From: a virus
Virus record (IMG/VR): IMGVR_UViG_3300032116_000883
Location: 1-31,413 of that record
Reading direction: 5' to 3' (one strand)
DNA length: 31,413 bases
Shown: positions 1 to 31,413 of the stretch, one piece after another
Position numbering within the stretch: position 1 is the first letter of the stretch
How the letters are laid out: each line of letters starts with the position of its first letter
The notes under the pieces: generated by a model
What the model saw: the letters and a program-made list of their open reading frames with translations, nothing else
Database searches by the model: none
Told to the model about the DNA's origin: nothing
Made by a program: the position numbers and the translations under genes

Positions 1-535
1 CTTCGCCTTGTAGCTGTTGAGGCTCTTCGAGATCTTCCTTAGTATACGAGAATAGCTCCTCCCCGAACTCCTCATCGGTAATCACGCCTAAAGATTTTAG
101 GATTGTGTATGCTGTTGAGGCGTTTGGTATTGATACCTGACACGAAATACCTGGAGCCGCAAGGATCCACTTATCATCCTCCCCGCGAGTCATCAGGCAC
201 GACCCCTTAACGTAATACGTCTTCTGGAAGATATCGTCCGTCTCCGTTGGAAGCTTATCTACCGAGAACTTAAAGTCCTCCGGTATGAATGGATACTCCT
301 CCTGCATGTCAGAAATCTGCTGCTCAGCGATTTCTAACGCTTTATGGTAGTCGAATACCCTCGCCAAAAGAAAGTCCGTTAGCGGCTGCTTGGTGGCGAA
401 ATAGTCGGGGAAAATATCAGGATTGATAGTTATGCCAACTTTATTGTCTTTAATAACAGGGTCTAGCCTGTTCGGGAATAGCTCTGCTGACTTTGGCCCG
501 TCAAACGGATATCCCTTCTGGATTGATTTATTCAT
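1..535 (-). CDS. Hypothetical phage protein, C-terminus beyond the left edge
   Basis: An open frame starts at the ATG at 535 (leftward) and runs without a stop for 178 codons off the left edge, so the protein is partial. It begins MNKSIQKGYPFDGPKSAELF. The visible part is soluble, acidic and mixed in character, with a central stretch reading KGSCLMTRGEDDKWILAAPG and then a segment ending TDEEFGEELFSYTKEDLEEP. I see no signal peptide, membrane segment or catalytic motif. It lies 8 bases after the stop of the 80-residue gene on the same strand, so it is probably the last gene visible here of the leftward operon that starts near 1504. I do not recognise the family. Coding status is supported by the long open frame, tight spacing and natural composition. 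Confidence 0.75.
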   Translation of the reverse strand, partial: MNKSIQKGYPFDGPKSAELFPNRLDPVIKDNKVGITINPDIFPDYFATKQPLTDFLLARVFDYHKALEIAEQQISDMQEEYPFIPEDFKFSVDKLPTETDDIFQKTYYVKGSCLMTRGEDDKWILAAPGISCQVSIPNASTAYTILKSLGVITDEEFGEELFSYTKEDLEEPQQLQGE

Positions 536-543
536 ATTTCGTT

Positions 544-786
544 TTATTGTTTTTGTGTTGCTTTTTTCATTATCTCATACATTCCGCCAGACGACAGCTG
601 CTCCTTATGCATCTTCTCTGCTGCAGCGAACCCTTTGGCGTAGCCTTTCATAAACCCATCCTTCCAGCTATGCCACTGCATACGCTTAATATGCAGCTCT
701 ATAACCTTGTGTGTTGCGAATAAGAATCGCCCAAGGAACGATGTCCCCGCCTTAGCGATGCTTTCTGGTGTTTCTTCTTTTATCAT
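544..786 (-). CDS. Small hypothetical protein (80 aa)
   Basis: This 80-residue protein starts MIKEETPESIAKAGTSFLGR and has a lysine- and alanine-rich, helix-prone middle (GFMKGYAKGFAAAEKMHKEQ). Its ATG overlaps the TGA of the preceding gene in an ATGA arrangement (783-786), which indicates translational coupling and supports the start. There are no recognisable domains or cysteine clusters; it is basic and soluble. I do not recognise the family. As part of a run of small leftward genes away from the structural module, it is plausibly an early or accessory phage function, but that is inference from position only. Confidence 0.7.
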   Translation of the reverse strand: MIKEETPESIAKAGTSFLGRFLFATHKVIELHIKRMQWHSWKDGFMKGYAKGFAAAEKMHKEQLSSGGMYEIMKKATQKQ

Positions 787-1049
787 TTTGTTTGTAGTTT
801 GATTATTTTATCCTTCATCTCCTTGTTTTCCTTGATGATATCATTGATGAACATCATCACATCGGTAACGCCAGACACGCCAACACCCCAAAAAAAGTCG
901 GGCGGAAGTGATGGTGTATTATCGATGCACTGCGTTCTGAAAGGAGATATATTTGTTTCCGACACAGGAACGTTACCGTGCTTAGCATACTTGGTAAGCG
1001 TAACTTTTACGTTATCCAGCTTTTGTCTTAATTCTATCGCTTGGTCCAT
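783..1049 (-). CDS. Small hypothetical protein (88 aa)
   Basis: This 88-residue protein starts MDQAIELRQKLDNVKVTLTK. Its two ends look helical and charged (N-terminal residues 1-22; C-terminal NDIIKENKEMKDKIIKLQTK, a short probable coiled coil) around a proline-rich middle with PSLPPDFFWGVGVSGVTD. It begins 5 bases after the stop of the 149-residue gene and overlaps the next gene by 4 bases, so it sits firmly inside the leftward operon. A 264-base frame on the opposite strand overlaps it almost completely, but it lacks operon context. No function can be assigned; the coiled-coil end suggests it may oligomerise. Confidence 0.68.
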   Translation of the reverse strand: MDQAIELRQKLDNVKVTLTKYAKHGNVPVSETNISPFRTQCIDNTPSLPPDFFWGVGVSGVTDVMMFINDIIKENKEMKDKIIKLQTK

Positions 1050-1054
1050 GATTG

Positions 1055-1504
1055 TTAGTTAAATGTTGATTCGTACTTGTCTATCAGCTTCTCGAAATTC
1101 TCGTCACGCGTATAAAAGTTTGGATCATGGTTTTTGTCAAACACATACCCTACATAATTGTCGTGCATCTTTAGAAAGTGGAACTTCACGGGTAAATTTT
1201 TAATTAAGGGCTTTTTTTTTAAGCTTCGGTCATCCATCATCCCGAAGTCAACACAGAACTTATCGTGCACAGCCTCGAAGCTCTTGAAGGACTCCTTGAT
1301 AACTATTGACGGTTTGTTGATGCCTATGTGTACGAGTGTGCGCTCGATATTATCATTGAAGCGTGGAGACTTGAATTTTTCGTAGTCGACCACATCGGCA
1401 AGGTTAATCACTCTCTCAGTGGAGTGTATCCTGTTCAGTACATCATCATTCTCGACCCACTGCACGATGCATTTGTATTTTCTGTATGGTTTCATTCCGT
1501 TCAT
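1055..1504 (-). CDS. Hypothetical protein, first gene of a leaderless-type leftward transcript
   Basis: This 149-residue protein starts MNGMKPYRKYKCIVQWVEND and ends DENFEKLIDKYESTFN. It is charged and soluble, with no recognisable catalytic motif or membrane segment. A TATATTTG box (1509-1516, read leftward) ends only 4 bases before the ATG, so the transcript should begin at or next to the start codon. The in-frame ATG three codons later (MKPYRK) is an alternative if translation needs a short leader. It heads the operon continuing through the 88- and 80-residue genes and the partial gene at the left edge. I do not recognise the family. Confidence 0.72.
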   Translation of the reverse strand: MNGMKPYRKYKCIVQWVENDDVLNRIHSTERVINLADVVDYEKFKSPRFNDNIERTLVHIGINKPSIVIKESFKSFEAVHDKFCVDFGMMDDRSLKKKPLIKNLPVKFHFLKMHDNYVGYVFDKNHDPNFYTRDENFEKLIDKYESTFN

Positions 1505-1508
1505 GGTG

Positions 1509-1516
1509 CAAATATA
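1509..1516 (-). promoter_or_regulatory. Bacteroidota -7 box (TATATTTG), leaderless gene
   Basis: Read leftward the bases are TATATTTG, matching TAnnTTTG exactly. The box lies 4 bases before the ATG of the 149-residue gene. I find no convincing TTG at the -33 position, so it may need an activator or be moderate in strength. Confidence 0.55.
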
Positions 1517-1543
1517 ATCAGTTTATTTAATTTAACAGTTTCT

Positions 1544-1777
1544 TTAGGTTGATATGAATAACCTTTCAAGGCGTTCGAGCGACATTTTCCTGTGATATTT
1601 TTGCGGGGATTTAGGTATACATACACCGATTGTCATTGTGGTGTAGTATACGTTTATCCTTTTTTTATCCTTACTGAACGATATCATCTTTCCGTTATCA
1701 TCGTGTATAATGAACTCCCACCCGCATGCATCTGCCAGGATTGCAATGTCGTTAATTAAACGCTCCTTCTTTTTCAT
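1544..1777 (-). CDS. Small hypothetical phage protein (77 aa)
   Basis: This 77-residue protein starts MKKKERLINDIAILADACGW. Its middle (KRINVYYTTMTIGVCIP) and its end (MSLERLERLFIST) give it the look of small alpha/beta proteins common in Bacteroidota phages: a strand-rich core followed by a short helix. I recall similar small phage proteins but cannot name the family or a function. Its start overlaps the end of the DUF3820-like gene by 26 bases, consistent with coupled translation. It has a single cysteine pair that is too widely spaced for a zinc finger. Confidence 0.66.
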   Translation of the reverse strand: MKKKERLINDIAILADACGWEFIIHDDNGKMISFSKDKKRINVYYTTMTIGVCIPKSPQKYHRKMSLERLERLFIST

Positions 1778-1988
1778 AGGACAGGATTATCACTGATGTT
1801 GTTAATGGGATGTCTGTGTTATCTCTAACCCAAATGATGTAACTGCGAGGACAATCCTTCATCAGTTTTCCTTTGTGTATACCAAACCATAATTCTGTTT
1901 CTGTGTGAATTGCACGTTTGGACTTCATTATCATACTTCTGTTTCTTCTCATACGCTCGTGTTGTTGGTTGGGATAAATAAGGGACAT
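1752..1988 (-). CDS. DUF3820-like small protein
   Basis: Residues 33-56 of this 78-residue protein read LWFGIHKGKLMKDCPRSYII followed by WVRD. This closely follows the DUF3820 signature, in which an FGKHKGK stretch is followed by a P-x-x-Y-L-x-W stretch. Family members are small proteins of unclear biochemical role, sometimes found beside or fused to nucleases and other DNA-metabolism proteins. Here the second position of the FGKHKGK block is isoleucine in place of lysine. The N-terminal 30 residues are basic and contain several possible internal methionine starts (residues 12, 19 and 21), so the true protein may be shorter. It sits just downstream of the HTH gene on the same strand. The assignment is from memory of the motif; the function remains unknown. 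Confidence 0.6.
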   Translation of the reverse strand: MSLIYPNQQHERMRRNRSMIMKSKRAIHTETELWFGIHKGKLMKDCPRSYIIWVRDNTDIPLTTSVIILSYEKEGAFN

Positions 1989-1995
1989 AAAAATG

Positions 1996-2031
1996 ACATG
2001 TTACAAAAATTCATATTTATTACATGTTACA
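1996..2031. repeat. Direct repeat ACATGTTACA x2, 26-base period
   Basis: The 10-base string ACATGTTACA occurs at 1996-2005 and again at 2022-2031. The first copy overlaps the stop codon of the HTH gene and the region just before the DUF3820-like start; the second encodes part of the HTH protein's C-terminus. Each copy contains the palindrome ACATGT. It may be a protein-binding site or coincidence. Confidence 0.3.
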
Positions 2032-2693
2032 CCGTATAAATTACCTTTTGATATGAATTGATTACCCTTAATATAATCCACTCCACGAGAATGAAACTTA
2101 CCAAGGCAAACCATAACTCCAGGAATCTTTACTAAGTATTTCGAAAACTCTTTAATCAATTGTACTGCTTTCGATTTACTTACATTCAACATTTTAGCAA
2201 TTTTTATATACGAAAGGGCTATATGTTCGCTTTCATCTTGCAGCGGATAAAAGAATATATTCTTCCTTTTAGCCGCTTTATAAGCCTTGATATTTCTGGG
2301 ATTAACAAGATCGCGGTAATTGCTTTGTATATATTTGAATTGCTTAAACTTAATATCCAATATTGAATAGCGTAAGCTATTTAGGATATCCGTCACTGTG
2401 CCATACTTCTTTAAACTAACATCTCGAATTAACTTCACACCGTATAGAAGCTTTAAGCTATGCTTGCCAGATAACCTAAAATTGCCCTTATGGTAAGAAG
2501 CCCACCCGTTATCCAAAAAGAACTTGATATACTTCTTTGTTGTATTTCTGGATAGGCCAACACGAGATGCTATATTTGTAGATTCATAAAAGCAACCATT
2601 TACAAACACTCGCTTGAAGTGAAGCCACGCAGCATAGTAGCGAAGGATTCCACTGTCGTTAAACTGTTCTATAAGTAAATAGTTTGCTTTCAT
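2001..2693 (-). CDS. Two-HTH DNA-binding protein (regulator or replication initiator)
   Basis: From the ATG at 2693 this is a 230-residue basic protein. It has two helix-turn-helix regions: residues 38-70 (STNIASRVGLSRNTTKKYIK, followed by a wing-like DNGW..HKGNFRL) and residues 158-188 (LSYIKIAKMLNVSKSKAVQL). The first looks like a winged helix. Two such domains in about 230 residues is a layout seen in replication initiators and in some phage regulators; I cannot tell which. An open frame extends 9 codons further to a TTG (2720), but I prefer the ATG because the upstream bases belong to a structured leader. It has its own promoter about 145 bases upstream, with inverted and direct repeats in between, suggesting autoregulation. 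It lies at the switch between the leftward and rightward gene blocks, a typical position for a regulator. Confidence 0.72.
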   Translation of the reverse strand: MKANYLLIEQFNDSGILRYYAAWLHFKRVFVNGCFYESTNIASRVGLSRNTTKKYIKFFLDNGWASYHKGNFRLSGKHSLKLLYGVKLIRDVSLKKYGTVTDILNSLRYSILDIKFKQFKYIQSNYRDLVNPRNIKAYKAAKRKNIFFYPLQDESEHIALSYIKIAKMLNVSKSKAVQLIKEFSKYLVKIPGVMVCLGKFHSRGVDYIKGNQFISKGNLYGVTCNKYEFL

Positions 2694-2708
2694 AAACCTT
2701 GTAAAAAG

Positions 2709-2817
2709 CAAAAAACCCAACCATTTTTAAGTGGAAAGGTCTTTGATACTCTTGGTTAAGGTTTTTTGTCGGATTTCTCCGAAAAAGTCGTTTTTTGCTA
2801 TCCAATTAGACCTTTCC
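2709..2817 (-). promoter_or_regulatory. Structured leader with interleaved inverted repeats (possible attenuator)
   Basis: Two inverted repeats interleave in the leader of the HTH gene. Pair A: GGAAAGGTCT at 2733-2742 is the perfect reverse complement of 2808-2817. Pair B: 2709-2722 pairs with 2754-2768, with nine perfect pairs (CAAAAAACC with GGTTTTTTG), then a small bulge, then four more pairs. The order B1-A1-B2-A2 means they would be mutually exclusive or form a pseudoknot. Read leftward, stem B is followed by a T-rich stretch before the ATG, resembling a terminator. A small TCGGA/TCCGA hairpin (2769-2782) lies between them. Confidence 0.45.
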
Positions 2818-2832
2818 GTGGAGTAATTAGAC
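2804..2832 (-). promoter_or_regulatory. Direct repeat AATTAGAC x2, possible operator
   Basis: AATTAGAC occurs at 2804-2811 and 2825-2832, 21 bases apart, which is two helical turns. The copies lie just downstream of the leftward -7 box at 2837-2844, overlapping the expected transcript start. This spacing suits a dimeric HTH protein, possibly the product of the gene itself. Confidence 0.35.
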
Positions 2833-2836
2833 TTCG

Positions 2837-2869
2837 CAAACATACAAATAAAAATAACACAAAAACAAA
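2837..2869 (-). promoter_or_regulatory. Leftward promoter of the HTH gene
   Basis: Read leftward, a TTTG (rc of CAAA at 2866-2869) is followed 21 bases later by TATGTTTG (rc of 2837-2844), matching the Bacteroidota TTTG / TAnnTTTG arrangement. It overlaps the terminator of the upstream leftward gene. Confidence 0.55.
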
Positions 2870-2897
2870 TCCCTTAAAAAATTAATTCTAAGGGATT
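2868..2897 (-). terminator. Leftward terminator after the 94-aa gene
   Basis: AATCCCTTA at 2868-2876 and TAAGGGATT at 2889-2897 form a perfect 9-base-pair stem with a 12-base loop. Read leftward, the stem is followed by a T-rich stretch (TTGTTTTTG), as expected for an intrinsic terminator. It lies 35 bases past the stop of the 94-residue gene. Confidence 0.65.
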
Positions 2898-2931
2898 GAT
2901 TTTCAAGTAAATAATTTAACCCAGAGGAGAA

Positions 2932-3216
2932 TTAAACTACCACAGTAGTTAATGCTCCAACTAAAGCTGTGTAAGATGCGTTACGCAAAACTTCGTTTGC
3001 TGCATCGTTTGCACCGCTAGAGTAAGTTAATGTAATGCTACGAGGAGCACCAGATCCAGAATCCAAAGATACTTGAATTTGCCTCTTGTAACCTGTTGCG
3101 TTTTGAGCGTTTGTAACGTCCATCTTCTCGATAGCTAACACCTTTTCAGAAGGGATTCTTACTTCTGGAGTATCGCACGTTGAAGAGCTGATTAATGGTT
3201 TTGCAATTGCTGACAT
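2932..3216 (-). CDS. Isolated leftward 94-aa protein, possibly abundant
   Basis: This 94-residue protein starts MSAIAKPLISSSTCDTPEVR and ends in a hydrophobic LVGALTTVVV. The middle looks strand-rich, with SLDSGSGAPRSITLTYSSGA. It has no recognised domain. It is transcribed alone: its own TATATTTG box lies upstream and a clear hairpin terminator downstream. It stands apart from the tightly packed leftward operon. Codon choice (CGT, GGT, GCT, TTA, AAC) is closer to that of the major capsid gene than to the leftward genes. That suggests high expression, perhaps as a virion decoration protein or an abundant host-interaction protein, but no homology supports either. Confidence 0.68.
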   Translation of the reverse strand: MSAIAKPLISSSTCDTPEVRIPSEKVLAIEKMDVTNAQNATGYKRQIQVSLDSGSGAPRSITLTYSSGANDAANEVLRNASYTALVGALTTVVV

Positions 3217-3249
3217 GGTTGTATTGGTTTTAATTTGTTAATAACGCAA

Positions 3250-3257
3250 CAAATATA
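3250..3257 (-). promoter_or_regulatory. Leftward -7 box (TATATTTG) of the 94-aa gene
   Basis: The leftward reading is TATATTTG, 33 bases before the ATG at 3216. No clear TTG is seen at -33. It lies back to back with the rightward box at 3271, so the two promoters share one short region. Confidence 0.5.
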
Positions 3258-3270
3258 TATAAAAAAAGAT

Positions 3271-3278
3271 TAACTTTG
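3271..3278 (+). promoter_or_regulatory. Rightward -7 box (TAACTTTG) opening the late block
   Basis: TAACTTTG matches TAnnTTTG and ends 4 bases before the ATG at 3283, so the mRNA should be leaderless or nearly so. No TTG is visible at -33. It would drive the zinc-ribbon, TerL, 199-aa and portal genes. Confidence 0.55.
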
Positions 3279-3282
3279 TAAA

Positions 3283-3555
3283 ATGAAATATGATTTAACG
3301 AAGTTCGGAAAGATAGCAGAAGGCTGGACAAATTTTGTTTTTCAATCGAAAAACGTCCAGGAGCTCGCAGAGGTGAGAGCTAAAATATGCTCTACATGCC
3401 CATTCATCAAAGAAATGGTTATCCCAATAACCGGCATGGACTCAATCAAAGAAGCACGAGGAATGTTCTGCTCCAAATGCGGATGCCCCGTATCAGCAAA
3501 GGTAAGAGTTGTAATGGAAGAATGCCCATTGCCAGAACCAGATAAAAAATGGTAA
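3283..3555 (+). CDS. Zinc-ribbon-like small protein before TerL
   Basis: This 90-residue protein has two CxxC-type knuckles: ICSTCPF near residue 38 and FCSKCGCP near residue 63, followed by a further cysteine in EECPLPEPDKKW. The arrangement fits a small zinc ribbon. The C-terminal CPL...KW ending resembles small phage zinc-binding proteins I recall from Bacteroidota phages, whose function is unknown to me. It is the first gene of the rightward block, with a -7 box 4 bases before its start, and TerL starts 1 base after its stop. A role in packaging or DNA binding is inferred from this position only. Confidence 0.75.
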   Translation: MKYDLTKFGKIAEGWTNFVFQSKNVQELAEVRAKICSTCPFIKEMVIPITGMDSIKEARGMFCSKCGCPVSAKVRVVMEECPLPEPDKKW

Positions 3556-3556
3556 C

Positions 3557-5890
3557 ATGTCAGAAGTAAGAAAAAATTCCAAAAATATAAAGCACAACAA
3601 CCTTGAGTTCTTGTACGACCTTATGCAGGAGGGCGTTCCTCTTGAAGATGAAGTCATACAGCAGCTTAAAGATAAAGGCTTTATTGAAAAAACAATCGAG
3701 GAGAGTACAGCTAAGGAGGGGAACGTTGATTGGAGGATGCATAACGACCCTACAATAACAAACAGCGGTACATCACCCGTAGACCTTATGGTTGACGTTG
3801 TTGAGGATGAAAATGTATTCAACGATGGTGACGTTATAAGCGAGGAGGATTACAGAAAGATTGTCGAAGAGAAAGGTGCTGTAATATACTCTGGAACAAA
3901 AATTGACATCTCACAAAAAGATTGGCTCCCAAAGTCAGTTATAGAACACGAGAAAGACTTCATCGAATGGATTGATAGCTTGAACAGTCAAGGTATCACA
4001 AAAATGAAGAACTACAGAAAGTTCAACCTTTACCTTCAACAAGCATACCAATGGATAGCAGAAAACAAGCATTTGTCAGACTTCTCAGACGAAGAAGACA
4101 GGGAAAATTACAAGGATCAGGAAATCGACAGGTGCGCACAAAACACACTGTACTTCCTAAACAAATACCTTCAACTTAAAGAGTCAACAATCGTTGTCGG
4201 ACTTAGACAATACAAAGCAACGAAGGCGCATGAAGTGATTATATTCATGCTCGATTCCGGATACTCATTTTACATAGGTAAACCCCGCCAGATGGCTGCC
4301 ACCTCAACACTCGGAGGATGTGCACTGGCGAAAACATTATTCAAAAAAAACCATTACCTTAAATTCGTAACCCAAGATAAACTCAAAGGGGAAGAGATTT
4401 TCGAGGATAAGATTAAATACCCGTTTGCGGAGCTTCCATACTGGATGCGACCAAACGTAATCAATGACCGCGACAATAAGTTTGCCCTTGGTAACAAGGA
4501 AGAGAAAGGGTCTCGTGAAGGGGTAAACTCTAAGATGGACGTTGTAGCACCATCCAAAACAGCTGTTTCTGGAGGTACACCTTCAATAGCGATGATAGAT
4601 GAGGCTGGTAACATTCCTATCCTTACACAGATTATTGAGGATGCCCGACCAACAATGTTTGGTATGGACCCAGCGACAGGCAAGCAAAAATTATTAAGAC
4701 AGATCATCGTTTGGGGTACAGGCGGGGAAATGGAAAAGGGCGGAAAAGCATTCGAGAGAGAGCTTCTTTCTGCAATGAAAGCATGGAAGGAAAGAAAATT
4801 CGGAGGCGCTATCATTCCTATATTTTTTGATTGGACTGCCAGACCAGGTATGACGCAAGAGATGTACGACTCCGAGAAAGAGTACTACTACTCCAAAGAA
4901 GGGCCTGACGCTGACGAGTCAAAAATATTATTCAGACAGCAATACCCTACTTGCCTTGAGGATATGTTCTTGTCGTCCAGCAAAACACTCGTTTCGCAGG
5001 ATTGGATAAACGAACAGATTGATAGAATACTAAAAACAAACCCGATGACCAAGCCGAAGTACGGATACTTCGAGCCTGTATACGGAGATGTTGAGCAGCC
5101 AGAAGGTAGCGATGTGCCGTACAATATCATTGGAGCAAACTTCGTTCCACTAGGGATAGGAGACCCGCGCACAACAACAATAATATTCCAGGAGCCTAAG
5201 ATAGGGTGGAAGCACAGATACTATCAAGGAACCGATCCAATTGCGTCAGATACAGGTATGTCAAACATGGCATCATCTATATGGGACGCTCACTATAACA
5301 CTATCTCAGCAGTCGTAAACTGGAGAGATAACAACTACCGTGAGGTGTTCCTTCAATCAATGTTGCTTGGCGTTTATTACGATACCGAAAAGCAGTTTGG
5401 AGTAAAAGAATTGCTTGAGGCAAATATCGGTAAAGCTTACCAGCAGTACAAGGAATACAAAGGCCGATTCGACTCCTTAGTGTTCAACTCGGAGCTTCCT
5501 GACACGCTGCAGGCTGGAAGTGGAAATATGGTAGGTATCGATAATAGAAATATCCGTAACAAGCTTATCATAGATAAGATGTTCGAGATGTTACAGGCAT
5601 TCGGAGGTAAAATATATATCCACGAAATGTTTGTGCAGCTTAAAACATTCGTCTGCACCCTTACAGACAAAGGAAACGAAACGTGGGGGCCGATGGATAG
5701 AAAACATTATAAAGATGATATTTTGTTTGCTGCAGTATTTTCGTATATTTGCGCTCAATGTCACTCTCATATTCAACCAATAAATACAATCGAACAGAAA
5801 AAGTCGGGAGTAAAAGTGGTTTCATCATTAGAGTACGACAAAAACTATAACCTAAAAAGGGTTTACAAAAGAGTAAATGTCAGCAGATAA
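3557..5890 (+). CDS. terL: Terminase large subunit (ATPase-nuclease)
   Basis: The 777-residue motor protein packages DNA into the prohead, hydrolysing ATP and cutting concatemers. The ATPase domain shows a P-loop-like GKPRQMAATST (residues 241-251), a Walker B IAMIDE (344-349) and a coupling motif TGG (388-390). The nuclease domain starts near GTDPIASDTG with D560 as the likely first metal ligand, and ends with KDDILFAA (D720/D721), the usual C-terminal acidic pair of the RNase H-like fold. The P-loop is odd: the canonical RQxGKT/S would place GK where A247-A248 stand. The only nearby lysine is K242, before the arginine, as in the deviant P-loop of lambda gpA. It is longer than most TerL proteins because of an acidic N-terminal extension of roughly 150 residues. 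The end overlaps the next gene by 14 bases. No small terminase is recognised nearby. Confidence 0.93.
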   Translation: MSEVRKNSKNIKHNNLEFLYDLMQEGVPLEDEVIQQLKDKGFIEKTIEESTAKEGNVDWRMHNDPTITNSGTSPVDLMVDVVEDENVFNDGDVISEEDYRKIVEEKGAVIYSGTKIDISQKDWLPKSVIEHEKDFIEWIDSLNSQGITKMKNYRKFNLYLQQAYQWIAENKHLSDFSDEEDRENYKDQEIDRCAQNTLYFLNKYLQLKESTIVVGLRQYKATKAHEVIIFMLDSGYSFYIGKPRQMAATSTLGGCALAKTLFKKNHYLKFVTQDKLKGEEIFEDKIKYPFAELPYWMRPNVINDRDNKFALGNKEEKGSREGVNSKMDVVAPSKTAVSGGTPSIAMIDEAGNIPILTQIIEDARPTMFGMDPATGKQKLLRQIIVWGTGGEMEKGGKAFERELLSAMKAWKERKFGGAIIPIFFDWTARPGMTQEMYDSEKEYYYSKEGPDADESKILFRQQYPTCLEDMFLSSSKTLVSQDWINEQIDRILKTNPMTKPKYGYFEPVYGDVEQPEGSDVPYNIIGANFVPLGIGDPRTTTIIFQEPKIGWKHRYYQGTDPIASDTGMSNMASSIWDAHYNTISAVVNWRDNNYREVFLQSMLLGVYYDTEKQFGVKELLEANIGKAYQQYKEYKGRFDSLVFNSELPDTLQAGSGNMVGIDNRNIRNKLIIDKMFEMLQAFGGKIYIHEMFVQLKTFVCTLTDKGNETWGPMDRKHYKDDILFAAVFSYICAQCHSHIQPINTIEQKKSGVKVVSSLEYDKNYNLKRVYKRVNVSR

Positions 5891-6476
5891 CATAGTAATG
5901 TTCGGCCCAAAGAATGGCAAGGATCTGAAAAGACAGTATCCTGAGCTATCTGAAATTAAGGAGTTTTCAAACCTTAGTCAGGGAGAGCTATTATTCTCAT
6001 GGTACTACGCAAACCCTACATCTCCACTTGTAACAGACTCTAACATGAGCGATAAGCTGAGAGCGTCAAACGCTTTCAATATGTCGTTCCCGTCAAGCAT
6101 TAAGGACGCTACAAAAGAGGAGTACATGTCGCTAAACTTCCCAGACAGGGTAAGACAAGCGATTGATAGATGGAGAAAGTTCAACCCTACAGTAAGGCAG
6201 AGAGCAAAGTCAATCGTTGAAAAGGCGCTTGACAATATGGAGAAGATGGTTGACATGAAGATGGAAGACTTTATTGAGATTGACGATGAAGGGAATAAGA
6301 AAATAAATTGGACAGGAAGGAATAGCTATGTTAATAGTATCGCAAAGATTTCGGACACACTACCGCAATTAATCTCTCAGGTAGAGTCTGGATTCGGAAT
6401 AGTAAATACTAAGGGTGAATCAACATCCGCATCAAAAGCAATTGATAGATTTCACGAAACAAAAAAAGATTCATAA
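5877..6476 (+). CDS. Hypothetical protein between TerL and portal
   Basis: This 199-residue protein starts MSADNIVMFGPKNGKDLKRQ. Its first half contains aromatic-rich stretches (LLFSWYYANPTSPL) and the middle is a long probable helix (QRAKSIVEKALDNMEKMVDM). It overlaps the TerL end by 14 bases, and portal starts on the very next base after its stop, so the three are translated together. I do not recognise the family. The position would suit a terminase accessory or small terminase subunit, but I see no HTH to back that, so the role stays open. Confidence 0.8.
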   Translation: MSADNIVMFGPKNGKDLKRQYPELSEIKEFSNLSQGELLFSWYYANPTSPLVTDSNMSDKLRASNAFNMSFPSSIKDATKEEYMSLNFPDRVRQAIDRWRKFNPTVRQRAKSIVEKALDNMEKMVDMKMEDFIEIDDEGNKKINWTGRNSYVNSIAKISDTLPQLISQVESGFGIVNTKGESTSASKAIDRFHETKKDS

Positions 6477-8717
6477 ATGTCTTTAATAGCACTAACTCAA
6501 GGTTACGATAGACCAAATCGTTTAACCGACACAAAAGATGAATTATACCACAACAAGTGGGGAAGACACGCTGCATTCGTTGGAACAGCAAACGACCTTC
6601 ATTATAGATATATTGCTAGGACAAAAATCAATAAAAGCTTTTATAAGGGCGACCAATGGATCGTTGATGAGGATTTAGAATCTTTCTTCAAAGACGATAC
6701 AAACCAAAGCCGTAACAGGCTAAAGATGGTGCACAACATAATCCGCCCAATGATTGAACAGTATCGTGGTAACGCGATACGCATGAAGATTAACTACAAG
6801 GCGAAGAGTGTATCTCCAAAGTCAATAAATAGGAGAGAGCAAAAGCTTCAAGAGATGATGTTCTACACAAGCGTAGCTTCAAAGGTTGGAGCTGCTTTCG
6901 GGGCGGACATGAAGAAGAAGTTGCCTATCGGAGAAACGCAGGAGGAGACAAAGAGATTATTCAATAACATGTATGTTGACGGATTCGTTGAGGATATTAA
7001 CAATCTTTTAGAATACGTTTCCCAGCTTAACAAATTCGAGGAGATGCAGGTTCGCATGGCGGAAGAGATTGCATTGTCCGGAATAGGAGTTGTAAAAACA
7101 TACGAATATAACGGGCATCAAGTATTTGAACCTGTACGCTCAGAAGATTACTTCTGGGATAGAACAGCTACTAAGCCAGACCATTCAGATGCTGAATTTT
7201 GGGGTGTAGAGCAATACCGTACAGCTCCAGATATTTTCGAGTCCTACCCAGATGTAAGTCAAACGGGTAAAGAAGCTATCGAGAACTACGCTAAGCGATA
7301 CATGAACTCTGCATCAAACACAGAGTACCAAATGTCGCTTGGTGGCAAGATTCCTGTTATTGAATCATACTGGAGAGACTGTAAAGAATATTGGTTCGGA
7401 TATGTTCGTGATGAATACGGATACCCATACCTTACAAGAATAAACTTTACCTACGAAGGGGAAGAAAAGCCTCGCTATACAGATAAGGACTTAATCCTTG
7501 TTGATAGCGAAAGAGCAAGACGCGTACTTGGAAAAGGTAAATTAAAGAAAAGAATTACCGTTGACGAGCTTCGCTTTTGCACGTTCATCCCGAACGAGGC
7601 ATTACAAATTACAAATAACGAAACAAAAGGAGCTGACATCGTTCTTGACTATGGGCTTGTTCCATACCAAGAGACAGACAACTTAGACTTGTCTAACGTG
7701 AAGTCTCCATTTAAAGCATACTGCTGGGCATATATCGATGGAGAAGTATTATCTCCTGTTGACGACACAATCAGCCCTCAGCGATTCATTAACCGATTGC
7801 TATCAGTAGTAGAAAATCAGATTAACAACTCTCGTGGATCAGGAACAGTATATGATAAGTCAATCGTTGACCCCGATGGTGGAGAATCAGAAATGCTTCG
7901 AAACATGAATCAAAGCAAGCCTGTTGGAGTAAATGCCAGAGGCCGAGGGATTCAAAATGTTGTAGGAGCATACGATGCTACGGTAGGTAAAGGCACATTC
8001 TCATTACTTGAGATGCTTAGCACAATGAAAAACCTTAACAAAGATGTTACAGGTTTAAATGAAGCTATCCAAGGAGAGTCGATGGGACAGGATCAATTAG
8101 TAGGCGTTACTGAATTAATGATACAACGAGGGTCGTTAATGCAGGAACCATTCTACAATGCTGTAACAATGATATTCTCACAATGTTTTCAAGCAATCGC
8201 ATCTGCCGGGAAAAGAATTTACGCAGACAATGAGAGAGAAATAGCTATTGCTATCGGTGACGAAGGCGCTAAGCGATTGGTAATTTCAAAGGAAATGAAG
8301 ACGGAAGATTTCCGTGTATTCATTAAGCGTGAAAATAGCGAGGAGACATTAATAAAAGCTGCGGACGGAATGGCTCTTACATTATTCCAAGCTCAACTTA
8401 TTGACGATATCACATTCGCTGCATTATATGGAAGGTCAACACCTGACCAAGTAACAGCTGCACTTCGCGAGTCTGCAAGAACAAGAATTGAAGCTAAGAT
8501 AATGGCGGAGAAACAAGCGAAAGCGAACGAGCAAAGACAAGCTCAAGTAGACGCTGCAGAAGAACAGAAGATGCTAATGTTAATGAACGAAGACAAAGAA
8601 ACAGAGGAGCGTAAACTAGCAATCCAGGGCGACCAAAAGATTGATGAAATCATGGCTAAAGGGATGGTTGACCAGATAAACAATACAGTTAATCCACAAA
8701 GCTCTGTTAATAAATAA
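6477..8717 (+). CDS. Portal protein
   Basis: The 746-residue protein forms the dodecameric ring at the capsid vertex through which DNA enters and leaves. Support: its place after TerL and before scaffold and capsid; a length typical of podovirus (P22 or crAss-like) portals; an N-terminal block with FYKGDQW (55-61); and NIIRPMIEQYRGNA (87-100), the conserved arrangement in which an N-x-I-x-P-x-I-x-x-x-x-G-N helix follows the first domain. The C-terminal 70-80 residues are rich in Q, A, E and K and should form the long barrel or coiled-coil helices. It starts immediately after the 199-residue gene and ends the first transcription unit; a new promoter follows. Confidence 0.88.
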   Translation: MSLIALTQGYDRPNRLTDTKDELYHNKWGRHAAFVGTANDLHYRYIARTKINKSFYKGDQWIVDEDLESFFKDDTNQSRNRLKMVHNIIRPMIEQYRGNAIRMKINYKAKSVSPKSINRREQKLQEMMFYTSVASKVGAAFGADMKKKLPIGETQEETKRLFNNMYVDGFVEDINNLLEYVSQLNKFEEMQVRMAEEIALSGIGVVKTYEYNGHQVFEPVRSEDYFWDRTATKPDHSDAEFWGVEQYRTAPDIFESYPDVSQTGKEAIENYAKRYMNSASNTEYQMSLGGKIPVIESYWRDCKEYWFGYVRDEYGYPYLTRINFTYEGEEKPRYTDKDLILVDSERARRVLGKGKLKKRITVDELRFCTFIPNEALQITNNETKGADIVLDYGLVPYQETDNLDLSNVKSPFKAYCWAYIDGEVLSPVDDTISPQRFINRLLSVVENQINNSRGSGTVYDKSIVDPDGGESEMLRNMNQSKPVGVNARGRGIQNVVGAYDATVGKGTFSLLEMLSTMKNLNKDVTGLNEAIQGESMGQDQLVGVTELMIQRGSLMQEPFYNAVTMIFSQCFQAIASAGKRIYADNEREIAIAIGDEGAKRLVISKEMKTEDFRVFIKRENSEETLIKAADGMALTLFQAQLIDDITFAALYGRSTPDQVTAALRESARTRIEAKIMAEKQAKANEQRQAQVDAAEEQKMLMLMNEDKETEERKLAIQGDQKIDEIMAKGMVDQINNTVNPQSSVNK

Positions 8718-8736
8718 TTACAAAAAAATAACATTA

Positions 8737-8768
8737 TTGTATAATTGTTAAAAAAAATACTACTTTTG
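8737..8768 (+). promoter_or_regulatory. Promoter of the scaffold-capsid unit
   Basis: TTG at 8737-8739 is followed after 21 bases by TACTTTTG at 8761-8768, a full Bacteroidota promoter match. The expected leader is about 25 bases, A-rich, before the ATG at 8799. Confidence 0.72.
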
Positions 8769-8798
8769 CAAAGTATAACAAACGAAAACTGATGAACG

Positions 8799-10046
8799 AT
8801 GGAAAATGATGCGTCACAAAATGGAGCTGCGGCTCAACCTAAATTTCAAGTACCCGATTCTATTTCTGCATTAGCAGATGCAATGCAAGGAATGCCAGGA
8901 GCTGGAAACATTTTAAAGGATCTAGGCAATGAAGCATTAAAAGCCGGAGTTATAGTTGAGCAAAAGCCGCTAGAAAATACATCTACGGAAGAGCAAAAGT
9001 CAGCAGCAAACGGAGTTGATACAAATATTGAAAATGCTAACAGCGGGGGCCCGTCAAGCGGAAATGAAGCCGCAGCAGCTGCAAGTCAGAATCAAAATTC
9101 TGCTCCAAATGAAAATGAGGAGATCGAAGAAGAGATTAACGACCCTATCTTAGGAACCGTTAAATCATCAGTAAAGAAATCAGAAGTGATTTCGGACATC
9201 GGTGGAATAAGCGAGTTAATAAAGAAAGAGTTCGGACAAGAAGCGCCAGACTTACCAAAGCTTAGCAAGTTTTTAAAAGGATCAGTAGCAGAATGGAGAG
9301 CGCAAGCTCAAAAGTCAGCTGAATACCAAGAGCAACTATCTAAATATGAAAGCATATTTGATACAATGCCAGAAGAGTTATTAAATGGGGTTAAATCGTT
9401 CTTTGCAGGAGAGTCAGACTGGAAAAACAAAGTCGTAAGCACCTCCAAAATTGATTTCAACAAACCTGTAAATGAAATCCCAACAAGAGAATTAATTGAA
9501 CATTACTTCCCTGGCGATTTCGAAAAAGAAGATTTTGAAGCAGAAGAAAAACCAAAAGCCCTTGTGGTTGCGGAGAAAGCTGCTAAAGATAAATTCTCTA
9601 TTGAGAAAAAAGGTCGAGAAGAGTTGAGTGCTAGAGAGATTAAAGCTGCAGAATCTCGCTTATCTGCGAGAAAAGCATCGGTCGCTAGTTCCTTAACATC
9701 TCTCAAGGAGTCGTTTCCTAAACTTGACGCTTCTGTTGAGAAACAGATTAAGAGTGTCTTGGAAAGTGGCGATATAAGCTCTTTGTTTCTTAATAAAGAC
9801 GGTAGTGTTAAGCCGGACGCTGCTGAAAATTTAATGATGGCTTTGCATGGCAAGAAGACAGTAAAAACGCTTGTTGATATTGCAAGTAAGAGAGCAGAAA
9901 CTGCCGCAAATGAGGACATCCTTACTCGTGCTGCAGATGAACGTAGACCTGGAAAAGGGGCTGCCTCTAATGAACAAAAGAATGAGAAAGTACAGAAAGA
10001 AATAGATTTACAATTAGGAGGGTTAAATAAAAAACGAACTTACTAA
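8799..10046 (+). CDS. Scaffold-like assembly protein
   Basis: This 415-residue, highly charged protein is rich in Ala, Glu, Lys and Ser. The first 110 residues are low-complexity (ENANSGGPSSGNEAAAAASQ), followed by an acidic stretch (NENEEIEEEINDPI). Residues from about 150 to 400 are mostly helical and coiled-coil-prone. It lies directly before the major capsid gene, with which it shares a promoter. This is the usual place and composition for a scaffold or assembly protein that shapes the prohead and is later removed. No protease triad is visible, so self-cleavage is not indicated. No sequence motif proves the role; the call rests on composition and position. Confidence 0.72.
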   Translation: MENDASQNGAAAQPKFQVPDSISALADAMQGMPGAGNILKDLGNEALKAGVIVEQKPLENTSTEEQKSAANGVDTNIENANSGGPSSGNEAAAAASQNQNSAPNENEEIEEEINDPILGTVKSSVKKSEVISDIGGISELIKKEFGQEAPDLPKLSKFLKGSVAEWRAQAQKSAEYQEQLSKYESIFDTMPEELLNGVKSFFAGESDWKNKVVSTSKIDFNKPVNEIPTRELIEHYFPGDFEKEDFEAEEKPKALVVAEKAAKDKFSIEKKGREELSAREIKAAESRLSARKASVASSLTSLKESFPKLDASVEKQIKSVLESGDISSLFLNKDGSVKPDAAENLMMALHGKKTVKTLVDIASKRAETAANEDILTRAADERRPGKGAASNEQKNEKVQKEIDLQLGGLNKKRTY

Positions 10047-10067
10047 AAAAAAACAAATCTATAAGCT

Positions 10068-11348
10068 ATGAATACTAACTATTCACCTGGTATTGGTAAT
10101 GCACCATTCGGGAATACAAATGCAAATCCTCAAGCATCTCAGTATGCTGCAATCTCTGGTTATACTCCAGATGAAACAATCTTGCTTGCTAAAGCAATCA
10201 AAAGAGCAATCTTTGATGCTGCGCCAGCACAATACAACGCTTTAAAGTTGTTGTATGCAAAACCATTCGAAGAAGTAAACGGTGATGAGTTCTCTTATTT
10301 AGAGCAAACTTTCGGTCGTTCAGTGTTAACATCTAACGCAATCGTAGCTGGTGTAGCTGCTGTTGTTGGTGTTCCTGCTTCACAAGTGTTAACATTAACT
10401 GCGGCTTCAATGGCGTTTTTAACTGTTGACTTAATCATCATCTACCCTGACAACACTAAAGGTGTTATCCGCTCGGTGAATGCTGGTTTGAATCAGATCA
10501 CTGTTGAATCTCAAACGTCTGCTGCTTTACCAGCTGTAGCTGTTGGTGATATCTTCGCAACACAGTCAACAATCGTTGCTGATGCTGCTACAGATTTCTC
10601 TAACTACGAGAGAATGGAAGTTATCGAGCGTTACAACTTCGTTCAATTCTTCTTACGTGCTGCACGTTGGGGTAAAATCGAGTTGACAAAGTTCGAGAAC
10701 ATGGGTACTACAAACTACCTTGCTATCGACAAAGAGCAAAAATTAAAGCAATTACGTGTTGACTTGTTCAACTCATTCTTCAACGGTCAACGTGGAGAGT
10801 TCCGTATTGCTAGTGGTCAACCAGCGAAAGCTATGGGTGGTATCTACCCTATCATGGTTGCTGCAGGTTCTCAAAATGCAAACCCTACAATCGCTGGTTT
10901 AAAAGCTACGTTTGAGGCATTAGCATTTGCTACGAACTACAAAGCAGAAGGTGCAACACGCTTCATCTACGGAACAGAAGAAATGTTGTACGAATTATCA
11001 AAAGTGTTTAAAGAGCCAGGAATCCGTTACACGCCTAACGATGAAATCGCGAACTTAAACTTAATGGAATACCGTATCGGAACAATGCGTTTCGTTCCAG
11101 TAAACTGTGAGTTATTCCGCGAAGCTTCTTGTTTCCCTGCTGATTGGAAGCGTAAGTTATTGATTATCGATCAAGAAACTATCACTCCTATCAAGATGAA
11201 AGGAATCGAAGCAATGAACATCGGAGGTTCTACTTTGGACAAAGGTTCAAACGGAACTCGCGAAGGATTTAAAGATTGGTACGTTGAAGCTCAATTGAGT
11301 TTACAAATGAACAATCCTTTATCTTCTTTCTGGATTGACGTTCAATAA
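10068..11348 (+). CDS. Major capsid protein (HK97-fold expected)
   Basis: The 426-residue protein forms the icosahedral shell. Evidence: location after the scaffold-like gene, length, and the composition of a coat protein. An N-terminal region (to about residue 90) is followed by a strand-rich insert containing YPDNTKGVIRSVNAGLNQIT and VAVGDIFATQSTIVADAATD. Then comes a helical core with NFVQFFLRAARWGKIELTKF, and a C-terminal domain with FIYGTEEMLYELSKVF and FVPVNCELF. Codon use (CGT, GGT, TTA, AAC, GCT) is markedly more biased than in neighbouring genes, as expected of the most abundant virion protein. A very strong hairpin terminator follows 10 bases after the stop. It resembles capsid proteins of crAss-like and related Bacteroidota podoviruses, from memory. 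Confidence 0.85.
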   Translation: MNTNYSPGIGNAPFGNTNANPQASQYAAISGYTPDETILLAKAIKRAIFDAAPAQYNALKLLYAKPFEEVNGDEFSYLEQTFGRSVLTSNAIVAGVAAVVGVPASQVLTLTAASMAFLTVDLIIIYPDNTKGVIRSVNAGLNQITVESQTSAALPAVAVGDIFATQSTIVADAATDFSNYERMEVIERYNFVQFFLRAARWGKIELTKFENMGTTNYLAIDKEQKLKQLRVDLFNSFFNGQRGEFRIASGQPAKAMGGIYPIMVAAGSQNANPTIAGLKATFEALAFATNYKAEGATRFIYGTEEMLYELSKVFKEPGIRYTPNDEIANLNLMEYRIGTMRFVPVNCELFREASCFPADWKRKLLIIDQETITPIKMKGIEAMNIGGSTLDKGSNGTREGFKDWYVEAQLSLQMNNPLSSFWIDVQ

Positions 11349-11358
11349 GAATAAAAAG

Positions 11359-11387
11359 AGCGGGGCTGTTACAACAACGGCCCCGCT
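11359..11387 (+). terminator. Strong terminator after the capsid gene
   Basis: A 12-base-pair stem (AGCGGGGCTGTT with AACGGCCCCGCT, one T-G wobble) closes a 5-base loop at 11371-11375 and is followed by TATTTAAAA. It is the most GC-rich stem noticed in the window. No promoter is seen before the next gene, so some readthrough must feed it. Confidence 0.82.
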
Positions 11388-11416
11388 TATTTAAAACATA
11401 ACCAACTAAAAGAAAA

Positions 11417-12238
11417 ATGGCATTAGAAGAAGGAAACGAAAAGGACCTTAATAAAGGTATACCTCAAAATGTATCCCCAGAGATACAAGAACTTTTACTT
11501 GAGATGAGACGCAAAATTGCTGTCTTAGAAGAAAGTAAACAGTCTGCACCACAATCAATCGCGGGGCAAACATCACCAGAACAATTTGCAATGCTCGTTG
11601 CTGAGATTGCTAAAGCAGTAAAAACCAGACCAGAAGCAGAATCGCTTACTGTATCAAAATTCGTTGAGGAGAGAGATATTGATCCAAAGGATTACGATAG
11701 AGAAGGTGTTCGCTTTAGCGCATTCGGTACAGGATGGTATATTATGGACGATTTAAGAAATGGATTCCCTGTTTCTACACCGTTCAAAAATATGCTTGTA
11801 TTTGCTTACACTGGAACAAAACGAGGCAATCGTGATGAACGAGGGAAAGAAGAATTATCAACTTTCTGTACGTTCGTAAGCCATAGCAAGATGGAGCAAA
11901 AATGGTTGCGTGAACACAGACACTACGGTGTTAAGTTTTTCGAATCAGCAACTGCAGCATTAAGCGTTAACGCTGAGCGCTCACAAGCTTTTGCAAGATG
12001 CGTAGACTCTTTAGCTGCGCAGGACCAAAACCAGGTTATGTCTCAGTGTCAATCATACGGAGTGCCTATCTCTACAAACATGAGAGATATGCGATTAGCT
12101 CTAGCAGAAAAGATGGTTGAAAAGATGTTTGAAGCAAGAAAAGCTTCTACGGAAAAGATGCTTACAGAATCTTTCGAAGAAAGAGAGTTTTCGAACAGCA
12201 CCAAAACAACATCGGAAGTGTTAGGAAGAAAAATTTAA
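11417..12238 (+). CDS. Hypothetical virion-region protein between two terminators
   Basis: This 273-residue protein starts MALEEGNEKDLNKGIPQNVS. Its N-terminus is acidic and helical (ELLLEMRRKIAVLEES). The central part has FSAFGTGWYIMDDLRNGFPV and a histidine-rich WLREHRHYGVKFFESA, and the C-terminal third is helical (MRLALAEKMVEKMFEARKAS). I recognise no family or catalytic motif. It sits between the capsid terminator and another hairpin terminator with no clear promoter of its own, implying low-level readthrough expression. Position between capsid and connector genes suggests a minor head or head-tail component. That is an inference. Confidence 0.78.
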   Translation: MALEEGNEKDLNKGIPQNVSPEIQELLLEMRRKIAVLEESKQSAPQSIAGQTSPEQFAMLVAEIAKAVKTRPEAESLTVSKFVEERDIDPKDYDREGVRFSAFGTGWYIMDDLRNGFPVSTPFKNMLVFAYTGTKRGNRDERGKEELSTFCTFVSHSKMEQKWLREHRHYGVKFFESATAALSVNAERSQAFARCVDSLAAQDQNQVMSQCQSYGVPISTNMRDMRLALAEKMVEKMFEARKASTEKMLTESFEEREFSNSTKTTSEVLGRKI

Positions 12239-12257
12239 TAAACAAAAATACATGCAT

Positions 12258-12288
12258 AAAGGGTAGGCAACAAAATTGTCTACCCTTT
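12258..12288 (+). terminator. Hairpin terminator after the 273-aa gene
   Basis: AAAGGGTAGGCAA (12258-12270) pairs with TTGTCTACCCTTT (12276-12288), 13 pairs with one G-T wobble, around a CAAAA loop. The 3' arm ends in TTT and is followed by GTCATTT. It lies 20 bases past the stop. Confidence 0.75.
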
Positions 12289-12319
12289 GTCATTTAAACC
12301 AAAATAATTTATACATTTG
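12286..12319 (+). promoter_or_regulatory. Promoter of the connector-nozzle unit
   Basis: TTTG at 12286-12289 lies 22 bases before TACATTTG at 12312-12319. The -33 element overlaps the end of the preceding terminator. The ATG follows 20 bases after the -7 box. Confidence 0.62.
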
Positions 12320-12338
12320 TTTCTGATAAATTACCACC

Positions 12339-13100
12339 ATGCCAATATCAGTTCAAGAGATAGTAAACAGAGCAACATCGGCACTAGATGCGGAAGGTAG
12401 CGACAGATACAGGTTCGATCAAGATTTCAAACCAGCCATTAACTATGCTATAGAATGGTCGGTTTCTGCATTCAATGACGCATTTGCTCAGAATAAACTT
12501 TCTGGAGAGTCGCTAAAAGAGCTTAACAAAGTTGGAATATGGCAGACAAATAATTTTTCAAGACTAGCTTTCGATGAGGCAGCTGTGGGGAATAAGTTAT
12601 GGACAATAATCGCCATATACCCAAAGCCTACAGTGTATCCATATAGAGCACCCGTAGCAAATTCTAATGTGGTTCTTTCCGAGTTTGTAAAAGACTTATC
12701 ATTCGTTAAGTCTGAGTATGCTGCTAAAAGGCTTACTCAGGAGGAGTGGAATGATAACGTAAAAAATGTTTTCATGCCTGGAAATATAAAATTGGGCGGG
12801 GAGCTAACTGACTACGCATACCTTGACTCGGTTAACTATTCTTCAACAAGCTATTCAAATCCAGGATTATTCGAAACGGAAATTAGACCATCCGTGGCAA
12901 ACGAATTTGTTGCAATGGCGTACCTTGCAAAACCTACAGCAGTAGCTCTAATATCAGACTCAGTTCAGTTTCCAGAATCTATGACAAATATCATAGTAGA
13001 GAAAGCTTTAAACTTTATTTCATACAAGCAAGGTGACGGAACCAACCTTTATGGTGTTACGTCAGCAGATATTAACCGATTAGTAGCATTAATGAGATAA
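12339..13100 (+). CDS. Putative head-tail connector or tail ring protein 1
   Basis: This 253-residue protein starts MPISVQEIVNRATSALDAEG. The first segment is helical, with RYRFDQDFKPAINYAIEWSV; a strand-rich middle (LWTIIAIYPKPTVYPYRAPV) and a helical end (MTNIIVEKALNFISYKQGDG) follow. It is the first of three similarly sized genes that lead into the giant nozzle gene. In crAss-like and related podoviruses this position holds ring proteins that join portal to tail. I infer the same here from gene order; no signature motif is visible. The next gene begins 1 base after its stop. Confidence 0.65.
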   Translation: MPISVQEIVNRATSALDAEGSDRYRFDQDFKPAINYAIEWSVSAFNDAFAQNKLSGESLKELNKVGIWQTNNFSRLAFDEAAVGNKLWTIIAIYPKPTVYPYRAPVANSNVVLSEFVKDLSFVKSEYAAKRLTQEEWNDNVKNVFMPGNIKLGGELTDYAYLDSVNYSSTSYSNPGLFETEIRPSVANEFVAMAYLAKPTAVALISDSVQFPESMTNIIVEKALNFISYKQGDGTNLYGVTSADINRLVALMR

Positions 13101-13101
13101 C

Positions 13102-13827
13102 ATGGGATTCGTACTAAGACATATTATTGATGACATCGCTGTAGCTTTAAAGCAAACATCGGATGATAAATCTATCCAAAGGTCACAGATAGCGTATTGG
13201 GTATTACTTATTGGTAACACTTTAAAAGCGCAGCATATCCAAAAGAGATCATCGGGAGCATTTTTATCAATATTCCCAGATGTTCCAGTGTTAATTGATT
13301 CTGTAAGCGGAGGGAAGAATAAGATTAAAAACCGTAAGTATATCGAGATCCCTACAACAATCTATGATTTTAATAATGATAGAGGAGTGGATTTTATAGC
13401 TTACGAGTCACCCGGAGGACCAGCGTGCCCTCCTCAGTTTACAAAACAAACATTTGACAGAACAACACCGAAGGAGTCAGAGGTGCTTTATTATTCAAAA
13501 TACACAGCGCCAAGTCCAAAAGTGCCAGCGTTTTACAGAGTTGGCGATAGGCTATATTTACTTGGAATCGAAAAGGTTGATACTAAGTTTGTAGAGGTAG
13601 GTTTGTTTACAGCTTTCGACCCATTAACAAAAATAAATATTGACGACTACTTCGATTTCCCTGACGAGCTTACATCCGTATTAAGGAGACAAGTTTTAGA
13701 CATGGCTAGATTTAGCTACATCTTCCCGCAGGAGAGACAAAACGATGGTGATGATACTATTGCTCAAAAAGCAGTACAATCACCTAAAATGGTAAGCGTT
13801 AACGAACAACAACAAACTGAACAATAA
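13102..13827 (+). CDS. Putative tail ring or connector protein 2
   Basis: This 241-residue protein starts MGFVLRHIIDDIAVALKQTS. After a helical N-terminus it has a strand-rich core (KYIEIPTTIYDFNNDRGVDF, VPAFYRVGDRLYLLGIEKVD) and a conserved-looking end: DFPDELTSVLRRQVLDMARF, then IFPQERQNDGDD. That end resembles structural proteins of Bacteroidota podoviruses that I recall, in which a DEL..L.R.VL stretch leads to ERxNDG. The stop and the next ATG share a TAATG junction, so translation is coupled. It probably lies between portal and nozzle in the virion. Confidence 0.68.
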   Translation: MGFVLRHIIDDIAVALKQTSDDKSIQRSQIAYWVLLIGNTLKAQHIQKRSSGAFLSIFPDVPVLIDSVSGGKNKIKNRKYIEIPTTIYDFNNDRGVDFIAYESPGGPACPPQFTKQTFDRTTPKESEVLYYSKYTAPSPKVPAFYRVGDRLYLLGIEKVDTKFVEVGLFTAFDPLTKINIDDYFDFPDELTSVLRRQVLDMARFSYIFPQERQNDGDDTIAQKAVQSPKMVSVNEQQQTEQ

Positions 13828-14648
13828 TGGATCAATCAGCACTTAATTATGTTTCAGTAAACGAGATATTGCACGATGTTACAAAGCTTGTTGCTGACCC
13901 ACGAATGGATTTTTATTCTAAAGGAGGCTATACAAGTTTAGTACAGCAAGCTCTTGAAGGATTATCGTTCGACACTTTCTTTGATATTCGAAGAGAGTCT
14001 TTCGACTTTCCTGTAGATTCATTATCATTAGATATGCCGTTAGGAGCTTTCAATATTAAAGAGATTTACCTATACCACGGAACAGAGTGTGACATCACTA
14101 GAAGTCAAAAGGTTTGGCACAAAAGAAATTATTACACTAAGGGTGCAGGATACTTTGCTAACAACAAGGGAAATAATGTAAATGACCCGTTCTACGATAG
14201 TAACAGCATAAAATTCAGCAACACTCTTGATGGCTCTGTAAACAGAGGTTACTACAGAAGAGATGTTGGTAGCGCAAACGACCATTACTTTTATAACGTC
14301 CAAAATGGAGTTATAATGTTCAGTTCTCCATGTAGAGCTTTCGAGAAAGTGCATGTAGTATTTAACGGAACCGGTTGCGATATTGGTGACGAGCCTATTA
14401 TTCCTTTGTTTTTAAGAGAGGCCGTAAAAGATTTCGTTTGCGAGGAGGTTCTTAGAGCAAAGATGGCTATCGACCCAAAGATGGCTACATTGTGGTCTAT
14501 ATACGAGAAGAGACTAAACAGAGATCAGAAATACGGGTTTAATGGAAGCTGGCCAAGAGCTGAGTATCGAGTTAAAACGATGTCGTCTGCTGAACGTAGC
14601 GACCTATTTGAATATTTAGGTCGCCCATCATGGGGAAGCGGTAAATAA
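13827..14648 (+). CDS. Putative tail tube or connector protein 3
   Basis: This 273-residue protein starts MDQSALNYVSVNEILHDVTK. It has an aromatic, asparagine-rich middle (YFANNKGNNVNDPFYDSNSI) and a C-terminal helical block after IIPLFLREAVKDFVCEEVLR, ending ERSDLFEYLGRPSWGSGK. The pattern VIMFSSPCRAFEKVHVVFNG then a helix bundle recalls connector proteins of crAss-like phages, possibly equivalent in job to the T7 tubular protein A. It overlaps the previous gene by one base and precedes the nozzle gene by 14 bases. The role comes from gene order and a remembered resemblance. Confidence 0.68.
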   Translation: MDQSALNYVSVNEILHDVTKLVADPRMDFYSKGGYTSLVQQALEGLSFDTFFDIRRESFDFPVDSLSLDMPLGAFNIKEIYLYHGTECDITRSQKVWHKRNYYTKGAGYFANNKGNNVNDPFYDSNSIKFSNTLDGSVNRGYYRRDVGSANDHYFYNVQNGVIMFSSPCRAFEKVHVVFNGTGCDIGDEPIIPLFLREAVKDFVCEEVLRAKMAIDPKMATLWSIYEKRLNRDQKYGFNGSWPRAEYRVKTMSSAERSDLFEYLGRPSWGSGK

Positions 14649-14662
14649 TAAACTTACTTTTT

Positions 14663-17600
14663 ATGAAACAAGAACACCAAAAGTGGCATGTTAGCTCATA
14701 TTACACAGGGGCAAATACTGCTGATGAAAAAGAAATAGTTGGGTCACAAGCTATGACTGGAGAGTTTATTGAAGGTAGAAATGCTCGAATAGGCTCATCG
14801 GAAGGTAACAATAAAACCAGCGAAAAGATTAAAGGTGAAGAGCTTTTATATCCAGCTACATCTGTAGGAAACTACACATGTATGGGGTCTATAGGTGTTA
14901 ATGGTAAGCTATTCTCCGTGTGGGCATCACCAGTTGGAGGACAGGACCCATACTTCGAGATTGATGGATTAAAGGTGTGCCAAAGCAGCTCGCTTGATAT
15001 TAATGTGAATTATCCGATACAGCTTGATAAGAATGAAAATTCTTTGGGCGGGGAGGTGTTTATCACAGACAATCGAGTAGAGCCTACATTCTACAATATT
15101 GACGACCTTTACAATTCTGTATTCGGTGATCCTACAAAATACTTCTCAGCATTCAATCCAAAATTATACTCAATCAATCTGTACGTTGCAATGAATATTC
15201 CTGTTTATGTAGGAATAGCAAACGTTGGAGGAGGAGGCGGATTGCCTGTTGGAACATATTCATATCAATTAAGATACTCTAGTAATCAAGGCGACAAGAC
15301 TAATATAAGCCAAAGAACACCACTTATACCGATATTTGAGAATATGTCGGATAGCAGCGCTCAATATCCAGGAACTAAAACGTATGGAGATGAGGCTAAT
15401 ACAGAGTCTAACACGCGATACGGAATAAGAATAAGATTCAGAATAACCAATTTAGCTGGATACGATTACGTTGAAGTAATCAGAACGGCCTACAATACAA
15501 ATGGTGGAATAGGATTCGTTCCTGCTCCAACGGTAGTTGCGAAGATTGATATTTTTGACGGGGAGATTTCTGTTAGAGATTTCGTTGACCCTGTTGAATC
15601 AAATGTAAATACAGTACTCTCTGATGCGGAAGTTACAAGAGAGCTATCATTCGTAGAGAAGGCTAAAAGCTTGAGATACTTCGATAAGCGACTAGAACTT
15701 ATGAATGTTAAGCTTGCATCTAAGGCTTCCAACCTTGTGTTTAATCAGCTTGGCGGGAAAGAGATGTTTCCCGTAATAGATTCTATCGGAACTAAAGGAT
15801 ACAAGGATCCATATAATTTCGTTTATAGAAAAAAATACACCAATGGTGAGCGATTCGGATTCGCTGTTAACCTTTGGGATGGCGTAGGAGGAAAAGGATT
15901 CGCTGAGAAAGTCACAAACTTTGAGAACTACAAATTTCCAAACAGGAGAGATGTGGTATCGGCAGAAACATCACTATACTCATACGGGAACACCGTAACA
16001 ACAACTGATGTAAACAATAATCTTAGCGAGACGCATGAGGTATTTGACCACTTTAGTGCTATAAGCAAGACGGATAAGTGTTCATTTAAAAACATTTACC
16101 ACAATAAAACATTAAGTGCAGTATTCGGAACAAAGATTGATGGAGCTCCAGGCGGGGTAAATAGTATTTGTAGCGAAACGCCAGGAGAGATAATTGCTCA
16201 TGGCGCATCGATGTTTCCTGGCCCTGTAGTAGGTGGTACAGTGTCTCCATATTATCATCCATACACTCCAACATCACAAGTTGACCAAGATGTAGAGAGC
16301 CATAACTATGTTGTGAATACGCAGGTAGCTAAAACATACACATACCTTGTAGGCTCTGTTAACCCTCCAGCAGGAACTCGCGAGGACTATAGCCCTAAAA
16401 TATTTGCTCCAGAGTACTATGCAATGGGGATAGGTTTAGCCGGAGTTTCAAATTTCCCATCATGGGCAAAATCATTTTCAGTAGTTAGAACACCTCCAGC
16501 AAAAAGAGTTATTGCCCAAGGGATAGCTATGTATAAAATGAGTCAAGCTGACTTCCGCATGGGCTTCAACAATAAGCTTACAACAAAAAGCCTTGACGAA
16601 TTTTTATTCTTCTCGCCAGACATTGAGAATGGAATTGTTAGTGGGTCAATCATAAATGATATTATCGAATCTCCAGGCGGATATTCTTTACAATTTGTAT
16701 CTCCGTTAGGATTCGCTTCCGAAGTTTATTCGTTTGAAGCAAATGAATTTGCGGCTCCTGGGCTTGAGATTAAAGACAGATGTATCGACATGATTTCTTA
16801 TGCTAGAATGCAGAGAGATATCGTTGGACCAACAGGTTGCGAAATCAATCCAATGGAAGACCCTGGAATGGGATACAACTTTGGAGCGTACAATTATGTT
16901 GGATACGCCAAATGGAGAAACAGAGGTCAGCAACCTACAACATTTACAGGCCCTAATGCTGGGAATACAGAGTTTGGAATATTGTCAGCAGAGAGAATTA
17001 TCGAGGGGCGTGGATCGTACATGTCAATAAGAATGGCAAACAATCTTTATGGAGCAGGCTCTGTCGGTGGCGTGTTTGCTGCTGACTTTGACGATGCTGG
17101 AATGCAAGATTGGACTGAGCCATTTTACATTGTAAACATCATTTCTTCTGGTGCTCAAATACCAGACAGAAATATTGAGAACTATCAGATTACAGACCAC
17201 TACCAAAAACTTGAGTCAATCATTGGTGAAGGCAATGGATTATCAACACAAAAATTTATCCTTGTTGACGAAAGATGGGAAGATGTTATCCCAGCTTTAT
17301 CATCATCACACCCAACAGCTACAACAGAAAGATACATATACATAAAAAGATATGGCTCTAATATTGAAGAAAAGTGGGTAAACGTAACATTTAAAACAGC
17401 TCCTCAGCTTGCAGCGATATTGAACGATATCGCAACACTTGGGGCTTATGCTGGAGATATTACAGGAGTTTATACTCACGAAGATATCGAAGGTAATGGA
17501 AGATTCTTTAACATAATCTTTGGTGCTGCAGCTCCATTTGTTCCAAACCCGAAGGATCAGGTTATCGTAAAATACGACAACACGGCTCCAATAAGATTAT

Positions 17601-19252
17601 GGGGAGGAGATGCATTTGTTGGAGAAACAATATTTGCTCCAATAGACAGAGAGGCTAGCGCAAACAGCGAAGCAACAGTTCCGCTTTTGTCTAGTAGCGG
17701 CCCAGAAAACCAGTTCCAATTCGGTATAGGATTTCCATACCGAATGTTCCAAATGAACCCAAGGGTTTATCAAATTGTGAGAACTGTACCTGGAGCTATT
17801 CCAAATGTTATACAGGATAGGAATTGGGGGTATTTAGCATACCTTAGACAGCTTTGCGTGATGTTTTGTGTTGAGAGTAGAGTCGGTGTTCCGTTTGCTC
17901 ACAACAATCAGAGCCCATCACAAAGCTTCCCAAATATGCATTATGTTATGAGGCCTCTACGATGGGACCCTGACAAGAGCTTAGCAGATAATAACATTTA
18001 TTCAGAGTACTCTAAAGATTACGGAACAGACGAAATGAGCCTATGGAAGTGGGGAGGATTTAGATTTATTCAAAACATAAATCCGGACTACTCATCACAA
18101 GCGCCATTAGAGTTTGTATCTAAACCTAAGTTTGGATTCGTTGAAAAGAACGATTTCCCGACAAGGGTTATGTGGTCAATGCCTAGACAAATCAATAGTC
18201 AGGATAATCCTGGATTAAGAACATTCCCTGCAAATAATGCTTTCGATATTGATGACAATCAAGGAGAAATCAAAAGAGCATGGTCCGCAACCACGGAGCG
18301 CGGGGAGAACCTTTATGCATTGTGTGATAGTGGAGTATGCTTACTTGTAACAAAGAAGTCAATACTATCAGACCTTAACGCAGGAGACCTTGGGTATATG
18401 GCTGCCGACACGTTTATTCGTGAGCAGTACTGGCTATCAAGAGATATCGGTATATCTGACGAAATGTGGAGAGGTGCTGCAGAAGCATCTGTTCCTGTAA
18501 CGCTACAGAATGGTGCAGAGGTAAGAAAAGAAGCTATCTTCTTCCCAAGTAAAGAGTCTGTATTCAGATTAATGGATAATCAGATTCTTGATATTGGACG
18601 TATAAAATATCACAATACCTTATACAAAAAAGTATTAAGCAATATTAAGGCAGGATTCCAAACGCCTATGGCTGGATATTTCGATAACTATCATCAGGAA
18701 TACGGTTTATTCACAGACGTTAATGACGGTGAAAAAACTCCTGACCCTTCGTTGATACGCATGCATATTTTTGGACAAAAAGAAGGTCGATGGTATGGTT
18801 ATTACGATTACGCATTTGACCAATTTGTATCAATAAGCAACAAATCTTTTGGCCTTAGAGATGGACAAACATATCAGCTTGACAAAGGGTACAAGATTAA
18901 TGGACAAAACATAACGTACCATGTGTGGCAAGCTGCAGCTCCAGAGCCATTCAACGATAAGGAATTTATTCGTGTTAGAATAAACACTAAAAACGAAGAG
19001 AAGCCTTACGCTGTAGTGTTCTGGGATAAGTTTGACGGAGTGCCTATTTGTGCATTATCTCAGGTAACGCAAGGGCCATTATACTTGAAAATGTACCGAG
19101 GGTGGGAGCAATTTATCCCTAGCAAAGACATTTCTATTAGCCCAACAAAAGATAGAGTTCAAGGAAGATGTTTGATTTATTCAATCATCCACAATAAACC
19201 TACAGACTTTGTTTTAATCGATACAGGTATTCAGTATAAAATTTTAAAATAG
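14663..19252 (+). CDS. Giant tail nozzle or muzzle protein (1529 aa)
   Basis: The 1529-residue protein probably forms the distal tail tube. Near the start it carries KWHVSSYYTGANTADEKEIV and then EFIEGRNARIGSSEGNNKTS, recalling the beginning of T7-type tubular B/nozzle proteins, where an early segment states the number and source of values laid out by a beta-propeller. The rest is overwhelmingly strand-rich with many Gly, Asn, aromatic and Pro residues. There is a Gly-rich turn (NVGGGGGLPVGTYSYQLRYS) near residue 190. Length and position match the large muzzle or tail-hub proteins of crAss-like phages, about 1500 residues. It is the longest gene of its unit, and its stop is followed at once by a hairpin that carries the next promoter. 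No enzymatic domain is evident. Confidence 0.75.
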   Translation: MKQEHQKWHVSSYYTGANTADEKEIVGSQAMTGEFIEGRNARIGSSEGNNKTSEKIKGEELLYPATSVGNYTCMGSIGVNGKLFSVWASPVGGQDPYFEIDGLKVCQSSSLDINVNYPIQLDKNENSLGGEVFITDNRVEPTFYNIDDLYNSVFGDPTKYFSAFNPKLYSINLYVAMNIPVYVGIANVGGGGGLPVGTYSYQLRYSSNQGDKTNISQRTPLIPIFENMSDSSAQYPGTKTYGDEANTESNTRYGIRIRFRITNLAGYDYVEVIRTAYNTNGGIGFVPAPTVVAKIDIFDGEISVRDFVDPVESNVNTVLSDAEVTRELSFVEKAKSLRYFDKRLELMNVKLASKASNLVFNQLGGKEMFPVIDSIGTKGYKDPYNFVYRKKYTNGERFGFAVNLWDGVGGKGFAEKVTNFENYKFPNRRDVVSAETSLYSYGNTVTTTDVNNNLSETHEVFDHFSAISKTDKCSFKNIYHNKTLSAVFGTKIDGAPGGVNSICSETPGEIIAHGASMFPGPVVGGTVSPYYHPYTPTSQVDQDVESHNYVVNTQVAKTYTYLVGSVNPPAGTREDYSPKIFAPEYYAMGIGLAGVSNFPSWAKSFSVVRTPPAKRVIAQGIAMYKMSQADFRMGFNNKLTTKSLDEFLFFSPDIENGIVSGSIINDIIESPGGYSLQFVSPLGFASEVYSFEANEFAAPGLEIKDRCIDMISYARMQRDIVGPTGCEINPMEDPGMGYNFGAYNYVGYAKWRNRGQQPTTFTGPNAGNTEFGILSAERIIEGRGSYMSIRMANNLYGAGSVGGVFAADFDDAGMQDWTEPFYIVNIISSGAQIPDRNIENYQITDHYQKLESIIGEGNGLSTQKFILVDERWEDVIPALSSSHPTATTERYIYIKRYGSNIEEKWVNVTFKTAPQLAAILNDIATLGAYAGDITGVYTHEDIEGNGRFFNIIFGAAAPFVPNPKDQVIVKYDNTAPIRLWGGDAFVGETIFAPIDREASANSEATVPLLSSSGPENQFQFGIGFPYRMFQMNPRVYQIVRTVPGAIPNVIQDRNWGYLAYLRQLCVMFCVESRVGVPFAHNNQSPSQSFPNMHYVMRPLRWDPDKSLADNNIYSEYSKDYGTDEMSLWKWGGFRFIQNINPDYSSQAPLEFVSKPKFGFVEKNDFPTRVMWSMPRQINSQDNPGLRTFPANNAFDIDDNQGEIKRAWSATTERGENLYALCDSGVCLLVTKKSILSDLNAGDLGYMAADTFIREQYWLSRDIGISDEMWRGAAEASVPVTLQNGAEVRKEAIFFPSKESVFRLMDNQILDIGRIKYHNTLYKKVLSNIKAGFQTPMAGYFDNYHQEYGLFTDVNDGEKTPDPSLIRMHIFGQKEGRWYGYYDYAFDQFVSISNKSFGLRDGQTYQLDKGYKINGQNITYHVWQAAAPEPFNDKEFIRVRINTKNEEKPYAVVFWDKFDGVPICALSQVTQGPLYLKMYRGWEQFIPSKDISISPTKDRVQGRCLIYSIIHNKPTDFVLIDTGIQYKILK

Positions 19253-19286
19253 AGAGTTGTTTTATCGGAAAATAACTCTACATTTG
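19253..19286 (+). promoter_or_regulatory. Promoter of the internal-protein unit inside a hairpin
   Basis: TTG at 19257-19259, a 19-base spacer and TACATTTG at 19279-19286 give a very good Bacteroidota promoter. An inverted repeat (19253-19263 with 19269-19279; 11 pairs, one wobble, 5-base loop) starts right after the nozzle stop codon and spans the -33 element and whole spacer. It may terminate the upstream transcript, act as an operator, or both. Confidence 0.68.
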
Positions 19287-19309
19287 TGAAATACTAAAAG
19301 AATAACAAC

Positions 19310-20101
19310 ATGGCTTTTCCTTGGCAAAAAATGATGGGCAAGATAGGCAACAGAGCTGGTTCCGCAGTAGGAGCAGCAACTGGAGCTGTTCAGTTATTAA
19401 AAGCTAGAGGCTTAAAGAAAGCAGCAGAAGAAAATACTCCTTCGGATGTTGATCCTATGCAAGGAGCTTTTCTTGCTGAGTTAAATCAAAAACGTAACGC
19501 ACTAAATTCTGGTGCTCAATACTCTTCATCGATAGATGCAATAAACGACAAAATGATGTCTACGCAAGGCGCATTATCTACCAATACTGGTGGTGATGTT
19601 GGTGGAACCGTAGCAGCTATGTTGAAAGCTCAGCAAGCAGCTAACCAGGGCGTAGGCCAATTGTTAGCGCAAGGGCAACAAGGTGAACAGTTTAACAACG
19701 GAATGTACGGAGATTTTCTTGACAAAGTAGTTGGAAGACGTATGGAGCTGGGGCTTTTACGCAGAGGTCAAAATATGGCTGAGTGGGCACAGAAATCACA
19801 AACAGGCGCAGCTAATCTTATGGCTGGAGCACAAAGCTTTATGGATTTTGGTGGTGGCGACAAAGCTGCTACAAACCCTATTGCTGGGAAAAACGCAAGC
19901 TCAGCACCAGTTGCAACTACAGAAACAGAAACTATAGAAACAGAACAAGCTCCTGCAGCATCTGAGCCAGCTCCTTCAACAGAAGATGGGTCAGCAGAAT
20001 CGTCTAACGGAATGGGAGGAATCTCTGGAATGTTAGGTAAGTTCAAAGGTGGCGGAGGAGGTGGTTTCGATATGTCAAGTATAACCTCAATGTTCGGATA
20101 A
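19310..20101 (+). CDS. Putative internal virion (ejection) protein, 263 aa
   Basis: This protein starts MAFPWQKMMGKIGNRAGSAV and continues GAATGAVQLLKARGLKKAAE, a Gly- and Ala-rich amphipathic N-terminus. The middle is helical and rich in Gln, Ala and Met (TVAAMLKAQQAANQGVGQLL). It is followed by a Thr-, Glu- and Pro-rich linker and a Gly-rich tail (GKFKGGGGGGFDMSSITSMF). This layout is typical of small podovirus internal proteins such as T7 gp14, which leave the capsid with the DNA and insert in the cell envelope. Membrane activity is inferred from composition only. It begins the unit that continues with the 591- and 1900-residue genes. Confidence 0.65.
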   Translation: MAFPWQKMMGKIGNRAGSAVGAATGAVQLLKARGLKKAAEENTPSDVDPMQGAFLAELNQKRNALNSGAQYSSSIDAINDKMMSTQGALSTNTGGDVGGTVAAMLKAQQAANQGVGQLLAQGQQGEQFNNGMYGDFLDKVVGRRMELGLLRRGQNMAEWAQKSQTGAANLMAGAQSFMDFGGGDKAATNPIAGKNASSAPVATTETETIETEQAPAASEPAPSTEDGSAESSNGMGGISGMLGKFKGGGGGGFDMSSITSMFG

Positions 20102-20105
20102 GAGT

Positions 20106-21881
20106 ATGGCGAAGAAATCAGCAGAACAACTTATCGAAGAAGAATTTCCAGCAACAGGAAACGAAACTCCGTTGACGGATATTTCATTAACACAAACATT
20201 GATCGGTGATGGTCCATCTCCTGACGATGTTGGCATTAACCCTAATCAAGATAAGGTTGATGTGCTTGCCCAATTTAAAGGGCAGGCTAATCCATTATAC
20301 CCGTCAGACATCGTTCCTTCATACGAACAGAAATTACAGTCAGATATTGACGCTTATGCGGGGGCAATCCCAGCGCAAGCATTCTCTACATATTTCCCTT
20401 CAATGACTAACGATATTCAAAAGGGTTCGTACTCTGGAAGAATAATCGGGAACAATCCAATATACGCTCCATCGGCACTTATGCCGTTCGGACTTATTGA
20501 CGCAAGACAGAATGCATTGAAGGCTGCTGCTAATAAAAAAGCGCTTGACAATGCTGCTAAGGCTAAAAAGTTTCAAGAGCTAACCGCTCCTCCAACGACA
20601 GAGCACAAAGCTGTTCAACAGGATTTACAGAATAATTTTTACACATGGTTGGCTGATGCACAAAAGAAAGCTAAGGATAAGTATCCAGGCAAAGATATGT
20701 ACTCAGCGCTAATGGATGACCCTCAATTTAGTAAGGAGTTAAACTTCTATAAAAATTTAGGTGAATACGAAACACAATTAGTAAAGCAAACAGCTGAAAT
20801 CCAAGAGGGGATAAAAACTGGTAAGTATGCTGAAACACCATTCATACGCAAACGTATTAATGAAATTTATACCGGTCAACACGGAATGCTTTCTGAGGCA
20901 CTAAACCCAGAAGGGTATCAAAAAGCATTACAGCAATTTAACCTTGCTCCCGTATTTGACTTGCTTGAAACATCTAAGGCTGCGGCTAAAGATATACAGT
21001 ATGATGTTTTTGAAGGCATGGCAAACATTACTCCTCAAGAACAGTACGATATGCTTACCTCTACAAAAACTGAAAGTGTTGCAAAAAAGCGCCTTGATGA
21101 CATTGTAGAGCAGACCTGGAAATCAAGATATGAAGGCAAGGAAGATTTATTAAACTTCACAAAAGCTGATCTTCGTGATGCTATCTTATCTAATTTTGCG
21201 GTTAAAACAACAACAACAACTCAAACGGCAAGTACATCTGCTGGAGGCGGAGGTTTAAACTTTAAGTTTGACCCTAACGCTGTTGAGCAAGAAACAAAAG
21301 TTATCAACGCTACAGGTACAAACGCTAACGGAAACGTAAATATTAAGCTTGATATTCCTACCGAGGACGGATACACTATGCCTAAGAAGATTACGGCTAA
21401 ATTATCTACGGGAGCTAAATGGTTCGATGTTGGAGATTCGCAGGGAGGAAATGTACCATTGAGTAAAACTTCTGGAGTAAAAGACGTTGACCTCTCTGAG
21501 ATAAGAAACTTCCCAATGAAAAACGGAAAGATTCTTGACAAGAAAGCATTAGCTACAGCTATTGCAAATAAGGAAGCCGTAGAGTACAAAACATTCGCTG
21601 TAGGAAGTTTTATGGGTGACGAGTCAACATCTGACGGATACAAGCAAAAAACTGTTATCATCCCTATCGAAGAGGTTAAAGGAGCTATAGAGCAACGCGA
21701 CCCTCAAGGTAAATTAATTAAAGGTGTTGATACAAAATACTACGAAGAAAAAGCTAAAAGCAGAAGCACAAAAGCTGCTGGCAAATCTTACACAGAAAAG
21801 CAAGAAGCTTTAATCAAAAAGAATATGGCTGCTAATCCAGACTATTCAAGAGAAGAAATTATTAACGCATTAGGATATTAA
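20106..21881 (+). CDS. Putative internal virion or cargo protein, 591 aa
   Basis: This protein starts MAKKSAEQLIEEEFPATGNE. Its first 130 residues are proline-rich and extended, followed by a long helical region from about 140 to 330 and a strand-rich region after a poly-Thr/Gly linker (KTTTTTQTASTSAGGGG). It ends with a helix-loop-helix-like segment (SYTEKQEALIKKNMAANPDY then SREEIINALGY). I recall similar C-terminal segments on phage internal proteins but cannot name the domain. Its start lies 4 bases after the previous stop, and the next reading frame starts 2 bases after its own. It probably works with its neighbours as DNA-ejection cargo; no enzyme motif is seen. Confidence 0.65.
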   Translation: MAKKSAEQLIEEEFPATGNETPLTDISLTQTLIGDGPSPDDVGINPNQDKVDVLAQFKGQANPLYPSDIVPSYEQKLQSDIDAYAGAIPAQAFSTYFPSMTNDIQKGSYSGRIIGNNPIYAPSALMPFGLIDARQNALKAAANKKALDNAAKAKKFQELTAPPTTEHKAVQQDLQNNFYTWLADAQKKAKDKYPGKDMYSALMDDPQFSKELNFYKNLGEYETQLVKQTAEIQEGIKTGKYAETPFIRKRINEIYTGQHGMLSEALNPEGYQKALQQFNLAPVFDLLETSKAAAKDIQYDVFEGMANITPQEQYDMLTSTKTESVAKKRLDDIVEQTWKSRYEGKEDLLNFTKADLRDAILSNFAVKTTTTTQTASTSAGGGGLNFKFDPNAVEQETKVINATGTNANGNVNIKLDIPTEDGYTMPKKITAKLSTGAKWFDVGDSQGGNVPLSKTSGVKDVDLSEIRNFPMKNGKILDKKALATAIANKEAVEYKTFAVGSFMGDESTSDGYKQKTVIIPIEEVKGAIEQRDPQGKLIKGVDTKYYEEKAKSRSTKAAGKSYTEKQEALIKKNMAANPDYSREEIINALGY

Positions 21882-21883
21882 TT

Positions 21884-22195
21884 ATGCCAGAAAGAAAGCC
21901 ATTAAGCTTAATAAAAGACGATGATTCTAACGGAGAAAAGAAACCGTTAAATTTAATTACTGATATAGACGCATCTTCTGAAACAGTAGATGCAAAAAAA
22001 AAATATACCTACTACTCAATCAGCAGCTCCATTCATGGATTCTGTTCAAGAGCCTACAAAGCCATCGGAAGTTGGTGGGGTAACACCAGAACAGCCATTA
22101 TGGGTAGATCCGAGTTTAAAGTCGACATCGCCTTCGGCTTCTTCTACTTCCGCGCCTGGAATTTCTATATCGGGTGGATTAGGAAATCAAAGTAA
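21884..22195 (+). CDS. N-terminal piece of the giant cargo protein, out of frame past an A10 run
   Basis: The ATG lies 2 bases after the previous stop, the normal spacing in this operon. The first 40 codons look like a real protein start, with a duplicated motif: KPLSLIKD and then KPLNLITD. After the A10 run (21994-22003) this frame turns into a Trp-, Phe- and Tyr-rich sequence unlike its neighbours and stops at 22195. The +1 frame in the same region gives a normal linker that runs into the 1900-residue ORF. I conclude that only the first 39 or so codons are used as such, joined to the long ORF by a one-base skip. The full fused product would be 1935 residues. A separate 103-residue protein is much less likely. 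Confidence 0.6.
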   Translation: MPERKPLSLIKDDDSNGEKKPLNLITDIDASSETVDAKKKYTYYSISSSIHGFCSRAYKAIGSWWGNTRTAIMGRSEFKVDIAFGFFYFRAWNFYIGWIRKSK

Positions 22196-25100
22196 TCAAC
22201 AACCAATTGTTGAAAATCAGAATACTCCTAAGTATGACTTATCTAAGTTGTACGACTTTAATGCGCCACAAAAAACGCCAGAGCAAGTATCTGCCGAAAG
22301 AGCTATTGAGTTAAGAAAGCCAGAAAAGGTTAAGCTTGCAGAGCAACGTATTAAAGACGTTGATACTAAGATTGTTGATATCTCAAGAGAGTGGAATAAA
22401 ATTGAGCAGGCAGCAATAAAACAGGCTGAATCATATCAAGGGTTAGTAGACCAATTTAACGACCCTATGACTCCTCCTGAGTTAAAGCAACAGCTTTCCG
22501 AGAAAGCGAAGCTTATGGAGGCGGACAATAAATCAATCCTTGCAACATACGAAGACGTAAAAAAGAGGGCCGCAAAACTTCAAAGTGCAAAGTCAACACT
22601 AAATAAAGTGGGTGATGTGTACGATAAGTTGTCGATGGACGAGAACGATGATGCATTGAAAGCAACCGGACTTTTCCTTGATAAAACATATAACGCACTA
22701 ACAGGCGTTATCGGTGGAACAGGAGCCATGATTAAGTCGGCAGGTGACGTTATGGGATTCACTGAGCCATTGGAAGCTACAGCAAACCTTATTGAAGAGA
22801 AGCAAGGAAGGGCTGCCGCTAACGCATTCAGAAAAGAAAAAGGCATAGGAAGCCAAACATTTACAGATATACTTGGAGATGGGCTTATGGATGCTTCGGC
22901 AGACCTAAAAGCTGATATTAACGAAAAGTACGCTGACAAACATTATGTTGTTAGTACCCTTGGTGAGATAACTGGTAGCATCGCTGCTGCTGTTATACCT
23001 GGAGTTGGTGCTGCAAGTAAGATTCCAGGTATCGTGTCTGGAGCTATGCTTGGCGCTGACCAAGTGTATTCAACTGCTGAGCAAGCTGGATTAACAGATA
23101 AAGATGCTGGACTAATGACACTTACATTGGCTCCAATTCTTGGGCTCGTAAACTCATGGGGAGCAAAAGGTATTATTGATGCTACAGCAGGGAAAGCTTT
23201 TATAAATGAGGTTGTTAAAACCTCTATAAAGGATCTTGCGGGGAAGACTGTATCAAAAGAGTTTATGACAAGCTTACTATCTACCAACATAAAAGAGGTA
23301 GGTAAAAAGTACGGAGCGATAATGCTTAACTCAGCTAAAGAAGAAGGGTTAGCAGAAGGGCTAGAAGCAGAGATTACGTCAGCTGCAGAAAATATTTACG
23401 ATGTAGCTAAAGGTGAAGAGAAATACAAAACAGACTTCTTCTCCGCTGAGACACAAAAGAATGCTGCTATGAACGCAGCTTTAGGCGCTGCTGCAGGTAC
23501 AGCTTTTTCTGGACTTGGAGCATTATCTGGAGATGTTAAGAATAAAAGATTTACAACAGGCCAATATGAGCAGATAAAAAACATATCATCATCACCAGAC
23601 ATGATGAAGAAGTTTACTGATATGTTGAAGACTGAGATTGACGCAAACCATATCACGCAAGAGCAAGCTGACAATATTGTAAACAATGTTGACGCTATCT
23701 CAAAGATTGATAAGGAGATTCCTGATACAATCAAAAACACTCAGAAGCGCATGGATGCAATAGAATTGCTTCGTGAAAGAGCTGAGCTTGAAAAAGAAAT
23801 CGAGGGTAAGGATAAGTTTGTATCAGCACCGCAAAACGAACGCATAAAAGAGATTAATCAATCTCTTGAAGCTATTGCTAAAGGGAAAAGCACTATCGAT
23901 GTGAAGGATGCAAAAACGGGGGAAGAAGTTAAAAAGCCTATCCTTGAAAAAGGGTATGAGTATAATGCTGTAACCGATAAAGCTGGAAACAAATACTACA
24001 CGCAGACAGACAAGAGGTCTGGCGAAGAAACATTTATTACCGAAGAAGAATTTAATAAAGGTAAAGGAATCGTTGTAGAGCCAAAGGTTGAAGCCGCTGC
24101 CGAAACGGTGAAGGCTGAGCCTAAAGTTGGAGATACAACAGAATTACCACCGCAAATTGAAGGTGCACAGCCACGTAAAATGGTGTTCACTAAAGATGGC
24201 TGGATGCAGGAAGTTGGCGGAGAGCCTACTAAGGTTGGAGCTATTCTTCAAGAGCAAGCAAACTCAAAGTTTATGGAGACAGCTCCAGACGTTGTAGTTG
24301 AAGCTAAGGTAGAAGAGAACGCCCCTTTAGGAGGCGAGCCTAAGCCTGTTGAAACACCTCCAGCGACACCTATCGAAACAGTAACGGAAGAAGACGTGAA
24401 GGATGAGGAGAGAAACACTCGTTCCGTATGGAAGCGTGTGCTTGAAAATTCCGGTGACGAAGAGCTTAATAAGGGCCTTGAAGCCGAAGGGGTTGATTAT
24501 GTTGTAAAGAAGGAAGGTTTAACAAAAGATGCAGCAAGAAAAGTTCTTGACGGAGCAATCGAAACAAATACCGTAGCCGATTTAGAAAAGGTTATTCTTG
24601 ACGACAAAAACAAGATGGATCGCACAACGCGAGGGGTTTTATCTGCAATGGTAGGTAAACATTTCTTCGACTTAATGAACGGTGCAGAAGATTTCGAAAC
24701 ACGATCAAAATATTCAAAGCTTCACTACAAATACATTAATAGAGCAGCTGAGTTAGCTACCGAAGGTGGTCAGCAAGGTAACGCTATTGGTAAGGTTATA
24801 AAGGAGATGTATGCTAACGATGAAGATTTTCTAATAAAAAATCTTGAGGATAAAATGAATGAAGCAAACGAAACGAAGCTTGATCCTCACAAAGAAGCTA
24901 TCAAGACTACTTACGAGCAAATTCAGTCTATCCTAAAAACTCCAGAAGGGGAGCAGGCAATAAGCGAGGAAATTGAAAAACGTGCCGAGTCATTATTCGG
25001 TAAGGAAACGCAAAAGAAAATATCTACCTTCTTTGATGATATAATAAAAGGTATTGACGATAGCGGAAGAATGTATTCGTCAGTCGTTCCAATATCTCCA

Positions 25101-27692
25101 GCTGTATTAAAAGCTGCTGTAAAGTCAATTAAAGAGGCTGCATTACTTGGAGCTAAAGGAGCTGCGGCTATAGAGGCTGGAATCAAATATATTAAAGCCA
25201 ACCATTCAGGAGCATTTAATGAAGATAAGTTTCGTGCTGACATGGAGTCTAAAATGAGAGCGTCAGGAATCAAGTTTGGCAAGAAAAAATCTGTCACTCC
25301 CAAACAAACAAAGTCAATCCTTGATGCTATCGAGCAAAAGGCAAATAGATTGAAGCCTGAGAATAAGAAAAAGTTCCTTGCGGATATTGTTCAAGAAGTT
25401 GAGCAGGAGGGCGGATTGACAGAGGATAGATTCACCGAAATGTATTCCGAAGCTCTTGGATTACCAACAATGAATAAAGAGCTTGCGGAGAGACTAAAAG
25501 GGTACGCTAAAATTATTAACGATGGAGAGAAAGCTGAATCGAAATATAAAGGTATCCTAAGAAAATTGTCGGAAGCGAGAAGCGCTAATGATAATGCATC
25601 GATGAAAAGCCTTGAGGCTGAAAAATCTCAAGCATTATCAGAAATGAATAAAGCTGTTCTTGAAGCTAAAAAGGCAAACGAGGAGATAAGTATATTATTT
25701 AAAGGTAACAAAAAGTTGTCTGATACCTTCATAGGCATGATGCAACTTGGGGCGTTAACCCCAGGGTCAATCGTTAAGAATATTTCTGGTATGCCTATTG
25801 AATTAGCAATCAGAGCGCTATCAGCAAGAGTGGAAACACCAATTTACTACATACTAAAAGGATTAACAAAAACTGGAATGCTTAACGAGAAGTGGGCGGA
25901 GAAAACATCTGCACCTCAAGCAAGAGCTGTAGGAGCGTTTCTTGCTCACCCAAAAGCATTACGCAAATTCTACGAAGCTGTTGTTAACGGAAGTCTTGGT
26001 GAGGATTATAATGTTAGAGAGTCACACAACTCTATAACTCCGCTTAGGGCCGCTAAGAACTTACTTAATGGATCGACAAAAGGAGACCGTTCAGCATTTG
26101 CAGCAAACCTTCTTGAGGCTCTTCCGCAAGGATATATGGCTGCATTTATGGGTAGAGCACTTGCCGGTCCTGACGCATTCTTTAGAGGCGTAGCAGAAGC
26201 AGCAAAAGCTTACGAGCTTGGAACAATGAAGGGCCTTCAAAACGAGGAGCTTGAATTATTCATGCTTGACCCAGACCCAGAATCTCAAAAGAAGATAGCT
26301 AGAGCTGGTGATGAGGTTACGTTTCAGCAGGATAATATTGTTACATCAATGATTAGTGGTGCCAAGCAGGGAGCTAAAAACTTTGCTGAGAAAAATAAAA
26401 CGGTTGATAGCGTTAAAAATTCTCCACTAATGTCGATTGCTAAAGTGGTAGCGAAAACACAGATGCTTTACGTTAAGACTCCAACGAATATTTTTGGAAG
26501 AGTACTTAAAACGATAATGCCAGAGATATCTATTGGAGAAGCTGCTATAGCCGCTAAAAATGGTGACGTAGAGAAGTTTACTAAAAAGATGTCCGAAGCG
26601 TCCGTAGGCTACGCATTCAGATTTATAGCATACTCCTTACTTGCGGCAGGTCACGTTGAGCCACCATTGGAAGATAGAGATGAGAAGCTTAATCTTCAAA
26701 ATGACCCTGACGTAAAACATGCGGGGAAAATGAATATCAGCGCAATTGGTAGAAAGTTTGCATTTCAAGATGAAACGCACAGAGATACCGATGTTTGGGT
26801 GGATTATATGCAATGGCTTGGCTCAGGAGGAATCGCTTTAGGTTCCTATGCTCAACTTTACAAAGATATGCCAAGAGATGAGTTAGGTAGAAAATCATTT
26901 ATTGCTCCAACAAACGCATATCAAATGTTACCAGCTGCAGCGCGTAGCGTAATGGACTTATCATTCATGCAGGCAACCGGTGAACTTATGGATGCATTAA
27001 GAGATGAAGATAAAGCTGTTAAGTGGGGAGCAACAACCATTGGAACACTTGGAACACCAATTGTACCAAACACTGTTGGCAATATATCAAAAGGGTTAAA
27101 CGACTCTAAAAAAGAGGTTCGTGACCCTAACCTTATCAATAAAGTAGTGAATGATTTCAAGTACAAATTATTTATGGGGGGGCAGCTTCCGTCAAAGGTT
27201 AATTTGTGGGGAGAAGAAGTTGGAACAACGCCAGAAGGTAAAGGATTAGGGTATTACCTATTTAACGTAGCTAAGCCTGAGAATCCTGACGAGAACTCTA
27301 TCGGATACAAGATTGCTGAGCTTTACGACAGAACAAAAGATAAACGCGTAGTGCCAGAGCTTCCGTCAAATGAGATCACGATACGAAAAGTTAAAGTGCC
27401 TCTTACTGCAGAAGAAACAGAAACACTTCAAAAGTTTGTAGGTAAGCAACGAGCTTCGTTAGTGGCTGCGTATATCAAAGCTGGAGAATTTAATAACCAG
27501 GATGACAACGATAGAGCTCAGACGCTAAGCAATATCTATAACGAAGGAAAGAAGGTTGGAACAAAAATGTTCACCGATTCATCTGACAGAATAAATGCTC
27601 TTGACCGTGACATTCCAAAACAAAAATCTGGCGGGATAAAGAAGGATGGTAAGCCTAAAAAGCCAACAAAACCTAAGAAGCCAACTTTTTAG
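21990..27692 (+). CDS. Giant internal/cargo virion protein (1900 aa; 1935 if fused)
   Basis: This is the longest gene of the window. After a Ser-, Pro- and Gln-rich linker (about 1-70) comes a long helical, Lys/Glu-rich region. Gly- and Ala-rich hydrophobic stretches follow near residues 317-400 (GSIAAAVIPGVGAASKIPGI, LAPILGLVNSWGAKGI) and near 490-515 (NAALGAAAGTAFSGLGALSG). Then there is a coiled-coil-prone centre with acidic Glu/Thr/Pro linkers. Around residues 1244-1294 the motif LGALTPGSIVKNISGMPIEL resembles large-polyvalent-protein-associated segments of phage internal proteins. The C-terminus is Lys- and Pro-rich (KDGKPKKPTKPKKPTF) and could bind DNA. No lysozyme, protease or polymerase motif was recognised. 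By size, position and membrane-prone stretches it matches ejection proteins such as T7 gp16 in role, or crAss-like cargo. The ATG at 21990 is probably not the true start; see the preceding 40-codon piece. Confidence 0.75.
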   Translation: MQKKNIPTTQSAAPFMDSVQEPTKPSEVGGVTPEQPLWVDPSLKSTSPSASSTSAPGISISGGLGNQSNQQPIVENQNTPKYDLSKLYDFNAPQKTPEQVSAERAIELRKPEKVKLAEQRIKDVDTKIVDISREWNKIEQAAIKQAESYQGLVDQFNDPMTPPELKQQLSEKAKLMEADNKSILATYEDVKKRAAKLQSAKSTLNKVGDVYDKLSMDENDDALKATGLFLDKTYNALTGVIGGTGAMIKSAGDVMGFTEPLEATANLIEEKQGRAAANAFRKEKGIGSQTFTDILGDGLMDASADLKADINEKYADKHYVVSTLGEITGSIAAAVIPGVGAASKIPGIVSGAMLGADQVYSTAEQAGLTDKDAGLMTLTLAPILGLVNSWGAKGIIDATAGKAFINEVVKTSIKDLAGKTVSKEFMTSLLSTNIKEVGKKYGAIMLNSAKEEGLAEGLEAEITSAAENIYDVAKGEEKYKTDFFSAETQKNAAMNAALGAAAGTAFSGLGALSGDVKNKRFTTGQYEQIKNISSSPDMMKKFTDMLKTEIDANHITQEQADNIVNNVDAISKIDKEIPDTIKNTQKRMDAIELLRERAELEKEIEGKDKFVSAPQNERIKEINQSLEAIAKGKSTIDVKDAKTGEEVKKPILEKGYEYNAVTDKAGNKYYTQTDKRSGEETFITEEEFNKGKGIVVEPKVEAAAETVKAEPKVGDTTELPPQIEGAQPRKMVFTKDGWMQEVGGEPTKVGAILQEQANSKFMETAPDVVVEAKVEENAPLGGEPKPVETPPATPIETVTEEDVKDEERNTRSVWKRVLENSGDEELNKGLEAEGVDYVVKKEGLTKDAARKVLDGAIETNTVADLEKVILDDKNKMDRTTRGVLSAMVGKHFFDLMNGAEDFETRSKYSKLHYKYINRAAELATEGGQQGNAIGKVIKEMYANDEDFLIKNLEDKMNEANETKLDPHKEAIKTTYEQIQSILKTPEGEQAISEEIEKRAESLFGKETQKKISTFFDDIIKGIDDSGRMYSSVVPISPAVLKAAVKSIKEAALLGAKGAAAIEAGIKYIKANHSGAFNEDKFRADMESKMRASGIKFGKKKSVTPKQTKSILDAIEQKANRLKPENKKKFLADIVQEVEQEGGLTEDRFTEMYSEALGLPTMNKELAERLKGYAKIINDGEKAESKYKGILRKLSEARSANDNASMKSLEAEKSQALSEMNKAVLEAKKANEEISILFKGNKKLSDTFIGMMQLGALTPGSIVKNISGMPIELAIRALSARVETPIYYILKGLTKTGMLNEKWAEKTSAPQARAVGAFLAHPKALRKFYEAVVNGSLGEDYNVRESHNSITPLRAAKNLLNGSTKGDRSAFAANLLEALPQGYMAAFMGRALAGPDAFFRGVAEAAKAYELGTMKGLQNEELELFMLDPDPESQKKIARAGDEVTFQQDNIVTSMISGAKQGAKNFAEKNKTVDSVKNSPLMSIAKVVAKTQMLYVKTPTNIFGRVLKTIMPEISIGEAAIAAKNGDVEKFTKKMSEASVGYAFRFIAYSLLAAGHVEPPLEDRDEKLNLQNDPDVKHAGKMNISAIGRKFAFQDETHRDTDVWVDYMQWLGSGGIALGSYAQLYKDMPRDELGRKSFIAPTNAYQMLPAAARSVMDLSFMQATGELMDALRDEDKAVKWGATTIGTLGTPIVPNTVGNISKGLNDSKKEVRDPNLINKVVNDFKYKLFMGGQLPSKVNLWGEEVGTTPEGKGLGYYLFNVAKPENPDENSIGYKIAELYDRTKDKRVVPELPSNEITIRKVKVPLTAEETETLQKFVGKQRASLVAAYIKAGEFNNQDDNDRAQTLSNIYNEGKKVGTKMFTDSSDRINALDRDIPKQKSGGIKKDGKPKKPTKPKKPTF
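21994..22003 (+). other. A10 homopolymer, probable frameshift or slippage site
   Basis: Ten A residues follow GATGC. Removing one A joins the 21884 frame (D-A-K-K) to the long ORF (N-I-P-T-T). The run is long enough for polymerase slippage to make A9 transcripts. An assembly or sequencing indel is the simpler alternative. Confidence 0.6.
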
Positions 27693-27723
27693 AATAAAAA
27701 TTTAATTATAACGAAAAAATATA

Positions 27724-27731
27724 TACTTTTG
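27724..27731 (+). promoter_or_regulatory. -7 box (TACTTTTG) of the tail-fibre operon
   Basis: TACTTTTG lies 6 bases before the ATG at 27738, so the first fibre mRNA should be leaderless or nearly so. A TTG at -33 is absent; the region is AT-rich. Confidence 0.55.
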
Positions 27732-27737
27732 TAAGCA

Positions 27738-28307
27738 ATGGCGACAAAAACTAAAATAGCGATAAAGGAAGAAGAAAACAGTCTTATCATACAAGAATGT
27801 ACTGGTAAAATATCTTCCGACAATCCTTACGGGTGGGGACACCCAAATGCTAAGTTGTCAAACGTAACATCTTGCGTATTTGAAATATACAAGCCTAACG
27901 CTACAACACCTGTTATTTACAACGCTTTTCCTGATTACCCTACTGATGACACTACACTTCAATATGAAGTATTAACATCAGCTATGGGGTTAAACTACAT
28001 GGAGAGCGGAGTATGGAGAGTTGGCATGCGTACAGCAGGAACGCTAGATAACGGAATGCCATTTGAATACTACTGCGAAACAAAAGAAGTATTTGTAAAA
28101 CACGCAGAATGCTGCGTAGACAAACTAAGAGCTAGAACAGCTAATATACCACCGAACGCATTAATGAAAGATTTAAGAATGAAATCTGCGGCTGAATTAT
28201 CAGCATTAATTACTACAGTGAAATGGGCCAAAGGAAAAGGCGATTTCAATGTAGCGCAAACAAAATTATCATTCATCAACCTACAGTGTCAAAACTGCTG
28301 CGGGTAA
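27738..28307 (+). CDS. Unknown tail-region protein with a cysteine-rich C-terminus
   Basis: This 189-residue protein starts MATKTKIAIKEEENSLIIQE. The first 120 residues look like a beta-sandwich, with CTGKISSDNPYGWGHPNAKL and GVWRVGMRTAGTLDNG. A helical segment (NALMKDLRMKSAAELSALIT) leads to the end INLQCQNCCG. Cysteines stand at 21, 46, 113, 125, 126, 184, 187 and 188. The CxxCC end directly precedes a gene beginning with a CxxC...CCC motif. I recall proteins with a similar GWGxPN segment in Bacteroidota phages near tail genes but not their function. It heads the fibre operon and may be a fibre-attachment or adaptor protein, by position. Confidence 0.72.
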   Translation: MATKTKIAIKEEENSLIIQECTGKISSDNPYGWGHPNAKLSNVTSCVFEIYKPNATTPVIYNAFPDYPTDDTTLQYEVLTSAMGLNYMESGVWRVGMRTAGTLDNGMPFEYYCETKEVFVKHAECCVDKLRARTANIPPNALMKDLRMKSAAELSALITTVKWAKGKGDFNVAQTKLSFINLQCQNCCG

Positions 28308-28320
28308 AAATCTATAAACA

Positions 28321-28965
28321 ATGTGTAACATCTGCCACAAGACAGTATGCTGCTGCGAAAAAAGAATTTCTGTATTAGGTAAAAAAGGGGACCCTGGATC
28401 CATAGGACCAATTGGCCCTACTCCTGTAGTTGCAGCCAAACTTAACTTTTACGAAGAGAAAATCTCTGCCGTAAACGTTAAAGATATGGCTAGTCCTAAT
28501 ATTTACGGCTTTCCTACAGGCTACAACACTCTAACGTACACAAATACGTCTGGCGTATCAAAGGATTTTATCGTGCATGCAGCTTACGATCATAAGGCGG
28601 AGATAAACTCAAACAATCAAAAGATTGAGAATTGGGTAGATGGAGCAATCGTTAAAACTGTTTCTGCTGTTGATACTGTTGAGTACGGAAACGTGGATAG
28701 GATAGATGTTGAAGCTTCGTTGTTTGATGGACTTTTAGTTGGAGACGCAATCAATATTGCTACACCAGCGCCAAACAATGTTACTACAGCTGCTCCAAAC
28801 CCTGTTGAATTTAGATTCATCACATACGAGCACGCTAAAAATGTAGCTATGTTTAAAAAGGTTACATTGCTTAACGGAGAGTCGGTAAGCTTGAAATTCA
28901 AAACAAAGGACAATACTACGCCTTCTCAGTTATTGAGAGCGCAAATATTTGTTCAAGAACTTTAA
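28321..28965 (+). CDS. Fibre-like protein with Cys-rich N-terminus and collagen-like stretch
   Basis: The 214-residue protein begins MCNICHKTVCCCEK, with Cys at 2, 5, 10, 11 and 12. Five collagen-like Gly-X-Y triplets follow from residue 20 (GKKGDPGSIGPIGPTP), a common trimerising stalk in phage fibres. The rest is strand-rich, ending in SLKFKTKDNTTPSQLLRAQI. It is a plausible trimeric fibre or adhesin subunit. The N-terminal cysteine spacing (C-x2-C-x4-CCC) is identical to that of the next gene, although the bodies of the proteins do not look related. The cysteines could bind zinc or another metal, or form disulphides. The receptor is unknown. Confidence 0.75.
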   Translation: MCNICHKTVCCCEKRISVLGKKGDPGSIGPIGPTPVVAAKLNFYEEKISAVNVKDMASPNIYGFPTGYNTLTYTNTSGVSKDFIVHAAYDHKAEINSNNQKIENWVDGAIVKTVSAVDTVEYGNVDRIDVEASLFDGLLVGDAINIATPAPNNVTTAAPNPVEFRFITYEHAKNVAMFKKVTLLNGESVSLKFKTKDNTTPSQLLRAQIFVQEL

Positions 28966-28976
28966 AATAAAAGACT

Positions 28977-29666
28977 ATGTGTAATAAATGCGGAAAAGTG
29001 AATTGCTGCTGCAGCCCTTGTGATGAGACTTCAATGAAAGCTATACGCAAGGAGGTAGACAATTTATATCAAAGTATCGAAACGCTTAATAATGCTACAA
29101 GATTCCTTACAAAAGGACATCCAATTATTGCGTTAGAAGATGCTGCTGATATTGTATTGTTTGACCCTGCTACAGGAAAAGGCTCCGGAATATGGGTCGG
29201 CTGGGGAGTATGCAATGGAAATAATTATCCTTCACCAATAGGAAACATCGCAACGCCAAACTTGGCAGACAGATTCTTAGCAGGTGTTGGAGGTTCTTAT
29301 GTTGTTGGAGCTCAAGGAGGAGCGAATACGGTTATTCTTTCTACGGCTGAAATGCCAACACATACACATGCACTTACTGACCCAGGACATAATCACGGAG
29401 TTACTGACCCAGGGCACACGCATGTTGCAACAGAAACGACACACATACACTCTGGACAGGTAGATGTTCCTGTAACGACATCTGTAGTTAAAGCAGCAAC
29501 GCCAGCAACGGCAGCGCCAGGGTCAATATCTATAGCTAGCGATAACACTGGAGTGACAGTTAATTCTGCAAGCACAGGCGTTACGATAGCGAACGAAGGA
29601 GGGTCAACGGCTCACGAGAACAGACCTCCTTACCATGCTGTATTATTTGTTAAAAAGATATTTTAA
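28977..29666 (+). CDS. Tail-collar domain fibre protein with HxH repeats
   Basis: This 229-residue protein begins MCNKCGKVNCCCSPC (Cys 2, 5, 10, 11, 12, 15), then a short helix and a collar domain. The collar family signs are PNLADRFLAGVG (94-105) and the end AHENRPPYHAVLFVKKI. Between them are four HxH motifs at 129, 138, 147 and 156, exactly nine residues apart. They lie in repeats such as HTHALTDPG and HNHGVTDPG. In T4-type fibres such HxH motifs bind metal ions along a trimeric needle, so a receptor-binding tip is likely. A Thr/Ala/Ser-rich stretch follows the histidines. It shares the N-terminal Cys tag with the gene before it. Confidence 0.85.
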   Translation: MCNKCGKVNCCCSPCDETSMKAIRKEVDNLYQSIETLNNATRFLTKGHPIIALEDAADIVLFDPATGKGSGIWVGWGVCNGNNYPSPIGNIATPNLADRFLAGVGGSYVVGAQGGANTVILSTAEMPTHTHALTDPGHNHGVTDPGHTHVATETTHIHSGQVDVPVTTSVVKAATPATAAPGSISIASDNTGVTVNSASTGVTIANEGGSTAHENRPPYHAVLFVKKIF

Positions 29667-29669
29667 GAT

Positions 29670-30035
29670 ATGAGTTTAAGCTCTAAAATAGAAGACGCAA
29701 AAACATGCGTTTCAAAGTTTGCCGAGAGATACGTTAAAGCGGTTACGTTTGGCGTAGATACCGATGATCTATTTTACGAGCTTATGCTTCTTGTTGGGTA
29801 TGTAGAATCGCTTGAGAGATACGAGTGTAACCCTACTAGAAATCTAACAACTAGAAATCTTTTAACTTATGAAGATTTTTTATTAACAGATAACAATAAA
29901 ATATTATCTTTGGGCGACACTTGCGAAACCGTATGTCTTGACCCTGATGAAGTTAACTGCTTATCGAAAGATGAAGTTTGCTTTATTTTAGAACAGATAT
30001 CATTGAAGTGTGAATCATGCTCCTGCGGGTGCTAA
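29670..30035 (+). CDS. Small cysteine-rich protein with CxxCxCxC terminus
   Basis: This 121-residue protein starts MSLSSKIEDAKTCVSKFAER. The N-terminal half is helical. There is a tandem five-residue repeat (TRNLTTRNLL) encoded by two copies of CTAGAAATCT. Ten cysteines occur, at 13, 53, 85, 89, 97, 104, 114, 117, 119 and 121, the last four as CESCSCGC at the very end. Such density is unusual for a phage protein of the cytoplasmic type. The gene begins 3 bases after the collar protein's stop. I do not recognise the family; it may cap or link the Cys-tagged fibres, but this is inference. Confidence 0.72.
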   Translation: MSLSSKIEDAKTCVSKFAERYVKAVTFGVDTDDLFYELMLLVGYVESLERYECNPTRNLTTRNLLTYEDFLLTDNNKILSLGDTCETVCLDPDEVNCLSKDEVCFILEQISLKCESCSCGC

Positions 30036-30047
30036 TAACATAAAGAC

Positions 30048-30191
30048 ATGCCAGAAAGCGTACCAACACAAACAAAAGAGATTAAAACGGTGGACATTGT
30101 TACATCGTTGAATCCAACCGATTATATACTAGCTATCCAAAACGGAAAGCTTGTAAAAATAAAAGTTTCAGACCTTAAAAAAATAGTATAA
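30048..30191 (+). CDS. Small 47-aa fibre-linked protein
   Basis: A 47-residue frame starts MPESVPTQTKEIKTVDIVTS. Its second half (LNPTDYILAIQNGKLVKIKV then SDLKKIV) follows a pattern I recall from the start of many phage tail fibres: a segment ending in a hydrophobic-xx-NG-xxx-K-h-xh-SDL turn. The gene is 12 bases after the previous stop and shares a TAATG junction with the next start, so it is translated in the operon. It has no cysteine, unlike its neighbours. The function is probably a fibre adaptor or N-terminal docking module made as a separate peptide. Confidence 0.65.
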   Translation: MPESVPTQTKEIKTVDIVTSLNPTDYILAIQNGKLVKIKVSDLKKIV

Positions 30192-30556
30192 TGGCTAGAG
30201 AAAAAACAGATTATAGCGCATACGCAGATTATGCTAAGTTGCTAAAAAAGAAATGTCAAGAAGAATCATCTTCTTCTAGCGGGTGTAGTGATTGTTCTGG
30301 CGGATGTTCAGATTGCAATGACTGCAGCGATGAAAAGTGTGGATGTTGTCCTGCGGGCCTTGTAGCTGTAGAAGATGCTAACGGTAATCATATTGGATGC
30401 TTAACCCCAAATGATGCTCAGCTTTACATGACTGACACATACAAATGCCCTGACGGTTACATTCGTGTAACAAGCGGAACAGGAGTATCAATGATATTTA
30501 TCGGTTGTTTAACACCTGCTGAATATGCTGTTTATGTAGCAGCAATCCCAGCTTAA
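30191..30556 (+). CDS. Cysteine-rich protein with a duplicated module
   Basis: This 121-residue protein has twelve cysteines. Residues 22-53 contain nine of them with Ser, Asp and Gly between (GCSDCSGGCSDCNDCSDEKC). The C-terminal two thirds hold a duplicated module: C53-P-A-G-L-V-A-V up to IGC70LTPNDA, and C86-P-D-G-Y-I-R-V up to IGC106LTPAEY. Each module is about 27-30 residues with a tyrosine near the end. I know no family with this layout. It follows the 47-residue gene in a TAATG overlap and precedes the BIG2 protein by 15 bases. It may be a disulphide-rich or metal-rich virion ornament. Confidence 0.75.
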   Translation: MAREKTDYSAYADYAKLLKKKCQEESSSSSGCSDCSGGCSDCNDCSDEKCGCCPAGLVAVEDANGNHIGCLTPNDAQLYMTDTYKCPDGYIRVTSGTGVSMIFIGCLTPAEYAVYVAAIPA

Positions 30557-30571
30557 TAATATAAAAAAGAT

Positions 30572-31174
30572 ATGGCATTAGAAAACAATATAGCGATTGG
30601 AGCCCCAGGGTCCATCACTACACCACCAGCAGGAGAAGTTACACGCTTCTTTAATACTGATTATACACCAGCACAGCTTTGGTACAAAGACGAGAATGGA
30701 GACATTTTTATCTGGCCAGAAACAGCAGAAGATGCTGATTGCTGCGCTTGTGAGATAGCTAAAAACTTAGCAGAGAAAATGGCTTGTAGCTTAGCGTCAG
30801 GTATGATTACTGCTGCCGAGTATCAAGCAATGGTAACTCTTGGAGTTTCTGTAATAGCTAAAGAAACTACAGATGTTTCTGGAAACAAAACATGTGAGGT
30901 TGGAATCAGCCCAGCATTTGTTGCTGCAACAGCATTGTCAACAAACCCTTCTGTTATCAACCCGTTGGCTGTAGGTAGCCAAAATGTTATAATACCAACG
31001 GTATTACCTGTTAATGCTACATTTAAGCAAGTGGTATGGACTTCATCAAACCCTACTATTGCGACAGTAGACTCGAATGGAGTTGTTACTGGAGTTGCTG
31101 CAGGTACTTGTACTATTACATGTACGCATGTTCTTGGAGTATTAACTGATACAACTACCGTTACTGTAGTTTAA
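30572..31174 (+). CDS. Fibre-type protein with a C-terminal BIG2 (Ig-like) domain
   Basis: The 200-residue protein begins like other phage fibre starts: GSITTPPAGEVTRFFNTDYT then LWYKDENGDIFIWPE. A cysteine group follows (DADCCACEIAKNLAEKMAC). From about residue 128 to the end is a bacterial Ig-like group 2 domain: LPVNATFKQVVWTSSNPTIA, TVDSNGVVTGVAAGTCTITC, ending TTTVTVV. BIG2 domains on virions commonly aid adhesion to surface glycans or mucus. It is the last fibre-type gene before the membrane protein at the right edge. No enzymatic domain is visible. Confidence 0.82.
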   Translation: MALENNIAIGAPGSITTPPAGEVTRFFNTDYTPAQLWYKDENGDIFIWPETAEDADCCACEIAKNLAEKMACSLASGMITAAEYQAMVTLGVSVIAKETTDVSGNKTCEVGISPAFVAATALSTNPSVINPLAVGSQNVIIPTVLPVNATFKQVVWTSSNPTIATVDSNGVVTGVAAGTCTITCTHVLGVLTDTTTVTVV

Positions 31175-31186
31175 TCATAAAAACAC

Positions 31187-31413
31187 ATGAGCCGAGATAT
31201 GAATTACGACCAAAGTAATTTTAACGGTATGCCACCGTTCATAATGTTGATACTTAGCGGAATCACAATGCTTTTTACAAAGGCATTTGTGCTTTTCGCA
31301 AGCATCTACACATGGCATGTACCTCCATTTATAATGGAATGCTTTCAAATGATAGCATGGATAGGGGTGTCAATAACAGGACTTGTCGCTGGATTGAATT
31401 ATTTTGGTATAAA
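31187..31413 (+). CDS. Holin-like membrane protein, C-terminus beyond the right edge
   Basis: An open frame starts at the ATG at 31187 and runs off the edge after 75 codons. It begins MSRDMNYDQSNFNGMPPFIM and has two likely membrane helices: about residues 17-41 (LILSGITMLFTKAFVLFASI) and 47-73 (FQMIAWIGVSITGLVAGLNY). A short polar N-terminus and two spans are typical of small holins, which open the inner membrane at the end of infection. The position after the fibre genes fits the start of a lysis cassette, with an endolysin expected just outside the window. Other small membrane proteins are possible. Confidence 0.6.
   Translation, partial: MSRDMNYDQSNFNGMPPFIMLILSGITMLFTKAFVLFASIYTWHVPPFIMECFQMIAWIGVSITGLVAGLNYFGI

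Follow-up and report, generated by a model that had tools for sequence, protein, structure and literature searches.

Genes and cysteine clusters of the operon

The window, a virus record of 31,413 bases, carries a compact operon of six genes on the plus strand, g1 to g6, whose starts lie at 27738, 28321, 28977, 29670, 30191, and 30572. The genes and the features that bear on them are as follows.

14663..19252, plus strand: crassvirus muzzle protein (context), 1529 aa; match to PF25731 crAss_MUZ at 6.2e-9, above the cut-off
27724..27731, plus strand: TACTTTTG, a TAnnTTTG element directly upstream of g1
27738..28307, plus strand: g1, hub-like protein with a predicted beta-sandwich and C-terminal helical hairpin; cysteine tail QCQNCCG and conserved C125-C126
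28321..28965, plus strand: g2, collagen-like tail fibre with a cysteine tag at its N-terminus
28321..28362, plus strand: cysteine tag of g2, MCNICHKTVCCCEK, residues 1-14, holding five of the five cysteines of g2
28977..29666, plus strand: g3, collar-type tail fibre with HxH repeats (THTH, GHNH, GHTH, THIH) and an N-terminal cysteine tag
28977..29021, plus strand: cysteine tag of g3, MCNKCGKVNCCCSPC, residues 1-15, holding six of the seven cysteines of g3
29670..30035, plus strand: g4, small helical protein with a disordered cysteine tail, CESCSCGC
30191..30556, plus strand: g5, cysteine-rich protein with an invariant CGCC motif
30572..31174, plus strand: g6, DCCAC protein with a Big_2 Ig-like domain at its C-terminus

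The operon encodes 49 cysteines in 1074 aa, whereas the three proteins directly upstream (19310-27692, 2754 aa) contain none. A preliminary description of this DNA had reported that two adjacent, unlike fibres start with the same C-x2-C-x4-CCC pattern, and the translations of g2 and g3 bear this out. The cysteines of g2 are residues 2, 5, 10, 11, and 12, and its remaining 202 residues are free of cysteine (hypergeometric p 4e-6); those of g3 are residues 2, 5, 10, 11, 12, and 15, plus one at 79 (p 1e-6). The same description was right that the flanking genes, g1 and g4, end in cysteines and that two further operon members are dense in them, namely, g5, with 12 cysteines in 121 aa, and g6, with its DCCAC. 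Its view that the cysteines sit at termini and not in domains is correct for g2 and g3. However, g1, g4, g5, and g6 have conserved internal cysteines as well (C125-C126 in g1, C13 and C97 in g4, and CGCC in g5).

The bodies behind the two tags are of known kinds. Collagen Gly-X-Y repeats (PF01391) were matched in 16 of the 17 members of the g2 family, the exception being the window copy, which has too few repeats to score. g3 matched the tail fiber family phrog_8469 at 1.6e-35 and, with profile A22, the long tail fiber of PDB 8kec at 2.6e-18, and it shares its body with these collar/HxH phage tail fibres. However, the collar/HxH fibres of isolated phages that were found by similarity align to g3 only from about residue 75 on, and the cysteine head is absent there. 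At the other end of the operon, g6 of the window matched PF02368 (Big_2) at 4.7e-11; this domain is missing in some relatives, e.g., L044.

Conservation of the clusters in diverged relatives

We compared the window with 11 diverged relatives that have the same operon, which made a set of 12 genomes. The relatives were L002 and L044, followed by eight more viral contigs and one Kordia MAG contig obtained through a search with g5; the Kordia contig is the sole one of the 12 genomes that is tied to a host name, and further scans with g5 sub-alignments yielded no additional genomes. Most operon products of L002 and L044 are approximately 45-60% identical to those of the window, and the identity of g1 to the window copy ranges from 23 to 49% among the 11 relatives. 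In 11 of the 12 genomes, g1 is preceded at a distance of 12-16 bases by a TAnnTTTG element, the known Bacteroidota form of the -7 promoter element.

Across this set, 21 of the 26 fibres have at least three cysteines within their first 20 residues. Taken together, the 26 fibres contain 99 cysteines in 520 tag residues versus 26 cysteines in 5277 body residues; the fibre body diverges while the tag stays conserved. The last ten residues include three or four cysteines in every g1 and two to four in every g4 of the 12 genomes. That the same operon is found in 11 diverged relatives demonstrates that the cysteine clusters are under selection, and their conservation in 12 genomes rules out a chance origin. 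Thus, the cysteine clustering is confirmed as real and beyond chance.

The exact spacing did not fare as well. The preliminary description took the identical spacing of the two tags as a signature, and this is true of the window, but elsewhere the relatives keep the cluster only: their fibre starts read MSCKKCKQQKCCCCEK/MGNCCC, MCKSCGKKSCTSCC/MSGNCCNC, and MSNNGCCC/MCKEGCCDC, among others. Because the spacing is not kept, the exact C-x2-C-x4-CCC motif is coincidental and local, although the wider pattern is real. A scan of IMG/VR for the exact tag pattern returned seven matches, all of them very short frames (18-47 aa) that apparently arose by chance, and tblastn of two tags against one isolated-phage collection gave weak matches only.

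That two adjacent genes start alike could also be explained by a DNA-level feature, a recombination or regulatory repeat that is read as cysteine by accident. However, the codons differ between copies and between genomes (45 TGT and 61 TGC among the tag cysteines), and the spacing shifts in whole codons. The use of both cysteine codons in the tags shows that selection is on the residue and not on the DNA. A DNA-level repeat is excluded by this codon pattern, and we give the explanation next to no credence.

Homologues that keep the rest of the protein and lose the cysteines had been named as evidence that would count against a docking tag. We found this in part: five fibres are without the full cluster, and the others retain it. 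Two of the five are collar fibres, that of L052 (MSCKSESEK) with one cysteine and that of L056 with two; the other three are collagen fibres from L053 and L059, which have one or two cysteines each. Therefore, the tag is the rule and not a requirement. What stands of the proposal of a reusable tag is that the clusters are selected and are found on unrelated bodies, i.e., collagen-like, collar/HxH, and a third tagged small protein present in two relatives (L054, 6729-6944; L057, 6723-6908).

The spread of the tag over three kinds of body also bears on whether the cysteines form separate local metal or disulfide sites, each stabilising its own protein, in an operon that merely shares a cysteine-rich lineage. 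The conserved internal cysteines of g1, g4, and g5 could pair within their chains, as such an explanation would have it. However, the fibre tags, at 12-20 residues, do not form a fold that could be stabilised, and we consider the explanation very unlikely.

Virus identity and the candidate hub proteins

The muzzle protein family PF25731 was matched in 10 of the 12 genomes (the window and 9 of the 11 relatives), with no match in L055, a 24-kb fragment, and L053, a 69-kb record. The presence of a muzzle protein in the window and nine relatives assigns the operon to the tail of a crassvirus-related phage. A match to CrAss_Ring_2 at 13102-13827 of the window (6.9e-5, 23 bits) fell below the 27-bit cut-off. 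The portal of the window is P22-like (PF16510) and its capsid protein is SU10-like (PF17236); tblastn of the portal, the capsid protein, g1, g4, and g5 against one isolated-phage collection gave no matches. The source group is one of little-known, uncultured Bacteroidota viruses related to the gut crAss-like phages.

A crassvirus tail with a muzzle is common to the window and phiCrAss001, in which two copies of THA and one of THB make up each docking hub, residues 1-26 of the trimeric fibre gp22 are inserted into it, and the hubs and rings are stabilised by disulfides (PMC10172136). The preliminary statement that no system of this kind had been described was too strong, since disulfide-stabilised crassvirus fibre hubs are on record. 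In phiCrAss001, gp38 is tail hub protein A (PDB 7qoj; Pfam PF25724) and gp39 is tail hub protein B (PF25711). However, gp22 has no N-terminal cysteines, unlike g2 and g3, and the phiCrAss001 hub proteins differ from g1 and g4 in gene position and have no significant sequence match to them.

We compared g1 with hub proteins at the level of both sequence and predicted fold. C125, C126, and C184 of g1 are invariant in the 12 homologues, the next cysteine is nearly so, and cysteine accounts for three of the seven invariant columns of the alignment. In the AlphaFold model (mean pLDDT 80), a beta-sandwich leads into helices, and cysteines are placed where the helical part begins and where the last helix ends. 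When the model was compared with viral models by Foldseek, the best functionally named match was S0A0T4, a structural protein of Cellulophaga phage phi14:2, a member of the Crassvirales (E 2.3e-5), which is taken to be g087 of that phage on the basis of length, name, and phage. g087 is the only 186-aa structural protein of phi14:2; it was detected in virions by mass spectrometry and has a hub-like gene position. Like g1, it combines a beta-sandwich with helices and has two cysteines before the hairpin (108 and 111) and three after it (152, 156, and 159). Unlike in g1, the cysteine segment is not at the extreme C terminus, and the neighbouring phi14:2 fibre genes that we examined are without the N-terminal cysteine clusters seen in the window.

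The model of g1 also matched A0A7M1RYA1, a 206-aa protein of cr111_1 (E 2e-3, TM 0.43), and from its length we infer that this protein fits the cr111_1 THA homologue of phiCrAss001 gp38. Matches to PDB folds were mostly generic sandwiches of the Ig, FnIII, and PKD types (best E 2.3e-3), and gp38 was outside the best 50 matches listed. Within the THA (gp38) family, C163, C211, and C213 are invariant among 11 members and correspond to a cysteine at the helical start and a terminal CxC, so that g1 resembles THA in having cysteines at the start of the hairpin and at the C-terminal end. Pfam crAss_THA (PF25724) matched none of the 12 genomes at E 1, against 1.8e-84 for the gp38 control, and a profile comparison of g1 with THA (hhalign) gave a prob of 0.7, no better than column shuffles. 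The g1 gene is found after the cargo genes and not before the ring genes. In our reading, g1 would act like a hub protein; its membership in the THA family is not established.

C13, C97, C114, and C117 of g4 are invariant among the 12 homologues, as are C50, C52, C53, and C70 of g5. The model of g4 has a pLDDT of 86, with tail residues 117-121 below 50. Searches of g4 gave no match in Pfam, including PF25711 (THB), and no significant match by fold; a profile comparison with THB (hhalign) gave a prob of 0.8, which is at shuffle level. Where the collar fibre is missing, as it is in three genomes, the tail of g4 is just CxxC; where it is present, the tail is CxxCxCxC or nearly so. This co-variation represents a single change on the tree and is thus only a hint of partnership between the two proteins. 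In L052, the collar tag has been lost, and the g4 tail has three cysteines, not four.

Possible roles of the tags in fibre docking

Our best explanation is that 27738-31174 is a fibre and docking operon whose tags would be thiol staples that register the fibre trimers and dock them on a hub of g1 and g4. We hold this explanation with a little less than even confidence. The idea that the tags secure fibres on a tail hub is consistent with their travelling with a protein whose predicted fold and cysteine tail suggest a fibre-docking hub, in phages with crassvirus-type tails. We propose that g1 would be the docking hub protein, THA-like in role, and that g4 probably assists it. By analogy with gp22 of phiCrAss001, g2 and g3 would be trimeric and would dock through their first 12-20 residues. 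The N-terminal clusters would form bonds inside each trimer and so fix the register of the chains, as collagen cystine knots and minicollagens do (PMC4863159), and bonds between the fibre clusters and the cysteine tails of g1 and g4 would staple the fibre to the tail. Such disulfides would form after lysis. The tag would then be a small exchangeable plug that stays while the bodies are swapped or duplicated. Counting against the thiol staples are the lack of a Pfam crAss_THA match for g1, the shuffle-level profile scores for g1 against THA and for g4 against THB, the gp22 fibre without N-terminal cysteines, the five fibres without a full cluster, the origin of the collar/g4 co-variation in one tree event, and the position of g1 after the cargo genes.

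The nematocyst minicollagens of cnidarians resemble the tagged fibres in that short cysteine-rich termini stand beside short collagen helices, and these termini serve disulfide trimerisation and cross-linking (PMC4863159). However, the minicollagen CRD has a fixed CX3CX3CX3CX3CC pattern, which was found in none of the tags of the 12 genomes, and passes through the animal secretory pathway; homology is not implied. The minicollagen C-CRD is a trimerising cystine knot (PMC4863159), and the fibre clusters directly precede the collagen repeats or, in g3, a likely helical stalk. Both observations are also what would be expected if each cluster acted only within its own fibre, as an interchain cystine knot for trimerisation and chain register, and made no bonds to other proteins. 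However, this would leave the cysteine tails of g1 and g4, and their matching spread, unexplained, and we consider it distinctly unlikely.

Virion assembly occurs in the reducing cytoplasm, and gpL, at the tail tip of lambda, contains an iron-sulphur cluster. Both facts favour a plug in which zinc or an iron-sulphur cluster would be ligated by the fibre N-termini together with the hub tails, with the joint formed in that compartment. The CxxC and CxC motifs look like metal ligands, g1 retains its hairpin pair and its tail, and phi14:2 g087 has CxxC and CxxxCxxC. However, the spacing and number of the cysteines vary among relatives, and the operon proteins match no zinc-binding family. We consider a metal plug unlikely. 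We prefer disulfides to metal in view of the loose spacing and of the known stabilisation of crassvirus hubs by disulfides, although this preference is not decisive.

Stated more generally, an N-terminal thiol tag of approximately 12-20 residues, loose in spacing and portable between unrelated adhesins, would join a trimeric fibre to a cysteine-tailed hub in crassvirus-related phages, by covalent bonds or by way of a metal cluster common to both. In this general form, the proposal is possible but doubtful. Phages of the crassvirus type rank with the most common viruses of Bacteroidota, and they exchange fibres to follow their hosts. A short thiol plug, if true, would explain how one socket is shared by unrelated adhesins. 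It would also be a simple means of fibre attachment that is apparently undescribed, as a limited literature search found no description of cysteine-cluster tags on fibres.

A similar arrangement was seen in a second lineage. L034 and L006, both contigs of 125 kb, encode muzzle and ring proteins of the crassvirus type, and each has a 190-aa protein of a layout similar to that of g1, followed by a small cysteine-rich protein and two fibres. A profile comparison of g1 with the 190-aa protein was not significant, and the arrangement may be the same idea or may have a separate origin. The fibres of L034 start with MACKDCLINC and MACTNC, and the cysteine-rich fibre N-termini of these two contigs suggest that the proposed plug system is wider than the 12-genome clade.

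Lineage and gene order of the window phage

Two features of the window bear on the lineage of the phage:

13102-13827, sub-threshold match to a ring protein
14663-19252, crassvirus muzzle protein (PF25731)

Because of these matches, and because tblastn of the window portal and capsid proteins against isolated phages found no relative, we conclude that the phage probably represents a lineage related to Crassvirales. In its gene order, the cargo genes probably precede the hub and fibre genes.

Cysteine content outside the fibre operon

Two further regions stand out in cysteine content:

3283-3555, 90-aa protein directly before the terminase, matching phrog_13558 (function unknown)
19310-27692, a run of three cysteine-free proteins with lengths of 263, 591 and 1900 aa

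The 90-aa protein contains six cysteines (residues 36, 39, 63, 66, 68, and 81). When the 1900-aa protein was considered together with its counterparts (11 genomes), only 2 cysteines were found in 16,282 aa. Proteins ejected through the phage tail may avoid cysteine.

Observations in relatives and in a second lineage

A small extra protein, with a cysteine-rich N-terminal part and the body SAYMFAxxxGELVKI, was confined to two relatives, L054 (6729-6944) and L057 (6723-6908). The relative L059 (NVVR01000044.1), a 16-kb contig in a Kordia MAG, is the sole family member from a bacterial assembly. Because this contig may come from a phage and have been binned together with the host, Kordia is only suggested as the host.

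In another crassvirus-related lineage (contigs L034, 3751-7822, and L006), two adjacent fibres have cysteine-rich N-termini, and both share the motif CVxYTGP.
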